Source: Desulfobacula sp.
GTDB lineage: Bacteria; Desulfobacterota; Desulfobacteria; Desulfobacterales; Desulfobacteraceae
Assembly (NCBI GenBank): GCA_023701135.1
Contig: JAMPXP010000021.1
Coordinates: forward strand, 33,429 to 97,428
Length of the DNA stretch: 64,000 bases
Direction: 5' to 3'
Within the stretch, counting starts at the first letter, position 1, and every line of letters begins with the position of its first letter. Of the stretch, positions 1 through 64,000 are shown piece by piece. The notes beneath the pieces are model-generated. The model was not told where the DNA came from. It saw only the letters and a list, made by a program, of their open reading frames with translations, and made no database searches. The translations under genes and the position numbers were made by a program.

Positions 1-378
1 TTGAATTCCCCCTTCCTCTGGGGGGTGATCATGGGGTTCCTGGCCTTTCTGCCCATTGTTGGAATCGGTGCGGTTCTGGTTCCCACGGCCGTCATCCTGA
101 TGCTGAAACAAAAGGTGATGACCGGGCTTTTTGTTCTTGTGTGTTATACCGTCCTCTCCTGGGGGATCGAGTATATGCTCAAGCCCAAAATCGTAGGAGA
201 CCGGGTCAGCATGCACCCTTTGATCGTATTTTTTGCCATCATCGGCGGGCTGAAAGCCTATGGTATCCTCGGGATCATTTACGGTCCCCTGATTGCCACC
301 TTTTTTTTAACCCTTGCCGATATATATTTTTCAAGCTTTCAGATTATGGTTGAGCCCGGAAAAAACAATAAAGCGTAA
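1..378 (+). CDS. AI-2E family transporter (PerM/YdiK type), C-terminal part
   Basis: This is the last ~125 residues of a polytopic inner-membrane protein whose N-terminus lies before the window. The pattern fits the end of the AI-2E exporter/permease family: a hydrophobic hairpin, a charged 'EYMLKPKIVGDRVSMHP' stretch, then a Gly-rich membrane segment 'GGLKAYGILGIIYGPLIA'. The 'PKIVGDRVxxHPLxVF' motif is highly typical of the family. The TTG at base 1 should not be taken as a start, because the frame is open to the window edge. The gene ends 33 bases before gyrA on the same strand, so the two may be co-transcribed. Substrate is unknown; many family members do not move AI-2. Confidence 0.85.
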   Translation: MNSPFLWGVIMGFLAFLPIVGIGAVLVPTAVILMLKQKVMTGLFVLVCYTVLSWGIEYMLKPKIVGDRVSMHPLIVFFAIIGGLKAYGILGIIYGPLIATFFLTLADIYFSSFQIMVEPGKNNKA

Positions 379-411
379 GACTAATACAGTAATATAATTG
401 GAGCACGAACC

Positions 412-2922
412 TTGACAGAGAATAAAGATACCAATGTGACCAGTATTGAGAAGGAGATGAAACAATCCTATCTCGAATATGCCATGAGCGTTATTATCGG
501 AAGGGCCCTGCCCGATGTCCGGGACGGGCTGAAACCGGTTCACAGGCGTTCCCTCTATGCCATGCAGCAGGTCCGCAACGACTGGAACAAGCCCTATAAA
601 AAATCCGCCCGCATCGTCGGTGATGTCATGGGTAAATATCATCCCCACGGGGATTCGGCCATCTATGACACCATTGTCCGCATGGCCCAGGATTTTTCTT
701 TAAGATATCCCCTGGTGGACGGCCAGGGAAATTTCGGGTCCGTGGACGGGGACTCTCCGGCCGCCATGAGGTATACGGAGATCCGGATGCGCAAGATCGC
801 CCACCAGATGCTGGCAGATCTTGAAAAGGAAACCGTTGACTTTGTTCCCAATTATGATGAAACCCTTGAAGAACCATCGGTCCTGCCCACAAGATTTCCC
901 GCCCTGCTGGTGAACGGATCTTCCGGCATTGCCGTGGGCATGACCACCAATATTCCGCCCCACAACGTCCGGGAGGTGGTCACGGCCCTTATCCATCTCA
1001 TCGATAATCCGTCCATGGAGATCAGGGATCTCATGGAATTTATTCCGGGCCCTGATTTTCCAACCTATGGCCATATCTATGGAACCAAGGGAATCCATGA
1101 GGCTTACAGCACCGGACGGGGCATTATTACCCTCCGGGCCAAGGTGGAAGTGGAGGAAAATAAAAAGACCGGCCAGGAAAGCATTGTGGTGACGGAACTG
1201 CCTTACCAGGTCAACAAGGCAAAGGTGGTTGAAAAAATCGCCGAACTCATGCGGGACAAGGTCATTACCGGGGCTTCCTTTGTCAGGGACGAATCGGACC
1301 GGGACGGCATGCGCATGGTCGTCGGGCTGAAAAAGGACCAGATGGCCGAGGTGGTGATCAACCAGCTCTATAAACATACCAATCTCCAGACCAGTTTCGG
1401 CATCATTTTCCTGGCCGTGGTCAATAACCGGCCCCAACTGCTGACCCTTAAAGAGATCCTGAATCATTTTATCAGCCACCGCAGAACCGTAATTGTCCGC
1501 CGGACCCGGTTTGACCTGAAAAGAGCCGAGGAAAAGGCCCATATCCTGGAAGGATTAAAAATCGCCCTGGACCACCTGGATGAAGTGGTGGCCCTGATCC
1601 GGGCGGCCCGTTCCCCGGAAGAAGCCAAGAACGGCCTCATGTCCACATTTGAGCTGACGGCCATCCAGGCCCAGGCCATCCTGGATATGCGGCTTCAGCG
1701 GTTGACCGGGCTTGAAAGGGAAAAGATCATCAGTGAATACGAGGCCATCTTAAAAGATATTGAATGGTTTAAAAAGATTCTTTCCAGTGATGAGGTGGTC
1801 CGGGGACTGATCAAGGATGAACTCAAGGAACTGGATGAGGAATTCGGGGATGCAAGGCGGACCGAGATCGTCGAAAGCTCGGCCGAAATCAGTATCGAAG
1901 ACCTGATTACCGAAGAAGATATGGTGGTGACCGTGAGCCGAAGCGGCTATATCAAGCGGAATCCGGTGACCCTTTATGTCAGCCAGCATCGGGGCGGCAA
2001 GGGCAAAACCGCCATGGGAACCAAAACCGATGATTTTGTGGAACATCTGTTTGTCGCCTCCACCCATGCCACCTTTCTTTTCATCACCAATTTCGGCAAG
2101 GTCTACCAGTCCAAGGTATATGAATTGCCCATGGCCGGCCGCTCCAGCTTGGGGAAGGCCATTGTGAATCTGTTGAATTTTGATGAAGGGGAAAAGCTGG
2201 CCACGGTCCTGACCGTGGATGAATTTGTGGAAAATAAATATGTGGTCATGGCCACCAAACTGGGAAGAGTCAAGAAAACCGATCTGATGGATTATTCCCG
2301 GCCCAGATCCGGCGGGCTCATCGGGGTGAAACTGGCCGAAGGGGATGAATTGATTGCTGCCCGCATCACGGACGGAAACATGGATGTTTTCCTAGGGTCC
2401 GACGGCGGCAAAGTCATCCGGTTCCATGAGGAGGATGTCCGTGATACGGCGCGGAGTTCCATGGGGGTCCGTGGTATGCGGATTGATCCCGGGGCAAAGG
2501 TGGTGGGGATGGAAGTGCTGGGGTCGCAAAACACCCTTCTGACCGTTACTGAAAACGGATTCGGAAAGCGATCTCTCACCGAGGAATACAGATCCCAGAC
2601 CCGGGGAGGGAAAGGGGTCTTTTCCATCAAAACCTCCAAGCGCAACGGTAAAATGGTTTCCCTGCTCCTGGTGGACGACAATGATGAACTCATGATGGTG
2701 ACGGACAAGGGAAAACTGATTCGAACGTCCATCCAGGGCATCAATGTCATCAGCAGAAATACCCAGGGTGTAAGGCTTATCAACCTGTCTGCCGGAGAAA
2801 CCCTCATCGGCATTGCAAGGCTTCCTGAAGAGGAAGAAGGGCAGGGCGAAGACATCCTTGATCCGGAAGATTTTCCGGAAAACGAGGAGGATATTGACAC
2901 GGAAGACGACATCGAATCATAA
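412..2922 (+). CDS. gyrA: DNA gyrase subunit A
   Basis: This is the DNA-breaking and rejoining subunit of gyrase, which introduces negative supercoils with GyrB and ATP. It has 836 residues, normal for the family. The catalytic tyrosine is Y121 in 'MRYTEIRM'. The quinolone-determining region reads '[10 protein letters not shown]' with Ser82 and Asp86, the susceptible-type residues. The C-terminal beta-pinwheel carries the GyrA box as 'QHRGGKG' (usual form QRRGGKG), which argues for gyrase rather than ParC. The tail is very acidic. The start is TTG at 412, preceded by GGAG at 400-403. The 3' end overlaps radC. gyrB is not in the window. Confidence 0.97.
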
Positions 2923-3619
2923 GGGAGAAGGCCACAGAAAAAGGCTTCGGGACCGGTTCCTGAAAAGTGGACTCCAGGGGTTTTCAGATTATGAGGTCAT
3001 AGAACTCCTGCTTTCCCTGAATACTCCCCGAAAGGACTGCAAGGAAAGCGCAAAACTGCTGCTGGACCGGTTTAAAACCCTTCCCGCAGTTCTGGAGGCA
3101 AGCCATGGGGCTCTCTGTGACATTGCAGGGGTGGGCCCGGCCAACAGCCTCGGTATCAAACTCATCAAAGAGGCGGCCGACCGGTATCTGGAGACAAGGA
3201 TCATCTCACGGGATGTGGTTCAGAACCAGAGAGATCTCCTGGAATATTTGAACCAGACCATGGGCCATAAAACAAAGGAAGTCTTTGCCGGGATTTTTCT
3301 GGATGCCAAGAACCGGGTCCTGACATCTGAAATTCTTTTTACCGGGACCCTGACCTCCAGTTCCGTATATCCGAGGGAGGTCATTATTAGTGCACTGCAG
3401 CACAATGCAGCCGCAATAATTGTGGCCCATAATCACCCTTCCGGGGATGCAACGCCCTCAAAAAGTGATATGGAGATCACAAAAAAATTGTTTTTCGCCT
3501 TAAAATATGTTGGAATCATTTTACACGAACATATGATCATCAGCAGCAACGGTTTTTTCAGTTTTGCCGCCCAGGGGTTGATTTCACAATTTAACACGGA
3601 ATTTGAAGAGAGCAGATGA
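2894..3619 (+). CDS. radC: RadC-family JAB/MPN domain protein
   Basis: The product has 241 residues. An N-terminal helix-hairpin-helix region ('[21 protein letters not shown]') is followed by the RadC MPN domain with the metalloprotease-like motif '[14 protein letters not shown]' (His-x-His, then Ser and Asp). RadC has no firmly proven repair role; the fold suggests a zinc-dependent hydrolase. The reading frame stays open into gyrA as far as a TTG at 2813. I prefer the TTG at 2894 because AGGAGG lies at 2885-2890 and because the family-like sequence '[10 protein letters not shown]' starts soon after. The coding overlap with gyrA is then 29 bases. The stop overlaps the next start (ATGA), indicating translational coupling. 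Confidence 0.88.
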
Positions 3620-3906
3620 ATAGCCAAGACGAAATCAAAGACTGCTTCGGCAACCTTGAAAAAGTATTTCCCATGACAGACCAGGGCCTCCGGCAAACCC
3701 CGGACGATTGTTTTTATTATTGCCCGGTCAAGACCAAATGCCTGCAAAAGGCCATGGCCACAAAAGACGGGATACAGGTGGAAGAAGAACTCATTGAAAG
3801 AAGCGTCAGCTCCGGTGTGATGAATTTTTTTGAACGCTGGTCCCGGAAGAAACAGGTGCATCGAAAATCAAAACAGAATTTTGGAGGAACCCATGAAATC
3901 CGTTAA
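3616..3906 (+). CDS. Small Cys-rich protein of unknown function
   Basis: This is a 96-residue protein I do not recognise. Its ATG overlaps the radC stop by four bases and its 3' end overlaps pgk by 14 bases, so it is tightly packed in the gyrA-radC-pgk run. Four cysteines lie in the first half: C10, then C32, C36 and C42 in 'DDCFYYCPVKTKCLQKAM', a possible metal or Fe-S site. The C-terminal third is basic and Trp/Phe-rich. There is no signal peptide or membrane segment. The tight spacing supports a real gene; function is open. Confidence 0.65.
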   Translation: MNSQDEIKDCFGNLEKVFPMTDQGLRQTPDDCFYYCPVKTKCLQKAMATKDGIQVEEELIERSVSSGVMNFFERWSRKKQVHRKSKQNFGGTHEIR

Positions 3907-5068
3907 AGATATCCGAGTCACATCCAAAAGAGTTTTTGTCCGGGTGGATTATAATGTGCCCCTGGATGACCGGTTGAATATTACCGATGATAACCGGATA
4001 CAAGAGACCCTGGGTCTGATCCGGTACCTGATGGAAAACAAGGCAAAAATTATTCTGGCCTCTCATCTCGGAAGACCCAAGGGCAAACGGGATATGGCAT
4101 ACAGCCTTGCTCCGGTGGTCAAACGGTTATCGGAACTCCTGAACAAAGAAATTCTGTTTGCAGCCGATTGTATCGGTGATGCGGTTACGGAACAGGTCAG
4201 CCGTTTGAAAGAAGGCGAGATTCTGCTCCTTGAGAATCTCAGATTTCACCCGGAAGAAGAGAAGAATGCCGATGAATTTGCAAAGGCCCTGGCCGGGCTT
4301 TGTGATGTTTATATCAACGAAGCCTTTGCCGTTTCCCACCGGGACCAGGCCTCGGTGACCGGGATTCCGAAATTTGTCCGGGAATCCGGTGCCGGTTTTC
4401 TGCTTGAAAAAGAAATAAAGTCCTATTATGATTCCGTTGAAAAGCCGAAAAGACCCCTTGTGGCGGTCATTGGCGGAGCAAAGGTATCTTCCAAACTGGC
4501 CGCCCTGGAAAACATGCTGGGATGTGTTGACACGCTTATCATCGGCGGCGCCATGGCCAATACCTTTTTAAAAAGCCGGGGCGTTGACACCAAAGGGTCC
4601 ATGATTGAAGAAAACCTTTTGGAAACCGCAGGCAAGATTTTGCAGAAGGCAACGGAAAAGGGGGTGGATCTTCTTTTGCCCGATGACCTGATCTGCGCGG
4701 AAAAATTCGACAAGGATGCAAAATCCAAGACGGTTTCCATCCATGATATCCCGGACGGCTGGACAGCCCTGGATATCGGACCCAAAACCGCTGTACGATA
4801 TGCAAAAGCCATTGAAGGTGCCGGCACCATTGTTTGGAACGGTCCCATGGGGGTTTTTGAAATGGACCCGTTCATGGCCGGAACAAAGGCCGTTGCAGAG
4901 GCCATTGCCGCATCCAAAGCTTTTTCCGTAGTCGGCGGGGGAGATACGGGGCTGGCAGCCAAAAAATGCCGTATCGAGGATAAGGTCAGTTATATTTCAA
5001 CCGGAGGGGGAGCCTTTCTGCACATGATGGAAGGAAAGATTCTGCCCGGGGTTGCCGCCTTGAACTAA
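3893..5068 (+). CDS. pgk: Phosphoglycerate kinase
   Basis: The cytoplasmic glycolytic/gluconeogenic enzyme interconverts 1,3-bisphosphoglycerate + ADP and 3-phosphoglycerate + ATP. It has 391 residues. Family signatures are 'VFVRVDYNVPLDD' near the N-terminus, 'ASHLGRPKG' (substrate-binding His and Arg), 'GGAKVSSKL', 'NGPMGVFE' and the terminal 'VVGGGDTGLAA' nucleotide loop. The ATG at 3893 has GGAGG at 3883-3887. The frame extends upstream to 3830, but that part has no family similarity. It follows the small Cys-rich gene and precedes the unknown gene at 5089 by 20 bases. Confidence 0.97.
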   Translation: MKSVKDIRVTSKRVFVRVDYNVPLDDRLNITDDNRIQETLGLIRYLMENKAKIILASHLGRPKGKRDMAYSLAPVVKRLSELLNKEILFAADCIGDAVTEQVSRLKEGEILLLENLRFHPEEEKNADEFAKALAGLCDVYINEAFAVSHRDQASVTGIPKFVRESGAGFLLEKEIKSYYDSVEKPKRPLVAVIGGAKVSSKLAALENMLGCVDTLIIGGAMANTFLKSRGVDTKGSMIEENLLETAGKILQKATEKGVDLLLPDDLICAEKFDKDAKSKTVSIHDIPDGWTALDIGPKTAVRYAKAIEGAGTIVWNGPMGVFEMDPFMAGTKAVAEAIAASKAFSVVGGGDTGLAAKKCRIEDKVSYISTGGGAFLHMMEGKILPGVAALN

Positions 5069-5088
5069 ACCATACAAAGGGGAAAAAA

Positions 5089-6147
5089 GTGATATCCTGC
5101 AAACACAGGGATTGTCTGAGTCGGGAGGAAAAGCTTCGAAGATCCTATTATGAAGTGCTGCGTGATGAGCTGGACCAGTTCGCTCTGGAATATTCTCTGG
5201 TGGAATCCTATCACAATTTTTTGAGGATAAAAACACCCTATCCCTTTGTGGAACTCAGGGAACTCAAACCCAGGGCCAGGATTCCAACCGTTGAATCCGA
5301 TGCCCAGAATTCATTTCTCATTATTTTTACCGAAGATTTTATCGAGAAAAAACATAAAAAATATATCCGTTATTTTGACGCCAATAAAACGACAAAAAAT
5401 AATTTATTAAGGCATAAATCCTTTCCGGATGTGGAGAATTTTAACCGGGACCTGAAATTTTTTGAAAGCCGCAATTTTTTTTCATTGTTAAAATCCCTGC
5501 TTCCCATCGATTATGCCCTGTTGATTCAGAAAAGGCATAATACCATGGCAAGGTATGCCCTGACCCATTTCCATGTCAGAATCGACTGGCCCATTGCCGA
5601 AGCGGCCGAGGATCTGGCAAGAGATTTGAGATATATTTCCAAGGATCTCTATGAAAAAGGGGATGAATATGCCGAGGATTTCCAGAAGAAATTTTTTGAA
5701 TATTACGGGATTCCCGTCCTGGCCGGGGGAAGAAGAACAGCCGCCGGTGTGGCGGCCCGCTATTTCAGCGGTTTCCCCGGAATTGCAACGGTCTATGTGT
5801 CTTCCAGCGAATCCAGGGCCCTTTTAAAGATTGATGAAAGGGGCATATCCAAATCCGTCCTGATCAAACTCGAGGAAAACGACATTAAAAAGATGGTGGA
5901 TATTGCCGGGATTACCATGAACAGTTTTTCAAAAAATTATGTCATCGACCGGCAGAGAAAAAATTACATCTGTATTTTCCATGTCAAATATGACCATACC
6001 TTTCATGCCCTGCCGTCGGAAGGGGGCAGGCTCAGGGAATTAAAACCGGATACCAACTGGCTGACGGTATCGGAGGAGCAGATCCTGCCGAAACCCTCCG
6101 TCATCAGCCATCCCCCCATCCCATACAAGATGGTGTATTCATCCTAG
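5089..6147 (+). CDS. Conserved-looking hypothetical protein (352 aa)
   Basis: I do not recognise this protein. It starts at GTG 5089, preceded by AAGGGG and 20 bases after pgk, so it is probably in that transcript. It is soluble, rich in charged and aromatic residues, with no signal peptide or membrane span. The middle has several basic aromatic stretches ('KKHKKYIRYFD', 'KTTKNNLLRHKSFPD'); a Gly/Ala stretch 'GIPVLAGGRRTAAGVAARYFSGFPG' follows near residue 210. The tail is Pro-rich. Codon use looks like that of its neighbours. The 3' end overlaps the convergent acetyltransferase gene by nine bases. Confidence 0.7.
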   Translation: MISCKHRDCLSREEKLRRSYYEVLRDELDQFALEYSLVESYHNFLRIKTPYPFVELRELKPRARIPTVESDAQNSFLIIFTEDFIEKKHKKYIRYFDANKTTKNNLLRHKSFPDVENFNRDLKFFESRNFFSLLKSLLPIDYALLIQKRHNTMARYALTHFHVRIDWPIAEAAEDLARDLRYISKDLYEKGDEYAEDFQKKFFEYYGIPVLAGGRRTAAGVAARYFSGFPGIATVYVSSSESRALLKIDERGISKSVLIKLEENDIKKMVDIAGITMNSFSKNYVIDRQRKNYICIFHVKYDHTFHALPSEGGRLRELKPDTNWLTVSEEQILPKPSVISHPPIPYKMVYSS

Positions 6148-6597
6148 TTTTTTAAGCATGGCAATTTCATTGCAGTTGGGGAAACTGACACAACCGATGC
6201 AGTCCGACCAGACCTTGATGGGAAGCTGATTTTTATCAATAACGGAAAATCCAAAGGGTTCGAAAAAGGTCGGCCGGTAGGTCAAGGTGAACAAATCCGT
6301 TATCTTAAAATAAACCGCCTCCTGTATGGTTCTCTCCGTCAGTATCTTCCCGATGCCCTGGCCTGTGAATTCCGGATCAACGGCCAGGGAGCGTATTTCA
6401 GCAAGGTTTTCCCAGCAGAACTGCAAGGCGCAGCATCCCACCACCTTTCTTTTTTGAGGGTCTTCATATACCCAGAAATCCCTTAAATGGTCGTAGAGTT
6501 TGCTCAGGGGCCGGGCCAGGAGTTCTCCCTTTATATTATAGAACTGTAACAGGGCGTGGATGGATGTTACATCATCAAGTACTGCTTTTCGTATCAT
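6139..6597 (-). CDS. GNAT N-acetyltransferase, short ArgA-like
   Basis: The product is a 152-residue single-domain GNAT acetyltransferase that uses acetyl-CoA. The binding motif is 'LAVDPEFTGQGIGKIL' (Q-x-x-G-x-G/A loop). The C-terminal 'WSDCIGCVSFPNCNEIAM', with three spaced cysteines before an E-x-A-M, resembles what I recall of short stand-alone N-acetylglutamate synthases in delta-proteobacteria and related bacteria. That points to the first step of arginine synthesis, although no other arg gene is nearby. It converges on the unknown gene ending at 6147 and follows the chemosensory operon by about 50 bases on the same strand. Confidence 0.72.
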   Translation of the reverse strand: MIRKAVLDDVTSIHALLQFYNIKGELLARPLSKLYDHLRDFWVYEDPQKRKVVGCCALQFCWENLAEIRSLAVDPEFTGQGIGKILTERTIQEAVYFKITDLFTLTYRPTFFEPFGFSVIDKNQLPIKVWSDCIGCVSFPNCNEIAMLKKLG

Positions 6598-6648
6598 GGA
6601 TTGTCCTTTTTATCATCGGCGATATTAGAAGGCTTTGGGGGTTCGCCA

Positions 6649-8322
6649 TCAAATGGTGATAAAGCTGCTGACGGCCTTATGGAATTCTTTGTCGGTAAAG
6701 GGTTTATGAAGGATTTTATTAATGCCTGATTTTTTTAAAACCGTGTCATTAACCTTGATATCCCCCTCTTCTTTTTCAACAAAATCACTTTGGGTGGTGA
6801 TCATGAGAATGGGCATCTCCTGCCTTGAAAATTTTTTCCGTATCTCGCGGGTCAGTTCAAGGCCGCTGATATTGGGCATGTTCAGGTCGGTAATCACCAG
6901 GTCCGGTTTTTTTTGAAGGATTTGAGGGATGGCCTCTTCGGGACGGTCAAAGGTAATGGGTGCAAAGCCCATGGACATGAGTTTGTTTTGATAGAGTTTG
7001 AGCATCATTTTTGAATCGTCCACCACAAAAATCCGGGCTGCCGTGATCTCAGGCCCTGTTTTTTGGGACGCTTCTTTTTCAATGCTTTCTGCAAATTCCT
7101 TTTGTCCGATGATTCCCATTTGTTTTAAAAAGGCTTTTCTTGTTGAAGGATCCGCCTTTCCGGCAACATGAGCTTTGGCGATTTTAAGGAAAGAGACTTC
7201 TTCGGCAAGGAAATTAAAAATATTACCGGCTTCCGAATCGATTAAAGCAGCCACAGCATTCATAGAATCTTCTGATTCCTCTCTGACAATATTTTTCAGC
7301 CCTGCCACCAGAGCCTTGGAGAGATTTCGGTCAATGGCTCTCGCCGCACTCATCCGGACGGATTCAACGGGGTCCTGCAGGCCCTGAACCAGACTGATGG
7401 CGGTTTTGGGGGATGGAATCCGTTCCATGGCTTCATAGGCAGCCTGCCGTATATTGGGATCTCCCGGCTGGGTATGGACAATATCAAGGATAGGACTTAT
7501 GGCGGCGGGGTCTCCGATATACCCGAGGGTGGTGATGAGGTGGATCAGATAATCCGCCTCGGCATTTTTGAAGGCCCGGGTCAGAATGGGCGTGGCCTTG
7601 CTGCCGAGTTTCATGAGCTGATCAATGGCCGTATCCCTGACATTGGTGATGGGAGAGCTTAGAAGAGTCGTTAGTTTATCAAGGGCATACAGGTCCTGAA
7701 TGTCTGCGAGGGCTTCAATGGCCAATTTATTGGTTTCCTCATCCTCACCAATGAAGCAGATCAACCGGTCTGCCGCATCATTGCCGCCCTGTTCCGCGAT
7801 GGCAAAAATAGCGGTCTGCCGGACAGTCCTATCCTGCAGGGAGGCCATTTGGGAAAAAATGGGTAAGGATTCGGGAAGCCTTAATTTCCCAAGGGCAGTA
7901 ATGGCGGCGGCAAGGATATCAGGGTCCTTATCTTCAGCGATTATTTTTTCCAAGGCCGGGGCCGTGTCTGTTAACATCAGTTCTCCGGCGGCTTTTAAAA
8001 ACAGAAGCCTGGCCTTTTTTGTATTGCCTGTAATATATTGGATCACCAGGTCCGTATTCCCATAGGCCTTATCCAGAATGAGTTCATAAAGGGAATCCTG
8101 GACGTTGGGGTTGGATATGTCAATCCGGGTTAAGTATTCAAGCAGGGGGAATACGATTTTTTCAGGCCCCTTGGCAAGTTCGGTCAGGGCTTTTCGCTGG
8201 AGAACGGCATCCACATCCGCATCCGAGGCAAATTGAAGCAAGGCCTTGGCCTTGACGATATCCTCTTCCTTTAAACAGAAAATCAGTTCATCGATAAATT
8301 CTTTAGCGTTAATACCGCCCAT
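6649..8322 (-). CDS. HEAT-repeat protein with C-terminal receiver domain
   Basis: The 557-residue protein has two parts. Residues ~20-420 are tandem helical HEAT/PBS-lyase-type repeats, visible as recurring 'ALGKL', 'AIFAIAEQG', 'AAYEAMERI' and 'AARAIDRNL' units; these form a protein-binding solenoid. Residues ~429-557 are a CheY-like receiver: 'IFVVDDSKMM', phosphoacceptor Asp ~479 in 'VITDLNMPN', Thr in 'MITTQS', Lys in 'HKPF'. The start is the ATG at 8322; longer frames run into cheR. It is the last gene of the che operon and is probably a phosphorylation target of CheA acting through protein contacts. There is no DNA-binding output domain. Confidence 0.85.
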   Translation of the reverse strand: MGGINAKEFIDELIFCLKEEDIVKAKALLQFASDADVDAVLQRKALTELAKGPEKIVFPLLEYLTRIDISNPNVQDSLYELILDKAYGNTDLVIQYITGNTKKARLLFLKAAGELMLTDTAPALEKIIAEDKDPDILAAAITALGKLRLPESLPIFSQMASLQDRTVRQTAIFAIAEQGGNDAADRLICFIGEDEETNKLAIEALADIQDLYALDKLTTLLSSPITNVRDTAIDQLMKLGSKATPILTRAFKNAEADYLIHLITTLGYIGDPAAISPILDIVHTQPGDPNIRQAAYEAMERIPSPKTAISLVQGLQDPVESVRMSAARAIDRNLSKALVAGLKNIVREESEDSMNAVAALIDSEAGNIFNFLAEEVSFLKIAKAHVAGKADPSTRKAFLKQMGIIGQKEFAESIEKEASQKTGPEITAARIFVVDDSKMMLKLYQNKLMSMGFAPITFDRPEEAIPQILQKKPDLVITDLNMPNISGLELTREIRKKFSRQEMPILMITTQSDFVEKEEGDIKVNDTVLKKSGINKILHKPFTDKEFHKAVSSFITI

Positions 8323-8332
8323 GGTTTCCCTT

Positions 8333-9205
8333 TTAATTTTTAAATTGATAAAAAACCGAGTTGAGATATTTTTGAGAGGTAAAAAGATCGGTATCATTGG
8401 CAAGGGATTCCGTTGATCCGATCAAAAGGTATCCGTCCGGTTCAAGAACCTTTGAGATATTCTGGTATATTCTTTTGCGGTCTTCGGTTGTAAAATAGAT
8501 CATCACATTTCTGCAAAGAATGATATCAAATTTTCCAAGCCCGACAAAGGGTTTCATCAGGTTCATTTTTTTAAACTGGGCCATGGCCCTGACTTCGTCT
8601 TTGATTTTGAAGCGATCTTCTTTTGGTTCGAAATATCGGTTCAATCGTCTTGGATCAAGTCCCCGGGCAACCTCGAATTTATTGTACAAACCGTAGCTGG
8701 CATAGGCAATGGCCGCATCTGATATATCCGTTCCAAAAAGATGAATATTATATTTGTCCATGGTTACCCCCATCTCAAGAAGGGTCATGGCAATGCTGTA
8801 AATTTCCTGGCCCGTGGAATTGGCGGCACTCCACAGCCGGATAACGGGCTTGAGGGAAGAAGGTCGTTGTGTCCGTTTGTCAATCAGGTCCGGAATAATT
8901 TTATGCTGCAACAATTCAAAAGGGGATTTATCTCTGAAAAAATAGGTTTCATTGGTGGAAATGGCATCAATAATTTGGTTTTCAATTTCTTTTTTAAAAT
9001 CCATTTTTGCCTTGTAGAGCAGCTCTGCATAGGTAGAGGCATTATATTTGGCCAGCAGAGGGTTGAGCCGGGTTTCGAGGAGATATTCCTTGCCGGTATC
9101 CAAGGCTATCCCGGAGATATCGAGAATATATTTTGAAAAGGTTTTAAATTCTTCCGGGGTTACGGTAATTTTTGCCATAGATGTAGTTGATAATAAATTT
9201 GACAT
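8333..9205 (-). CDS. cheR: Chemoreceptor glutamate methyltransferase CheR
   Basis: CheR methylates glutamates on methyl-accepting proteins using S-adenosylmethionine. It has 290 residues: an all-helical N-terminal domain containing 'ISTNETYFFRD', then the SAM-binding fold with 'IRLWSAANSTGQEIYSIAM', 'GTDIS' and 'DIILCRNVMIYF'. No TPR extension is present. An internal Met ten codons in (MAKITV) is a possible alternative start. It lies four bases after cheB. No receptor gene is in the window, so its substrate is encoded elsewhere. Confidence 0.95.
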   Translation of the reverse strand: MSNLLSTTSMAKITVTPEEFKTFSKYILDISGIALDTGKEYLLETRLNPLLAKYNASTYAELLYKAKMDFKKEIENQIIDAISTNETYFFRDKSPFELLQHKIIPDLIDKRTQRPSSLKPVIRLWSAANSTGQEIYSIAMTLLEMGVTMDKYNIHLFGTDISDAAIAYASYGLYNKFEVARGLDPRRLNRYFEPKEDRFKIKDEVRAMAQFKKMNLMKPFVGLGKFDIILCRNVMIYFTTEDRKRIYQNISKVLEPDGYLLIGSTESLANDTDLFTSQKYLNSVFYQFKN

Positions 9206-9209
9206 GTTA

Positions 9210-10301
9210 TCAGATTACTGTTTTCATGATTTCTTCAGCAATCTTTTCCAATGGGGCCACAACATCTGCAATGCCTGATTCGATAGGTTCCTTGGGCATT
9301 CCGTATACCGTGCAGGTCTCTTCATTCTGAGCGATGACAAAGCTTCCGTTATGTTTCATCTGCACTAGTCCTTTTGAGCCGTCAGAGCCCATCCCCGTCA
9401 TGATGACGCCGGTTGCCCGACCCACATAATACTGGGCAATGGATCGGAACAGGTAGTCCACCGAAGGTTTGCAGGAATTTTCCGGAGGATCATCGGTAAT
9501 TTTAATTTTCCGGGTAATGCCGTCGGCAGCGGCAATGATTTTCATCTGCTTTCCGCCCGGCGCGATATAGATCTTCCCGGCTTCAATGATATCACCTTCT
9601 TCCGCTTCCTTGACGTGGAGGGCGGATTTATTGTTCAAGCTGTTGGCAAGGGAAGCGGTAAACAATGGGGGCATATGCTGCACAATCAATACAGGGGCTT
9701 TAAGATTGCCCGGAAGCATGGGGATCATCCGGGTCAGGGCATTGGGACCGCCCGTTGAAATCCCGATTCCCACGATTTCCGATTTGGACCGGATGACCGG
9801 TTTCTGGGGAACGGGTATGGGCTGCCGGGGTTTGTCCGTGATGGGTCCGGCAACTTTAGGCTGAATTTTTTCATGGATTTTAAATTTTGTTTCTTTCTGC
9901 CTTTTTAGGGCATTAACAATGGGTAAGATGGCAGCCCTTACTTTTTCCATGTTTTCAGCCATTTTGCCCTGATCCGGTTTGGGAACAAAATCAAAAGCAC
10001 CCAGTTCCAGGGCTTTAATCGTCATTTCACTACCGTGCTGGGTCAGGGTGGACAGCATGATGACAACCGGGGCATAGGATTTGTCTTTCAGGGCTTGAAG
10101 GACCTCGATGCCGTTTAACTCCGGCATTTCAATATCAAGGGTGATAAAATCAGGTTTCAGCGAATCGATTTTGGATAAAGCGATTTTCCCGTTGTTGGCG
10201 GTTCCCACAACTTCAACAAAGGGGATTTCCTTTAAAACATCGCCCACTATCTTTCGATAGACAATGGTATCATCGATAACAACTGCTCTGAGTTTGTCCA
10301 T
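9210..10301 (-). CDS. cheB: Chemoreceptor methylesterase/deamidase CheB
   Basis: CheB removes methyl groups from receptors when phosphorylated by CheA. Its 363 residues hold a receiver domain (residues ~5-125, Asp56 in 'FITLDIEMPELNG') and a C-terminal esterase with the Ser-His-Asp triad visible in 'GISTGGPNAL', 'VQHMPPLFTASLA' and 'GMGSDGSKG'. The linker is Lys/Pro-rich. Its first base overlaps the last base of cheW (ATGA-type coupling). Together with CheR it gives this system a full adaptation branch. Confidence 0.96.
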   Translation of the reverse strand: MDKLRAVVIDDTIVYRKIVGDVLKEIPFVEVVGTANNGKIALSKIDSLKPDFITLDIEMPELNGIEVLQALKDKSYAPVVIMLSTLTQHGSEMTIKALELGAFDFVPKPDQGKMAENMEKVRAAILPIVNALKRQKETKFKIHEKIQPKVAGPITDKPRQPIPVPQKPVIRSKSEIVGIGISTGGPNALTRMIPMLPGNLKAPVLIVQHMPPLFTASLANSLNNKSALHVKEAEEGDIIEAGKIYIAPGGKQMKIIAAADGITRKIKITDDPPENSCKPSVDYLFRSIAQYYVGRATGVIMTGMGSDGSKGLVQMKHNGSFVIAQNEETCTVYGMPKEPIESGIADVVAPLEKIAEEIMKTVI

Positions 10302-10750
10302 TATTCCTTTAAAACCTCGTCAATATCCAGAATTCCGATCAACTGTTTCTCGGTTTTCAGCACCCCCTTGAAAAATTTGCCTTTGGCGCCGCCGATATTG
10401 GAAGGGGATGGCTCTATGCTGTCTTTCCTGGCCGAGACCACATCGCTGATGGCATCAATCAATAGGCCAATATGCTCGTCCTCTGAATTAACAATAATAT
10501 TTCTGCTGTCTTTGCTCCTGTTGACAGGCGCGAGGCCCAGCTTTTTTCCAAGATCAATGATGGTGACGATCCGGCCCCTCAAGTTTAAGATCCCTTCAAT
10601 ATAGTCAGGGGCCTGGGGAACTTTGGTGATTTCAAAATGTTTATTGATTTCCTGGATATTGAGGATGTTGATGCCGCAAAGGGCTCCCCCAACAAAAAAC
10701 GTGGAGAATTCCAATTCATCTGAAAAAGTCTCTGGGATATCGTTGGCCAT
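10301..10750 (-). CDS. cheW: Chemotaxis coupling protein CheW
   Basis: This is a 149-residue single CheW/SH3-like domain that links receptors to CheA. Hallmarks are 'FFVGGALCGINILNIQEI' at the N-terminus, 'GILNLRGRIVTIIDLGKKLGL' in the middle and 'IGLLIDAISDVV' later. It is the second gene of the operon, directly after cheA, and is coupled to cheB by a one-base overlap. Confidence 0.95.
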   Translation of the reverse strand: MANDIPETFSDELEFSTFFVGGALCGINILNIQEINKHFEITKVPQAPDYIEGILNLRGRIVTIIDLGKKLGLAPVNRSKDSRNIIVNSEDEHIGLLIDAISDVVSARKDSIEPSPSNIGGAKGKFFKGVLKTEKQLIGILDIDEVLKE

Positions 10751-10780
10751 CTTTTTCTCCTTGCATTAAACAAAATTTGG

Positions 10781-13700
10781 TTATTTGCTCAGGCTCAATC
10801 TCTGGCGGACCACTTTCATAAGTTTTTCCCTGTCAAGTTTGATCTCATATTCATCAATCCCGACCCGTTTACCCTTTTCAATATGGGCCTCGCTGGCCAG
10901 GGAAGTGAGCGCAATAACAGTGAGATGAGCGTATTTCGGGTCGTTCTTAATCCGTTTGGTCAATTCAAACCCGTCCATATTGGGCATTTCAAGGTCAGTG
11001 ACCACAATATCAATTTCATCGGCCCGTTTGTTTAAGAGTTCCCAGGCGACGAGCCCGTCTTCAGCCTCAATAACCTTAAATCCATCCTCTTCCATAAAGG
11101 TTTTGACCTGATTCCTGAAAAAAGCGGAATCCTCGGCAAATAAGATTATTTTTTCTCCGGATGTGGCCATTTCAGCCGCTGCTTTTGCTTCCTCCTTAAA
11201 CCAGCCGGGATTCAGGATTTTCACCATCTCAAAAATATCCACCAGAAGGGTGGTGTGCTGGTTAATGATCATTGAACCTGAGATGGCCGGTTGCTTGAGG
11301 GTGCTCTCATCAATATCAAGGTTTATTTCCAGGGCGTCAATGGGCGGCATGACCATCAGGCCCAGCTCTCTGTCTTTGATCTTGAATACAATGACTTCTT
11401 GCTGATCCCTAGGGGCAAGGGGCTGGAAATTTGCCACCTGTGACAGCTCATAGAGCGGCAGTGCCCCGCCTCTGTATTGAACGACTTTACTGTTGCCGAT
11501 CTGTTCGATGTTCGATGTTTGAACCCGTTCTATCCTCTCGACAAGATTGAGGGGTGCGGCAAAGTATTCGGATTCGGAATTTTTAAATGTCAGTAAGGCA
11601 GCCTTGTCTTTGGCTGCCGCCGCTGCCTCTTCCGCTGCCCTGGCCATCTGCCCGGCTTCGGACACGGCGGATAGTTCGGCCATCTGGGCAAGGTTTGAAA
11701 TATCAAGAATCAAGGCGACCTTTCCATCCCCCATAATGGTGGCACCGGCATAGGCTGAACATTTTTTCAAATGCCTGCCCACAGGTTTTACAACGATTTC
11801 CTCTGAATCCAATAATTTGTCCACCACCAGTCCGTATTTGAAGGCCCCTGCTGAAACAACGGCAATATTGATGGCGCTTGCTGAATGATAGCGCCGGTCT
11901 TCAGTCTTTCTCTGGGGGAAATCGGCATCACCGTCCTGGGTGTCCAGGATCACGCCCTCTTCAGTGATAATGTGATGCTTGGACCTTCTGTCGGCAAGGT
12001 TTTGTCTTCGCTCAGGCAATTCTTCGCTGACGGCCGGAACGGTGTAGGTTTTTTCAATGCCGAGCATCTCGGCAAGGTTAAGCAAGGGGAGAAGTTCACC
12101 TCTGAGCCTTACCACTGCTGCATCTCCGACCTTTTCAATTTTTTCTTTGACCTGGGCTGCCGGGATTCTGAGCAGCTCGTTTAAATTGACCTGGGGAACG
12201 GCATATCTTTCATTACCCACCGACGTGATCTGGCTTGGGATAATGGCAAGGGTCAGGGGTAGCTTGATCTGAATATCGGTACCTTCTCCGGGCACGGAAT
12301 CCAGCTCAATGATACCGCCAAGATTGCTGATATTCGTTACCACCACATCCATGCCGACACCCCGGCCCGAAACATCGGTAACCTCTTTGGCCGTTGAAAA
12401 ACCAGGCAGGAAAATGAGTTCCATCTTCTGCTTGTCGGACATCTCAGAAACCTGCTGCTCGGAGATCAGATTTTTGTCAACTGCGGAATTGGCAATTTTA
12501 TTCGGGTGAAGCCCTCTTCCGTCATCGGAAATTACAATATTCACCTGCCCTGCTTCATGGAAGGCTTTTAGGATGATTTTTCCCGTGGGCTGTTTTCCCA
12601 TCTGTTCTCTTTCCATGGGGCTTTCGATCCCATGGTCTACGGAGTTCCGGATCAGATGGGTCAACGGATCATTGATGGATTCCAGGATGGTTTTATCCAA
12701 TTCGACATCTTTGCCTTCAATGATCAGATCAATGGTTTTCCCGAGCTGATGGGACAGATCCCGGACCACACGGCTGAATTTATTCAAAATATTGGCGATG
12801 GGCTGCATTCTTGTCCGCATGATGGCTTCCTGGAGTTCGGAGGTAATCATATCGATTCTCTGGCTGGATAATTCGGTTGCCTTCTGATTTGAGGAATTGA
12901 TGCCCTGAAGCAATTGATTACGACTTAAAACAAGCTCTCCGGCAAGGTTCATCAGGGTATCCAGAAGGCCCACATTCACCCTGAGTGAGGATTGGGGTTT
13001 GGCTGCGGCATTCATTTCTTTTTCCGCAGAGGACTGGGTCTCTTCCTCATTCTCCTCGGTTTTTTTAATTTCTTTTGCGGCAGATATGGCAGATTGCTTT
13101 TGGTTTTCAACTGGTGCCGGTTTTATCGTTTTGCTTATTTGCTGTTCAGTTGAGGTCGGTTTGGGTGCTCTTATGGGTTTCATGACACTGGGTTCGCCGT
13201 CTGGATTTTTAACGGTGGCAGACACAATCATCTGGTCTGAAACGGCATGGATGTATTGCTTTTTAATGTCAAATAAAGTTTCCGTCATGTCATATTCTAT
13301 AATGGAGGCGAACAGAACCTGGAACGGTATCCTGGCGGGAACGCTGTCATCATAGAGTGTTCCCACGGAATCAAAATCAATCCTGGAGTCGATGATGATT
13401 CCTGTTTTCTGCAAGCTGTTCAAGACTTCGATGGGATTTTTATCTTTTCTCTGGATATCATGAATCAAATCGTACTCCACCAGAAAAAGATTTTTTCCTT
13501 CTGATTTATATTGCTCCATTTCAAAGAGGGATACCTGGGGAAAGATCCTTCCGTCCGGAAGGACAATGTCCACAATTTTGGAAACCATTTCTTTTTTTTC
13601 TTCAGGAACCGATGCCTTTGTGATATTTTCAAGGGCGGTGATATGGTGGGAAACATCCACCTCATTGCTGGTCTCGATATTCTTTAACAGAGTTTCAAGT

Positions 13701-13993
13701 TGATCAAACCCTTTTAACAAAACACTGATCCGTGTCGAATCCGGAATCAATTCTCTGTTTCGGATGAGGCCTAGAACATTTTCCAGATGGTGGGACAGGT
13801 CTTTTATGGTGGTCAACCCCATGAACCCGGCCCCGCCCTTAATCGAATGGGCAGCCCGGAAAACATTATTCACAAGATCCAGGTCTATGTTTTCACCCGC
13901 TTCCTCAATGGTCAAAAGATCGCTTTCAATATCTCCTAAATGATCGAGTGATTCTTCGATATACATTTGTAGGGTTTCGTCATCTTGAAACAT
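10781..13993 (-). CDS. cheA: Hybrid CheA histidine kinase with two CheW-like domains and a receiver
   Basis: The 1070-residue kinase has an HPt domain at the N-terminus (phosphorylated His49 in 'AAHSIKGGAGFM'), a long linker, the dimerisation helices ('LDTLMNLAGELVLSRNQLLQ'), an HATPase domain ('NSVDHGIE', 'DDGRGL', 'GRGVGMDVV'), two CheW-like modules separated by an Ala-rich helix ('AARAAEEAAAAAKDKA'), and a C-terminal receiver (~947-1070, Asp1000 in 'VVTDLEMPNMDGFEL'). The ATG at 13993 has AGGAG just upstream; the longer frame to 14044 has no family sequence. The hybrid form is typical of Frz- or Pil-like 'alternative function' systems rather than classical swimming chemotaxis, although this cannot be decided from sequence alone. 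Confidence 0.93.
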   Translation of the reverse strand: MFQDDETLQMYIEESLDHLGDIESDLLTIEEAGENIDLDLVNNVFRAAHSIKGGAGFMGLTTIKDLSHHLENVLGLIRNRELIPDSTRISVLLKGFDQLETLLKNIETSNEVDVSHHITALENITKASVPEEKKEMVSKIVDIVLPDGRIFPQVSLFEMEQYKSEGKNLFLVEYDLIHDIQRKDKNPIEVLNSLQKTGIIIDSRIDFDSVGTLYDDSVPARIPFQVLFASIIEYDMTETLFDIKKQYIHAVSDQMIVSATVKNPDGEPSVMKPIRAPKPTSTEQQISKTIKPAPVENQKQSAISAAKEIKKTEENEEETQSSAEKEMNAAAKPQSSLRVNVGLLDTLMNLAGELVLSRNQLLQGINSSNQKATELSSQRIDMITSELQEAIMRTRMQPIANILNKFSRVVRDLSHQLGKTIDLIIEGKDVELDKTILESINDPLTHLIRNSVDHGIESPMEREQMGKQPTGKIILKAFHEAGQVNIVISDDGRGLHPNKIANSAVDKNLISEQQVSEMSDKQKMELIFLPGFSTAKEVTDVSGRGVGMDVVVTNISNLGGIIELDSVPGEGTDIQIKLPLTLAIIPSQITSVGNERYAVPQVNLNELLRIPAAQVKEKIEKVGDAAVVRLRGELLPLLNLAEMLGIEKTYTVPAVSEELPERRQNLADRRSKHHIITEEGVILDTQDGDADFPQRKTEDRRYHSASAINIAVVSAGAFKYGLVVDKLLDSEEIVVKPVGRHLKKCSAYAGATIMGDGKVALILDISNLAQMAELSAVSEAGQMARAAEEAAAAAKDKAALLTFKNSESEYFAAPLNLVERIERVQTSNIEQIGNSKVVQYRGGALPLYELSQVANFQPLAPRDQQEVIVFKIKDRELGLMVMPPIDALEINLDIDESTLKQPAISGSMIINQHTTLLVDIFEMVKILNPGWFKEEAKAAAEMATSGEKIILFAEDSAFFRNQVKTFMEEDGFKVIEAEDGLVAWELLNKRADEIDIVVTDLEMPNMDGFELTKRIKNDPKYAHLTVIALTSLASEAHIEKGKRVGIDEYEIKLDREKLMKVVRQRLSLSK

Positions 13994-14120
13994 ATCAAAT
14001 CTCCTGAATGGGTTGTAACACTGAAATGGTAATAAACGGTCCAATACCTCTTATTGCAGCAATTTACAGAAGATATCATAAAAAGTCAAACCCGGAATGC
14101 TGAAATATAAGGGCAATTCA

Positions 14121-15356
14121 TTAAATTTTTCGCACAATATCATTGACCCGGCAATCTGCTTCAATCTTGATCAATACGATGGTATTGGGTTTCGCATCGG
14201 AAATGGGATGATGTTGAATATCAGTAAGTTCCATGATTTTAAACGGTTTAGGGTTTTGCCGGGGGGACAGAATTTCAATGAAATCCCCAAGACTGATCCT
14301 GTTTCGGATTTCTACGATATAGGTTTGAGGGGCATCAATCCCGATAATTTTTCCGACGAAACCGTGGATTTCCCCTTTATGCCGGTTATCGTAGTTTTGA
14401 AGGGTTTCGCCGGGTTTGTCAAAATAGAACCCGGTACAATATTCCCGGTGAAACACCCGGTAGAGTTCGGAAAACCATTCCGGGTCCGTTTTGTAGGTTT
14501 CCGGATCGCTGATATATCGGTCAATGGCATTTCGATAGGTCTTGACAACGGATGCAAGATAGTTGATTCCCTTCATGCGGCCTTCAATTTTGAGGGAGGT
14601 GATGCCGGCCCGGATCAGTTCGGGAATATGTTCAATCATGCACAGGTCTTTTGAATTGAAGATATAGGTACCTCTCTCGTCTTCAAGAACCGGGTGGTAT
14701 TGATCCGGCCGCAATTCCTCCACAACGGCATATTTCCAGCGACAGGGATGGCTGCAAAGCCCCCGGTTGCTGTCCCGGCCGCTTAGAAAACTGCTTAAAA
14801 GGCAGCGGCCGGAATAGGAAATGCACATGGCGCCGTGAACAAAGACTTCTGTTTCCATGGGGGAATGCCCGGCAATTTCCCGGATTTCGGATAGGGATAA
14901 TTCCCTGGCCAGGTTGACGCGTTTAACGCCTAAGCGATGCCAGAATTCTACGGCATTGATATTGGTGGTATTGGCCTGGGTACTGAGGTGAACAGGGATA
15001 TGGGGAATGATGTCCTTTGCCAGGAGTAAGATTCCGGGGTCGGAGATAATGATGGCATCCGGGCCGATCTTTCCTGTTTGTGATAAAAAGGCCCTGATTT
15101 TTTCCTGCTCGTGATTCCGTGAATAGATATTGCAGGCAAGGTACACTTTAACCTTCTGCCGATGGGCGAACGCAACAGCATTGATAAGTTCTGCCTCGGA
15201 AAAATTGCCTGAAAAATTTCTCAGGCTGAAGTCATTTCCAGCCAGATAGACTGCATCTGCGCCATAGTGAACTGCGATTTCAAGTTTTTCAAAATTCCCC
15301 GCCGGCGCAAGCAGTTCAGGCTTAATCAAGGCTTTTTCAGAAGTGTTCTGTATCAT
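14121..15356 (-). CDS. U32-family protein (TrhP/YegQ-RlhA type)
   Basis: The 411-residue product has the U32 opening 'PELLAPAGNFEKLEIAV..GADAVYLAG' and the cysteine region 'GAMCISYSGRCLLSSF....NRGLCSHPCRW', which in this family binds an Fe-S cluster. Characterised relatives (TrhP, RlhA) hydroxylate tRNA or 23S rRNA bases using prephenate. The older 'peptidase/collagenase' label is probably wrong for this branch. The ATG at 15356 lies only two bases after the encoded CCA end of tRNA-Arg. The only G-rich stretch that could act as a ribosome site is the tRNA acceptor stem. The frame runs through the tRNA up to 15392, but starting there would be implausible. Confidence 0.85.
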   Translation of the reverse strand: MIQNTSEKALIKPELLAPAGNFEKLEIAVHYGADAVYLAGNDFSLRNFSGNFSEAELINAVAFAHRQKVKVYLACNIYSRNHEQEKIRAFLSQTGKIGPDAIIISDPGILLLAKDIIPHIPVHLSTQANTTNINAVEFWHRLGVKRVNLARELSLSEIREIAGHSPMETEVFVHGAMCISYSGRCLLSSFLSGRDSNRGLCSHPCRWKYAVVEELRPDQYHPVLEDERGTYIFNSKDLCMIEHIPELIRAGITSLKIEGRMKGINYLASVVKTYRNAIDRYISDPETYKTDPEWFSELYRVFHREYCTGFYFDKPGETLQNYDNRHKGEIHGFVGKIIGIDAPQTYIVEIRNRISLGDFIEILSPRQNPKPFKIMELTDIQHHPISDAKPNTIVLIKIEADCRVNDIVRKI

Positions 15357-15358
15357 AA

Positions 15359-15433
15359 TGGTGCCCCCGGCAAGAATCGAACTTGCGCACAAGGATTAGG
15401 AATCCTATGCTCTATCCACTGAGCTACGGGGGC
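15359..15433 (-). tRNA. tRNA-Arg (anticodon CCT)
   Basis: Read on the minus strand, the 75 bases fold into a cloverleaf. The acceptor is GCCCCCG/CGGGGGC with discriminator A and an encoded CCA. The D arm is GCTC/GAGC and the T arm is GCAAG-TTCGATT-CTTGC. The anticodon loop is TTCCTAA, giving CCT at 15400-15398, which reads the Arg codon AGG. The first pair of the anticodon stem is T-T, otherwise pairing is good. The gene sits five bases after the lytic transglycosylase stop and two bases before the U32 start, with no terminator on either side. Confidence 0.93.
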
Positions 15434-15438
15434 AAAGA

Positions 15439-17271
15439 CTATTGAATGATTAAATTCTGCCCCGGAAAAATCTTGCTTTTTTTGCTCAGATGATTCAAGG
15501 CAAGGAGCCTGTCCACAGAGATCTTATGTTTTTTTGCAATGGAAAGCGGGCTGTCACCATTTTTAACCTTGTACCGGGTCACGGTTTCTTTAGGCGGTGA
15601 GATCTGTTTCCCGGATGCGATGGTCAGATTCTGGCCCACAGTTAAGGTCGTTCCGGATAATTTATTCTCAGCCATGATGCTTTTTGTGGTGGTATTGAAT
15701 TTTTCAGCAATGGCGAACAGGTTGTCTCCCCGCTGGACCGTGTATTTTTGAACCGTTTTTGTTTTTTCAAGTTTTCCAGGCCGGGCTGCCGTTTTCGGAG
15801 TGCCCTGATCATCAGATGCATCCGGAATCTTTAATTTTCTGCCGGCAGTAAGTTTCCGCGCCTTCCCCAGATTATTGGCGTCCATTATGGCCTCCGGGGT
15901 GGTCTTATATTTTTCTGCAATACTGAATAGGGTTTCCCGTTTTCCCACTCGATGTGTGATATAAGAAGTCTGAGGCAAAGGAGAAGAGGTTGATTTAATG
16001 GAATCTGCTTTGGACAGAAACAGCTCGGCTTTTTCTTCGGGCACCCTCAATTGGTAGGTTTCATCCGGCAGCATGGCATATCTGAGTTCCGGGTTAAGAT
16101 CCTGCAATACAGCCGCATCCACCCCTATTTCATCGGCGATATCACTGAGCCGGACCTGGTTTGTTATTTCACAGGTTCTATAGGGAATGGGAGACAAGGG
16201 TTGTTCTATGCTGATATTGTATTTTTCGAGATTATTGATGATATGAAGGGTTGCCAGAAATCTGGGGACATATCTGGCGGTTTCCCGGGGAAGTTTTTGA
16301 TAAAGATCCCAGAAATTATCCAGGTAGTTGATCTTTTGGGTCCGGATGGTGCCGAGGACTCTTCCTTCACCGCAATTATAGGCGGCAAGGGCCGTGGTCC
16401 AGTCCCCGAACAGGCCGTGAAGCTCTTTTAGGTAATTGATGGCGGCAAGGGTTGCTTTTTCCGGGTCCATGCGTTCATCAATATAATGATCGCGGTTTAA
16501 TCCGAATTTATATCCGGTGGAAGGAATAAACTGCCATAATCCAAGCGCTCTCGCAGAGGAAAGGGCTCTCAATTTAAACCCGCTTTCAATGAGGGGGAGC
16601 CAGGAGATTTCTTCCGGAAGGCCTGCTTTTTTTAATTCGGAAATAATATAGGGCCTGTACCGGTGGGACCGTTCAAGGGCCTGGATAAAAAAGTTTCGTT
16701 CCGGCCCGGTCAAGCTGTTGATTTCATCCTGGACAAAATTGTTCATGATGAGGGGGATTTCATTGTGGGGCCCGTTTGCTACGGTTTGACGGGAGGCATA
16801 AATTTCAAGAATCCGCTTGGAAATCAGAAACCGGACATCTTCTTTCTGCTGATAAAATTCAGGATAGGTTTCCGTTTCGATTTCCATAATGGATGCATAC
16901 GCATCATCAAGATTGCTTAAAGCGTCCTCGATTTTGCCCTCTTCCCACATTTCCTGGGCTGAATTGCAAAGCTCCAGGGCCTCGTCGATTTTTTGCTGGG
17001 CAAAAAGATCTGAATCCCCGTTTTCCTGATCTGATGGATTTTCAGATTCAGATAGGTCTGTTTTTTCATAATCATCAAAACCGGAACGGGTTGAAGATCT
17101 GCTTCCGTTAATTTTTTTTGAATCCTGCTCAGAAGATTCAAGGCCGTTGTGCGAGCCAGAAAGGCCCTGGGTGTTTATGAATTGTTCCGAGGTCGTGGCG
17201 CGAAATGATTGCTGGCAACCTGCAAAGATCCAAAAACATACTGAGATGATGGCAAGTTTTGATTTTAACAT
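15439..17271 (-). CDS. MltD-like lytic murein transglycosylase lipoprotein with three LysM domains
   Basis: The 610-residue product cleaves the glycan backbone of peptidoglycan. The N-terminus 'LAIISVCFWIFAGC' is a lipoprotein signal with a lipobox ending in Cys. A low-complexity Ser/Glu linker follows, then the SLT/MltD catalytic domain with Glu in 'WLPLIESGFKLRALSSARALGLWQF' and 'NYLKELHGLFGDWTTALAAYNCG'. Three LysM repeats end the protein ('HRVGKRETLFSIAEKY', 'YTVQRGDNLFAIAEKF', 'YKVKNGDSPLSIAKKH'). The start ATG follows AAGGAGAG. It is first in an apparent transcript with tRNA-Arg and the U32 gene. Confidence 0.92.
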   Translation of the reverse strand: MLKSKLAIISVCFWIFAGCQQSFRATTSEQFINTQGLSGSHNGLESSEQDSKKINGSRSSTRSGFDDYEKTDLSESENPSDQENGDSDLFAQQKIDEALELCNSAQEMWEEGKIEDALSNLDDAYASIMEIETETYPEFYQQKEDVRFLISKRILEIYASRQTVANGPHNEIPLIMNNFVQDEINSLTGPERNFFIQALERSHRYRPYIISELKKAGLPEEISWLPLIESGFKLRALSSARALGLWQFIPSTGYKFGLNRDHYIDERMDPEKATLAAINYLKELHGLFGDWTTALAAYNCGEGRVLGTIRTQKINYLDNFWDLYQKLPRETARYVPRFLATLHIINNLEKYNISIEQPLSPIPYRTCEITNQVRLSDIADEIGVDAAVLQDLNPELRYAMLPDETYQLRVPEEKAELFLSKADSIKSTSSPLPQTSYITHRVGKRETLFSIAEKYKTTPEAIMDANNLGKARKLTAGRKLKIPDASDDQGTPKTAARPGKLEKTKTVQKYTVQRGDNLFAIAEKFNTTTKSIMAENKLSGTTLTVGQNLTIASGKQISPPKETVTRYKVKNGDSPLSIAKKHKISVDRLLALNHLSKKSKIFPGQNLIIQ

Positions 17272-17311
17272 TTCTCTCCTTGATCCTTATGGGTTTAGTG
17301 TTTTGAAGGTT

Positions 17312-17340
17312 TTATTAGTAAATTAGGTAGGCCTTGTCAA
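17312..17340 (-). promoter_or_regulatory. Candidate sigma-70 promoter for the transglycosylase/tRNA-Arg unit
   Basis: On the minus strand a perfect -35 TTGACA (17340-17335) is followed after 17 bases by TAATAA (17317-17312). The predicted start near 17305 would leave a ~34-base leader with the AAGGAGAG ribosome site before the ATG at 17271. The -10 box is poor, so confidence is moderate. Confidence 0.42.
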
Positions 17341-17455
17341 GTATATATGTTGCAGGTGTATAAATAGTCAGGGAATATTCTTAAATTCTCCTTGAATGTG
17401 AGGGCGGATATTGCTATTAGTTGGATGGCAAAATCATGTGATTTATACATTATGA

Positions 17456-18751
<1,296 letters not shown>

Positions 18752-18761
18752 TGGACGATGA

Positions 18762-20432
<1,671 letters not shown>

Positions 20433-20435
20433 ATC

Positions 20436-20479
20436 ATGAGAAGGAGCGCAAAAATTTTCATTTTTGCGCTCCTTCTCAT
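20436..20479. repeat. Perfect 20-bp hairpin starting at the protease ATG
   Basis: Bases 20436-20455 are the exact reverse complement of 20460-20479, with a four-base loop (TTTC). The left arm begins with the ATG of the protease gene and contains GAAGGAGCGC; the right arm contains GCGCTCCTTC. No T-run follows, so it is not a standard terminator. In mRNA the start codon and first 14 codons would be locked in a stable stem directly behind pyrG. Confidence 0.9.
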
Positions 20480-21221
20480 TGTATCGTGTTCATCAGCAAC
20501 GGCCGATGAAACCGATGCAGCCGAAGACAACCGGCTCTCAAATCTGATTAAAAAAATCAAACCTTCCATTGTGGCCGTTGGCACCTATTATTTTAATGAT
20601 GTTCCCAAGGCCGCCTATCTGGGAACGGGTTTTATCATTGACAACGGGAAAAGACTTGTGACCAATTATCATGTCGTCCAGCCCATCCTGGAAAAAAAGA
20701 AAACCGCTTATCTGAGAATATTCCACGTGAATTTTCCCGACACCGGGATCAAGGCGGGGATTTTGGCCGTGGATGAATTTCATGACCTTGCCATCCTGGA
20801 ACATGAATCAGAGCCGCTGCCTTCGCTGACGCTCGGGGAGTCCACTTTGGTGAGAGAAGGGCATGGGGTTATTTTTACAGGCTATCCCGTCGGGCTGGTC
20901 TTCGGACTGAACCCCACGACCCATAGCGGAATCGTTTCAGGCATCGCCCCCCTTATCAAGCCCAGCCCCAGCGCAAGAATCATTGACGGGGACCTGATCC
21001 GGCATCTGAACAAGCCCTATGATATCCTCCAAATAGATGCCTCCGCCCTGCCGGGGAACAGCGGAAGCCCGGTCATCCTAAGAAGCTCGGGCCAGGTGGT
21101 CGGTGTCATCAATATGGTATTTGTAAAGGGTAAAAAAGAGCACGCCCTGTCCGAGCCCACCGGCATCACCTATGCCATTCCCTCGGATTTTATCAAGGCC
21201 CTGAAAAAATCAATCCCATGA
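20436..21221 (+). CDS. Secreted trypsin-like (S1/HtrA-type) serine protease without PDZ domain
   Basis: The 261-residue product has a signal peptide 'MRRSAKIFIFALLLIVSCSS', possibly lipidated at Cys18, so it acts outside the cytoplasm. The chymotrypsin-fold triad is visible: His79 ('VTNYHVV'), Asp117 ('EFHDLAIL') and Ser209 ('LPGNSGSPV'). HtrA/DegP relatives continue into PDZ domains; this one stops after the protease domain. No Shine-Dalgarno sequence precedes the ATG at 20436, and the first 15 codons form the perfect hairpin. An ATT at 20454 lies seven bases after an AAGGAG inside that hairpin but would destroy the signal peptide n-region. Its 3' end overlaps a small minus-strand gene by 29 bases. 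Confidence 0.82.
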   Translation: MRRSAKIFIFALLLIVSCSSATADETDAAEDNRLSNLIKKIKPSIVAVGTYYFNDVPKAAYLGTGFIIDNGKRLVTNYHVVQPILEKKKTAYLRIFHVNFPDTGIKAGILAVDEFHDLAILEHESEPLPSLTLGESTLVREGHGVIFTGYPVGLVFGLNPTTHSGIVSGIAPLIKPSPSARIIDGDLIRHLNKPYDILQIDASALPGNSGSPVILRSSGQVVGVINMVFVKGKKEHALSEPTGITYAIPSDFIKALKKSIP

Positions 21222-21360
21222 TCACGGTAACAATCAGCGCGATGACGATCCATGCCCCTACCCATAAGGGAGATCGGGATTGTTCCGGGATGATACCGCA
21301 TTTCGGGCACTTTTCTGTTAAGGATTCTAATTTTTCAGCACAATTCGGGCAGATTTTCAT
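21193..21360 (-). CDS. 55-residue zinc-ribbon membrane protein
   Basis: The translation starts 'MKICPNCAEKLES' and has two CxxC knuckles (C4/C7 and C18/C21, 'CPKCG'), then a hydrophobic segment (~32-53, 'WVGAWIVIALIVTVIMGLIF') and ends 'SGP'. So it is an N-terminal zinc ribbon plus one membrane span. A GGAG six bases before the ATG supports it. It starts 12 bases after the M20 peptidase stop on the same strand, so the two form an operon. The 3' end runs 29 bases into the convergent protease gene. Function is unknown; such proteins are common small membrane-anchored zinc ribbons. Confidence 0.78.
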   Translation of the reverse strand: MKICPNCAEKLESLTEKCPKCGIIPEQSRSPLWVGAWIVIALIVTVIMGLIFSGP

Positions 21361-21372
21361 GGCCGGCTCCGG

Positions 21373-22776
21373 TTAAGGGTTCGCAATGATCAAAGACAGG
21401 GCCTGGGTCAGTTTTTTAACATAGGGGAGATGCAGGAATTCATTGGGACCATGGGCATTGGACTGAGGCCCCAGAACCCCTGTGACCAGAAATTTGGCTT
21501 CGGGGAATGTTTCACACAGAAGATTCATAAAGGGGATGGACCCGCCCTCACCGGTAAAACAGGGAGTGTTGCCGAAACAGAGTAAAGCGGCCTTGCTGAT
21601 CCGGGTTTCGAGCTCACTGCCCGTGCCCGGCATATCCCATCCCTTGGCCTGCTTTAAAACATTGAAAGTCACATGGGCGCCATAGGGCGGGTCCTTTTCC
21701 AGCAAGGTTTTGACCCGTTCCGCAGCCAGCCCTGTGTCCACTCCGGGTGGAGTCCGGATGGACAGCAAGAGTTTTGTGGATTCCCGGATGACGTTGGCCG
21801 CCTTGTCCAGGGGCGGGAATCCTTCTGCACCGGTGCAGGACAGGGTGGGTTTCCAGGTGCCTGCAATGATGAGGTCGACTGGGTCAAGGCCTGTGGGGAA
21901 AGCCCCTTCAACCAGGGGGAGGTTGGATATCAGGCTGTTACCCAGAAGCGCTGCCGTTGTTTGAATCTGGGCCAGTCTTTTTTCAGGGATGGGGCCATGA
22001 AGTTCTTCCACCAAAATTTCCCCAGTTTTTGAATCTTCAATCCGGTCCATCAACTGCCGTATAATCCTGAAGCTGGAGGCGACCATCCCGGAAGCGCCGG
22101 AATGGATGCTTTGGCTTAATATTTTTGCTTCCAGTTCACCCACAATAGTGCCCCGTAGAGATGTGGTGATCCACATCCGCTCATAGTCGCCGCAGCCCGA
22201 GTCAAGACATACCCCCAGAGTTGGTGTACCGATTTTGTCCCGGAGGGCTTCAAGATAATAATCCAAATCCCGGCTGCCGCTTTCTTCGCAGGTTTCAATG
22301 AGGATGACGCATCTGCCGTGGGGAATCTTATGGACTTGAAGGGCTTTGACGGCGAGGGCGGCAGCGAAGACGGCATATCCGTCATCAGCGCTACCCCGGC
22401 CGTAAAGCCGGTTGTTTTCAGTGACCGGCTGCCAGGGTCCCTTATTATCATCCCAGCCCTGGGCCGGGGGCTGTTTGTCCAGATGTCCGTATAAAAGGAG
22501 AATCTCTTTATTTGCAGGCCCGGTCGCCTCAATTTCAACCAGAAGAACAGGGGTTCGGTCTTCAGGGGATAGGATCTGAATCCCGGAGTTTTCAAGGGCC
22601 AGATTTTTCAGCCAGGTTTCCGCCAGCCTCAGGGTGTCCATTAACAACCCCGATGATTTCCAGTCCGGTGCAAAAAAGGGGGATACGGCAGGAATGGCAA
22701 TATAGTCCTTTAATGCCGGCATGGCGGATTTGTCCCAGGTTTTTTCGATGAATGCCTTTATTGAATTGATATTCAC
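21373..22776 (-). CDS. M20-family dipeptidase/metallopeptidase
   Basis: The 467-residue protein is a di-zinc M20 peptidase. Ligand motifs are visible: 'LLLYGHLDKQP' (His, Asp), 'GRGSADDGYAV' (bridging Asp), 'ETCEESGS' (catalytic and ligand Glu), and late 'SNAHGPNEF' (His). The lid domain sits between them with 'SQSIHSGASG'. Length fits dipeptidases of the PepV/carnosinase-like branch. No signal peptide, so it probably degrades peptides in the cytoplasm. The start is GTG at 22776 behind AAGGG. The zinc-ribbon gene follows by 12 bases. Confidence 0.88.
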   Translation of the reverse strand: MNINSIKAFIEKTWDKSAMPALKDYIAIPAVSPFFAPDWKSSGLLMDTLRLAETWLKNLALENSGIQILSPEDRTPVLLVEIEATGPANKEILLLYGHLDKQPPAQGWDDNKGPWQPVTENNRLYGRGSADDGYAVFAAALAVKALQVHKIPHGRCVILIETCEESGSRDLDYYLEALRDKIGTPTLGVCLDSGCGDYERMWITTSLRGTIVGELEAKILSQSIHSGASGMVASSFRIIRQLMDRIEDSKTGEILVEELHGPIPEKRLAQIQTTAALLGNSLISNLPLVEGAFPTGLDPVDLIIAGTWKPTLSCTGAEGFPPLDKAANVIRESTKLLLSIRTPPGVDTGLAAERVKTLLEKDPPYGAHVTFNVLKQAKGWDMPGTGSELETRISKAALLCFGNTPCFTGEGGSIPFMNLLCETFPEAKFLVTGVLGPQSNAHGPNEFLHLPYVKKLTQALSLIIANP

Positions 22777-22883
22777 AATAATACCCTTTATACATGATCA
22801 AATGGTGATATGAGACAGGGTTAAAACCTACAGGAAAATAAAGGCGCTTACAAGAAAATAGATGCTTGTGCCCTAAAAACAGG

Positions 22884-23534
22884 ATGGCTCAGATGGAATC
22901 CCAAATCACAATTGAGTGCCAAAAGATCAGGCTCGAGGGCAGGCTGAACCGGAATTCTTCACAAAAGGCGGTGATCGTCTGCCATCCCCATCCCCTCTAT
23001 GGCGGAGACATGGACAATCCCGTGGTAATGACCATTGCCCGGGCTTTTTTTGAAAAAGGATTCACAGCTTTGAGATTTAATTTCCGGGGAACGGGGAAGA
23101 GCACGGGGGCCTTTGACAATGGAACGGGCGAGCAGGAGGACATCCGGTCCGCCATGGATTATATGGCGGATCAGGGATTTTTGGATATCACCCTGGCCGG
23201 ATATTCCTTTGGTGCAAGAATGAATGCTGTGCTTGTTTCCCAGGGGTGCAGGATAGAAGACCATATCATGGTGTCTCCGCCTGCTGCGTTCATGAGTTTT
23301 GACGATATTGGAAAAATGCCGCACACGGGATTGATCGTAACCGGCAGGAATGATGACATAGCCCCGCCGGAACTGCTTGCGAGGCATATTAAAAGGTGGG
23401 GCATACATCCCCGGTTTGATATTCTGGACCATTGCGATCATTTTTATTCAGGCTGTCTTCAACAGCTCGAAACCCGGTTGACGGATTATCTTTCCGTAAA
23501 AGAAAGGGAAGGGCGGCCTGAAAATGGGGCATAA
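22884..23534 (+). CDS. Alpha/beta hydrolase (YsgA/dienelactone-like)
   Basis: The product of about 216 residues is a single alpha/beta-hydrolase domain. It has 'VCHPHPLYGGDMDNPV', typical of a subfamily with a His-Pro-His-Pro oxyanion stretch, the nucleophile elbow 'LAGYSFGAR', the acid in 'TGRNDDIAP' and the His in 'CDHFYSG'. Substrate unknown. Two in-frame ATGs compete: 22884 and 22893. AGGA at 22881-22884 is better spaced for the second. It diverges from the M20 gene, and its end overlaps the convergent acyltransferase gene by 49 bases. Confidence 0.85.
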   Translation: MAQMESQITIECQKIRLEGRLNRNSSQKAVIVCHPHPLYGGDMDNPVVMTIARAFFEKGFTALRFNFRGTGKSTGAFDNGTGEQEDIRSAMDYMADQGFLDITLAGYSFGARMNAVLVSQGCRIEDHIMVSPPAAFMSFDDIGKMPHTGLIVTGRNDDIAPPELLARHIKRWGIHPRFDILDHCDHFYSGCLQQLETRLTDYLSVKEREGRPENGA

Positions 23535-24070
23535 ACGGCCCGGATAGCGTCCATATCGGCTCCCATATCTCCCGTGGGATGAAATACGGGACCAATGCCT
23601 ATGGTTTTGTGTTGATAATCAATAAACCCGCATACAATAGGGACCTTTGCTTCACGGGCAATATGATAAAATCCTGTTTTCCAAGGGCCTGTATTTCTCC
23701 TTGCTCCGGAAGGGGCGATGGTGATGACGAGTCTTTCCGAATTTTCAAAGGCTTTGGTCATGAAGGAGACCACATTGTTTTTTTCAGACCTGTTCACAGG
23801 GATACCGCCAAGCCGTTTCAATATGCCCTTGAAAGGCCATCTGAACATGGAATCTTTCCCCATCCAATAAACCGGTAATCTCAGTTTAAAAACAATCAAT
23901 AGAAAAAATATAAAATCCCAGTTGGATGTATGGGGTGCTGCGATCAGGACATATCGATGGATGTCGGGAGCTCTGCCTTGGGTTTTCCATCCAAAAAGAA
24001 AAAGCAGAACAACGGCGCCTATGTAAAAAATGGGCTGAAGAATAATATGGTTCAAGAGAATGGGTGTCAT
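23486..24070 (-). CDS. 1-acylglycerol-3-phosphate acyltransferase-like protein
   Basis: The 194-residue product is an LPLAT/PlsC-type acyltransferase of the inner membrane, with a hydrophobic N-terminal span ('FYIGAVVLLFLFG'). The catalytic HX4D is 'HTSNWD' (His47, Asp52). The acceptor-binding motif reads 'GGIPVNR' and the third block is 'APSGARR' in place of the more common EGTR. The small size and PSGxR block match a short acyltransferase branch seen in many bacteria; acyl donor and acceptor are not predictable. It converges on the hydrolase gene with overlapping ends. Confidence 0.82.
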   Translation of the reverse strand: MTPILLNHIILQPIFYIGAVVLLFLFGWKTQGRAPDIHRYVLIAAPHTSNWDFIFFLLIVFKLRLPVYWMGKDSMFRWPFKGILKRLGGIPVNRSEKNNVVSFMTKAFENSERLVITIAPSGARRNTGPWKTGFYHIAREAKVPIVCGFIDYQHKTIGIGPVFHPTGDMGADMDAIRAVYAPFSGRPSLSFTER

Positions 24071-24497
24071 GTCACCTGCCGGATAACGGTTAAAAAAACA
24101 AGCCCATTAGAATCCGGACAAAACCAAAGATCAAGCTGCCGGGCACTGTTTTACACTATTAATACAGAGAAGGCGGCAAAAGCGTTATGATTGGTTTGTC
24201 AAGGTTTTATTTTCATCCGCCTTTTTCAAATCAATTCTGTAAAAATTAAAATAAGGCAAATTTGAGTTATTGACTTACAAAATAAATTAGAATCAGGATG
24301 TTTGCCTTCGATAGTTATAGGAAATTAAAATTATTCCTTATAAAATTAAAATTATTCCTTGACAAAGAAGGGGGGATTTGGTTAGGTTTTGATGAAAATA
24401 GAAAATGTTCATGCTGCGTCTTTTTTATCTGAGTTGACATCGTCTGTTTTTAAATGCTGCAATTTATAAAACCTAAATTTCATAAGGAGGAGAAACC
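24071..24497. other. 427-base AT-rich regulatory gap before the amino acid degradation cluster
   Basis: No convincing gene is seen on either strand. The part from 24180 on is strongly AT-rich compared with the flanking genes. It holds the 18-bp direct repeats at 24322-24360 and, overlapping the end of the second copy, a perfect TTGACA (24359-24364). The expected -10 position gives only TTAGGT or TAGGTT, so the promoter is weak or needs an activator. A strong AAGGAGG lies just before the ATG at 24498. Confidence 0.6.
24322..24360 (+). repeat. Two 18-bp direct repeats, 21-bp period, probable operator
   Basis: The sequence aaattaaaattattcctt occurs at 24322-24339 and again, identical, at 24343-24360. 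The centre spacing of 21 bases is two turns of the helix, so both copies face the same side, as expected for a multimeric regulator such as Lrp/AsnC. The second copy overlaps a TTGACA box. The AsnC-family gene at 27545 in the same gene cluster is the natural candidate to bind here (inference). Confidence 0.7.
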
Positions 24498-26132
24498 ATG
24501 CCGATCAAAGGGAAAACCCTGACTCTGGACGGATATACATTAACCATTGAAGAATTGATGAAGGCAGGGAATGATCTGTCCATCAAAGTCAAGGTGGCGG
24601 ATAAAAACTGGCCCAAGATCCGCGAGTGCAGAGCACTGGTTGATAAATGGGCCAATGAAGAACGCTGTATTTATGGTGTCAATACAAGCTGTGGCGGTCT
24701 GGTGGACTATCTTTTGCCCAGAGAAAGGGATAATGATTTTCAGAAAAATCTGGTCCGGGCCATCACCACCCAGGTGGGAAAGCCATTTGAGGATTCAATG
24801 GTTCGAAAATTCATGATTGCAAGAGCCAATTCTCTGTGTCGTGGTTTTTCCGGAATCAAGGAAAAGAACCTGAAAATTTACCTGGATATGATCAATAAGC
24901 ATGTCTTCCCGGTTGTCCCGAGAAAAGGCTCCCTTGGCACTAGCGGTGATTTAGGCCCCCTTGGCTGCATCGCCAGCGTTGCCTTTGGTGAATGGAAAGC
25001 CGTTTATAAAGGGAAGGTCATGCCGGGAAAAGAAGCAATGGCTGCTGCCGGTGTTGAGCTCATGCATTTGAATGCCAAGGAAGGTCTTTCCCTGATCAAT
25101 GGAACCTCCGGAATGGTGGGTCTTGCCTGTACGGTTATCTCGGAAGCGACGAATACATTGAAAAATTCCGATATTATCGCTGCCTTTGCCATTGAAACCC
25201 TCATGGGAAGATTTAATCCCTTTGATCCCATCGTACATGAACAAAAATACCACCCCGGCCAATATGCCACTGCATTGAATTTAACAAAGCTTCTTAAGGG
25301 AAGCGGATTGGCCATTGATGAGATAGAACTTTCTTTAAAACTTCAGTCAACCCTCAAGGAGCACAAAGGGGTGTCTGTGGCGCATATTCCGGTTGAAGAT
25401 GCTTACTCTATCCGGTGCACGCCTCAGTTTGTAGGACCTACAAAAGAAGCGGTAAACCATGCCCGTGAAGTTCTTTTAAGAGAACTCAATTCCAGCAATG
25501 ATAATCCGCTGATTTTTACCGAACTGGATACATTCTTTCACAATGGCCATTTCCATGGTCAGCCCATCTCTTTTGCCATGGATTGCCTGGGAATCGCCAT
25601 GGTTAACCTTGGTGTTGTCAGCGACAGGCGCATTGACCGGTTCATGGATGAGCATCACAGTACCGGGCTTCCCCCCTTCCTGTGCAAAGAAGACACCGGG
25701 GTCCGCATGGGGCTCATGGGCGGCCAGTTCATGACCACCTCCCTTGTGGCAGAGAACAGAACCCTTGCCGTACCTGCTTCAATTCAGTCCATCACCTCAA
25801 CGGCAGATTTTCAGGATATTGTCAGCTTTGGCCTGATTGCCGGAAGAAAAGCCCGCAAAATTGTTGAAAATACAAATCATATTCTTTCTTTTGAATTGCT
25901 TTGCGCAGCCCAGGCCGCAGACATCCGAGGGCCTGAAAAACTGAGCCCGGCCGGCAAGATCATGTACAAGGCTGTTCGTGAAACCCTTGAGTACATGTCT
26001 TATGACAAGGTGTATATTGATGACCTGGAAGAACTCAAAAAGAGAATTGAGTCCGGTGAGTTCGTGGAAAAGGTGGAAAAAGAAGTTGGGGAGCTTCTGA
26101 TCGTTCATGAAAAGAATAAAGACTTAAAATAA
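24498..26132 (+). CDS. MIO-family aromatic amino acid ammonia lyase / 2,3-aminomutase
   Basis: The 544-residue protein belongs to the HAL/PAL/TAL fold, whose MIO prosthetic group forms from three backbone residues. The triad here is Thr148-Ser149-Gly150 ('GSLGTSGDLGPLG'), not the usual Ala-Ser-Gly seen in the true hutH at 61659. The catalytic Tyr is Y59 ('YGVNTSCGG'). The selectivity pair that is Ser-His in HutH is Ala88-Ile89 here, so histidine is an unlikely substrate. 'LNSSNDNPLIF' and 'HNGHFHGQPIS' are intact. From memory, the TSG triad and 'DIRGPEKLS' tail resemble the AdmH/PaPAM phenylalanine aminomutase branch. It heads a cluster with an aminotransferase and a beta-keto acid cleavage enzyme, favouring an aminomutase that makes a beta-amino acid. 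Plain lyase activity remains possible. Confidence 0.85.
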   Translation: MPIKGKTLTLDGYTLTIEELMKAGNDLSIKVKVADKNWPKIRECRALVDKWANEERCIYGVNTSCGGLVDYLLPRERDNDFQKNLVRAITTQVGKPFEDSMVRKFMIARANSLCRGFSGIKEKNLKIYLDMINKHVFPVVPRKGSLGTSGDLGPLGCIASVAFGEWKAVYKGKVMPGKEAMAAAGVELMHLNAKEGLSLINGTSGMVGLACTVISEATNTLKNSDIIAAFAIETLMGRFNPFDPIVHEQKYHPGQYATALNLTKLLKGSGLAIDEIELSLKLQSTLKEHKGVSVAHIPVEDAYSIRCTPQFVGPTKEAVNHAREVLLRELNSSNDNPLIFTELDTFFHNGHFHGQPISFAMDCLGIAMVNLGVVSDRRIDRFMDEHHSTGLPPFLCKEDTGVRMGLMGGQFMTTSLVAENRTLAVPASIQSITSTADFQDIVSFGLIAGRKARKIVENTNHILSFELLCAAQAADIRGPEKLSPAGKIMYKAVRETLEYMSYDKVYIDDLEELKKRIESGEFVEKVEKEVGELLIVHEKNKDLK

Positions 26133-26151
26133 GACTTAAGGATAAGACACC

Positions 26152-27507
26152 ATGCCTAAAGAAAAATTAGGAATTGAAGAGCAGATTGAAAAGAAGATAG
26201 CAGAGGCTTACCGGGAAAAATTCCCGGTTTCAAAAAAGCATCATGAAGAGCTGATCAATTATATTCCCGGTGGTGCGACCCGAAGTTTATCTTATTTCAG
26301 ACCCTTTCCCATTCACATCGACCATGGTGAGGGAGCCTTTGTCTTTACGCCTGAAGGCCACAAGCTTCTGGATATCACCAATGCCTATGGCGCCATTGTC
26401 CATGGGCATGGTGACCCGGATGTGGTAAAAGCTGTTCAGGCCGGGATTGCAAAAGGGTCCCAGTATTCCAGCCCGACCCAGGGCCAGTACAAGCTTGCCA
26501 AGCTTTTGTGTGAAAGGGTTCCGGGGTTTGACCGGGTGAGGTTCCTGAACTCCGGGACCGAAGCCACCCTGTTTGCCATGAGAACGGCCAGGGCATTTAC
26601 CGGAAAAGACAAGATATTGAAAATGGTGGGCGGCTACCACGGCACCCATGACAGCGTGGCCGCCTCCACCAAGAAGAACGTCATCACGGCCGGTATTCCC
26701 AGGGGCATGACCCAGGATATGCTGGAAGTGAGCTTTAATGATTTTGATGCGTTGGAAAAAAAGGTCAGGGAAAATGCCTCTGAACTTGCCGCCGTTATTA
26801 TGGAGCCTTTTTTGGGGGCCGGCGGGGTGGTGCTTCCGAAAGAAGGATATCTGGAACATGTACGCAAAGTCACCCAGGACCATAAGGTTCTCCTGATTTT
26901 TGATGAAATTTTTTCTTACCGGGTGGATACGGGCGGATGCCAGAAGCTCTGGAACGTGACCCCGGATCTGACAACGGTGGGCAAGGTGGTGGGTGGAGGG
27001 CTTCCCATCGGTGTCTTCGGCGGTAAAAAAGAAATCATGAACATCTATTGCCATGAAAATACCGACAGGCCGCTGTATCATTCCGGGACCTTTAACGGCT
27101 ATGAAACCGTGATGCAGGCCGGTTACGCAGCCCTGTCCAAGTATGATGAAAATGCCGTGGCCTATATCAACGGCCTTGGGGCAAGGCTCCAGGAAGGGCT
27201 CTTGAAAAGTATTAGGACCAATGGATTGAGGATACAGTCCAATCGGATCGGGTCCCTTCTGAACCTTCATTTTTATAATGAGCCCATCACCACGGCAGAA
27301 CAGGTTCTGAAGTCGGAAGAAAAACTCCATGCCCTGATGCATCTGTCCCTTTTAAACAAGGGGGTTTTTAGCATCCCCAGGGGACTGTTCATCCTGTCGA
27401 CGGCCATGACCAACAAGGAAATTGATTTTCTCTTGGATAAAATAGATGAAACCTTAAAAGAATTGTTGCCATTAATTAAAGAAAATTATAACCATTTACT
27501 CTTGTAA
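26152..27507 (+). CDS. Class III PLP aminotransferase, candidate beta-amino acid transaminase
   Basis: The 451-residue fold-type I enzyme has the PLP lysine at K278 ('LTTVGKVVGGGLPIG'), the ring-stacking/phosphate block 'NSGTEATLFAMRTAR', 'GGYHGTHDS' and the 'LIFDEIFS' aspartate. Overall it resembles glutamate-1-semialdehyde aminomutase, which is also the nearest relative of the characterised beta-phenylalanine transaminase. The N-terminal 'PGGATRSLSYFRPFP' places an Arg (R44) where that enzyme binds the substrate carboxylate (from memory). No heme genes are nearby, so a HemL role is unlikely. Context suggests it converts a beta-amino acid to a beta-keto acid. It starts 19 bases after the MIO gene. 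Confidence 0.85.
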   Translation: MPKEKLGIEEQIEKKIAEAYREKFPVSKKHHEELINYIPGGATRSLSYFRPFPIHIDHGEGAFVFTPEGHKLLDITNAYGAIVHGHGDPDVVKAVQAGIAKGSQYSSPTQGQYKLAKLLCERVPGFDRVRFLNSGTEATLFAMRTARAFTGKDKILKMVGGYHGTHDSVAASTKKNVITAGIPRGMTQDMLEVSFNDFDALEKKVRENASELAAVIMEPFLGAGGVVLPKEGYLEHVRKVTQDHKVLLIFDEIFSYRVDTGGCQKLWNVTPDLTTVGKVVGGGLPIGVFGGKKEIMNIYCHENTDRPLYHSGTFNGYETVMQAGYAALSKYDENAVAYINGLGARLQEGLLKSIRTNGLRIQSNRIGSLLNLHFYNEPITTAEQVLKSEEKLHALMHLSLLNKGVFSIPRGLFILSTAMTNKEIDFLLDKIDETLKELLPLIKENYNHLLL

Positions 27508-27544
27508 TGAGGTTTGATTAATGTATTTCAAAAAGAGAAAATAA

Positions 27545-28027
27545 ATGGTTCTAGACAAAATTGACAAACAGATTTTAAATACGCTTCAGGAGAATGGCAA
27601 AACAACCAATTCCAAACTGTCCAAAATTGTAGGGATTTCAGCCCCTGCAACCCTTGAAAGGGTTAAAAGGCTTGAGCTTGCAGGGGTGATTTCCCACTTT
27701 ACGGCGGTACTGGACCCGGAAAAGATCGGGTTTTCCATCATGGCCATGGTCAGTATCAGTTTAAGTTTGAGCAGCCTGTCATCGGTGGCCGCCATCAAAC
27801 AACGGTTTGTTGCCCTGGATGAGGTGGTGGAATGCTACCAGATTGCAGGGGCCAATGATTTTGTGCTCAAGGTCATTGCAAAGGATATCAAAGCCTATGG
27901 GGAGTTCATGAACAAAAAGCTCACCCAGATAGAAGGGATTCAAATCATTAAATCCTCCTTTGTGATTGACAATGTCAAGGAAAAGAAAATGTTCATCCTT
28001 GACTTGGATGAGGAATACGGAGTCTAG
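27545..28027 (+). CDS. Lrp/AsnC-family transcriptional regulator
   Basis: The 160-residue protein has an N-terminal winged helix-turn-helix ('LDKIDKQILNTLQENGKTTNSKLSKIV...PATLERVKRLELAGVI') and a C-terminal RAM ligand-binding domain ('VVECYQIAGANDFVLKVIAKD'). Family members sense amino acids and bind DNA as dimers to octamers. It lies inside the cluster between the aminotransferase and the cleavage enzyme, so it probably controls these genes in response to the amino acid or a product. The direct repeats at 24322-24360 are the likely target. Confidence 0.92.
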   Translation: MVLDKIDKQILNTLQENGKTTNSKLSKIVGISAPATLERVKRLELAGVISHFTAVLDPEKIGFSIMAMVSISLSLSSLSSVAAIKQRFVALDEVVECYQIAGANDFVLKVIAKDIKAYGEFMNKKLTQIEGIQIIKSSFVIDNVKEKKMFILDLDEEYGV

Positions 28028-28061
28028 AAAATATTAATTTTTTCAACAGGAGAAGCAACCA

Positions 28062-28997
28062 ATGGATAATAAAATAATTATAACAGCCGCCATTACAGGG
28101 TCTGTTCATATCCCCACCATGAGTGATTACCTCCCCATAACCCCAGATCAGATTGTGGAGGATGCGGTCAAGGCCCATGAGGCCGGCGCCGCCATTGCCC
28201 ATATCCACGTGAGAAATCCTGAAAACGGTCTACCTGTATCGGACCCGGCGCTTTTCATGGAGGTCTGCAGCAAGATCAAGAAGAGATGCAATATGATCCT
28301 TCTTCCCACCACCGGCGGCGGCATGAACCAGACCACGGAAGAGAAACTCATCCCCATCAAAAAGCTTCGCCCCGAAATGTGTTCCTTTGACCCTGCGCCC
28401 TTTAATTTCGGTATCTTTCAGATTGCCGGCCGGTTCAAGGAATATAAATACGCCTGGGAAAAGGACTATCTTGAACTCTGCAAGAATGTGACCTTCAGGC
28501 CGACGTTTAACGACGACCTCATCTATGGAAAGGCCTTTCTTGAAATTGACACCAAGCCGGAACTGGAAATCTATGAGCTGGGCCACATTTCCTATGTGAA
28601 ATGGCTGTTGGAAGAAAATATGCTGAAAGCACCGGTTCATCTCCAGTTTGTATTCGGCCCCATGGTGGGATGGATGGTGCCGTCGGTCAAACACCTGGTA
28701 TTGATCTACGACGAGGCAAAGGAAGTCCTGGGGGAAGGCAATTTTACCTGGTCCGTGGCTGCCGGCGGCCGGTTCCAGATCCCCATCACCAGTACGGCCA
28801 TGGCCATGGGCGCGCAGAATATCAGGGTCGGGCTTGAGGATTCCGTATACGCCGGCAAGGGTATCATGGCAAAGGCCAGCGCCGACCAGGTCAACATGGT
28901 CAAACGCATCGCCAGGGAAATGAGCCTTGAACCGGCGACATCCGACGAAGCAAGACAGATTCTCAAGCTTAAAGGAATCGATAAGGTAGCGTTCTGA
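28062..28997 (+). CDS. Beta-keto acid cleavage enzyme (BKACE, DUF849)
   Basis: The 311-residue TIM-barrel protein belongs to the family of 3-keto-5-aminohexanoate cleavage enzyme (Kce), which condenses a beta-keto acid with acetyl-CoA to release acetoacetate and a new acyl-CoA. The zinc ligands are visible as His47 and His49 ('IAHIHVRN') and Glu in 'IRVGLEDS'. The N-terminal segment 'ITGSVHIPTMSDYLPITPDQI' marks a subgroup that differs from Kce, in which this loop carries an acidic residue contacting the substrate amino group (from memory). No lysine fermentation genes are present, so the substrate is a different beta-keto acid, probably the product of the neighbouring aminotransferase. AGGAG lies just upstream of the ATG. 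Confidence 0.9.
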   Translation: MDNKIIITAAITGSVHIPTMSDYLPITPDQIVEDAVKAHEAGAAIAHIHVRNPENGLPVSDPALFMEVCSKIKKRCNMILLPTTGGGMNQTTEEKLIPIKKLRPEMCSFDPAPFNFGIFQIAGRFKEYKYAWEKDYLELCKNVTFRPTFNDDLIYGKAFLEIDTKPELEIYELGHISYVKWLLEENMLKAPVHLQFVFGPMVGWMVPSVKHLVLIYDEAKEVLGEGNFTWSVAAGGRFQIPITSTAMAMGAQNIRVGLEDSVYAGKGIMAKASADQVNMVKRIAREMSLEPATSDEARQILKLKGIDKVAF

Positions 28998-29082
28998 TTT
29001 TTTGAAAACCCTGTTTACAATGTGGGCGTTTTTTAAGAAACGGACGCGGTTTGACAGAATAATGAAAAAAAGGAGGGCATCG

Positions 29083-30663
29083 TTGAATTATTCAGGTTAC
29101 GCTTCAATTCATGCTCGGCATATTCCTGACAAGGTCTGCCTGATCGAAAGAACCCCGGCAACGGGGGCAAGGCGATCCTTTACCTGGAGGGAATTTAATG
29201 ACGAGATCAACAGAACGGCGAATTATCTATCAAAGGAACTGGGGGTCAGGCATGGGGATTTTGTCATGCACCTTCAGAAAGATTCTCTGGAATGGCTGAT
29301 CACCTATTTTGCCATCATCCGCCTGGGTGCAGTCGTTGTTCCATTGAATTTTCGTTTTGAGACCTCTGATGTCCTCTATGCCGCCGAAGTTTGCAAGCCG
29401 GATGTTTTTATTCTCGGATCTGAATTTTTAGGGGTTGTTCAGCCGGGACAAAAAGATCTTGGGACCATTAAAAAATATATCTGTATCGGTAAAGATGTTC
29501 CAAAAGACATGATTGATTTCAAAACGGTCCAGGCATATCCGGATACATCAGATGCCCTGGTGGACGTTGACAGGGATCATGACCTTGCCATGATGTTCAC
29601 TTCGGGAACAACCGGAAAACCAAAGCCCGTCCTCCATACCCATTATTCCATCAATAATACGGCCATTGGCAATGGAATGACCTATTTTGTCCAGAAGGAT
29701 GATAATTATTTATTCTTTTTACCTTTATATCACAGCGGCACCATGTTTTTATGGGCTCCTTTCTATGCCACCGGTGCGACTGGGACCATCATCAGGGATT
29801 TCCGCGACCCCAAATGGATTATTGAAGCCGTTGCTGAAGAAAAATGTACGGACGTGCTCTTTGTGGTTCCCATCGGCATTGCTGTTTTAAATGCCATTGC
29901 CAAGGGGGATCTGAAACTGGAGAACTATGATCTTTCTTCGTGGAAATATATGGAGATCGGAGCCCAGCCCGTACCCTTTGATATCATGAAGCTCCTGGTG
30001 GAAAAATTGCCCTGCGCCGTATCCAATATCTATGGTATCACCGAGGGCGGCGGGGGCGGTTTGTTTAATCTGTATCCCGAGGATGTTCTCTCAAGACCCG
30101 GTTCCATCGGCAAACCCACCTTCGGGGTTGAGGCCAAAATTGTCGGGCCCACAGGGGAAGAGCTTCCCGATGGTCACGTGGGAGAGCTCATCTTCCGGAC
30201 GCCCCGGATGATGCGGGAGTATTATTCAAACCCAGAAAAAACAAAAGAAACCATAAAAAAGGGTTGGCTTTACACCGGAGATTTACTAAAGAAGGACAAA
30301 GACGGGTATTTTTATATCGTTGACCGGATGAAGGATATGGTCACCAGCGGGGGTGAGAATATTTTCCCGGTTGAGATTGAAGATGCATTGATGGATCATC
30401 CCGACATTGATGATGTGGCCTGCATCGGATATCCGGATGACCGGTTGGTGGAAATTGTCCTTGCCGTTGTCCAGACAAAAGAAGGAAAAGAGTTGACGGA
30501 AGAAGAGGTGATTGAGTTTGCAAAATCCAAACTTTCTCTTTACAAGGTCCCGCGCAAGGTCATCTTTGACCGGGTCCCGCGGAACCCCACAGGAAAGCTG
30601 ATGAAACCGCAACTCAGGGAAAAATACACGGGCCGGAGGGAGGCATTTAAAAAATTAGATTAG
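29083..30663 (+). CDS. AMP-forming acyl-CoA ligase
   Basis: The 526-residue protein is an ANL-superfamily adenylating enzyme that makes an acyl-CoA from a carboxylic acid, ATP and CoA. Motifs are 'MFTSGTTGKPKPVLHTH' (P-loop), 'YGITEGGGG', 'YTGDLLKKDKDGYFYIVDRMKD' and the catalytic lysine in 'NPTGKLMK'. I place the start at TTG 29083 because AGGAGG (29071-29076) is six bases upstream; the frame is open to 29002 without a ribosome site. The substrate is not readable from sequence; acetoacetate released by the cleavage enzyme, or an imported or pathway carboxylic acid, are the options that fit the cluster. Confidence 0.88.
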   Translation: MNYSGYASIHARHIPDKVCLIERTPATGARRSFTWREFNDEINRTANYLSKELGVRHGDFVMHLQKDSLEWLITYFAIIRLGAVVVPLNFRFETSDVLYAAEVCKPDVFILGSEFLGVVQPGQKDLGTIKKYICIGKDVPKDMIDFKTVQAYPDTSDALVDVDRDHDLAMMFTSGTTGKPKPVLHTHYSINNTAIGNGMTYFVQKDDNYLFFLPLYHSGTMFLWAPFYATGATGTIIRDFRDPKWIIEAVAEEKCTDVLFVVPIGIAVLNAIAKGDLKLENYDLSSWKYMEIGAQPVPFDIMKLLVEKLPCAVSNIYGITEGGGGGLFNLYPEDVLSRPGSIGKPTFGVEAKIVGPTGEELPDGHVGELIFRTPRMMREYYSNPEKTKETIKKGWLYTGDLLKKDKDGYFYIVDRMKDMVTSGGENIFPVEIEDALMDHPDIDDVACIGYPDDRLVEIVLAVVQTKEGKELTEEEVIEFAKSKLSLYKVPRKVIFDRVPRNPTGKLMKPQLREKYTGRREAFKKLD

Positions 30664-30773
30664 ACACAAAACTGCGCTGTTTTGCTTGACTTCATCCTGA
30701 ACTGAAAAAACGCTGCCGTTGAGCGCGCCGAGTGAAGTGATAATTAGTTTGATTCCAAAAAAAAGTTGAAACC

Positions 30774-30803
30774 GGTGTAGGACTTTACATCAAGACTTAC
30801 ACC
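30774..30803. repeat. Imperfect inverted repeat before the TRAP transporter genes
   Basis: Left arm GGTGTAGGACTT (30774-30785) and right arm AAGACTTACACC (30792-30803) pair at 10 of 12 positions around a six-base centre. The 179-base gap 30664-30842 that contains it has no gene. The element sits ~40 bases before dctP and has no T-run, so it looks more like an operator than a terminator. It is unlike the direct repeats before the MIO gene. Confidence 0.5.
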
Positions 30804-30842
30804 ACAATTTATAAACTTAACGTAAAGGAAAGGAACTAAGTT

Positions 30843-31922
30843 ATGAAGCTGAAAAGATTTTTAGTGGTATTGCTTGTTTTGGTGGTCGGATCATTTATGT
30901 TTATTGCCCCTGCATCTTCTGAAGACAAGCCCGACCCCCTTGCCAAATGGGCGCCTCAATTCGACCCCAAGGGTGCAAAATACAAATGCGTTGTTTCAAA
31001 TGTATCCACCCCGGCCCTGGTCGGAACCTATGCAGGTTTTGAAATCCGTGACGAACTCTGGAAACGGACCAACGGCCAGATCTATCTGGATTATAAACCC
31101 TTATCCATTCTGGGCGGCGAAGTCGAAGTCCTCAACATGGTCCAGATGGGGGCTGTTCAAGGCATCAGCGTCAGCTCCGTAGCCTCCACCAACCTCGGAC
31201 CCCGGTTCGGCGTTGTCAACCTGCCCTTTCTGGTGGACTCATTTGCAAAACTGGATAAATTCACCGGCAACAAGGTTCTTTTCGACCATTTTCTCATGGC
31301 AGCCGACCACCAGGGCATGACGGCCCTTGATATCACCGGTTACGGTAATTATGGCTGGGCCACCAATAATCCTGTCAGAACCATTGACGATGCCAAGAAA
31401 GTAAAGTTCAGAATCGCAGAAGCAGCGGTTAACCAGCTTTCCTATAAAAACTGGGGATTCAACCCGGTTTCCATGCCCTGGACCGATGTCCAGGTGGCTC
31501 TGAAACAAGGCGTTATCGATGGTCTGGATCATACACCGGCCGTTTGTAACCTGACAAAGAAATTTGAAGTGGCCAAGTATTTTACCCAGCTCAATTATGC
31601 CCAGGGCCTTTTTATCTGGCTGTTTAACAAAGCCTGGCTGCAAAGTCTTCCCCAGGATTTGAGAGACATTTTTATTAAAACCGTAAACGATGTCTGTGTT
31701 GAGAACAGAAAAAGAACCGCCACCTGGGAAGAAGAACAGATCGCGGCTTCCAAGGCTTCCGGTGTGGAATTCATCAAACTATCCGATGCCGATATGAAGA
31801 CCTTGAAAGATTTGAGCAAAGGCACTTACGACACCTATGCCAAGGAAATCAACCAGATTAACCCCGGCGACACATACAAACCGGCCAATTACCTCCAGGA
31901 AGTTATGGATTTCCTGAAATAA
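30843..31922 (+). CDS. TRAP transporter substrate-binding protein (DctP family)
   Basis: The 359-residue periplasmic protein has a clear signal peptide ('KRFLVVLLVLVVGSFMFIAPASSED'). The mature part follows the DctP pattern: 'YAGFEIRDELWKRTNGQIYLDYKP', 'EVEVLNMVQMGAVQG', then 'VKFRIAEAAVNQLSYKNWGFNPVSMPWTDVQVALKQGVIDG', which includes the region with the conserved Arg that binds the ligand carboxylate. It captures a carboxylate-bearing substrate and delivers it to the DctQ/DctM pair encoded next. AAGGAAAGGAAC precedes the ATG. Given the upstream enzymes, the ligand could be an amino acid or aromatic acid (inference). Confidence 0.92.
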   Translation: MKLKRFLVVLLVLVVGSFMFIAPASSEDKPDPLAKWAPQFDPKGAKYKCVVSNVSTPALVGTYAGFEIRDELWKRTNGQIYLDYKPLSILGGEVEVLNMVQMGAVQGISVSSVASTNLGPRFGVVNLPFLVDSFAKLDKFTGNKVLFDHFLMAADHQGMTALDITGYGNYGWATNNPVRTIDDAKKVKFRIAEAAVNQLSYKNWGFNPVSMPWTDVQVALKQGVIDGLDHTPAVCNLTKKFEVAKYFTQLNYAQGLFIWLFNKAWLQSLPQDLRDIFIKTVNDVCVENRKRTATWEEEQIAASKASGVEFIKLSDADMKTLKDLSKGTYDTYAKEINQINPGDTYKPANYLQEVMDFLK

Positions 31923-31967
31923 CCTGTAGCTCAAACATGAATAATTGAAAAGAATAGGACCTGGTTT

Positions 31968-32462
31968 ATGATTGGAAATATCTCAAAAAAAATCGATACA
32001 TTCTTGACCCACATCGAAGAATGGAGCCTTTTTATTATTGTGATGGTGTCCCTGATCTCGCTGTTTGCCAATGTGGTGCTGCGGTATGGATTCGGCTATA
32101 CCCTTGCCTGGAGCGAGGAGCTGGGGCGTATTGCCATGGTGTATACCACCATGCTGGGAACCAGCCTCTCAGTGAAAAAGGGGGCTGTGATAAGAATCGA
32201 CGCACTGGTTCAGATTGTACCCAAACTTAAACCAGGTCTGACTTTTTATTCCAATATCCTGATGATGTTTTTTTCCGGGATGATGATCTATTACGGATAT
32301 ACCATGACCCTGCTTCAGTATACCACCCATCAGAAAACCATCATCATGCAGATCCCCCTTGTGATTGTCTACGCCATCATGCCTTTGATGGGCATAATGA
32401 CCCTGATCCGGACAATACAGGTATTGGCCGATGACATTAAAAATCTCAGGAAGAAGGACTAA
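31968..32462 (+). CDS. TRAP transporter small membrane subunit (DctQ family)
   Basis: The 164-residue protein has four hydrophobic spans, the DctQ layout, with the family motif 'NVVLRYGFGYTLAWSEELGRIAMVYTTMLGTS' bridging spans one and two ('RY..g..l.WseEl'). It pairs with the large DctM subunit, whose gene starts 12 bases after its stop, to couple uptake to the Na+ or proton gradient. It lies 45 bases after dctP. Confidence 0.92.
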   Translation: MIGNISKKIDTFLTHIEEWSLFIIVMVSLISLFANVVLRYGFGYTLAWSEELGRIAMVYTTMLGTSLSVKKGAVIRIDALVQIVPKLKPGLTFYSNILMMFFSGMMIYYGYTMTLLQYTTHQKTIIMQIPLVIVYAIMPLMGIMTLIRTIQVLADDIKNLRKKD

Positions 32463-32474
32463 GGGGGAAGCAAA

Positions 32475-33770
32475 ATGACATCAAACGACGCTATTATCAT
32501 GGTGATCCTCCTGGGTTGCCTTATTTCTTATGTTCCGGTTTTTTTAAGCCTGTTTATCGCTTCCACCGTGGGGTTTCTGTTTTTCCTGAACATGCCTCTC
32601 GGCATGATGACCCAGACCCTGTTCCGGAGTGTGGATAATTTCGGGCTTGTTGTGGTTTTGTTTTTTGTTCTCTGCGGGAATATCATGACCAAGGGGAAAA
32701 TGGTGGAAAAACTCATCAGTTTTGCCAATTCCATGGTGAGCTGGCTGCCGGGCGGGCTCGGCATGGCCGGCGTCATTGGCTGCGGGCTTTTCGGCGCCAT
32801 TTCCGGCTCCACCGTGGCCACGGTGGTGGCCCTGGGCGGGTTCATGATCCCGGCCCTCCTGAGAAACGGCTATGATGAAGATTATACCATCGGGCTCATG
32901 ACCACCTCCCCGAACCTGGGGATCATCATCCCGCCGAGCATCAGCATGATTTTTTATTCCATGATCAGCAACGTGTCCCTGGAAGGGCTGTTCCTGACCG
33001 GGTTCATCCCGGGTATCATTATTATCCTCTGCGTCTGTATTTACACCTATGTGCTGTACAGGGACCGCAAAGATATCAAAAGGTTGCCCAGACCCAGGTT
33101 TAAAGATCTGATCGGCATCTTCAAGGACGGCTTCTGGGCCATCATGCTGATTGTGATCATATTTGGCGGTATTTTCACCGGAGCCTTTACGGCCAATGAG
33201 GCTGCGGTTGTGGCCAGTGTCTATGCTTTTTTTGTGGAGCTGGTTATTTACAAATCCATGAATTTTAAGGATGTCAAGGATGTCTGCGTCAGCTCGGCCC
33301 TGACCACGGCCACCCTGCTGCTCATCGTGGCCTGCGCCACGGTCTTCGGCCGGTATTTGACCTTTGAAAACATCCCCAGCCGGGTGGCGGAACTGGTCAT
33401 CAGCAGCATTCATTCGCCCTGGGTTTTTCTTTTGGCCATGAACGTCCTGCTCCTGATTGTCGGCATGTTTATGGATATCATCTCAGCCACCCTGATCCTG
33501 GGGCCGGTATTCCTGCCCCTGCTCAGCGCTTTTAACGTGGACCCCATGCATTTCGGACTTCTCATGACCGTGAACCTGGCCATCGGGTACTGCACCCCGC
33601 CCATGGGGGTCAGTCTTTTTGTTGTCGGGTCCATGACCAAAAAGGATATCATCTATGTTACAAAGGCGTCCATGCCGACCATGATCATCCAGATTGTCGT
33701 ATTGTTCTTTTTGACCTATATGCCGGATCTGGTTCTATTCATGCCGAGACTTTTCGGCTATCATCAATAG
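32475..33770 (+). CDS. TRAP transporter large permease subunit (DctM family)
   Basis: The 431-residue polytopic protein has ~12 hydrophobic spans and DctM signatures: 'GCGLFGAISGSTVATVVALGGFMIPALLRNGYD', 'SPNLGIIIPPSISMIFYSMISNVSLEGLFLTGFIPG', 'GAFTANEAAVVASVYAF' and 'LGPVFLPLLSAFNVDPMHFGLLMTVNLAIGYCTPPMG'. GGGGGA precedes the ATG. It is the last gene of the cluster and is followed by a strong bidirectional terminator. Confidence 0.94.
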   Translation: MTSNDAIIMVILLGCLISYVPVFLSLFIASTVGFLFFLNMPLGMMTQTLFRSVDNFGLVVVLFFVLCGNIMTKGKMVEKLISFANSMVSWLPGGLGMAGVIGCGLFGAISGSTVATVVALGGFMIPALLRNGYDEDYTIGLMTTSPNLGIIIPPSISMIFYSMISNVSLEGLFLTGFIPGIIIILCVCIYTYVLYRDRKDIKRLPRPRFKDLIGIFKDGFWAIMLIVIIFGGIFTGAFTANEAAVVASVYAFFVELVIYKSMNFKDVKDVCVSSALTTATLLLIVACATVFGRYLTFENIPSRVAELVISSIHSPWVFLLAMNVLLLIVGMFMDIISATLILGPVFLPLLSAFNVDPMHFGLLMTVNLAIGYCTPPMGVSLFVVGSMTKKDIIYVTKASMPTMIIQIVVLFFLTYMPDLVLFMPRLFGYHQ

Positions 33771-33801
33771 ACTCTGAAGATTTCCGGAAGGATCTGATAA
33801 A

Positions 33802-33847
33802 AAAAACCGGGATTACAAAGAAGATCTCTTTCTGAATCCCGGTTTTT
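33802..33847. terminator. Bidirectional terminator between dctM and the receiver gene
   Basis: A perfect 13-bp stem (aaaaaccgggatt at 33802-33814 with aatcccggttttt at 33835-33847) encloses a 20-base loop that itself is nearly palindromic around AGATCT. A-runs on the left and T-runs on the right give U-tracts for transcripts from both sides, as expected for convergent genes ending at 33770 (+) and 33864 (-). Confidence 0.85.
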
Positions 33848-33863
33848 GTTTTATATAACTGTC

Positions 33864-34421
33864 TTAAATACCTTTGCTGGTGATATTTTTGTCGTGCAGC
33901 ACCCTTTCCTGGATGCCCCTGGAAACCTGCCATGTTTTTTCAAATTCATTCCAGAACTCTTTGTTTTCATTTTTCCAGCCTTTTCCAAACCGCTGGTTAA
34001 AATGGTTTCCCAGCTTTTCAAACAAAAGTTTCCATGCGGGTTTTCCTTTGCTTTGTTCTCCCATGAGTTCATCGATCAACGAATCCAGTTCGCTTAAATG
34101 TTCTTTGGAAAGATAGGAAACCGCCCCTTTTTTGATGGACTGCATTAAAGAATCCGGGTTCATGGAATTGGCCGTCAGCATGATGGCAGGAATACTTCGC
34201 TCCACACATTCTTCCAGCAGTTGAATACCGTTGACGCCCATGATATCTAAAATGGCCAGATCATATTGGGTTTCCATGATTTTTTCCGATGCGGATTCAT
34301 AGTCCTGAGCAAAATCCACATCTGCTTCATCAAGGATTTCCTGAATGGTTTCAATGACATCCCATTCGTCATCAACGGCCAGTATATGTTTTCCCTTAAG
34401 AAAAGAAACAGGTTGTGTCAT
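33864..34421 (-). CDS. Stand-alone response regulator receiver protein
   Basis: The 185-residue protein has a receiver domain (residues ~10-125): acidic pair in 'ILAVDDEWD', phosphoacceptor Asp59 ('LAILDIMGVNG'), 'IMLTAN' and a 'SKEHLSEL' end in place of the usual K-P. The C-terminal ~60 residues are helical, basic and Trp/Phe-rich ('FGKGWKNENKEFWNEFEKTW') and match no output domain I know. There is no histidine kinase beside it. It is isolated between the TRAP operon and the methyltransferase. The 218-base gap upstream (34422-34639) contains no gene. Confidence 0.85.
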   Translation of the reverse strand: MTQPVSFLKGKHILAVDDEWDVIETIQEILDEADVDFAQDYESASEKIMETQYDLAILDIMGVNGIQLLEECVERSIPAIMLTANSMNPDSLMQSIKKGAVSYLSKEHLSELDSLIDELMGEQSKGKPAWKLLFEKLGNHFNQRFGKGWKNENKEFWNEFEKTWQVSRGIQERVLHDKNITSKGI

Positions 34422-34639
34422 GTAATGATCTCCTTATAGAATTCATAAAAAAGGTATCCGCTGTATTTACCTATTAAAATTTTGCAGATTCCCTTAAAAT
34501 GAGGATAAATATTAATCCAATGAATCATTCTCCCTAAGATTATAAAGTAATTAAACTAATGGAAAAAGTCAAGTGATTCCATGGGTTATGGGAAAAAAAA
34601 TCGCTATAATTTCATTGCCTTAAAACTTGGGGGAAATGC

Positions 34640-35800
34640 TTAGAATAATTCCAACTGGATATCTGTCCGGTGGATATCTTTCCTGACCCTGGTGTTTTTT
34701 TTCGAAACAGGTTCCGTCAGAAGGAAGCGGTCTCCTCCCTGGCAAAAACCCGGTTGCGGGTCATCGGAATAAAGGGCCTGTAATGATTTTTTTGTCGGTT
34801 GCGTGACCTCTTTCAATTCATTGATGATCATTTCTTTTTCCTGCCGGGTAATGACCGGGAATCCATAGGGCAGATTCGTGTGCTTGACGGGTTTTCCGGA
34901 AGCCGTTCTTTCTGCGATAAAGGAAAGATGGGATTTCAGCCTGTTTTCGGTGGTTTCCCGGGCAAGCTGGATGATATTGTTTTGAATCCCTGTGATGGAA
35001 TCCAGAAATCCTTTTTCGATTTCACACCCGATAGAGTTTCTCGCTGCAGTCATGGCCGCGGCAAGTGTGGTCCCTGTGCCGAGAAAGGGATCCAGGACAA
35101 TATCGTTTTTAACGGAATACATATTGATGAGCCTGTAGGCCAGCTCAAAGGGAAAAGCGGCGCTTCTCTTTCTTAATTCCTTATCATGAAGATCCTGGCG
35201 GCTGCCTTTGATATCAAACCAGATATCGGAGAAATAAATATTTCTTTCTTCCCAGAAAATGGCGCTCTGCCTTCGGTTTTGTTTTTCAATGTCCGATGAA
35301 AATACCCGCTTACCACTTTTCCTGAGAATCAATATATATTCGTGCTCCAGGGTGACATAGGCACCGGCCGGCAGCATGCCGGAGCCCATGAATTTATTGG
35401 GTGCATTGGTTTGTTTTCGCCAGATAATCATGGGCAGGGCCGTAAACCCGATTTGAAGTGCATGCCGGAGAATCCGGCTATGATTGGAATATATGGCAAA
35501 ATCCGACTGAAGGGTTCTTACAGCATCTCCGATATTGATACAGGCAAACCCCCCATTTTTCAGAACCCGGAAGGCTTCATCCCATACCGGATCAAGGGTT
35601 TGGTGCATGAGTTCAAAGGCTTTTGGCCCCTGCTTTTTTTGAAGGGCCAGGGCCAGGGCTTTGTTCCGGCCGGCAAAAAGACCATCCCACATTTCAATCA
35701 TGGGATAGGGCGGGGACGTGACAATGAGGTCAATGCTGTGGGATGGGATTTTATCCATCCGTGCAGCGTCCTGAATCAGGATGGTATGGGTGGTTTCCAT
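34640..35800 (-). CDS. Solitary beta-class DNA methyltransferase (N4-C or N6-A)
   Basis: The 386-residue protein has the catalytic motif 'DLIVTSPPYPM' (Thr28-Tyr32) near the N-terminus and the SAM-binding 'LDPFLGTGTTLAAAM' about two-thirds along, the order of beta-class enzymes. 'SPPY' is more often N4-cytosine, but N6-adenine cannot be excluded. The C-terminal ~100 residues lack clear motifs. No restriction endonuclease, specificity subunit or Vsr gene is adjacent, so it may be an orphan regulatory methylase. The gene has its own start behind a 191-base divergent gap with an inverted repeat. Confidence 0.85.
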   Translation of the reverse strand: METTHTILIQDAARMDKIPSHSIDLIVTSPPYPMIEMWDGLFAGRNKALALALQKKQGPKAFELMHQTLDPVWDEAFRVLKNGGFACINIGDAVRTLQSDFAIYSNHSRILRHALQIGFTALPMIIWRKQTNAPNKFMGSGMLPAGAYVTLEHEYILILRKSGKRVFSSDIEKQNRRQSAIFWEERNIYFSDIWFDIKGSRQDLHDKELRKRSAAFPFELAYRLINMYSVKNDIVLDPFLGTGTTLAAAMTAARNSIGCEIEKGFLDSITGIQNNIIQLARETTENRLKSHLSFIAERTASGKPVKHTNLPYGFPVITRQEKEMIINELKEVTQPTKKSLQALYSDDPQPGFCQGGDRFLLTEPVSKKNTRVRKDIHRTDIQLELF

Positions 35801-35844
35801 GGGACCCTCATACTGGTTTTGAAATAATCATTAAAATAGTATAA

Positions 35845-35862
35845 CCGGAAATTAAAATCCGG
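35845..35862. repeat. Short inverted repeat CCGGA-N8-TCCGG upstream of the methyltransferase
   Basis: CCGGA at 35845-35849 mirrors TCCGG at 35858-35862 with an AT-rich eight-base centre. It lies 45-62 bases upstream of the methyltransferase start on the minus strand, next to a TATACT-like box. It could be an operator or a self-methylation site; there is no direct support for either. Confidence 0.35.
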
Positions 35863-35917
35863 AAACTGAGTATACCAGCCGGAAAAGGGTTTGTATATTA
35901 TTTTTGGTTTAAAAGGA

Positions 35918-35946
35918 TTGACGATAATCCGGTGAAATTATATGTT
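35918..35946 (+). promoter_or_regulatory. Candidate sigma-70 promoter for the amidase-rfaE2-pgeF operon
   Basis: TTGACG at 35918-35923 and TATGTT at 35941-35946 are separated by the ideal 17 bases. The start would be near 35953, giving a ~39-base leader to the ATG at 35992. Confidence 0.5.
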
Positions 35947-35991
35947 GAGAAAATTTTACGTCAGGATAAGGTAAACGGCAGAGGATAAAGA

Positions 35992-36777
35992 ATGAATAAA
36001 CCGTTTAAGGCCGGTGTGGTTCAGTTTGATGTGGAATGCGGCCGGATCAAGGTCAATCTTTCAAAAGCATTCGGATATCTTGAAGATCTTGCATCTGAAA
36101 GGGTTTCCCTTGCCGTTTTGCCTGAGATGTTTTCCTGTTCCTTTGACAATGAAAATTTAAGAGCGCATTCACGATCAACCCCGGACATTATTGAAAGGCT
36201 TTCAGCCCTCGCGCTGGACCATGGGATGGCCATTTCAGGCACCCTCCCGGAACAGGACGGAGACCGGATTTTCAATACCATGGTATTCATTGATACGGAT
36301 GGAAAAATTAAAGGGAAATATAGAAAGATGCACCTGTTCGGGCTCACGGGGGAGCACCTCTATTATACGGCAGGAAACGAGGCGGTTACCGTAGATTCAA
36401 GTCTGGGCCGGATAGGGCTCATGACCTGCTATGACCTGAGGTTTCCTGAACTTGCAAGAACCTTATTCCTCAAAGGGGCTCAAGTCCTGGTGGTTTCCGC
36501 CCAATGGCCGGAACCCAGGCAGGACCACTGGGAAACCCTGATCAAAGCAAGGGCCATTGAAAACCAATTGTTCATGGTCGGTTCAAACCGGACAGGGACG
36601 GAAGCGGGCCTGGTCTTTCCGGGAATGTCCATGATTGCGGACCCCATGGGAAAAATTCTTGCCCATGCCGGTGGCAATCCCACCTCTGTCTTTGCAGAAA
36701 TCAATCCTGAGGCCGTGCAAACCATAAGAACCCAGATCCCTTGCATGAGGGACCGCCGGAGAGAGGTATATGGATAA
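35992..36777 (+). CDS. Nitrilase-superfamily carbon-nitrogen hydrolase (omega-amidase-like)
   Basis: The 261-residue cytoplasmic enzyme has the Glu-Lys-Cys triad: Glu45 ('AVLPEMFSC'), Lys113 ('GKYRKMHLF') and Cys147 ('LMTCYDLRFPEL'). The Cys block and size fit the Nit2/YafV omega-amidase branch, which hydrolyses 2-oxoglutaramate-type amides in metabolite repair. Substrate is not certain. It overlaps the next gene by eight bases, indicating an operon with the heptose enzyme and pgeF. Confidence 0.88.
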   Translation: MNKPFKAGVVQFDVECGRIKVNLSKAFGYLEDLASERVSLAVLPEMFSCSFDNENLRAHSRSTPDIIERLSALALDHGMAISGTLPEQDGDRIFNTMVFIDTDGKIKGKYRKMHLFGLTGEHLYYTAGNEAVTVDSSLGRIGLMTCYDLRFPELARTLFLKGAQVLVVSAQWPEPRQDHWETLIKARAIENQLFMVGSNRTGTEAGLVFPGMSMIADPMGKILAHAGGNPTSVFAEINPEAVQTIRTQIPCMRDRRREVYG

Positions 36778-37252
36778 GATCCTCGGATTCGAAGAGATTA
36801 GGTCCAGATGCGCACAGTATCGGGCTGCCGGGAAAAAAATTGTCTTTACCAACGGATGTTTTGATATTCTTCATGCCGGGCATGTAAAATATCTGACAAA
36901 GGCGGCCGGGTTCGGGGATATCCTGGTTCTGGGGCTGAATTCCGATCATTCGGTGAAATGTATTAAAGGGGAAAAACGGCCTATCATAGGACAGAACCAT
37001 CGCGCCTATGTTCTTTCAGCCCTTTTTTGCGTGGACCATGTGGTTCTTTTTGATGAACCCGACCCGAGGCGTTTGATAGAGGCGGTCTGTCCCGATGTCC
37101 TGGTAAAGGGGGCGGACTGGCAGGAAAATGAGATTCTCGGCGGCGATTTTGTAAGACAAAACGGGGGAAGGATTGAAAGAGTTGATCTGGAGCCTGACAT
37201 TTCCACGACACGGATCATCCAGCGGATCGGTGAGCTCTATTATGGAAGATAA
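36770..37252 (+). CDS. rfaE2: D-glycero-beta-D-manno-heptose 1-phosphate adenylyltransferase
   Basis: The 160-residue protein is a cytidylyltransferase-fold enzyme with 'FTNGCFDILHAGHVKYL' (HxGH motif) and 'EISTT'-like C-terminal 'DISTTRIIQRI'. It corresponds to the C-terminal half of HldE as a separate protein and activates heptose for LPS inner core, using ATP. The kinase half (HldA/RfaE1) is not in the window. It overlaps the genes on both sides. Confidence 0.92.
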   Translation: MDKILGFEEIRSRCAQYRAAGKKIVFTNGCFDILHAGHVKYLTKAAGFGDILVLGLNSDHSVKCIKGEKRPIIGQNHRAYVLSALFCVDHVVLFDEPDPRRLIEAVCPDVLVKGADWQENEILGGDFVRQNGGRIERVDLEPDISTTRIIQRIGELYYGR

Positions 37253-38012
37253 GGATATCCGGGTCTATGAATTTGAGCATTTGAAAGAAGACGCCGGTCT
37301 TGTTCACGGCATCTTTACCCGGGATGGGGCTGGCGGACATGGTTTTGGTCCCTCAACTGCTGCCATGGATCCGGAGAATGGATATTCGGCTGCCGCCATT
37401 AACAGAAGGCTCATTACCCGGAAACTGGGGCCGGCCCCCCTTGTGTTTTTGAATCAGGTTCACGGAGATACGGTCAAGACATTGAAGCAAGAGGACCATG
37501 ATCCGTCAAAAATTTTTGAGATTGAAAAACAAGCATACCGTGCAGACGGTGCCATTACGGATATGAAGGGACTGTTTCTCGTGATCCAGGTGGCCGATTG
37601 CCAGTCCGTCATGCTTTATGATCCGCATAAAAAGGTCATTGCCAATATCCATTCCGGTTGGCGGGGAAGTGTATTGGATATTATCGGTAAATGTGTGGAT
37701 AAAATGGTTCTGGAATTCGGCTGTTGCCCTGAAAATTTTCTGGCCGGGATTTCTCCATCCCTCGGGCCTTGCTGCTCGGAATTTATACACTATAAAGATG
37801 AGATCCCTGAGCATTTATGGAAGTATAAACATGGGGACAAAGACTTTTTTGATTTCTGGACCATGAGCCAGGACCAACTCATGGAAAAAGGAGTAAAAAA
37901 AGAAAATATCAGAAATATGGGAATCTGCACCAAATGCCATACCGATGTTTTTTATTCCTTTCGGGGAGAAAGAACCATCGGGCGTTTTGCCTGTGCGATT
38001 TCCATGATTTGA
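37242..38012 (+). CDS. pgeF: Peptidoglycan editing factor PgeF (YfiH/laccase-domain protein)
   Basis: The 256-residue product has 'QVHGDTV', 'VADCQSVMLYDPHKKVIANIHSGWRG', 'GISPSLGPCCSEF' and the end 'GICTKCHTDVFYSFRGERTIGRFACAISM', the conserved His/Cys blocks of the family. PgeF removes L-Ser wrongly built into peptidoglycan precursors; older labels such as laccase or polyphenol oxidase are doubtful. I take ATG 37242, which overlaps rfaE2 by 11 bases; the longer frame to 37173 is inside rfaE2. Confidence 0.92.
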   Translation: MEDKDIRVYEFEHLKEDAGLVHGIFTRDGAGGHGFGPSTAAMDPENGYSAAAINRRLITRKLGPAPLVFLNQVHGDTVKTLKQEDHDPSKIFEIEKQAYRADGAITDMKGLFLVIQVADCQSVMLYDPHKKVIANIHSGWRGSVLDIIGKCVDKMVLEFGCCPENFLAGISPSLGPCCSEFIHYKDEIPEHLWKYKHGDKDFFDFWTMSQDQLMEKGVKKENIRNMGICTKCHTDVFYSFRGERTIGRFACAISMI

Positions 38013-38029
38013 TTCGGTGTTTTTTCACA

Positions 38030-38058
38030 TTGACTTGAGATTCAGCATATGCTATTTG
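38030..38058 (+). promoter_or_regulatory. Candidate promoter for the F0 ATP synthase genes
   Basis: TTGACT at 38030-38035 is followed after 17 bases by TATTTG at 38053-38058. It lies in the gap between pgeF and atpZ. The -10 box is weak. Confidence 0.4.
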
Positions 38059-38112
38059 CTCTCAAGATAAATTGATCTTTGACGGTCGGAAAAGGGTGCG
38101 GAAAGGCTATAA

Positions 38113-38331
38113 ATGAAGAAAAAAACCGGCAGTGTATTCAGGGAACTCGGATATTTTGCCAGCCTTGGAATGTCGGTGGCACTTTCTATTTTTCTGGGTC
38201 TTTTCCTGGGCCTCTGGCTGGACAAGAAATTCGACACAGACCCGATTCTGATGTTTATCGGCCTTGCCATGGGGATTGCCGCTGGATTCAGCAATATTAT
38301 CAGGGCAGGGAAAAAGGGAAGAAAATTTTAA
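38113..38331 (+). CDS. atpZ: AtpZ/AtpI-family protein
   Basis: This is a 72-residue membrane protein with two hydrophobic segments ('SLGMSVALSIFLGLFLGLWL' and 'DPILMFIGLAMGIAAGFSNII') joined by 'DKKFDTDP', the AtpZ pattern. These proteins are encoded at the head of F0 operons and are thought to help ion or Mg handling or c-ring assembly. Its stop shares a base with the next start (TAATG). Confidence 0.88.
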   Translation: MKKKTGSVFRELGYFASLGMSVALSIFLGLFLGLWLDKKFDTDPILMFIGLAMGIAAGFSNIIRAGKKGRKF

Positions 38332-38732
38332 TGCAGGATATTCAGAAGATCGTTGATTTTATTACAACTTCAAACTGGTTGATCTTGTTGTGCGCAGGAT
38401 CCATAGGCCTGATAACGACTCCAACGGAATTTGCCATGGGGATTGTCCTTGGCGGTTTGATTGCGGTCATTAATTTTCATCTTCTGAAAAAAACCCTGAA
38501 AACCGTTTTCAGTCCCAAAATTGTATCAGAGAATGGGCGCTCGGTTGTGGGGGGAACCCTGATTAAATATTATATTCGATTTGGAATAAGCGGATTGATG
38601 ATTTATCTGCTTATATCAAAACATATTGTTCATCCGCTGGGTCTTTTGGCAGGTCTATCGGTGGTGGTGGCAAGCATGTTCCTGGCGACTGTGCTTGAGT
38701 TAACAAGATTATTTTTCAAGGAGGCGGTATAA
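38331..38732 (+). CDS. atpI: ATP synthase subunit I (AtpI/UncI family)
   Basis: The 133-residue protein has four hydrophobic segments, beginning 'NWLILLCAGSIGLITTPTEFAMGIVLGGLIAVINFHLLKKTL'. Position between atpZ and atpB and the layout support AtpI, an assembly factor for the c-ring. The ATG at 38331 overlaps the atpZ stop. The open frame upstream to 38079 overlaps atpZ and is not used. Confidence 0.85.
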   Translation: MQDIQKIVDFITTSNWLILLCAGSIGLITTPTEFAMGIVLGGLIAVINFHLLKKTLKTVFSPKIVSENGRSVVGGTLIKYYIRFGISGLMIYLLISKHIVHPLGLLAGLSVVVASMFLATVLELTRLFFKEAV

Positions 38733-38733
38733 A

Positions 38734-39423
38734 GTGGGACATCCATATTTAATTCTTACTTCATTGTTCGGGCTGTTTGGTCTGGACGGATGGGCGGCAA
38801 AAAATCCCCATGTAACCTATATGTGGTTGGCAATGATTGTTCTGATTTTTTTCGGCTGGCTGGGCGGGAAAAGCATCTCCATGGTGCCGAAGAAAGCGCA
38901 GAACGTATTTGAAGTGCTGATTTCAGGTCTTGAAGACTTCATGGTCACCATTACCGGAGATGAAGGAAGAAAATCTTTTCCCCTGGTTCTGACCATATTC
39001 ATTTTTGTTTTGTTCGGCAATCTCATGGGACTTGTCCCTGCTTTTTTTCCGCCCACGGCAAATATCAATACCACCCTTGCCCTTGCCATCATCGCGGTTG
39101 TATGGAGCCATGTGATCGGTATCCAACTGCATGGCGTAAAATACATCAAGCATTTCCTCGGGCCCATACCGGCCATGATTCCGCTTTTCCTGCCCATTGA
39201 AATCATCGGTCATACCGCAAGGGTGTTGTCTCTGACCTTCCGTCTTTTCGGAAATATGGCCGGGCATGAATTGGTTACGATTATTCTGCTGACCCTGGGC
39301 GGCATGTTTCTGGCACCTCTGCCGGTAATGGCCCTCGGGACCTTTGTGGCTCTTGTTCAAGCCCTGGTATTTTTCCTTCTCTCCACCATGTATATTGCCG
39401 GTGCGATTGAAGAAGCTCACTAA
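38734..39423 (+). CDS. atpB: ATP synthase F0 subunit a
   Basis: The 229-residue membrane subunit forms the ion half-channels beside the c-ring. The essential Arg is in 'IEIIGHTARVLSLTFRLFGNMAGHELV', and the final helix is 'VALVQALVFFLLSTMYIAGAIEEAH', both diagnostic. It starts at GTG 38734, one base after atpI, behind AAGGAGG. The F1 genes and subunit b are not in the window, so the ATP synthase genes are split between loci. Confidence 0.95.
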   Translation: MGHPYLILTSLFGLFGLDGWAAKNPHVTYMWLAMIVLIFFGWLGGKSISMVPKKAQNVFEVLISGLEDFMVTITGDEGRKSFPLVLTIFIFVLFGNLMGLVPAFFPPTANINTTLALAIIAVVWSHVIGIQLHGVKYIKHFLGPIPAMIPLFLPIEIIGHTARVLSLTFRLFGNMAGHELVTIILLTLGGMFLAPLPVMALGTFVALVQALVFFLLSTMYIAGAIEEAH

Positions 39424-39495
39424 TTAGGCGTTTTACGGGAAACGGAAGAAGCCCGTTATTTTATATTAATTTTTTATTCAAATAAGGAGTAAAAC

Positions 39496-39768
39496 ATGGA
39501 ATTTCTAGTAGCAAGTGTTTGGGCAGCAGGTCTTGCCATCGGTATCGCAGCCTTCGGTGCTTCCATTGGTCAGGGTCTTGGTCTTTCAGCAGCAATGAGC
39601 GGGATTTCAAGAAATCCGGAAGCAGCCGGTAAAATCCAGGTTAACATGCTGATCGGTCTTGCCATGATCGAATCTCTTTGTATTTATGCGTTGGTTGTTG
39701 CCCTGATTCTGATGTATGCTCATCCCGCACTTACTGATGCAGTAAAAGCAGCATTTGGCGCACACTAA
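39496..39768 (+). CDS. atpE: ATP synthase F0 subunit c
   Basis: This is a 90-residue two-helix proteolipid of the rotor ring. Helix 1 has '[27 protein letters not shown]' with the polar RNP loop, and helix 2 has the ion-binding Glu59 in '[19 protein letters not shown]'. Gln26, Glu59, Ser60 and Tyr64 match positions that bind Na+ in sodium-type c-rings, but the Thr that follows Ser in those is Leu61 here. AAGGAG precedes the ATG. A strong terminator follows. Confidence 0.96.
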
Positions 39769-39798
39769 GCCGAAAATCTGAATCAGACAGATAGTTTT

Positions 39799-39835
39799 GG
39801 GGGGTAAGGCGGTTTTTGTCTTACCCCCCTTTTTT
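39799..39835 (+). terminator. Rho-independent terminator after atpE
   Basis: A perfect 10-bp G/C-rich stem (ggggggtaag at 39799-39808, cttacccccc at 39820-39829) closes an 11-base loop and is followed by six T (39830-39835). It ends the F0 operon. Confidence 0.93.
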
Positions 39836-39902
39836 ATGCCCGCTAATGATTTTTCTTGCCTGACCCTGCCAATATTGTTATATTTTCGTGACATACAGCG
39901 GT

Positions 39903-39932
39903 CTGACACGGTATTAGACATAATTTTATAAT
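39903..39932 (+). promoter_or_regulatory. Sigma-70-type promoter for the PilZ-ParA operon
   Basis: CTGACA (39903-39908) and a perfect TATAAT (39927-39932) are 18 bases apart. The predicted start near 39939 is ~20 bases before the PilZ ATG. It follows the atpE terminator, so the next genes form an independent unit. Confidence 0.6.
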
Positions 39933-39958
39933 CTTTGTGTGCTTTTTAAGGTGGTCAA

Positions 39959-40378
39959 ATGAATTCCCAGTCCATTGAGTTTGACAGGGTCAAGAAAGAT
40001 TCCCCCTTGCCGAAAATTGTCCGTAAATCATTTCGCATTCCGGTTGAAGATCAAATAAATATTTGGATAAAGATCAATCATACACCCTATCCGGTTCAGG
40101 ATATCGGCATTGACGGCCTCAGTATAGCGGTCAAGGACAGCCTGACCTTTTTTGTGGATCAGAATGTTTCAAACTGCGAGCTTCACTATTTTGATGCGGC
40201 TCTCCAAAATCTGAACGGGCGTATTGTTCATATATCGGCAGCAGTCGGCCAGGATTGGAAATATGGGATCCAGTGGGAGGGACTTGAAAAAGCGGTTTCT
40301 GATCGGATTTTGAGTATTGTCTGTGAGATGAAGGCACAATTGCTGAAAAAAGACCAGGATCCGGTTGACACTATCTGA
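39959..40378 (+). CDS. PilZ-domain protein
   Basis: The 139-residue single-domain protein has the RxxxR motif (Arg22, Arg26 in 'RKSFRIPV') followed by 'VQDIGIDGLSIAV', which aligns with the D/N-x-S-x-x-G c-di-GMP motif but has Gly50 where Ser is usual. A later 'GRIVHI....YGIQWEGL' matches the end of the PilZ barrel. It probably binds cyclic di-GMP and works by protein contact. It is first in an operon with a small unknown protein and a ParA-type ATPase. Confidence 0.8.
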   Translation: MNSQSIEFDRVKKDSPLPKIVRKSFRIPVEDQINIWIKINHTPYPVQDIGIDGLSIAVKDSLTFFVDQNVSNCELHYFDAALQNLNGRIVHISAAVGQDWKYGIQWEGLEKAVSDRILSIVCEMKAQLLKKDQDPVDTI

Positions 40379-40385
40379 TAAAACG

Positions 40386-40691
40386 ATGAATAAAAAAAAT
40401 AATATTATGGACCATATTCTTGTCGGCCATGGAGACGAATTTGCTTCACGCGTGGAAGAGTTAAATTGCCTGATATATAAAAGTGGCCCAGAATCCGTGG
40501 ATGAAAATCCTGTAGATCGGGAGAGCATTACCTGGCAGGCCTCTAAAGATAATGTATCGGTTCAGATCTGGGAGAGCAAAGCGAAAATTAAAGTGAGCGT
40601 TTCTTCTTTGAATAAAAAGACCATATCCATGAAAAGAATAGCCGAAGTTGCGGTGAATGCCATTCTTGAGGAACTTGAGAAGGAGGATTAG
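40386..40691 (+). CDS. Small unknown protein between PilZ and ParA genes
   Basis: About 101 residues, soluble, without motifs I recognise. The middle reads as alternating beta strands ('VSVQIWESKAKIKVSVSSLNKKTISM') and the end is an acidic helix ('AEVAVNAILEELEKED'). No good ribosome site marks the start; ATG 40386 or 40407 and TTG 40365 are all possible. The stop shares one base with the GTG of the ParA gene, so translation is coupled. I infer a partner of its neighbours. Confidence 0.6.
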   Translation: MNKKNNIMDHILVGHGDEFASRVEELNCLIYKSGPESVDENPVDRESITWQASKDNVSVQIWESKAKIKVSVSSLNKKTISMKRIAEVAVNAILEELEKED

Positions 40692-41635
40692 TGGCCATTA
40701 TCGTTTGTCCGAAATGTGAAAAAAAGCATACTGTCAATTTAGATACGATTAAGGAAAATGCAGTACCGGGAAAAAATATTGCAGCACGTTGTAAATCCTG
40801 CGGACATAAATTTCCTGTGGCCCTTGATGACCTTTTCACACAAGACAAGGAACCGGCAGCGGAATCAAAATCAACCCTCCGGAGAATCTGTGTCACCTTG
40901 AGCAAAGGCGGTGTGGGCAAGACCACCACCTCCGTCAACCTGAGTGCCGGCCTTGCCCTTGCCGGGTATAAGGTTCTTCTGGTGGATACCGATACCCAAG
41001 GTCAATCCTCCTATATTCTGGGAACAAAGCCGAGGGCAGGTCTGACTGAACTTCTGACAAAAGAGCTGAGCCCGGAAGAGTGCATCATCCGGGCCAGGAA
41101 AAATCTCTGGCTCCTGTCCGGGGGAAAATCCCTGGCAGGCGTAAAAAGAATCATCGACCGGAAGAGCTTCGGAGCCGAATGGACCATGTCCGAGGCCTTA
41201 AAAGGACTGGATCACCGATATGATTATGTCATCATTGATACGGCGCCGGGCTGGGATCAATTGATCGTCAATGTTCTTTTTTATGCGACGGAAGTTCTGG
41301 TGCCGGTGGCGCTGGAGGTCATGCCGCTTCAGGGATTGGCCGAATTCATGAAAAGCCTGGGGTCCATCCAGAAATACAGAAAAGAGATTGTTCTGAAATA
41401 CATTGTCCCGACCTTTATGGATACACGGGTAAAAGGCCCTGAAGCCATATACACTCAGCTCAAAAAGCTTTATCCGGAATATATCTGCACACCCATACGC
41501 TATAGTGAGAGCCTTTCCGAGGCCCCGTCCTATGGGAAATCCATATTTGAGTTTGCTCCCGGTTCCACCGCATCTGCCGATTACAGGGAGCTTGTAAAAA
41601 AAGTGACACAGGATAACAAGGTCGCCCTTCCGTAA
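40691..41635 (+). CDS. ParA/MinD-type ATPase with N-terminal zinc ribbon
   Basis: The 314-residue protein joins a short zinc finger to a partition-type ATPase. Cys6/Cys9 and Cys34/Cys37 ('CPKCEKKH', 'CKSCGHKF') form an MJ0042-like ribbon. After a ~25-residue linker comes the deviant Walker A 'LSKGGVGKTTTSVNLS', then 'LLVDTDTQGQSS' and 'YDYVIIDTAPGWDQL'. No parB or parS is nearby and it is not near an origin, so it is more likely a positioning ATPase for a protein complex than for DNA. The GTG start overlaps the previous stop. A bidirectional terminator follows. Confidence 0.85.
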   Translation: MAIIVCPKCEKKHTVNLDTIKENAVPGKNIAARCKSCGHKFPVALDDLFTQDKEPAAESKSTLRRICVTLSKGGVGKTTTSVNLSAGLALAGYKVLLVDTDTQGQSSYILGTKPRAGLTELLTKELSPEECIIRARKNLWLLSGGKSLAGVKRIIDRKSFGAEWTMSEALKGLDHRYDYVIIDTAPGWDQLIVNVLFYATEVLVPVALEVMPLQGLAEFMKSLGSIQKYRKEIVLKYIVPTFMDTRVKGPEAIYTQLKKLYPEYICTPIRYSESLSEAPSYGKSIFEFAPGSTASADYRELVKKVTQDNKVALP

Positions 41636-41637
41636 TC

Positions 41638-41686
41638 AGGCAAAAGGCCCCGGCATGATTCGCTCCAGATGCAGGGCCTTTTGCCT
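41638..41686. terminator. Candidate bidirectional terminator between ParA and ACT genes
   Basis: A perfect 13-bp inverted repeat (aggcaaaaggccc at 41638-41650, gggccttttgcct at 41674-41686) with a 23-base loop lies exactly between convergent genes. The T-stretch is inside the stem and only a short tail follows, so efficiency is uncertain. Confidence 0.6.
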
Positions 41687-41696
41687 TATTGGGGGG

Positions 41697-42128
41697 TTAC
41701 AAACTGTCGATTTCTTCTCTCGGGATAACCCTGATGTTTTTCTCGCTTAATATTTTCAATGCTTTGTTATGATCATCAAAACGGAAGACCATGACGGCAT
41801 TTTTACATCTGGGGCTTGAAAATGCGTACATGTATTCCACATTGACCTCATTTTCACTGAGCGGATCCAATATCTGATTTAATCCGCCGGGCTGATCTAT
41901 GACCTCAACGGCCATGACTTTGGTGATGCCGACGGTAAATCCTTCTTTTTTCAGGGCTTTTTCAGCCTTTTCATTGTCGTTCACAATCAGCCTCAGGACG
42001 CCGAAATCTGTTGTATCGGCAAGGGACAAGGCCCTGATATTGACCCCGGCATCCCTCAAGATCGCAGTGACTTCCGCGAGACGGCCTTCCTTGTTTTCAA
42101 CAAATATGGATATCTGCTCTGCAAACAT
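41697..42128 (-). CDS. Tandem ACT-domain protein
   Basis: The 143-residue protein consists of two ACT domains ('QISIFVENKEGRLAEVTAILRDAGVNIRALSLAD' and 'AVEVIDQPGGLNQILDPLSENEVNVEYMYAF'), the fold that binds amino acids as an allosteric signal. There is no catalytic or DNA-binding part. In related anaerobes, stand-alone ACT proteins accompany aryl-CoA ligases and 2-oxoacid oxidoreductases. It lies 38 bases after the enoyl-CoA hydratase gene on the same strand. Confidence 0.88.
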   Translation of the reverse strand: MFAEQISIFVENKEGRLAEVTAILRDAGVNIRALSLADTTDFGVLRLIVNDNEKAEKALKKEGFTVGITKVMAVEVIDQPGGLNQILDPLSENEVNVEYMYAFSSPRCKNAVMVFRFDDHNKALKILSEKNIRVIPREEIDSL

Positions 42129-42166
42129 GATCTTTCTCCCCTTGACGTCAATATTGGTTCAAATGG

Positions 42167-42955
42167 TTAATACAGGTTTCCCTTGAATACGGGTTTTCTT
42201 TTTTCAAGAAAAGCCCCGGTTCCTTCCTTGGCATCTTCACTGACCATGGTCAGACCGAAGGCATCATTTTCAATCCTGCATCCGGTCTCCAGATCCGTTT
42301 TGAGGCCGTTCTGGATAACTTCCTTGGCGGATCTCAAGGCCACCCTGCCCCTGGATGCAATGAGTTCTGCGGTTTTCATGACCTCTTCCATGAGCGTTTC
42401 ATGGGGGCAGACCTTGTTGACAATGCCACAGGCCAGGGCTTCATCGGCCTTGATCGTTTTTCCGGTAAACACCATTTCTTTAGCCCGGTTAACACCGACA
42501 AGCCTTGCCAGTCGCTGGGTTCCGCCAAATCCGGGAATCAGTCCCAGGGTAATTTCAGGCAGCCCGAAAATCGCTTTCTCCGACGCATAAATAAAATCAC
42601 AGGCCAGGGCGGCCTCGGACCCTCCGCCCAGGGCAAATCCGTTTACAGCGGCAATGGCAGGGATGGGCAGATCTTCAATCTTTGAAAAAACCTTTTGCCC
42701 TTTGCGGGAAAAGGTTTTTGCTTCAAGGGGATTCATCTTTACCAGTTCGGCAATGTCCGCACCGGCCACAAAGGCCTTATCGCCTGCACCGGTAAGGATC
42801 AGGACACGGATTTTTTGATTTTCCCTGACCTGGTCAAGGGCCAGGTTGAGTTCATCAAAAAGCGCATTGTTCAGTGCGTTCAACGCTTTTGGCCGGTTAA
42901 AAAACAAGGTGGCAACAGGTTCTTTTACTTCAAGAATAATGTTTTCAAACGACAT
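42167..42955 (-). CDS. Enoyl-CoA hydratase/crotonase
   Basis: The 262-residue crotonase-fold enzyme adds water across 2-enoyl-CoA. It has the oxyanion/CoA loop 'AFVAGADIAEL', and both catalytic glutamates are present in 'GFALGGGSEAALACDFIYA' and 'FGLPEITLGLIPGFGGTQRL'. This supports hydratase rather than a degenerate family member. It could serve short-chain fatty acid oxidation. It lies between the cell-wall amidase and ACT genes on the minus strand. Confidence 0.9.
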   Translation of the reverse strand: MSFENIILEVKEPVATLFFNRPKALNALNNALFDELNLALDQVRENQKIRVLILTGAGDKAFVAGADIAELVKMNPLEAKTFSRKGQKVFSKIEDLPIPAIAAVNGFALGGGSEAALACDFIYASEKAIFGLPEITLGLIPGFGGTQRLARLVGVNRAKEMVFTGKTIKADEALACGIVNKVCPHETLMEEVMKTAELIASRGRVALRSAKEVIQNGLKTDLETGCRIENDAFGLTMVSEDAKEGTGAFLEKRKPVFKGNLY

Positions 42956-42973
42956 GCGAGTCTCCTTTATAAT

Positions 42974-44824
42974 CTATAATTGTTTTGGATTGGTGGTATC
43001 GATATATTTTTCAATTCCATCAGCGATGGATTCACACACGGCTTTTTGATAGGAATCCTCCATGAGGCGCTTGCCTTCGATTTTATGGCTGATAAAAGAA
43101 GTTTCAATGAGGATGGAGGGCATTCTTGCTCCCAGAAGTACATAAAAGGGAGCCTGTTTTACACCGAGATCGGCAATATCTGAATATTTGGCCTTCATTC
43201 CCTTTACAAAATTCTGGTGAACAATATTGGCCAGCCTTGTGGATTCTTCTATTTTGGCATTTTTCATGAGATCACTTAAAATATAGTCCAGGTCGGAAAT
43301 ATTTTTCTCAGAGGTTGCGTTTTCCCGGGCTGCCACGGCTATGGCCTGGCTGTCGGTGGCAAGGTTGAGGAAATAGGTTTCAATGCCCTTTAGATTTTTA
43401 TTTTTGGCGGCATTGCAGTGAAGGGAGATGAAAAGATCGGCCCTTTTCGTATTGGCAATGGCCGTCCTTTCCTCGAGAGTCAGTTTTTTGTCCTCGGTCC
43501 GGGTCAGCAATACCGTGCATTTTAAACGGTCTTTTAAAATATTGGCCAGCCGTTTGGCCATTTTCAGGACCAGGTCTTTTTCCCATTGATTGGGATAATA
43601 TCCAGGGGCTCCCGGATCTGACCCGCCATGGCCCGGGTCAATGATGATTTTTCTGACCCCCAGGGCAAACTGGCGCGTGATATTTGAAGATTGCAGGTTG
43701 TCGGTGGTGAGTCCGGTAGCCTTTTTTTCGGGTTCAGGTTTGTCCGATTCAGCGACTTCAGAAGGGGTTGAAATGGGCGGGCCCCCGTTGGAACCCTTTC
43801 CCCAGACGTCAATGACTATCCTGAATGGGTCTTTTAAGGAAAATACCTTATAATTTTCAAAGGATTTGATATCCACCACCACCCGCACCGTATGGGGCAA
43901 ATATTGCCCTGCCCGGGCCTGGATCAGAAGATTGTCATTGATGGGGGTATGTTCTGCAATCCCTTTCCCCAGCCGGGTCTGTTCAACATCCACATAAAGG
44001 CGTTGAAAAGGTTTGTTAATATCCGGGTCTTTATTGAGCAGTCTGTGGGAATAGTTTCTTTCATGGCCGACATTAACGACGATCCTTGTATATTCCGGAT
44101 TAGACCATACCCTCAGGTCCGTTATGACACTGTCGCCGGATGTTGATGCGCTTTCGGGGGGAGAAGATGCCGTGCCGGATTCTTCCGGGGGAGCCGTTAT
44201 CTCCGGTTCAGGTTTTTCCTCGCTCGTGCTTTCCGGCTCCGGAGTTATTTTTTCCCCGTGGATAGGTTTTTTACTTTCAGGGTTCTCCTTTTCTTCAACG
44301 GCTTTTTGGACCAGGGCTCCGTTTTTGGTGGCTTCTTTTTTGGAAACCTTGGGATTGAATTTGGGTGAATCATCAGAAGGGGGTGGAGGCGGCTCTTCAG
44401 CGGGAATCGGAGTTGAACTCGTAATGGATTTTAAAAGTGTTTGAGCGTTCCCGCTGTAGGCGCTTTGGGGATATTTGTTTCTCAGGCTGGCCAGAAGATT
44501 GGCGGCCCGTTCCTGATGGGTTATTTTTCCGGAAATTCTTGCAAGGTTCAGGTTCAACTGGGCAGCTTTATACATACCGGCCGGAGCCCATGAGCTTTCC
44601 GGGTACTGCCGTTGGATGGCCTCATATTTTGAAATGCAGTTGAGCCATTCCGTTTCCTTTTTTTTCAAGGTTTCGGAGTTTCTCAATTTTTTATAGCAGT
44701 CATCTGCCTGGAGATATAAGTCTTTGGCGTTATCCGGCCATCCGTTAACAGGGAAAAGAAAAAGACCCGACATGAGGATGAGGAAAAGAAAAAGGGCTCG
44801 TATGGATGGTTTAAACGCCTGCAT
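42974..44824 (-). CDS. N-acetylmuramoyl-L-alanine amidase with AMIN domain
   Basis: The 616-residue exported protein opens with a signal sequence ('ALFLFLILMSGLFLFPVNG'), then TPR/YbgF-like helices ('YEAIQRQYPESSWAPAGMYKAAQL', 'NKYPQSAYSGNAQTLL'), a long Pro/Glu/Ser linker, an AMIN domain ('ITDLRVWSNPEYTRIVVNVG'), and the Amidase_3 catalytic domain with 'KIIIDPGHGGSDPGA', 'LFISLHCNAA' and 'ILIETSFIS' (zinc ligands and Glu). It cuts the peptide from the glycan at septa. TPR fused to an AMIN amidase is larger than E. coli AmiC. mutS ends four bases upstream of its start codon. Confidence 0.92.
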   Translation of the reverse strand: MQAFKPSIRALFLFLILMSGLFLFPVNGWPDNAKDLYLQADDCYKKLRNSETLKKKETEWLNCISKYEAIQRQYPESSWAPAGMYKAAQLNLNLARISGKITHQERAANLLASLRNKYPQSAYSGNAQTLLKSITSSTPIPAEEPPPPPSDDSPKFNPKVSKKEATKNGALVQKAVEEKENPESKKPIHGEKITPEPESTSEEKPEPEITAPPEESGTASSPPESASTSGDSVITDLRVWSNPEYTRIVVNVGHERNYSHRLLNKDPDINKPFQRLYVDVEQTRLGKGIAEHTPINDNLLIQARAGQYLPHTVRVVVDIKSFENYKVFSLKDPFRIVIDVWGKGSNGGPPISTPSEVAESDKPEPEKKATGLTTDNLQSSNITRQFALGVRKIIIDPGHGGSDPGAPGYYPNQWEKDLVLKMAKRLANILKDRLKCTVLLTRTEDKKLTLEERTAIANTKRADLFISLHCNAAKNKNLKGIETYFLNLATDSQAIAVAARENATSEKNISDLDYILSDLMKNAKIEESTRLANIVHQNFVKGMKAKYSDIADLGVKQAPFYVLLGARMPSILIETSFISHKIEGKRLMEDSYQKAVCESIADGIEKYIDTTNPKQL

Positions 44825-44827
44825 ATG

Positions 44828-47485
44828 CTATTTTAATGCTTTTTGTTTTAATTCATTTAAAAAAATCATTGCTTCAAGGGGAGTCATACTGGAAATATCA
44901 ATCTTTTCCAATATTTTTTTTAGAGAAGAGTCTTGGCTTTCAAATAATTCCAGTTGATGGGGATCGGCTTTCTTTTTTCTTTTCTTTTTTTCGGGTTCCG
45001 GCTGGTTTACGGGCTGGGCTGTATTGTTTTTCTGTTCTGTTCTGGCCAGCATTCCCTTTGCAATATCAATGACCCTGTCCGGTACCCCGGCAAGCCGTGC
45101 CACCTGGATGCCGTAACTTTTATTGGTTCCTCCCCGGACAAGCTCCCTCAAAAATACGATATTATCGTTGAATTCTTTAACTGCAATATTATAATTTTTA
45201 ATTCTGGGCTTAAGCTCTTCCAGCCGTATCAATTCATGGTAGTGGGTGGCAAACAGGGTTTTAACCCCTTGGCCGTCAAGATCATGAAGATATTCGGCCA
45301 CGGCCCAGGCAATGCTCATGCCGTCGTAGGTGCTGGTACCCCTTCCGATTTCATCGAGAATGATAAGGCTTTTGGGTGTGGCATTATTGACAATATTGGC
45401 GGTTTCCTCCATTTCCACCATAAAGGTGCTCTGTCCTGAAGAAAGATTATCCAGTGCCCCGACCCGGGTGAAGATTCGATCCACAAGGGGGAGTGAGGCA
45501 TTCCTGGCCGGAACAAATGATCCCATCTGGGCCATGAGAACCGTCAGGGCCACCTGGCGCAACACGGTTGATTTGCCCGCCATATTGGGTCCGGTGATGA
45601 GCAGGATCTGATTTTCCGTATTATCCAGGCGAATGGAATTGGGGACAAACCGCTCCCCCTTGATGAGTTTTTCCACCACCGGATGCCGGCCGTCTTCAAT
45701 GATGACGGCATCATTTTCATTGATCAGGGGTTTGGTGTATCCGTTTTCCGATGCCGCCAGGGCAAGACCCTGGAGGGCATCCACGACGGCAATGAATTCC
45801 GCGGTTTTGAGGATGAGGAAGGATTTTAAAACCACCTGGTCCCGGAGGGTGCAGAAAATATCATATTCCAGCGCATTCCGCTTTTCCTGAGCATTGAGAA
45901 TGGTGGATTCAACGGTTTTCATATCATCGGTGATGAACCTTTCCGCATTGACCAGGGTCTGTTTCCGGATATAGTGATCCGGGACGGACCCGGCCTGGGC
46001 CTTGGACACTTCGATAAAATACCCAAAGACTTTATTATACCTGATCCGCAGGGAAGACAGTTTTGTTTTTTCCCGTTCCGTGGCTTCGGCCTTGGCGATC
46101 CATGATTTTCCATCCCTGGAGATCAAAAGGAGTTCGTCCAGCTCAGGGCTGAAACCATCCTTAATGAGGCCGCCCTCATTCAATACATGGGGGGCGTCCT
46201 CCCGGACGGCCTTTTCAATGAGGTCAGCCAGGGATTCCAGCTCTTTTAAGGCAATATCATGATCTTCCAGCCTTTTCCCGTTGATGAGATCGTTTTTAAA
46301 CAGGCTCAATTCCTTAAACAGCAGGGGCAGCCGTTTTAAAGACCGTTTCAGGGCGATCATATCCCTTGCATTTCCCTGGCCCATGGAAATTTTGCTGCCC
46401 AGGCGTTCAAGATCGTATACGGATTTTAAATGGGTGATGATCAGTTGATGGATATGGGCGGCCTTTGTGATTTCTTCAATACCGTCAAGGCGGCGCCGGA
46501 TTTCTTGAATATCGGTCAGGGGATAGCGGACCCAGTTTCTCATGAGTCGGGACCCCATGGCCGTGACGGTCCGGTCCAGAACATGGATGAGGGAGCCTTT
46601 TTTATCCAGGGTCTGGATATTAACGAGGAGTTCCAGGTTTTTACAGGATTTGTCGTCAATCACCAGGAAATTTTTCAGGTCATAGGGGCTGATCTGAAAA
46701 ATATGATTCGTCTCCTGAAGCTGGGTCTCTTTCACATAGGACAGGATGGCCCCGGCAGCAGAAATGGAGGCATTCATCCGCTCAATACCGAAGCCTTCGA
46801 GACCCCGGGTCTTAAACCGGTTTAAAAGCGCTTCCTTTGCTTCTTCAATGTCAAAACAGGTTTTATCCAGAAAGGTGATCTGCCGCCCCTGAAACAGCCT
46901 GAGGAGAGGTTTAAAGGCAGGATCTGTTTCAAAATTCCCGGGCAGCAGGATTTCCCTGGGGTCTACCTTTAAGATTTCATCCAGGAGCTGAGGGGGGATT
47001 TTGGATTGTCTGCTTTCCACCTCTGTGGTCTTAAAGGTCCCCGTGGAGATGTCAAGATAGGCAATTCCGGCAGCCTCGCGGGTTTTTGACAGGGCCAGAA
47101 GAAAATTATTGGCGGTTTTATCCAGGAGTTCTTCATTCAAGATCATTCCCGGTGTGATCACCCGGACCACTTCTCTTTTTACCAGACCCTTGGCAGCCGA
47201 GGCCTCCTCCATCTGCTCACACACAGCCACCTTGCACCCGTTTTCGATGAGCCTTGCAATATAGGTATCGGCGGCCCGGCAGGGAACGCCGCACATGGGA
47301 ACCGGGGCCTCATCATTCTTATTTCTTGAGGTCAGGGTGATTTCAAGGATGGAAGCGGCCTTGACCGCATCCTCATTGAACATTTCATAAAAATCTCCCA
47401 TCCTGTAGAATAGAATTGTATCTTTATGGGATGCTTTGATGGACAGGTACTGATCCATCATGGGCGTATTCTTTTTCGGATTCAT
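44828..47485 (-). CDS. mutS: DNA mismatch repair protein MutS
   Basis: The 885-residue ATPase recognises mismatches. The N-terminal mismatch-binding motif is 'FYRMGDFYEMF' (Phe-x-Glu type). The ATPase has 'LLITGPNMAGKSTVLRQVAL', 'SLIILDEIGRGTSTYDGMSIAWAVAEYL' and 'TLFATHYHEL'. The C-terminus ends in a Lys-rich linker ('EPEKKKRKKKADPHQLELF') with a QLELF element, which resembles a beta-clamp binding motif. Length is normal. mutL is not in the window. Confidence 0.97.
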   Translation of the reverse strand: MNPKKNTPMMDQYLSIKASHKDTILFYRMGDFYEMFNEDAVKAASILEITLTSRNKNDEAPVPMCGVPCRAADTYIARLIENGCKVAVCEQMEEASAAKGLVKREVVRVITPGMILNEELLDKTANNFLLALSKTREAAGIAYLDISTGTFKTTEVESRQSKIPPQLLDEILKVDPREILLPGNFETDPAFKPLLRLFQGRQITFLDKTCFDIEEAKEALLNRFKTRGLEGFGIERMNASISAAGAILSYVKETQLQETNHIFQISPYDLKNFLVIDDKSCKNLELLVNIQTLDKKGSLIHVLDRTVTAMGSRLMRNWVRYPLTDIQEIRRRLDGIEEITKAAHIHQLIITHLKSVYDLERLGSKISMGQGNARDMIALKRSLKRLPLLFKELSLFKNDLINGKRLEDHDIALKELESLADLIEKAVREDAPHVLNEGGLIKDGFSPELDELLLISRDGKSWIAKAEATEREKTKLSSLRIRYNKVFGYFIEVSKAQAGSVPDHYIRKQTLVNAERFITDDMKTVESTILNAQEKRNALEYDIFCTLRDQVVLKSFLILKTAEFIAVVDALQGLALAASENGYTKPLINENDAVIIEDGRHPVVEKLIKGERFVPNSIRLDNTENQILLITGPNMAGKSTVLRQVALTVLMAQMGSFVPARNASLPLVDRIFTRVGALDNLSSGQSTFMVEMEETANIVNNATPKSLIILDEIGRGTSTYDGMSIAWAVAEYLHDLDGQGVKTLFATHYHELIRLEELKPRIKNYNIAVKEFNDNIVFLRELVRGGTNKSYGIQVARLAGVPDRVIDIAKGMLARTEQKNNTAQPVNQPEPEKKKRKKKADPHQLELFESQDSSLKKILEKIDISSMTPLEAMIFLNELKQKALK

Positions 47486-47528
47486 GGGCTATTTTTTGAA
47501 ACCAGGATCAATGCGTGACAACGAATTG

Positions 47529-47939
47529 TCATGCGTCTGAGCCCAGGCCGGGATTATTTTCCGGTAAATTTCCGTCTAAAGCAGCCTTGTTTTCAATTTC
47601 TTTTTTGATATAGGGGTCATGCTTAAACACATCCAGTTCTGTTTTTAATGATTCGATTTCTTTTTGAAGGCCGGCAATGCTTGTATTTGTTTTTTTGAGC
47701 TGTCTTTTTAAACCGAAAACGGCAACAAGACCTTTAATCCCGGCCAGAATCAGTCCCAGGACAAAACAGATCCCGAAATAGGCGATATTTTGAAGCGGGG
47801 GCAGGGCCCAGCTCCATCCTGGAACTTTGAGATCAAAATTCAGGAGGGGGATTGTCAAAAAATAAGGTTGATTCTGATAGACGAGGGTTCCGATAAGGGC
47901 CAGGATGATGAGCCAGAATAGGGTTTTTATGGTTTTCAT
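47529..47939 (-). CDS. LapA-like (DUF1049) membrane protein
   Basis: The 136-residue protein has two membrane spans ('KTLFWLIILALIGTLVYQNQ' and 'NIAYFGICFVLGLILAGIKGLVAVF') and a cytoplasmic coiled coil ('LKRQLKKTNTSIAGLQKEIESLKTELD'), the LapA layout associated with LPS assembly. It is 43 bases upstream of mutS on the same strand. The 149 bases before it (47940-48088) show no gene. Confidence 0.82.
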   Translation of the reverse strand: MKTIKTLFWLIILALIGTLVYQNQPYFLTIPLLNFDLKVPGWSWALPPLQNIAYFGICFVLGLILAGIKGLVAVFGLKRQLKKTNTSIAGLQKEIESLKTELDVFKHDPYIKKEIENKAALDGNLPENNPGLGSDA

Positions 47940-48088
47940 TGATCCGCTCCATGTTAGAAGATGGGTTAAAATAATCTTAAGTTTTGGTGATCATAGATTA
48001 AATCTGCTTTTTTTTCAATTCTTCTTTTCACAATAAACCTGCTTGGATATTGAATTTAAAGGGGTCTATCGGCTTTGTGGGAAACAGT

Positions 48089-48643
48089 TCAGAGAAAAGC
48101 AGGGTTTATCCCTTTCACAGACAGGTCCTTTGAAAAAAGGGTCCAGGTGAGAGCTGCCGGTAAAACCGTCTTTTCAACTTCAAAACAGGAGAAATGAAGA
48201 TGGGGAGGCAGTTGCGGATTTTTCCGGGTATCACAGACCCTGGCGATGATCTCGTTTTTTTTGATCCGATGTCCCCTATTCAGCCGGTTTTGGGGCAGGA
48301 TATGGGCATAGGTGAAAACCACCCGTGTGCCGCCGGAATCCTCTTTTTCCGGGTCCACCACCAGGGTTTGGCCTAAAAAATCATCACAGACGTTGATGAT
48401 CCGGCCGTCTGCCATGGCCGGGACGAGGATGGTGTCATCAAAACAGCACATCCTTCCCTGAGGGGTTCTGTAATAGGTAATGTCAATCCCTTCATGGGCC
48501 GAGGATCTGATACCGAAATCCCCCCACCATTTATCCCTGCTTGAAAAAAGCATCCCGGGGTAAAAGAGCCATTGAACCGCCTGGCCCTTTCCAAGGCCGT
48601 TGATCCTGGAAAGAGCTGCCAGATAATCCGGGAACCGTTTCAT
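48089..48643 (-). CDS. M23/LytM-like peptidase domain protein
   Basis: The 184-residue protein resembles an M23 metallopeptidase: 'SSAHEGIDITYY' gives the first zinc ligands (His50, Asp54) and 'LPPHLHFSCF' the HxH. Between them are 'PAMADGRIINV' and 'GTRVVFTYAHILPQ', also typical. It has no signal peptide and lacks the usual regulatory coiled coil, so whether it reaches peptidoglycan is unclear. Its ATG shares one base with the cooT stop, so the two are co-translated. Confidence 0.78.
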   Translation of the reverse strand: MKRFPDYLAALSRINGLGKGQAVQWLFYPGMLFSSRDKWWGDFGIRSSAHEGIDITYYRTPQGRMCCFDDTILVPAMADGRIINVCDDFLGQTLVVDPEKEDSGGTRVVFTYAHILPQNRLNRGHRIKKNEIIARVCDTRKNPQLPPHLHFSCFEVEKTVLPAALTWTLFSKDLSVKGINPAFL

Positions 48644-48834
48644 TACAAGGCTTTTAAGACGATCCTGTTGCCTGCAAGGTTGATATCTTCTATGGCGGCC
48701 TGGACTTCCATTCTTTCTCCCAGGAGCCCTTTTAAAAGAAAGGTTTTTTCATCCATGGGCGTTATATGGGTCACATTTTCCATGATCAGTTTTTCAATAT
48801 TGTCATTTTTTAAATAGGCATTGAAGTCGCACAT
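48643..48834 (-). CDS. cooT: CooT-family nickel-binding protein
   Basis: The 63-residue protein starts 'MCDFNAYLKND' with Cys2, the nickel ligand of CooT, and follows the family through 'LIMENVTHITPMDEKTFLLKGLLGERMEVQAAIEDINLAGNRIVL'. CooT dimers bind one Ni(II) through Cys2 and are linked to CO dehydrogenase maturation in Rhodospirillum rubrum. No cooS or other CODH gene is in the window; many acetogens and sulfate reducers encode CooT alone. Confidence 0.85.
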   Translation of the reverse strand: MCDFNAYLKNDNIEKLIMENVTHITPMDEKTFLLKGLLGERMEVQAAIEDINLAGNRIVLKAL

Positions 48835-48870
48835 GAGAATTTCCTTTATTGAGGGTCAGTTGATTCATAT

Positions 48871-49518
48871 TTAATTGTTTAATACCATTTTAATGTGAAG
48901 CGGTATATTCTTTTCACAATCAATGATCGCTCCCAGGTTGTTTTTATTCACTGCACAGTTGACAATCAGGGTATTTTTTAAATATTGGTAGCCGGCCTGT
49001 TCATGAATATGGCCGCATACTACCATGCAGGGAGGATGATTTTCAATAAAGCGCCTTAAACCAAAACTGCCGGCGCTGAACCGGTTCCCCACCCGGTCGC
49101 AGATCCCCCTGGGCGGCGGATGAACCACCAGGATGGTTTCCGGCGTCACTCGATTTTCAATTTCCCTGAAGCGTCTTGATTCAAACAGGCAGGCCTTGGA
49201 AACAAAGGGCAGGGGAAGGGTCCCGTTGAGGCCGAGAAAGCTCTGGCCCAGAAATTCTATTGCCTCCCGGCCCAAAAGGGTGATTCTTCCCCGCCGCCGG
49301 ATCAAGGCTTCCACGGATTTCAAATCGGAATTTCCCCGGACGGCAAAAACCGGGATGTTGAATCCTTCCAATTGACTCAGGGGTTTCAACGCAGAAAAAT
49401 ATTGGGTCATGTCCCCGGCAAGGACCATCAGATCCGGTGATTCCCTTTGCACGGTTTTTTTGATTTTTTCAATGACTTCGGTTTTTCCGTGGATATCGGC
49501 GACGGCATAGATCCGCAT
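48871..49518 (-). CDS. Calcineurin-like metallophosphoesterase
   Basis: The 215-residue protein has the metal-ligand series 'YAVADIHGK', 'LMVLAGDMTQY', 'FAVRGNSDL', 'ILVVHPPPRG' and 'VVCGHIHEQAG'. These give a di-metal phosphoesterase of unknown substrate. No signal peptide. It sits between the PHP-domain gene and cooT on the same strand, 31 bases after the former. Confidence 0.88.
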   Translation of the reverse strand: MRIYAVADIHGKTEVIEKIKKTVQRESPDLMVLAGDMTQYFSALKPLSQLEGFNIPVFAVRGNSDLKSVEALIRRRGRITLLGREAIEFLGQSFLGLNGTLPLPFVSKACLFESRRFREIENRVTPETILVVHPPPRGICDRVGNRFSAGSFGLRRFIENHPPCMVVCGHIHEQAGYQYLKNTLIVNCAVNKNNLGAIIDCEKNIPLHIKMVLNN

Positions 49519-49549
49519 GGTTCATTCCTTTTCATGGCCAAAGGGCCCG

Positions 49550-50233
49550 TCAGATATAATGATTTTCCTTTAGATAGGCAAATCCCCGGTGCCTAACGGT
49601 TTGAAATTCATGGAGGGTGTGGGCATCGCTGTTCACGTATAAGGACTTGCAGCAGGAAAGCATGGCCCCGAGATGGGGAAGGCTGGTTTTGCCGTTGGCC
49701 AGGTTGGCGCAGTTCAGTTCCAGGGCAATGCCGGCCCTGTCGGCCGCCGCGACAATCTCCTGGATATCCTTTGGGCTGAGTTCATTGGAAAAGGGCTTGG
49801 CGCATAGATGGCCCAGGAGGGTGATGGCTGGGCCGTATCTGTCAATAGCGTTCAGATAGGCGGTTTTCAAGGACCCGGGGCTTCCCTGATAGATTCGTTC
49901 ATGGCTGGACAAGACTGTAAATTCCGGTTCAAATCCCTGGATATCCCGGCAGATATCCCCTTTTTCATTGAGCAGATCCGCTTCCACCCCGAAGATCACC
50001 TGAACCGGGTTATGGATATTCTTCCACCGGCCCGAGGCAATGATGCTGTAATGGGTACGGGTGCTGAAGCCGTAACGGTCCATATATTCCCGGTTATGGT
50101 CCGTGATGGCAATCTCGGTGTAATTCATCAGGCCGGCCCGGATAACGATTTCATCAATGGAATTCAATCCGTCGGACAGGGTCGAAGAATGAAGATGATA
50201 ATCCCCATGGTCCATGCTGTTTATGATGTTCAC
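49550..50233 (-). CDS. PHP-domain phosphoesterase
   Basis: The 227-residue protein has the PHP metal motifs: 'GDYHLHSSTLSDG', 'AITDHN', 'FGVEADLL', 'TVLSSHE', 'LLGHLCAKP', 'LELNCAN' and 'LYVNSDAHTLHEF'. Substrate could be histidinol phosphate or a nucleotide; the small size fits stand-alone PHP phosphoesterases. It starts at GTG 50233 with AGGAG seven bases upstream. It is the first minus-strand gene beside the divergent acyl-CoA synthetase operon. Confidence 0.85.
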   Translation of the reverse strand: MNIINSMDHGDYHLHSSTLSDGLNSIDEIVIRAGLMNYTEIAITDHNREYMDRYGFSTRTHYSIIASGRWKNIHNPVQVIFGVEADLLNEKGDICRDIQGFEPEFTVLSSHERIYQGSPGSLKTAYLNAIDRYGPAITLLGHLCAKPFSNELSPKDIQEIVAAADRAGIALELNCANLANGKTSLPHLGAMLSCCKSLYVNSDAHTLHEFQTVRHRGFAYLKENHYI

Positions 50234-50352
50234 GGCAGATCTCCTTTTGAACCGGCCCTTGAAAACGAGGGTGCAATGAGTTTAACTTGACGAACCCTCT
50301 TTTGAATACTAAAAATGGAATCAATATTTCCTTGGGAGGAATACTATCATTT

Positions 50353-51759
50353 ATGGATAAAATTGCATCATTAAAAAGACTTTTGGACCCGAAAAAAATT
50401 GCCGTCATCGGTGCATCAAAGTCAAAGGAAAAAGTCGGGGGGATCGTTTTCAGGCGTTTGATGGATTCAAGAAGACGTCTTTTTCCCGTCAATCCAAAGG
50501 AAACCGCCATTGAGGGATATAAGGTGAGCCCGGACATCCGGTCCCTGCCCAGAGACATTGATCTTGCCGTGATCACCCTGGCGGCGGAAAAGGCCGTAGA
50601 AGCCGTTGAGAGCTGCATTGAAAGGGGAATTCCCAATTATATCATCGTGGCCGGCGGATTCGGGGAGGTGGGAGCCCAAGGAAGAAATCTGGAAGACCGG
50701 TTAAAGCAACTGGCCCAGACCCATCCGATTAATATCCTGGGCCCCAATTCCCTGGGGATCTTCCTGCCCGATGAGAATATCGACACCATCTTTGTGGAAC
50801 ATGGGGACAAGGCCCTGGACCGAAACGGGCGGGTGGCCTGTATTGTCCAGAGCGGGTCCGTGGGGGTGGAAGCCCTGGGATATGCTTCCAATACCGGCTA
50901 TGGCATGAGGGCCTTTGTGGGTCTTGGCAACAAATGCGATCTGGATGAGGTGGATTTCCTCCACTATTTTTCCCAGGATGAAAAAACCAATTGCCTCGGT
51001 TTTTACCTGGAAAATATAGAAAAGGGCAGGGAATTCCTCTCGGTGGCCAGGGACACGGCAAAACAGAAACCCGTTGTGGTGCTTAAAGCCGGAATGACTC
51101 ATACCGCGGCCTCGGCCGTCAGTTCCCACACCGGCAAACTGGCCGGTTCCGACAATGTGATCAGCGGGGCCCTCAAGCAGTTCGGGATCCAGCGGGTCTA
51201 TGATGATGAAGAATTCTGCGATGCCACCAAAGTGCTGTCCATGCTGTCCGGCGCTCCGGGCAACCGGGTGGCGGTCCTCACCGCTGCCGGCGGCTACGGG
51301 GTCATGTGTACGGATTTTATCGAGAAAAAAGACAGCCGGGCCGCCCTGGCCATGGCAAAATTGTCCGAGACCACGAAAAGCCGGATAAAGGCCGCCACCT
51401 TCCCGTTTACCGCCTGTGAAAACCCGGTGGATATCACGGCCAGCGCCACGGACAAAATGTTCTCCGAAAGCCTGGACGCCCTGATCCGGGATGAGGGCGT
51501 GGACCTCATCATCTGCATTGCCTTTTTCGCCCCCCCCGGCATCAGTGAAAACCTCATCGATATCATTGCCGGAAAAATCCGGAATTCGGACAAACCCGTT
51601 ATTGTCTTTACCAAATACGGGCCTTTTACAGACAATTGCATCAAGAATTTATATTATGCAGGGGTGGCGGCCTATCCCTCCGTGGGCCGGGCCGTCCGGG
51701 CGGCAAGGGTCCTGGTGGAAAGAACAGCCATCCAAAAACGGCTTTTGCAGGAGGAATAG
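50353..51759 (+). CDS. NDP-forming acyl-CoA synthetase, alpha subunit
   Basis: The 468-residue protein has the CoA-binding Rossmann domain ('DPKKIAVIGASKSKEKVGGIVF') and succinyl-CoA-ligase-like domains, with the phosphorylated His in 'AVSSHTGKLAGSDNV'. With the ATP-grasp beta subunit it interconverts acyl-CoA + ADP + Pi and acid + ATP + CoA, conserving thioester energy. I use ATG 50353; GGGAGGA ends 12 bases upstream, a slightly long gap, and the frame is open to 50287. It converges with the 2-oxoacid oxidoreductase operon, a natural source of acyl-CoA. Confidence 0.9.
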   Translation: MDKIASLKRLLDPKKIAVIGASKSKEKVGGIVFRRLMDSRRRLFPVNPKETAIEGYKVSPDIRSLPRDIDLAVITLAAEKAVEAVESCIERGIPNYIIVAGGFGEVGAQGRNLEDRLKQLAQTHPINILGPNSLGIFLPDENIDTIFVEHGDKALDRNGRVACIVQSGSVGVEALGYASNTGYGMRAFVGLGNKCDLDEVDFLHYFSQDEKTNCLGFYLENIEKGREFLSVARDTAKQKPVVVLKAGMTHTAASAVSSHTGKLAGSDNVISGALKQFGIQRVYDDEEFCDATKVLSMLSGAPGNRVAVLTAAGGYGVMCTDFIEKKDSRAALAMAKLSETTKSRIKAATFPFTACENPVDITASATDKMFSESLDALIRDEGVDLIICIAFFAPPGISENLIDIIAGKIRNSDKPVIVFTKYGPFTDNCIKNLYYAGVAAYPSVGRAVRAARVLVERTAIQKRLLQEE

Positions 51760-51763
51760 GAAA

Positions 51764-52435
51764 ATGGAAGAAAAACTGAAACTCTGGTTTGAAAGCCTCG
51801 GGGATAAGAAGAATCCCGATGAATTCGACGCCAAGCAGCTCATGGCCCTCTATTCCATCCAAACCCCCCGGGGCAAACGCCTGGGGCCCCTGGATGGTTT
51901 GGACATTCAGGGGATAAATCCCCCCTATGTCTTAAAGGTCTGCTCCTCGGACATCCTTCATAAAACCGAGATGCAGGGGGTGATCTTGAATAATGACCGG
52001 GAGTCCGTCGCCCATCGGTTTGAGATCCTGAGGCAGCGCTTTCCCCAGGAACATATCCTGGTTGAACACCAGGCAGGCTTCATGGGGCCTGAATTCATCA
52101 TCGGGATCATCCGGGACCCGGTTCTGGGCCATGCCGTCATGGTGGGCGCCGGCGGGGTCCTGACGGAAATCTACAAGGATACGGCCTTCAGGCTGGCCCC
52201 CTGTTTCGTAACAGATGCCGCAGACATGATCGATGAGCTGGTTCTGGCCCCGGTATTTAACAATTTCCGGGGAATGGTGCTGGATAAACAGAAACTGGCC
52301 ATGACCATCTCCCGGGTATCACAGCTTGCCCACGACCTGGGAGACCGGCTCAGCCAGTTGGATATCAACCCCATTGTCTTCAGCGAGGGCGACTGGATGG
52401 CCCTGGATGTCAAGGTGGTGCTGGAGAAAGAATAG
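51764..52435 (+). CDS. NDP-forming acyl-CoA synthetase, beta (ATP-grasp) subunit
   Basis: The 223-residue protein is the small ATP-grasp subunit: 'PPYVLKVCSSDILHKTEMQGVILN', 'ILVEHQAGFMGPEFIIGIIRDP', 'VMVGAGGVLTEIYKDTAFRLAP' and 'LDINPIVFSEGDWMALDVKVVLE'. It binds ADP and transfers the phosphoryl group from the alpha-subunit His. ATG 51764 lies four bases after the alpha stop with AGGAGGA upstream. Only four bases separate its stop from the convergent korD stop. Confidence 0.92.
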   Translation: MEEKLKLWFESLGDKKNPDEFDAKQLMALYSIQTPRGKRLGPLDGLDIQGINPPYVLKVCSSDILHKTEMQGVILNNDRESVAHRFEILRQRFPQEHILVEHQAGFMGPEFIIGIIRDPVLGHAVMVGAGGVLTEIYKDTAFRLAPCFVTDAADMIDELVLAPVFNNFRGMVLDKQKLAMTISRVSQLAHDLGDRLSQLDINPIVFSEGDWMALDVKVVLEKE

Positions 52436-52439
52436 GTGC

Positions 52440-52736
52440 TTATTCTTCCCTTTCCATGCGGATGGCCTTTTTCGGGCAGATCAGGGCGCAGATGCCGCAT
52501 CCTTTGCAGAATTCAAGATCGATTTCAATGCGGCCGCTGGCCGGGTTCCGCGTGATGCAGAGTTCCGGGCAGGTGATGCGGCAAAGATCGCAGCTCTGGC
52601 AGAAATGGTTGCCCAGGCATCGCCGGGCCTCTTTAACGGCTTCAGGTTCAGCCAATCCCGTTTCATGTTCAGGGGTGGGACGCCGGGATTCTTCAAATTT
52701 GCATTCTTTGGGAATGATCTGTTTTATGTCCGTCAT
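52440..52736 (-). CDS. korD: 2-oxoacid:ferredoxin oxidoreductase, ferredoxin-like delta subunit
   Basis: The 98-residue protein binds two [4Fe-4S] clusters through 'CQSCDLCRITCP' and 'CKGCGICALICP' (each C-x2-C-x2-C-x3-C-P). It passes electrons from the catalytic subunits to soluble carriers. A ~35-residue N-terminal extension is present. It is the last gene of the operon that starts with korA; the symbol reflects position and is not proof of 2-oxoglutarate specificity. Confidence 0.85.
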   Translation of the reverse strand: MTDIKQIIPKECKFEESRRPTPEHETGLAEPEAVKEARRCLGNHFCQSCDLCRITCPELCITRNPASGRIEIDLEFCKGCGICALICPKKAIRMEREE

Positions 52737-52759
52737 AATCGTAACCTTATCTATGTTTT

Positions 52760-54154
52760 TTACCCGAGCCGGGATAAATAGTCATGAACCTTCATGGCCG
52801 ATTTTTTTCCATTGGCCATGGCTTCCACCACCGTGGAAGACCCCTGGGCAAAATCCCCGGCCACAAACACCTTGGGCAGGTTCGTGGCCAGGGAGCCGGC
52901 GTCGGCTTCCAGTTTTTTTCCGTTGAGGCCGGTGGTTATGCTGTCATGATCCGCTTTTTGTCCCACGGCGGAAATGACCAGATCGGCCGGCATGATAAAA
53001 TCCGAACCCTCGATTTTTACGGGGCTGGGCCGACCCTGACCGTCCCCGTCCTTTAATTCGGTTTTGGCGCAGGTCAGACCCGTGATGCGGTGGTCTTGGG
53101 TGATAAATGTCAGCGGCATGGTGAAATACCGGATCTCTACGCCCTCGGCTAGGGCAGCCTTGACCTCTTCCCGGTCAGCCGGCATTTCCAGGGGACCCCG
53201 GCGATAGATCAGGATGACCTTGGCAGCCCCTTGTTTCAGGGCGGAGCGGGCTGAATCCATGGCTGCATTGCCTCCGCCCACCACAATGACCTGCCTTCCC
53301 GGTTCGAGTGTCATGCCGTCTGAAATACTGCGCAGAAATTGAAGGCATTCCTGGTAGCCCTCATAATTGTCCTCGTTTTCCAGGGCCAGGGTCAGCCCCG
53401 TCTGGGTGCCGGTGGCAATGATGACCGCATCGGTCCCGGTTTTTTCAAGGTCCGCCAGGGTGAGGTCTTTTCCAAATTCGATGCCGGTCCGGATCTCAAC
53501 CCCGGTCTGTCGGATGAAATCAATATCCCTTTGCAGGATTTCCCGGGGCAGCCGGAAGGCGGGGATGGCCCAGGCCAGGAGTCCGCCGGGCCGGTGATAG
53601 GATTCGATGACTTCAACCGCATATCCCATCTTCGCCAGTTCATAGGCCGCCGCAAGCCCGGCCGGTCCTGACCCGATGATGCTCACCTTTTTATTCAGGG
53701 AGGCAACCGGCTTGACCGGTAAAAGGGATGGAGACGCAACCTCTGCGGCAAAGCGTTTCAGAGACCGGATGGACAGGGCCTCATCCAGGTTTGCCCGGAC
53801 ACAGGCCGATTCGCAGGGATGGTGGCAGACATGGCCGCAGATGGAGGGCAGGGCATTGGCGGCCCGGATCAGTTCCAGGGCCTCCTTATATTGTTTCCTT
53901 GCAATGAGCCGGAGATAGCCCCGGACATCCTGTGAAATGGGGCAGGCGCTCTGGCATTTGGGCAGGGGGAGGGTGTCCTCCTCCTTTAAATGAACCTGGC
54001 TGTCCTGATCCGAATAGATTTTGCCGCGCATGGTGTCTATTTCCTGACGCATTTCAGGCATGAGTTCGGCGGGGCAGGCTTCCATACACGCAGCACAAAA
54101 GCTGCAACGTTCAAAATCGATCACCGGTTTATGTGTTCTTCCTTCTACGGCCAT
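52760..54154 (-). CDS. GltD-like FAD/NAD(P) oxidoreductase with Fe-S clusters
   Basis: The 464-residue protein resembles the small subunit of glutamate synthase. It has an N-terminal 4Fe-4S motif ('CSFCAACMEACP'), a second GltD-type cysteine region ('CQSACPISQDVRGYL....ICGHVCHHPCESACVR'), an FAD loop ('IIGSGPAGLAAAYELAKMGY') and an NAD(P) loop ('VIVVGGGNAAMDSARSALKQG'). No glutamate synthase large subunit is present. Its place between korC and korD suggests it links ferredoxin electrons to NAD(P), much like the NfnB subunit. Confidence 0.85.
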   Translation of the reverse strand: MAVEGRTHKPVIDFERCSFCAACMEACPAELMPEMRQEIDTMRGKIYSDQDSQVHLKEEDTLPLPKCQSACPISQDVRGYLRLIARKQYKEALELIRAANALPSICGHVCHHPCESACVRANLDEALSIRSLKRFAAEVASPSLLPVKPVASLNKKVSIIGSGPAGLAAAYELAKMGYAVEVIESYHRPGGLLAWAIPAFRLPREILQRDIDFIRQTGVEIRTGIEFGKDLTLADLEKTGTDAVIIATGTQTGLTLALENEDNYEGYQECLQFLRSISDGMTLEPGRQVIVVGGGNAAMDSARSALKQGAAKVILIYRRGPLEMPADREEVKAALAEGVEIRYFTMPLTFITQDHRITGLTCAKTELKDGDGQGRPSPVKIEGSDFIMPADLVISAVGQKADHDSITTGLNGKKLEADAGSLATNLPKVFVAGDFAQGSSTVVEAMANGKKSAMKVHDYLSRLG

Positions 54155-54171
54155 GGTGCACTCTTCCCAAT

Positions 54172-54723
54172 TTATATTTTTTTAAGGTTAAGCCCGATGT
54201 CCTGTCCCAGGGCCAGGGCTTTTCGATTGATTTCCAGAAACCGCGGGGCGCTGTTTTCTTCCAGGGCCCGGACCAGGGAGGCCTGGCTGGTGAGTCCCGT
54301 CAGGACGGCTGCCGCGGCCAGCATGACCATATTGGCGGCCTGCTTGTTGTTCAGGTCCTTGATGGCCCTGTCCGTGGCCGGCACGCCGGTCTGGATCACG
54401 CCCGGAAGGGTTCCGGGTTTGACCAGGAGATCGTCATAGATGACCAGGGCCTTTTCCTTTGACAACTGTCCCAAAGATTCTTCATAGGCTTTCTGGGAAA
54501 AGGCAATGAGGATGTCCGTGCTGATCATATGCGGAAATTTAATCGGATCCTCGGCCACAATCACGTCATACCGGGCCGTGCCGCCCCTGGCCTGGGCGCC
54601 GTAGGCGCTGGATCCGGCCACCCAGCGGCCGTCCTTGATGGCGGAATGGGCTAAAATCGTTCCGGCCAGCACCACTCCCTGGCCGCCGAATCCGATCAAA
54701 CGGACTTGTTTGACGTTACTCAT
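54172..54723 (-). CDS. korC: 2-oxoacid:ferredoxin oxidoreductase gamma subunit
   Basis: The 183-residue protein is the gamma domain: 'VRLIGFGGQGVVLAGTILAHSA', 'SSAYGAQARGGTARYDVIVAED' and 'VMLAAAAVLTG'. It completes the alpha-beta-gamma catalytic core. It overlaps korB by eight bases and precedes the GltD-like gene by 17. Confidence 0.92.
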   Translation of the reverse strand: MSNVKQVRLIGFGGQGVVLAGTILAHSAIKDGRWVAGSSAYGAQARGGTARYDVIVAEDPIKFPHMISTDILIAFSQKAYEESLGQLSKEKALVIYDDLLVKPGTLPGVIQTGVPATDRAIKDLNNKQAANMVMLAAAAVLTGLTSQASLVRALEENSAPRFLEINRKALALGQDIGLNLKKI

Positions 54724-55477
54724 GGTGAAACTCTCCTGTGATGATTTTGGTCTTTAAAAGGTCCTTGTCCATGCCCTTTGCCTGTTCCCGGGTGATGCAG
54801 TCCTGCATCAGGGCCTTGAGCATCTGCACCGATGAATCGGCCTTGTTGCGGCGGCCGAACTGGGTCGGACAGGGGGAAAGGGCCTCGATGAAGGTAAAGT
54901 CCTCCATGCCCAGGGCTTTTTTAATGGCGGCCATGAGAACCAGGGGCTGGGTCACGCTGAAGCGGGCCGCATATTCGGCCCCGGCGCCCAGTACCAGGCG
55001 GCAGAGGTCAAAGGGCCGGTAGGGGTTGCCTTCGCCGGTGGTGGCGGTGATGGTGCCCAGGGGGGAGGTGGAGGCCACCTGGCCGCCGGTCATGCCGTAA
55101 ATCATATTGTTGGCGCAGATGACGGTGAGGTTGGTATTGCGGCGGGCCGCATGGATCAGGTGGTTGCCGCCGATGGAGGTCAGGTCCCCGTCCCCGCTGA
55201 TGACGATGACCTTGAGTTTGGGGTTGGCCATCTTGGCGCCGGTGGCAAAGGCAATGGCCCGGCCGTGAAGGGTATGCAGGGTGTCCCCGTTAAAATGGGG
55301 GCTGGGAATCCAGGCCGCGCACCCGATGCCGGAGACAAACAGGATGTTTTTCATATCCAGTTCCATATCGGCAATGGCCCGCAAAATGATGTTCATCAAA
55401 ATCCCATGCCCGCATCCGGGACAAAAGGGCGTTGATTTTACTTCCTGCCGTAAATAGGCATCCAGATCCCTTGCCAT
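54716..55477 (-). CDS. korB: 2-oxoacid:ferredoxin oxidoreductase beta subunit (TPP-binding)
   Basis: The 253-residue subunit binds thiamine pyrophosphate. It has 'STPFCPGCGHGILMN' (Cys residues of the family), 'VIVISGDGDLTSIGGNHLIHAARRNTNLTVICANNMIYGMTGGQ' in contiguous blocks, and 'FIEALSPCPTQFGR'. These fit the KorB/2-oxoglutarate branch, though related oxoacids are possible. The ATG at 55477 shares a base with the korA stop; the longer open frame lies within korA. Confidence 0.92.
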   Translation of the reverse strand: MARDLDAYLRQEVKSTPFCPGCGHGILMNIILRAIADMELDMKNILFVSGIGCAAWIPSPHFNGDTLHTLHGRAIAFATGAKMANPKLKVIVISGDGDLTSIGGNHLIHAARRNTNLTVICANNMIYGMTGGQVASTSPLGTITATTGEGNPYRPFDLCRLVLGAGAEYAARFSVTQPLVLMAAIKKALGMEDFTFIEALSPCPTQFGRRNKADSSVQMLKALMQDCITREQAKGMDKDLLKTKIITGEFHHE

Positions 55478-56622
55478 TATATTATCCTCTCTATATGCGC
55501 GATGATGTCTTTGGGGTGAATGATCCTGCCGTTGGTCTGGTGATAGGGAATGACCTCGCAACCGGCATATTTCCGGATCTCTCCGTATACCTGTCCGCTG
55601 TTCATTTCCGGGACAAATAGTTTTTTTCCGAGCTTGCCGATACGGTTGATCAGGCCGTCGGCAAAGGGCCAGATGGTTTTGAGCCGCAGCAGCCCAACCT
55701 TTTTTCCGGATTTGCGCAGTTGGTCCACGGCGAAAAAAGCACTCCGGGCCGTGAACCCATAGGCCACCACAATGACCTCGGCATCATCCAGGGAATAGGC
55801 CTCACTTTGGATGATATTCTCCCGGTGATTTAAAATTTTGTTGTTGATGCGGCCCACCAGCCGTTCATGAACCGCCGGGTCATCGGTTTTCCGGACCCCG
55901 AATTCATTATGGGTGGAGCCGGTGACCGTGATGCTCTCGCCTTCGCCAAAGGAGGGCATGGGCGGCACCCCGTCATTTTCCTCGGTACCGAAGGGGGCGG
56001 CCCCGCTTTTTTTGTACCGGTTTCTGGTCTGCACAAGGGGGCTGATGTCCATCCTTTCCCGCAGATGCCCCACGGCCTCATCGGCCATGACAAAGACCGG
56101 CACCCGGTATTGTTCGGAAAGGTTAAAGGCCTCAATGGTCTGGTCATACATTTCCTGAACCGACCAGGGAGAAAGGGCGATGATCTGGTAATCCCCGTGG
56201 GACCCCCATTTGGCCTGCATGAGGTCCCCACTGCCGACCTTGGTGGCCTGGCCCGTACAGGGACCGGCCCGCTGGATATCCACCAGCACCAGGGGGGTTT
56301 CCGTGAATACCCCGTAACCCAGGGCTTCCTGCATGAGGCTGAAGCCCGGTCCCGAGGTTGCGGTCATGGCCTTGGACCCGGACCAGGAAGCGCCGACCAC
56401 CGAACAGATGGAGGCAATTTCATCTTCCATCTGCATGAAGACGCCGTCCACCTCTTTGAGCCGCTGGGCCATGCGCTCCATGATCTCGCTGGAAGGCGTG
56501 ATGGGATAGCCTGCATAATAGCGGCAGCCGGCGGCGATGGCGCCTTCTGCGGCGGCTTCATTGCCCGTGAAAAAATAACTGCCCGGAGCTAAGGCGCTTT
56601 GGACTTCCATTGTGTCATTCAT
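55477..56622 (-). CDS. korA: 2-oxoacid:ferredoxin oxidoreductase alpha subunit
   Basis: The 381-residue subunit starts the operon. Motifs are 'FTGNEAAAEGAIAAGCRYYAGYPITPSSEIMERMA', 'MEDEIASICSVVGASWSG', 'ATSGPGFSLMQEALGYG', 'PLVLVDIQRAGPCTGQATK' and the Rossmann-like C-terminal part 'VIVVAYGFTARSA'. With korB and korC it oxidatively decarboxylates a 2-oxoacid to acyl-CoA, reducing ferredoxin, or runs in reverse for CO2 fixation. 2-oxoglutarate is the best guess. Confidence 0.92.
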   Translation of the reverse strand: MNDTMEVQSALAPGSYFFTGNEAAAEGAIAAGCRYYAGYPITPSSEIMERMAQRLKEVDGVFMQMEDEIASICSVVGASWSGSKAMTATSGPGFSLMQEALGYGVFTETPLVLVDIQRAGPCTGQATKVGSGDLMQAKWGSHGDYQIIALSPWSVQEMYDQTIEAFNLSEQYRVPVFVMADEAVGHLRERMDISPLVQTRNRYKKSGAAPFGTEENDGVPPMPSFGEGESITVTGSTHNEFGVRKTDDPAVHERLVGRINNKILNHRENIIQSEAYSLDDAEVIVVAYGFTARSAFFAVDQLRKSGKKVGLLRLKTIWPFADGLINRIGKLGKKLFVPEMNSGQVYGEIRKYAGCEVIPYHQTNGRIIHPKDIIAHIERII

Positions 56623-56709
56623 AATTCACCATCCATATTCTGTTCTTCCCGGAGACCGTTTCATATTCATCCGGGTCCCGGCGCTTTTCAAATTCATTTC
56701 TTGCCGGAT

Positions 56710-56738
56710 ACTATAAATGTAATTAAAAATAAAATCAA
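56710..56738 (-). promoter_or_regulatory. Candidate sigma-70 promoter for the kor operon
   Basis: On the minus strand TTGATT (56738-56733) is followed, after 17 bases, by TATAGT (56715-56710), giving a start near 56703 and an ~80-base leader to korA. Confidence 0.5.
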
Positions 56739-57020
56739 ATATAAAATTAAATTCATTTAAATTTTTCCGGATGCACAGGGCATGGTGTTGAGATTTTTTA
56801 AGGGGTTCCTATGGATAGGGAAATAGCAAGGGATAATATAATTAAAATTCCGCCTCAATTTAATTACAAAATTGAAACTTAAAATGAAATTTTAATTTAC
56901 TTTTTTGTAATTAATCCATTGATGAGGCTCATCGATAAAGCTTAAAATATTTTTTTATTTTTCAGGAATCGCTTTTGCCTGTAAGCTATTCTGTCTGTTC
57001 CGGAAAACTTGAATGGTTCT

Positions 57021-57036
57021 TGGCATGTCCTTTGCA
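57021..57036 (+). promoter_or_regulatory. Sigma-54 (-24/-12) promoter for amt
   Basis: TGGCATGTCCTTTGCA matches the consensus TGGCAC-N5-TTGCA with a single change (C to T). The GG and GC pairs have the required ten bases between them. The predicted start near 57047 is followed by GGAGG (57069-57073) and the amt ATG at 57080. Confidence 0.82.
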
Positions 57037-57079
57037 ATTTTTGATTGGATTTACCAATATGAATTTGCGGAGGAGATCT

Positions 57080-58396
57080 ATGTCAGGGAAAATCAAGGGT
57101 TTTATTTCAGTATGGGGACTGATGCTTTTACCGGAAATTATATGTGCGGCCGACGGCTCGGTGATCGATACCGGAAGCACCAGTTGGATGCTCATTTCCA
57201 CTGCTCTCGTATTGCTCATGATGCCGGGGCTGGCAATGTTTTACGGAGGACTGGTCAGGTCCAAAAATGTGTTGGGAACCATGATGCATACCTTTGTGGC
57301 CATGGCTGTCATCGGTGTCCTATGGGTCATCTGTGGATATTCTTTGACATTCGGCAAAAATATTCTTGGGGGCTTCATCGGATGGAACCCGGATTTCTTT
57401 TTCTTAAAAGGCATTGATGAAGTGATTACCGGCGGTATTCCTGAATATATCGTTGCCATGTTCCAGGGGAAATTTGCCATTATCACACCGGCACTGATCA
57501 GCGGCGCCTTGGCTGAAAGGGTCTATCTTCGCGGGTATATCATGTTCATCGCCCTCTGGTTTCTGGTGGTTTACTGCCCGCTGTGCCATTGGGTATGGGC
57601 CTCGGAAGGATGGCTTTTCAATACAGGCGCTGCCGGCGTTATCGACCTGGCAGGAGGGCTTGTGATTCACGTATCCGCCGGTGTCAGCGCCTTGGTGGTT
57701 GCCATTTTCCTGGGGCCGAGACTTGGGTACCAGAAACTGGCCGCCCCGCCCAATAATCTTGTCATGACCCTGATGGGTGCCGGACTGCTCTGGGTCGGGT
57801 GGTTTGGCTTTAATGCCGGTTCTACCCTTCAAAGCGGTCTTGATACGGCCAGGGCCCTGACCATGACTCAGATTTCCGCAGCTACCGGGGCTTTAACATG
57901 GCTTTGCATAGAAGGGATTATTTACAGAAAGGCATCTGCCTTGGGGTTTGCATCCGGAACCCTGGCCGGCCTTGTGGTCATCACCCCGGCGGCTGCAGTG
58001 GTTCTGCCGGTGGGTGCCTTTTTTCTGGGTGCCGTATCCTCCATCGCCTGCTTTTATGCAGTTCAAATGAAAAACAAGCTGGGATATGATGATGCCCTTG
58101 ATTGTTTCGGTATTCATGGTGTCGGCAGCGGACTGGGGGTCATTTTATTAAGTTTTTTTATCCGGGATTCCTGGCTGACCAATGCTTCAACGGCTGCAGG
58201 CAGAGCATGGACGTCTTTTGATCAGTTTCTCGTTCAGCTTAGAGGGCTCGGGGCAACCATTTCACTGGCCGTTATCGCCACCGTCATCCTGTGTGTCCTT
58301 GTTGAAAAAACCGTTGGGTTCAGGATGGACCCGGAAAACGAATATCTCGGTATGGACCAGGCCCTTCATGGTGAAAGAGGCTATGATTTTTCCTAG
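57080..58396 (+). CDS. amt: Ammonium transporter (Amt/AmtB)
   Basis: The 438-residue membrane channel has an N-terminal signal-like segment ('FISVWGLMLLPEIICAADG') and the Amt core: 'WMLISTALVLLMMPGLAMFYGGLVRSKNVLGT', 'AGGLVIHVSAGVSALVVA', 'WVGWFGFNAGST' and 'DCFGIHGVGSGLGVILL', with the paired pore histidines (one in 'VIHVSAG', one in 'GIHGVG'). I take ATG 57080 because GGAGG is six bases upstream; the frame is open to 56975. Sigma-54 control implies induction when nitrogen is short. No glnB/glnK gene follows, unlike many amt loci. Confidence 0.95.
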   Translation: MSGKIKGFISVWGLMLLPEIICAADGSVIDTGSTSWMLISTALVLLMMPGLAMFYGGLVRSKNVLGTMMHTFVAMAVIGVLWVICGYSLTFGKNILGGFIGWNPDFFFLKGIDEVITGGIPEYIVAMFQGKFAIITPALISGALAERVYLRGYIMFIALWFLVVYCPLCHWVWASEGWLFNTGAAGVIDLAGGLVIHVSAGVSALVVAIFLGPRLGYQKLAAPPNNLVMTLMGAGLLWVGWFGFNAGSTLQSGLDTARALTMTQISAATGALTWLCIEGIIYRKASALGFASGTLAGLVVITPAAAVVLPVGAFFLGAVSSIACFYAVQMKNKLGYDDALDCFGIHGVGSGLGVILLSFFIRDSWLTNASTAAGRAWTSFDQFLVQLRGLGATISLAVIATVILCVLVEKTVGFRMDPENEYLGMDQALHGERGYDFS

Positions 58397-58483
58397 GCGG
58401 TTTGAAGGATTGTCAGGATTAAAAAATTGGATCAGGGCTTGAGGCGGGGAGTACCAGCCTTGGATATTCGGTTCAATACCCTC

Positions 58484-59773
58484 CTAAATGTCAAGATATA
58501 GGAACCGGCCTTTTATCATGACCCGGGCCACCGGGTCATGCCCGGTGAAACAGCAGAGATCCGCCGGATCATCAATATCCCAGACCACCAGGTCGGCATC
58601 CTTCCCCGGTTCAAGACTGCCCTTGGTCCGGTCCAGGCCCAGGGCCTTTGCCCCGTTGAGGGTGGCGCCCAGCAAGGCCTCTTCGCAGGTGAGGCCGAAA
58701 AGAAGGCAGGCCATGTTGAGAATCAGGGTCATGGAAAAAACCGGACTGGACCCGGGATTCAGATCCGTGGCCAGGGCCATGGGAATCTTAAGGTCCCTGA
58801 GGGTCTGAACCGGGGGTTTTTGCTTTTCTTTTAAATAATAAAAGGCCCCGGGCAGAAGAACGGCCGTGACCTTGTGCTTTGCCATTGCTTCGGCGCCGCT
58901 GGGGGAGAGATATTCCAGGTGGTCGCAGGACAGGGCCTTGAATAAGGCGGCCAGGGCGGCGCCATGGGAGTCGGAGAATTGCTCGGCATGGAGTTTGACC
59001 CTGAAGCCGAGGGCCGTTGCCGCCTCGAATATCTTTCGGGTATCTTCAAGGGAAAAGGCCATGCGTTCGCAGAACACGTCCACGGCTGTGGCGATTCCCT
59101 GGGCTTTGACCTTGGGCAGCATGACATTGATAATCAGGGACAGATAGCCCTCCGGGTCGCCCCGGAATTCCGGGGGCAGGGCATGGGCTCCCAGGAAGGT
59201 GGGTTCGATGTGCAGGGGAAAGGTCTTTGCCAGGTCCCCCACGACATCCAGGAGTTTCAGCTCGGTCTCAAGATCAAGCCCGTATCCGGATTTGATTTCA
59301 AGGGTGGTGACTCCTTTACTGGCCAGGGTCTTCACCCGTTTTGAGGCCAGATCCAGGAGGGTTTCCCGGGATGCGGCCCGGGTGGCCCTCACCGTGGAGA
59401 GAATGCCGCCCCCCTGTTTTGCGATGTCTTCATAGCCGACACCCCGGACCCGCATTTCAAATTCAGGGGACCTTGATCCGGCCCAGACCAGATGGGTGTG
59501 GCAGTCCACAAAGCCGGGCAGGAGCCAGCGGTTTCGGCAATCCACCACGGTTTCACACCGGGAGCCGAAGTCCCGGGGCAGGTCTTTGTTTTCCCCCACC
59601 CAGGCGATTTTTTCTCCGGAAACGGTCAGGGCCCCGTTTTCAATGACGGAGAGGCGGCCTCCGGCCATGGCGGCCAGGCGGCACCGAGTGAAAAGGGTAT
59701 CTATGGTTTCGGGCAGTGGGTTTTCCATCACAGGCTCAGCCTTTATCTCGGTTGTTTTCCGGATCTGTTCCAT
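58484..59773 (-). CDS. hutI: Imidazolonepropionase
   Basis: The 429-residue amidohydrolase carries out the third step of histidine degradation, opening imidazolone-5-propionate to N-formimino-L-glutamate. Metal motifs are 'LLPGFVDCHTHLVWAGSR', 'LHIEPTFLGAHALP', 'KLHAEQFSDSHGA', 'SCDHLEYLSP' and 'ALATDLNPGSSP'. The first 15 residues before 'MENPLPE' are unusual, so a start at 59728 is possible. It lies 14 bases after hutU. No hutG or ftcD for the last steps is in the window. Confidence 0.95.
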   Translation of the reverse strand: MEQIRKTTEIKAEPVMENPLPETIDTLFTRCRLAAMAGGRLSVIENGALTVSGEKIAWVGENKDLPRDFGSRCETVVDCRNRWLLPGFVDCHTHLVWAGSRSPEFEMRVRGVGYEDIAKQGGGILSTVRATRAASRETLLDLASKRVKTLASKGVTTLEIKSGYGLDLETELKLLDVVGDLAKTFPLHIEPTFLGAHALPPEFRGDPEGYLSLIINVMLPKVKAQGIATAVDVFCERMAFSLEDTRKIFEAATALGFRVKLHAEQFSDSHGAALAALFKALSCDHLEYLSPSGAEAMAKHKVTAVLLPGAFYYLKEKQKPPVQTLRDLKIPMALATDLNPGSSPVFSMTLILNMACLLFGLTCEEALLGATLNGAKALGLDRTKGSLEPGKDADLVVWDIDDPADLCCFTGHDPVARVMIKGRFLYLDI

Positions 59774-59787
59774 CTGTTCGGCAGCTT

Positions 59788-61503
59788 CTATGTTGTGATC
59801 TTCCGGCCATGGATCATGGGGAGCTTAACCCCCCTGGCTTGGGCCACCTGGATGGCGGTGTCATAACCGGCATCGGCATGGCGGATGATGCCGGTGGCCG
59901 GGTCATTTCTCAGCACCGTGGTCACCCGTTTCTCGGCCTCGGGCGTGCCGTCGGCCAGGGTGACCTGACCGGCATGGAGGGCATAGCCGATGCCGACCCC
60001 GCCGCCGTCATGGAAAGACACCCAGGCCGCACCGGAAGCCACGCTGGTCATGCAGTTGAGCAGGGCCCAGTCAGCCACGGCATCGGACCCGTCCTTCATG
60101 GCTTCGGTTTCCCGGTAGGGGGAGGCCACGGACCCGCAGTCCAGATGGTCCCGCCCAATGACGATGGGGGCCTTCACCCGTTTATCCCGGACCAGGTCGT
60201 TAAAGAGCTTGCCTGCCTTTTCCCTTTCACCGTATCCCAGCCAGCAGATCCGGGCGGGAAGCCCCATGTGCTCCACTTTTTCCTCGGCCATCTTGAGCCA
60301 TCTGATCATCTTTGTCTTTTCAGGAAACAGTTTCATCAGTTCCCGGTCCGTCACCCGGATGTCTTCCGGGTCCCCGGAAAGGGCGGCCCACCGGAAAGGG
60401 CCTTCGCCGAGGCAGAACAGGTCCCGGATATAGGCCGGGACAAAGCCGGGATAGTCCATGGCCCTGTCCACCCCCCGTTTCATGGCCTGGGCCCTCAGGT
60501 TGTTCCCGTAATCAAAGGCAATGGTCCCCTTGTCCTTCATCTCAAGGATGGCCCGGACATGGCCCGCCATGGAGGTTAAGGCCCTGTCCTTATAGGTTTC
60601 AGGATCAGTCTTGCGAAGGTCCAGGGCCTCTTCAAAGGAAAGCCCTTTGGGAAAATAGCCGTTCAGTTCGTCATGGGCGCTGGTCTGGTCGGTGATGACA
60701 TCCGGGATAAAGCCTTTTTGCATCATGGCCGGGAGGATGTCACAGATATTGGCGCAAAGCCCGATGGAAAGCGGTTTTTTGTTTTGGGCGGCTTCCTTTG
60801 CCTTCAGGATGGCCTCGTCAAGGTCTTTTGCCGCCATGTCCAGGTATCGTTTTTCAAGGCGTTTGGCAATGCGGGAAGGATTGATTTCAACACAGAGGGC
60901 CACCCCGCCGGCCATGGTGACGGAAAGGGGCTGGGCCCCGCCCATGCCGCCGAGACCTGCGGTGACAACGATTTTCCCGGCAAGGTCGGCCTGGTAATGC
61001 TTTTGCCCCAGGGCGGCAAAGGTTTCATAGGTGCCCTGGAGGATGCCCTGGGTGCCGATATAAATCCATGAACCCGCCGTCATCTGGCCGTACATCATGA
61101 GCCCCTTTTTGTCCAGCTCATGGAAATGCTCCCAGTCGGCCCATTTGGGAACGATATTGGCATTGGCAATGAGAACCCTGGGGGAATGCGCGTGGGTTTT
61201 GAGGACCCCCACGGGTTTGCCCGACTGGATCAGGAGGGTTTCATCGTTTTCAAGATCCAGGAGGGTCAGGACAATGGCGTCAAAACAGGCCCAGTTCCGG
61301 GCCGCCTTGCCAAGGCCCCCGTAAACGACGAGCTGGTCCGGGTTTTCGCCGTTGTCTGGGTCAAGATTGTTGCAGAGCATGCGCAGGGCCGCTTCCTGGT
61401 ACCAGCCCTTGCAGTGAAGGTCGCCGCCCCGGGGGGCTTTGACCGGGCGGGCCACGCCGCATCCTATCTTAAGGTCTTTCAGGATAATTTCTTTTCGGGT
61501 CAT
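59788..61503 (-). CDS. hutU: Urocanate hydratase
   Basis: The 571-residue enzyme converts urocanate to imidazolone-propionate with tightly bound NAD+. Landmarks are '[17 protein letters not shown]', '[13 protein letters not shown]', '[14 protein letters not shown]', '[14 protein letters not shown]', '[15 protein letters not shown]' (NAD loop) and '[14 protein letters not shown]'. The ATG at 61503 has GGAGGAG just upstream; an extended frame to 61581 is not coding-like. It diverges from hutH across a 155-base control region. Confidence 0.97.
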
Positions 61504-61552
61504 GGGTCTCCTCCCGGCGGGATTGACTTTTATCAGTGGATTGGATAGTACC

Positions 61553-61562
61553 TGTCTATACA
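61553..61562. promoter_or_regulatory. HutC-type (GntR family) operator in the hut divergent region
   Basis: The sequence TGTCTATACA contains GTCTATAC, a perfect fit to GTnTAnAC, the half-site pattern of HutC-subfamily GntR repressors, and one base off the TGTATATACA reported for HutC. It lies just after a possible hutH promoter (TTGACT 61523-61528, TAGTAC 61546-61551, 17-base gap), that is at the expected transcription start, where a repressor would block. The repressor gene itself is not in the window. Confidence 0.5.
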
Positions 61563-61658
61563 AGGACAGAGGGGATGTCAAGTGAATTCAGGGCGGCTGC
61601 GGACAGCAAACCGCCGGGGGATATGCACCCAGGGGAAGACGGAGAAGGGGATAAGACC

Positions 61659-63191
61659 ATGAAGGAAGAAATCGTAGTGCACGGGGAGGGGTTTGAGCTG
61701 GAGGAGCTGGTTCGGATCGCCCGGCATGGGGCCGGGATCAGGATATCCGAAGAATCCGTATCCAGGATCCATAAGGCAAGGGAACTCATCGACCGATGGG
61801 TGAAAAACGGTGAAAGAATCTACGGGGTCACCACCGGATTCGGCGCCCTGTCCGGCGTCACCATTTCCTATGAGGATACCCGGGAACTCCAGAAAAAAAT
61901 CCTTTTCAGCCATTCGGCCGGCATAGGGAAAAATTTGGATGAGGATGTGGTCAGGGCCATGATGGCCCTCCGGGTCAATGATTTTTGCCGGGGCAATTCA
62001 GGGCTCAGGCTTGAAACCATAGAAAAGCTGGCCCGGCTTTTAAACGAGGGCATTGTCCCCCTTGTCCCGGAAAAAGGCTCCGTGGGGGCCAGCGGGGACC
62101 TGGTGCCCATGGCCCATCTTTCCCTGGTGCTCATCGGAGAGGGAGAAGCCCTGGTGGACGGGAAAAGGATGACCGGGGCCCAGGCCCTGCGGAAAAAGAA
62201 GATCCGGCCCCTGGCGCTTGAGGCGGGGGAGGGGATCGCCCTCATCAACGGCACCCAGCTCATGATCGCCCTGGGATGCCTGGCCCTCCACGATGCCCTG
62301 AATCTCTGCAAACATGCCGACATTGCCGCGGGCATGAGCCTTGAAACCCTCATGGGAACCCGGGCCGCCTTTGATCCGAGGATCCACCGGGCCAGGCCCC
62401 ATAAGGGCCAGATCCTGGCCGCCGACAATATGCTGAGGATTACGGCCAATTCGGAAATCATCTCTTCCCACAAGGATTGCTCCCGGGTTCAGGACGCCTA
62501 TACCCTGAGGTGCTCTCCCCAGGTCCATGGGGCCTCCTGGGACGCCTTTGGTTATGTGGACAAGGTCATCCGGGTGGAGATGAATTCATCCACGGAAAAC
62601 CCCCTGATCTTTCCGGAATCGGAAGAATTCCTGTCCGGCGGGAATTTCCACGGCCAGCCCCTGGCCCTGGCCTGCGATTTCCTGGGCATCGCCATTGCCG
62701 AGCTGGCCAATATTTCGGAGCGGAGAATCGAAAGGCTGGTGAACCCCCAGCTTTCCGGGCTCCCGGCCTTTCTGGTGGAAGACGGCGGCCTCAATTCCGG
62801 ATTCATGATCGCCCAGTATGCGGCGGCTTCCCTGGTTTCCGAAAACAAGGTCCTGGCCCATCCGGCCTCGGTGGATTCCATCCCTACTTCGGCCAACAAG
62901 GAGGACCATGTGTCCATGGGCTCCATTGCAGCCCGCAAATGCCGGGAAATCGTGGCCAATGTGGAAGACGTCATTGCCATAGAACTTTTATGCGCGGCCC
63001 AGGCCATGGACCTTTTCACCAATCTCAAGGCCGGGGACGGGACCCTTGCCGCCTATGAGGTCATCCGGAGCAGGGTGGGCTATATGAAGGAGGACCGGAT
63101 CCTGTCCAGAGACATTGCCGCGGTCAAGGAACTTCTTCTGGGCGGCAGCATTGTCCGGGCTGTGGAAGATAAGGTGGGGAAACTATATTGA
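61659..63191 (+). CDS. hutH: Histidine ammonia-lyase
   Basis: The 510-residue enzyme deaminates L-histidine to urocanate. It has the classical MIO triad Ala144-Ser145-Gly146 ('GSVGASGDLVPMAHL'), catalytic Tyr55 ('YGVTTGFGAL'), and Ser84-His85 ('LFSHSAGIG'), the pair typical of histidine specificity. 'VEMNSSTENPLIF' and 'GGNFHGQPLALACD' are intact. ATG 61659 has AAGGGG eight bases upstream and gives a normal length; the longer frame to 61536 runs through the operator. The other MIO enzyme in this window, at 24498, differs at all these specificity positions. Confidence 0.97.
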   Translation: MKEEIVVHGEGFELEELVRIARHGAGIRISEESVSRIHKARELIDRWVKNGERIYGVTTGFGALSGVTISYEDTRELQKKILFSHSAGIGKNLDEDVVRAMMALRVNDFCRGNSGLRLETIEKLARLLNEGIVPLVPEKGSVGASGDLVPMAHLSLVLIGEGEALVDGKRMTGAQALRKKKIRPLALEAGEGIALINGTQLMIALGCLALHDALNLCKHADIAAGMSLETLMGTRAAFDPRIHRARPHKGQILAADNMLRITANSEIISSHKDCSRVQDAYTLRCSPQVHGASWDAFGYVDKVIRVEMNSSTENPLIFPESEEFLSGGNFHGQPLALACDFLGIAIAELANISERRIERLVNPQLSGLPAFLVEDGGLNSGFMIAQYAAASLVSENKVLAHPASVDSIPTSANKEDHVSMGSIAARKCREIVANVEDVIAIELLCAAQAMDLFTNLKAGDGTLAAYEVIRSRVGYMKEDRILSRDIAAVKELLLGGSIVRAVEDKVGKLY

Positions 63192-63211
63192 TCTGTTGCA
63201 GCGGGGAGCGA

Positions 63212-63421
63212 TCAGAGATGTGATATGGATTTGCCATTCTTCCAGAGTTCATATTCACTGATACCGATCTTATCGCTCCGATAAACTGTGTAGCCCGTAG
63301 CATTTTTTTGTTTTAAATTTATAAGTTCAGTAGCCAAGGCTTGACCCCGACCCATTTCACGCTTTGTTGTGTGAAGTCCTAAGAAAAAGATTTTGTTATA
63401 TTTATGGATCTGTAGTGAACT
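63212..63421 (-). pseudogene. Fragment of an AT-rich foreign gene (no start codon)
   Basis: On the minus strand a stop-free frame of 69 codons reads like protein ('KIFFLGLHTTKREMGRGQAL', 'YTVYRSDKIGISEYELWKNG') and ends at TGA 63212-63214. It has no credible start. It directly continues the open frame at 63402-63641, but in another phase, so a small indel near 63402-63421 may have split one gene. I do not recognise the protein. Confidence 0.45.
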
Positions 63422-63641
63422 CTAACTTAACAGTGTAATCTTCTGTTTTCTCAACAGTTTCGAATATCGGTACTTCAGTGTTGCTGTTCGTGAACACCGT
63501 ATTTGTCTCAAACATATGAAAGCCATTTATAAATTCCACAATCATACTGTTTTTATTTTCTTTAGGTATGAGTTTTATCAAACTATTTTTATTATTATTA
63601 GCGTATTCAATAGAGCCGGTTCGAAAATTTATCCCCTTCAT
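63402..63641 (-). CDS. 79-residue hypothetical protein or middle part of a broken gene
   Basis: The frame encodes a polar, Asn/Lys-rich beta-type sequence ('TGSIEYANNNKNSLIKLIPK', 'NTEVPIFETVEKTEDYTVKL'). There is no ribosome site at its ATG. It is in the same frame as the 60-residue frame upstream and separated from it by a single TAA plus a few codons ('YILIRTPDYKIM'), so both may be one gene interrupted by a nonsense change. Base composition is much more AT-rich than the rest of the window. Confidence 0.4.
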   Translation of the reverse strand: MKGINFRTGSIEYANNNKNSLIKLIPKENKNSMIVEFINGFHMFETNTVFTNSNTEVPIFETVEKTEDYTVKLEFTTDP

Positions 63642-63674
63642 AATTTTGTAATCAGGTGTTCTGATCAGAATATA

Positions 63675-63857
63675 TTATTCTTTTATTTCAAGTACTTCCA
63701 TTTCAAACTCCCCACCACATCCCTCCCAAAAAAAGTTTCTATATGAATTTGATGCGGAGTCGTATTCTTGAGTCTTAAAATTAAAGCCATTAGAGCTGAG
63801 ATATATAAATTCTTTTTCTCCAATTTTTTTAGAATACAACCGTACATCTATTATCAC
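63675..63857 (-). CDS. 60-residue hypothetical protein or 5' part of a broken gene
   Basis: Starts at GTG 63857 and reads as a compact charged sequence ('IDVRLYSKKIGEKEFIYLSS', 'NFFWEGCGGEFEMEVLEIKE') before TAA. No known domain. It is AT-rich like the two frames after it on the same strand. Immunity proteins and small cargo genes of mobile islands often look like this, but that is only an impression. Confidence 0.4.
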   Translation of the reverse strand: MIIDVRLYSKKIGEKEFIYLSSNGFNFKTQEYDSASNSYRNFFWEGCGGEFEMEVLEIKE

Positions 63858-64000
63858 TACTGTCCAAAATAAATTAAAATTTTCAATTTTGGTATTTTAA
63901 AACCGCGAGAATTCAACACCCGACTTCATTTCCAAAAATCAGGTTATATTTTCTCTTTACTTCACTTTCAGAGCCCTCTGAAAGGCAATTCCATTTGCAA
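63858..64000. other. AT-rich window end with no assignable gene
   Basis: A minus-strand open stretch at the very edge (stop at 63957-63959, 13 codons, 'ANGIAFQRALKVK') could be the C-terminus of a gene outside the window; it is too short to judge. The rest holds only a possible leader for the gene starting at 63857. Confidence 0.3.

What the first reader, a model, noticed from the sequence alone, without database searches (positions are those of the whole stretch)
24498..33770. Candidate anaerobic pathway: alpha-amino acid to beta-amino acid to beta-keto acid to acyl-CoA
Side by side on one strand are a MIO enzyme with aminomutase-like features, a class III aminotransferase resembling beta-phenylalanine transaminase, a beta-keto acid cleavage enzyme, an acyl-CoA ligase, an Lrp/AsnC regulator and a TRAP importer. 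Each chemistry is known singly (PaPAM-type 2,3-aminomutase; VpAT-type beta-transaminase; Kce/BKACE cleavage with acetyl-CoA). In order they make a complete route: L-amino acid to beta-amino acid to 3-oxo acid, then + acetyl-CoA to acyl-CoA + acetoacetate. For phenylalanine this would give benzoyl-CoA without going through phenylpyruvate, and for tyrosine 4-hydroxybenzoyl-CoA. I know of no described catabolic pathway built this way. The substrate identity is inference.
Basis: partly seen in the sequence, partly recalled or inferred. Interest (0 to 1): 0.93.

Follow-up and report, generated by a model that had tools for sequence, protein, structure and literature searches.

The report
Phenylalanine-to-benzoyl-CoA route via beta-phenylalanine
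Sulfate-reducing bacteria of the Desulfobacula group share a gene cluster that is predicted to break down phenylalanine without oxygen by moving its amino group, turning it into a beta-keto acid and splitting that into benzoyl-CoA, which would be a likely new way to feed an amino acid into a known aromatic-degrading pathway.

Summary
[quoted passage not shown] MIO, aminotransferase and BKACE form a conserved trio: the aminotransferase follows the MIO gene in 25 of 25 testable loci, BKACE in 20 of 20. The MIO active site matches the beta-phenylalanine-forming aminomutase AdmH, though it scores below that family's curated cut-off. The aminotransferase has the carboxylate arginines of beta-phenylalanine transaminases. 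In 86 family genomes the trio travels with benzoyl-CoA ring-cleavage genes (45 of 50 carriers, 3 of 36 non-carriers). The D. toluolica Tol2 ortholog of the MIO enzyme is named "Pal: predicted phenylalanine ammonia..."; the cluster's TRAP is almost certainly the one published as supposedly phenylalanine/phenylacetate-importing. So L-Phe to beta-Phe to benzoylacetate to benzoyl-CoA plus acetoacetate is the best reading; no enzyme step is shown. Corrections: phenylalanine, not tyrosine, is indicated; ligase and TRAP form a separable module that occurs without the trio in D. multivorans, there linked to phenylacetate; the published alternative is a plain ammonia-lyase making cinnamate.

The parts
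24498..26132 (+). MIO enzyme (Thr148-Ser149-Gly150 triad), AdmH/PaPAM-like; predicted L-Phe to (S)-beta-Phe aminomutase
   Evidence: PF00221 525 bits; best NCBIfam TIGR04475 663.5 bits, cut-off 800; best PDB 3unv AdmH 470 bits; pocket residues
26152..27507 (+). class III aminotransferase with Arg44, Tyr79 and Arg410 of beta-amino acid transaminases; predicted beta-Phe to benzoylacetate
   Evidence: PF00202 184 bits; best PDB StoTA 6k8h; last 155 residues best match VpAT 4ao9; N-terminal alignments
27545..28027 (+). Lrp/AsnC regulator, predicted amino-acid-sensing regulator of the cluster
   Evidence: PF01037, PF13412; 21 of 22 loci
28062..28997 (+). BKACE, predicted benzoylacetate + acetyl-CoA to benzoyl-CoA + acetoacetate
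   Evidence: PF05853 284 bits; only BKACE match in the genome; TIM-barrel-type model, best PDB 3lot, then 3e02, 3e49 and BKACE15; catalytic residues invariant in 34 of 34 aligned sequences
29002..30663 (+). acyl-CoA ligase; accessory, ortholog sits beside a phenylacetate-induced TRAP in D. multivorans
   Evidence: PF00501/PF13193; 74% to the D. multivorans ligase beside DctP4; 18 of 19 loci
30843..31922 (+). DctP, TRAP solute-binding protein
   Evidence: PF03480; 78% to D. multivorans DctP4
31968..32462 (+). DctQ, TRAP small permease
   Evidence: PF04290; 64% to D. multivorans DctQ4
32475..33770 (+). DctM, TRAP large permease
   Evidence: PF06808; 78% to D. multivorans DctM4

Best explanation
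The conserved trio MIO enzyme, aminotransferase and BKACE likely forms a catabolic route predicted to convert L-phenylalanine to (S)-beta-phenylalanine, then to benzoylacetate, then with acetyl-CoA to benzoyl-CoA and acetoacetate. Inferred step 1: the MIO enzyme would shift the amino group from C2 to C3 through a bound cinnamate, leaking some cinnamate. Inferred step 2: the class III aminotransferase would pass the beta-amino group to a 2-oxo acid; free benzoylacetate decarboxylates easily, so it would be used at once. Inferred step 3: BKACE would hand the benzoyl group to CoA while the two other side-chain carbons leave as part of acetoacetate, which a CoA-transferase or ligase and a thiolase would return to acetyl-CoA. 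Benzoyl-CoA would enter the benzoyl-CoA pathway, whose BamA and Had genes are present in this genome. The Lrp protein would sense the amino acid; the TRAP and ligase are a joined uptake/activation module, likely for phenylacetate or another aryl acid.
For: Gene order and conservation. MIO: TIGR04475 is the best model by 180 bits over histidine ammonia-lyase, while the genome's other MIO (61677-63188) is HutH over cut-off; the ten AdmH pocket positions I checked are the same in the window enzyme except one Val to Ile (my mapping of the alignment; which positions line the pocket is recalled; counts). Aminotransferase: Arg44 lies at VpAT Arg41, which binds the substrate carboxylate, and Tyr79 at Tyr76, which binds the ring (PMC9850050 passages); its last 155 residues match VpAT best of all PDB sequences and keep the PRG arginine that the two GSAM alignments shown lack. 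The hands fit: (S)-selective transamination of beta-Phe is in PMC6150868 (passages), the (S) product of AdmH is recalled. BKACE: His47, His49, Glu169, Arg255, Glu259 in 34 of 34 sequences, the window's own included; Glu169 and Arg255 match BKACE15 Glu171 and Arg254 (passages; my mapping). Destination: of 86 family genomes 50 carry the MIO ortholog; BamA or Had is in 45 of 50 against 3 of 36; BamA occurs in exactly the 9 of 14 genera that have MIO; within genus g4 only 2 of 19 genomes have MIO and only those two have BamA and Had. The aminotransferase ortholog is in 45 of 50 carriers and 0 of 36 others. In G001 bamA and had lie about 4 and 7 kb from the MIO gene on the same strand. Substrate: the Tol2 ortholog is identical to the protein named Pal; the Tol2 cluster TRAP is 74.7-90.2% identical to D. 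[quoted passage not shown]
Against: No activity is shown for any step. The MIO enzyme scores 663.5 where TIGR04475 asks 800, and sequence alone does not separate aminomutase from lyase here; public sources name its orthologs variously as aromatic amino acid lyase, histidine ammonia-lyase, Pal or phenylalanine aminomutase (120 of 786 listed). The Tol2 work (abstract recalled; paper not held) reports cinnamate and phenylacetate from labelled phenylalanine and a lyase route. VpAT Glu75 is Ala78 here and Val43 is Leu46. In the passages I saw, no BKACE is reported to take benzoylacetate, and BKACE relatives of 68-71% identity outside the order (3 of 395 phylum genomes besides the window's) sit in other contexts where I looked, one beside a mutase-like protein and a cyclase. 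Five of 50 carriers show neither BamA nor Had (G039, G044, G045, G050, G076; 77-92% complete), and three non-carriers have one or both (G033, G068, G074). The fate of acetoacetate is open: no AtoD-type subunit over the TIGR02429 cut-off in this genome. Co-occurrence is within one family, so genomes are not independent.
Confidence: 0.6

Rival explanations
1. The MIO enzyme is a plain phenylalanine ammonia-lyase. Cinnamate leaves the enzyme and is degraded through CoA esters or to phenylacetate, as proposed for D. toluolica; aminotransferase and BKACE serve another substrate.
For: The Tol2 ortholog is named Pal; the Tol2 abstract (recalled) reports cinnamate and phenylacetate; the TRAP beside it, and probably the ligase, are tied to phenylacetate in D. 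multivorans; aminomutase curated cut-off not reached.
Against: It leaves unexplained why a beta-transaminase-like enzyme and a BKACE follow the MIO gene in 25 of 25 and 20 of 20 loci and why, in 86 family genomes, the aminotransferase ortholog is found only in MIO carriers. Phenylalanine ammonia-lyase model TIGR01226 scores 257 against a cut-off of 519. Leaked cinnamate is expected from an aminomutase too (recalled).
Confidence: 0.2
2. beta-Phe is first activated by the acyl-CoA ligase and the HemL-like aminotransferase works on the CoA ester (as Kat does in lysine fermentation), giving benzoylacetyl-CoA for a thiolase; BKACE acts elsewhere.
For: Kat is a HemL-like acyl-CoA beta-transaminase working in a Kce pathway (PMC3149608 passages); a ligase lies in 18 of 19 clusters; in G001 a thiolase-family gene lies about 8 kb from the MIO gene, beside had.
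Against: The aminotransferase keeps the arginines that bind a free carboxylate; the ligase is missing beside the trio in L030 while BKACE stays; none of the eight window genes is a thiolase; the ligase ortholog occurs without the trio in D. multivorans.
Confidence: 0.07
3. Same three-step logic but for another amino acid, such as tyrosine or a non-aromatic one, so that the product is another acyl-CoA.
For: StoTA, the nearest solved relative of the aminotransferase, is broad and also takes beta-leucine; BKACE specificity is not read from sequence here; BKACE best NCBIfam is the 3,5-dioxohexanoate enzyme, below cut-off (334.6 against 430).
Against: AdmH-like pocket with Asn84-Leu85 instead of the His of tyrosine enzymes (recalled position); co-occurrence with BamA/Had; Tol2 Pal and TRAP tied to phenylalanine.
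Confidence: 0.1

Closest known systems
Lysine fermentation (KamA, KamDE, Kdd, Kce)
   Same: alpha-amino acid to beta-amino acid, oxidised to a beta-keto acid, cleaved by a BKACE with acetyl-CoA to acyl-CoA plus acetoacetate (PMC3149608 passages)
   Different: Here a MIO enzyme stands in place of the lysine aminomutases, a transaminase in place of the dehydrogenase, and the product would be benzoyl-CoA
AdmH/PaPAM phenylalanine aminomutase of andrimid biosynthesis
   Same: same family, MIO residue and nearly the same pocket
   Different: would serve catabolism, not antibiotic synthesis; TSG triad (ASG in AdmH recalled); below the curated cut-off
Variovorax/Mesorhizobium/Sphaerobacter beta-amino acid transaminases (VpAT, MesAT, StoTA)
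   Same: class III, HemL-like, with Arg41-, Tyr76- and PRG-type residues
   Different: Leu46 for Val43 and Ala78 for Glu75; sits in a pathway cluster of an anaerobe
D. toluolica Tol2 Pal route
   Same: orthologous gene cluster in the same genus; phenylalanine as substrate
   Different: published route is lyase to cinnamate to phenylacetate (abstract recalled, paper not held); whether it discusses the adjacent aminotransferase and BKACE I could not see
Acetophenone/ethylbenzene pathway of Aromatoleum
   Same: benzoylacetate as precursor of benzoyl-CoA (PMC5214803 passages)
   Different: benzoylacetate comes from acetophenone carboxylation, is activated by a CoA ligase and cut by thiolysis
Phloroglucinol degradation in Clostridium scatologenes
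   Same: a BKACE-family enzyme in an anaerobic aromatic-degrading gene cluster (PMC10470551 passages)
   Different: its beta-keto acid is triacetate from ring opening, not an aryl beta-keto acid from an amino acid
Anaerobic phenylalanine degradation via phenylpyruvate (Thauera, Aromatoleum)
   Same: ends at benzoyl-CoA
   Different: goes through phenylacetyl-CoA and phenylglyoxylate and loses the two outer side-chain carbons as CO2 (PMC5109826 section 9; PMC9765128 passages; carbon count recalled)

Membership tests
Phenylalanine aminomutase, AdmH type (TIGR04475) | curated score cut-off 800 bits | tested here: not met
   663.5 bits, best of all NCBIfam models for this protein; so called AdmH-like, not a member
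Phenylalanine aminomutase, AdmH type (TIGR04475) | MIO-forming X-Ser-Gly and catalytic Tyr, Arg, Asn | tested here: met
   Tyr59, Thr148-Ser149-Gly150, Asn201, Arg306 unchanged in all 40-42 ortholog segments (some loci fetched twice); a 72% relative, P0127, reads Ser-Ser-Gly
Phenylalanine aminomutase, AdmH type (TIGR04475) | forms beta-phenylalanine | not testable with these tools
   needs an enzyme assay
Phenylalanine ammonia-lyase (TIGR01226) | curated score cut-off 519 | tested here: not met
   257 bits
Aromatic beta-amino acid transaminase (VpAT motif) | Arg41 for the substrate carboxylate | tested here: met
   Arg44, 39 of 39 segments
Aromatic beta-amino acid transaminase (VpAT motif) | Val43 and Tyr76 for the ring | tested here: inconclusive
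   Tyr79 kept in 39 of 39; Val43 is Leu46 in 39 of 39
Aromatic beta-amino acid transaminase (VpAT motif) | Glu75 supporting Arg41 | tested here: not met
   Ala78 in 38 of 39, Ser in 1; StoTA, with Asn there, is still active on beta-Phe (passages); so called VpAT-like, not filed under the motif
BKACE (PF05853) | Pfam gathering score | tested here: met
   284.4 against 24.8 bits
BKACE (PF05853) | Zn-site His-X-His and Glu, catalytic Glu and Arg | tested here: met
   His47, His49, Glu169, Arg255, Glu259 in 34 of 34; roles of BKACE15 Glu171/Arg254 from PMC11961710 passages, zinc ligands recalled
BKACE (PF05853) | acts on benzoylacetate (needed for this route, not for the family) | not testable with these tools
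   no assay; no report in the passages seen
Lysine fermentation cluster | lysine aminomutases and 3,5-diaminohexanoate dehydrogenase beside kce | tested here: not met
   none among the eight cluster genes

The most novel reading that the evidence does not exclude
The published phenylalanine ammonia-lyase of Desulfobacula is an aminomutase, and Desulfobacula-type sulfate reducers degrade phenylalanine through a beta-phenylalanine shunt: amino-group shift, beta-transamination and acetyl-CoA-dependent cleavage give benzoyl-CoA with two side-chain carbons saved in acetoacetate and no phenylpyruvate, phenylacetate or free cinnamate needed.
Probability: 0.5. Interest if true: 0.85.

Novelty: new variant of a known kind. 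Interest (0 to 1): 0.72.

Why it matters
It would be a further anaerobic route from an abundant protein amino acid into the benzoyl-CoA pathway, built on the logic of lysine fermentation but from unrelated first enzymes. It would give a role in degradation to an enzyme type known from antibiotic and taxol synthesis, give BKACE an aryl beta-keto acid as substrate, and re-explain a published result in a cultured marine sulfate reducer that can be tested directly.

Tried and rejected
Tyrosine as substrate: set lower because position 85 is Leu. The CoA-transferase pair beside an Ior-like pair in Tol2 (L062) as the acetoacetate step: in the three stretches of the window's genome that I compared, the best matches are only 43% and 33% identical, so not claimed. 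BKACE relatives of about 70% identity as proof of an aromatic substrate: the neighbourhoods looked at differ, so they do not support it. BKACE model: mean pLDDT 84, but no coordinate file appeared in the Python box, so no pocket was measured. Rfam hit STnc430 at 33763-33856 (33.9 bits, gathering 47): taken as chance. Promoter and terminator scan: 24 and 18 sites against means of 15.4 and 14.6 in shuffles, not used. Wide search for the MIO ortholog: 1 of 395 phylum genomes at E 1e-120, the window's own; no other genome of the family is seen in the part of that list that is shown. Paper searches (listings, then passages of some papers) found no paper describing this route in the open-licence library; subscription papers are mostly absent from it. 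Two listed papers with several of the terms were opened and do not describe it in the passages shown; most other listed papers were not opened.

Dropped before counts: loci without enough DNA downstream (n given per gene; DctM had 0 testable loci); matches under 50% identity in the synteny count; MIO matches of 42% identity or less (HutH and others) were not counted as orthologs; ortholog fragments were counted as present. The genome sets were typed by hand; the aminotransferase set. In L010 the ligase ortholog lies upstream of MIO; that locus was too short to count.
Full report
What is there. The window comes from a Desulfobacula-like genome (G000, 4.8 Mb, 98.9% complete). Eight genes on one strand run from 24498 to 33770 with small gaps: MIO enzyme, class III aminotransferase, Lrp/AsnC regulator, BKACE, acyl-CoA ligase, and DctP, DctQ, DctM.

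Conservation. A scan of genome contigs gave 30 loci, labelled Desulfobacula, Desulfotignum, other Desulfobacteraceae or Desulfobacterales, or unresolved Deltaproteobacteria/Proteobacteria. Counting only loci with enough DNA downstream, the aminotransferase follows MIO in 25 of 25, Lrp in 21 of 22, BKACE in 20 of 20, the ligase in 18 of 19, and this TRAP's DctP and DctQ in 13 of 17. L030 (the same contig as G001 C7, by name and length) keeps MIO, aminotransferase and BKACE, with a permease-like gene between MIO and aminotransferase, no Lrp and no ligase beside them. In L010 the ligase ortholog lies upstream of MIO. The core is therefore the trio.

Where the product goes. In 86 genomes of the family, 50 hold the MIO ortholog (72% identity or more, fragments included; the next matches are at 42% or less), 49 the BKACE ortholog (83% or more) and 45 the aminotransferase ortholog, all of them MIO carriers. 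BamA (TIGR03200) is in 38 of 50 carriers and 2 of 36 others; BamA or Had (TIGR03201) in 45 of 50 and 3 of 36. One of the three exceptions, G074, has a BKACE ortholog on a 3.3 kb contig. BamA occurs in exactly the 9 of 14 genera with MIO; Had in these and one more. In genus g4, 2 of 19 genomes have MIO and only these two have BamA and Had. In G001 bamA and had lie on the same strand about 4 and 7 kb from the MIO gene. The window's genome has one BamA over the cut-off and one Had, 0.9 kb apart on contig C42. This fits a product that enters the benzoyl-CoA pathway. The genomes are related, so the Fisher values overstate the strength; the genus pattern is the fairer test.

Substrate. The chromosome G055 has 5,197,905 bases, the length of D. 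toluolica Tol2 in Table 1 of PMC5109826. It carries the whole cluster (L047). Its MIO protein is identical to P0066, which UniRef names "Pal: predicted phenylalanine ammonia" (listing cut there). PMC5109826 (sections 3 and 9 read, other passages seen) calls DctM9Q9P9 of Tol2 a supposedly phenylalanine/phenylacetate importer and gives 74-90% identity to D. multivorans DctM4Q4P4. The Tol2 cluster's TRAP is 79.7 (DctP), 74.7 (DctQ) and 90.2% (DctM) identical to the TRAP at 2.78 Mb of D. multivorans (G121, 4,455,399 bases), so the cluster's TRAP is almost certainly DctM9Q9P9. The Tol2 paper itself is not held; from memory, its abstract reports non-oxidative deamination of phenylalanine to cinnamate and then phenylacetate, with both metabolites seen.

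Enzymes. MIO: best curated model TIGR04475, 663.5 bits against a cut-off of 800, next histidine ammonia-lyase 483; the genome's second MIO is HutH over its cut-off. Mapping the alignment to AdmH gives Tyr59, Asn84, Leu85, Ile89 (Val in AdmH), Leu152, Leu197, Arg306, Leu406, Phe411, Phe438; all but position 89 equal AdmH and are unchanged in 40-42 ortholog segments, position 89 being Ile in 38 and Val in 3 (which positions line the pocket is recalled). Aminotransferase: nearest solved relatives are StoTA, glutamate-1-semialdehyde aminomutases and the beta-transaminases. A 113-residue N-terminal piece ranks StoTA, VpAT, MesAT and 6iz9 first and the last 155 residues rank VpAT first. Arg44 and Tyr79 match VpAT Arg41 and Tyr76; Leu46 and Ala78 differ from Val43 and Glu75 (motif from PMC9850050, passages). 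StoTA itself has Asn at the Glu75 place and acts on beta-Phe (PMC10589169, passages). BKACE: the AlphaFold model, mean pLDDT 84, matches 3lot, 3e02, 3e49 and BKACE15; residues matching BKACE15 Glu171 and Arg254 (PMC11961710, passages) are invariant in 34 of 34 sequences, and so is a Phe-Asp-Pro-Ala-Pro-Phe-Asn stretch where the four solved relatives shown read Asn-Met-Gly-Ser or -Thr.

Ligase and TRAP. In D. multivorans the ligase ortholog (74%) and the TRAP stand together with no MIO match at E 1e-120 and no BKACE match at E 1e-85 in that genome. The paper says that this TRAP, and the ligase FadD4 in the same region, form on phenylacetate and phenylpyruvate; that the ortholog is FadD4 is inferred from gene order, two ligase genes being neighbours there. 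The ligase is thus more likely for phenylacetate or another aryl acid than a step of the trio.

Reading. The trio makes best chemical sense as amino shift, beta-transamination and acetyl-CoA-dependent cleavage: a free cinnamate would not be a substrate for the next two enzymes. The logic is that of lysine fermentation (PMC3149608, passages), and a BKACE-family enzyme already serves anaerobic aromatic degradation in phloroglucinol breakdown (PMC10470551, passages). Benzoylacetate is a known precursor of benzoyl-CoA in acetophenone degradation (PMC5214803, passages). No step is shown here; the main rival is the published lyase reading, and both predict some cinnamate. In the open-licence library I found no paper that describes the route (searches; two listed papers opened do not describe it in the passages shown).

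Noticed in passing
window 61677-63188 +: A second MIO gene, histidine ammonia-lyase HutH over its cut-off (694 against 524 bits).
   Followed up: yes
window 33864-34421 -: Receiver-only response regulator beside the TRAP; its 58% homolog in D. multivorans is separated from the same TRAP by two histidine-kinase-type genes.
   Followed up: partly
window 34640-35800 -: N6/N4 DNA methylase with a weak CcrM-like match (57 bits, cut-off 830).
   Followed up: no
L045 8975-11368 -: Methyltransferase with a weak MAD2 defence match (182 bits, cut-off 720) directly beside the BKACE gene in G001.
   Followed up: no
window 21373-22776 - and 22866-23534 +: M20 peptidase and alpha/beta hydrolase-like gene upstream of the MIO gene; hydrolase homologs recur upstream in many of the related loci.
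   Followed up: no
L062 7951-12430 -: In Tol2 a CoA-transferase pair stands beside an Ior-like oxidoreductase pair about 75 kb from the cluster; likely the published atoAD-iorA2B2, which could serve acetoacetate.
   Followed up: partly
L093 216-12804 +: A 70% BKACE relative in another family lies among a cyclase, a TRAP, a methylmalonyl-CoA-mutase-like pair, two HGD-D proteins and a PaaK-like ligase, an unexplained pathway.
   Followed up: partly
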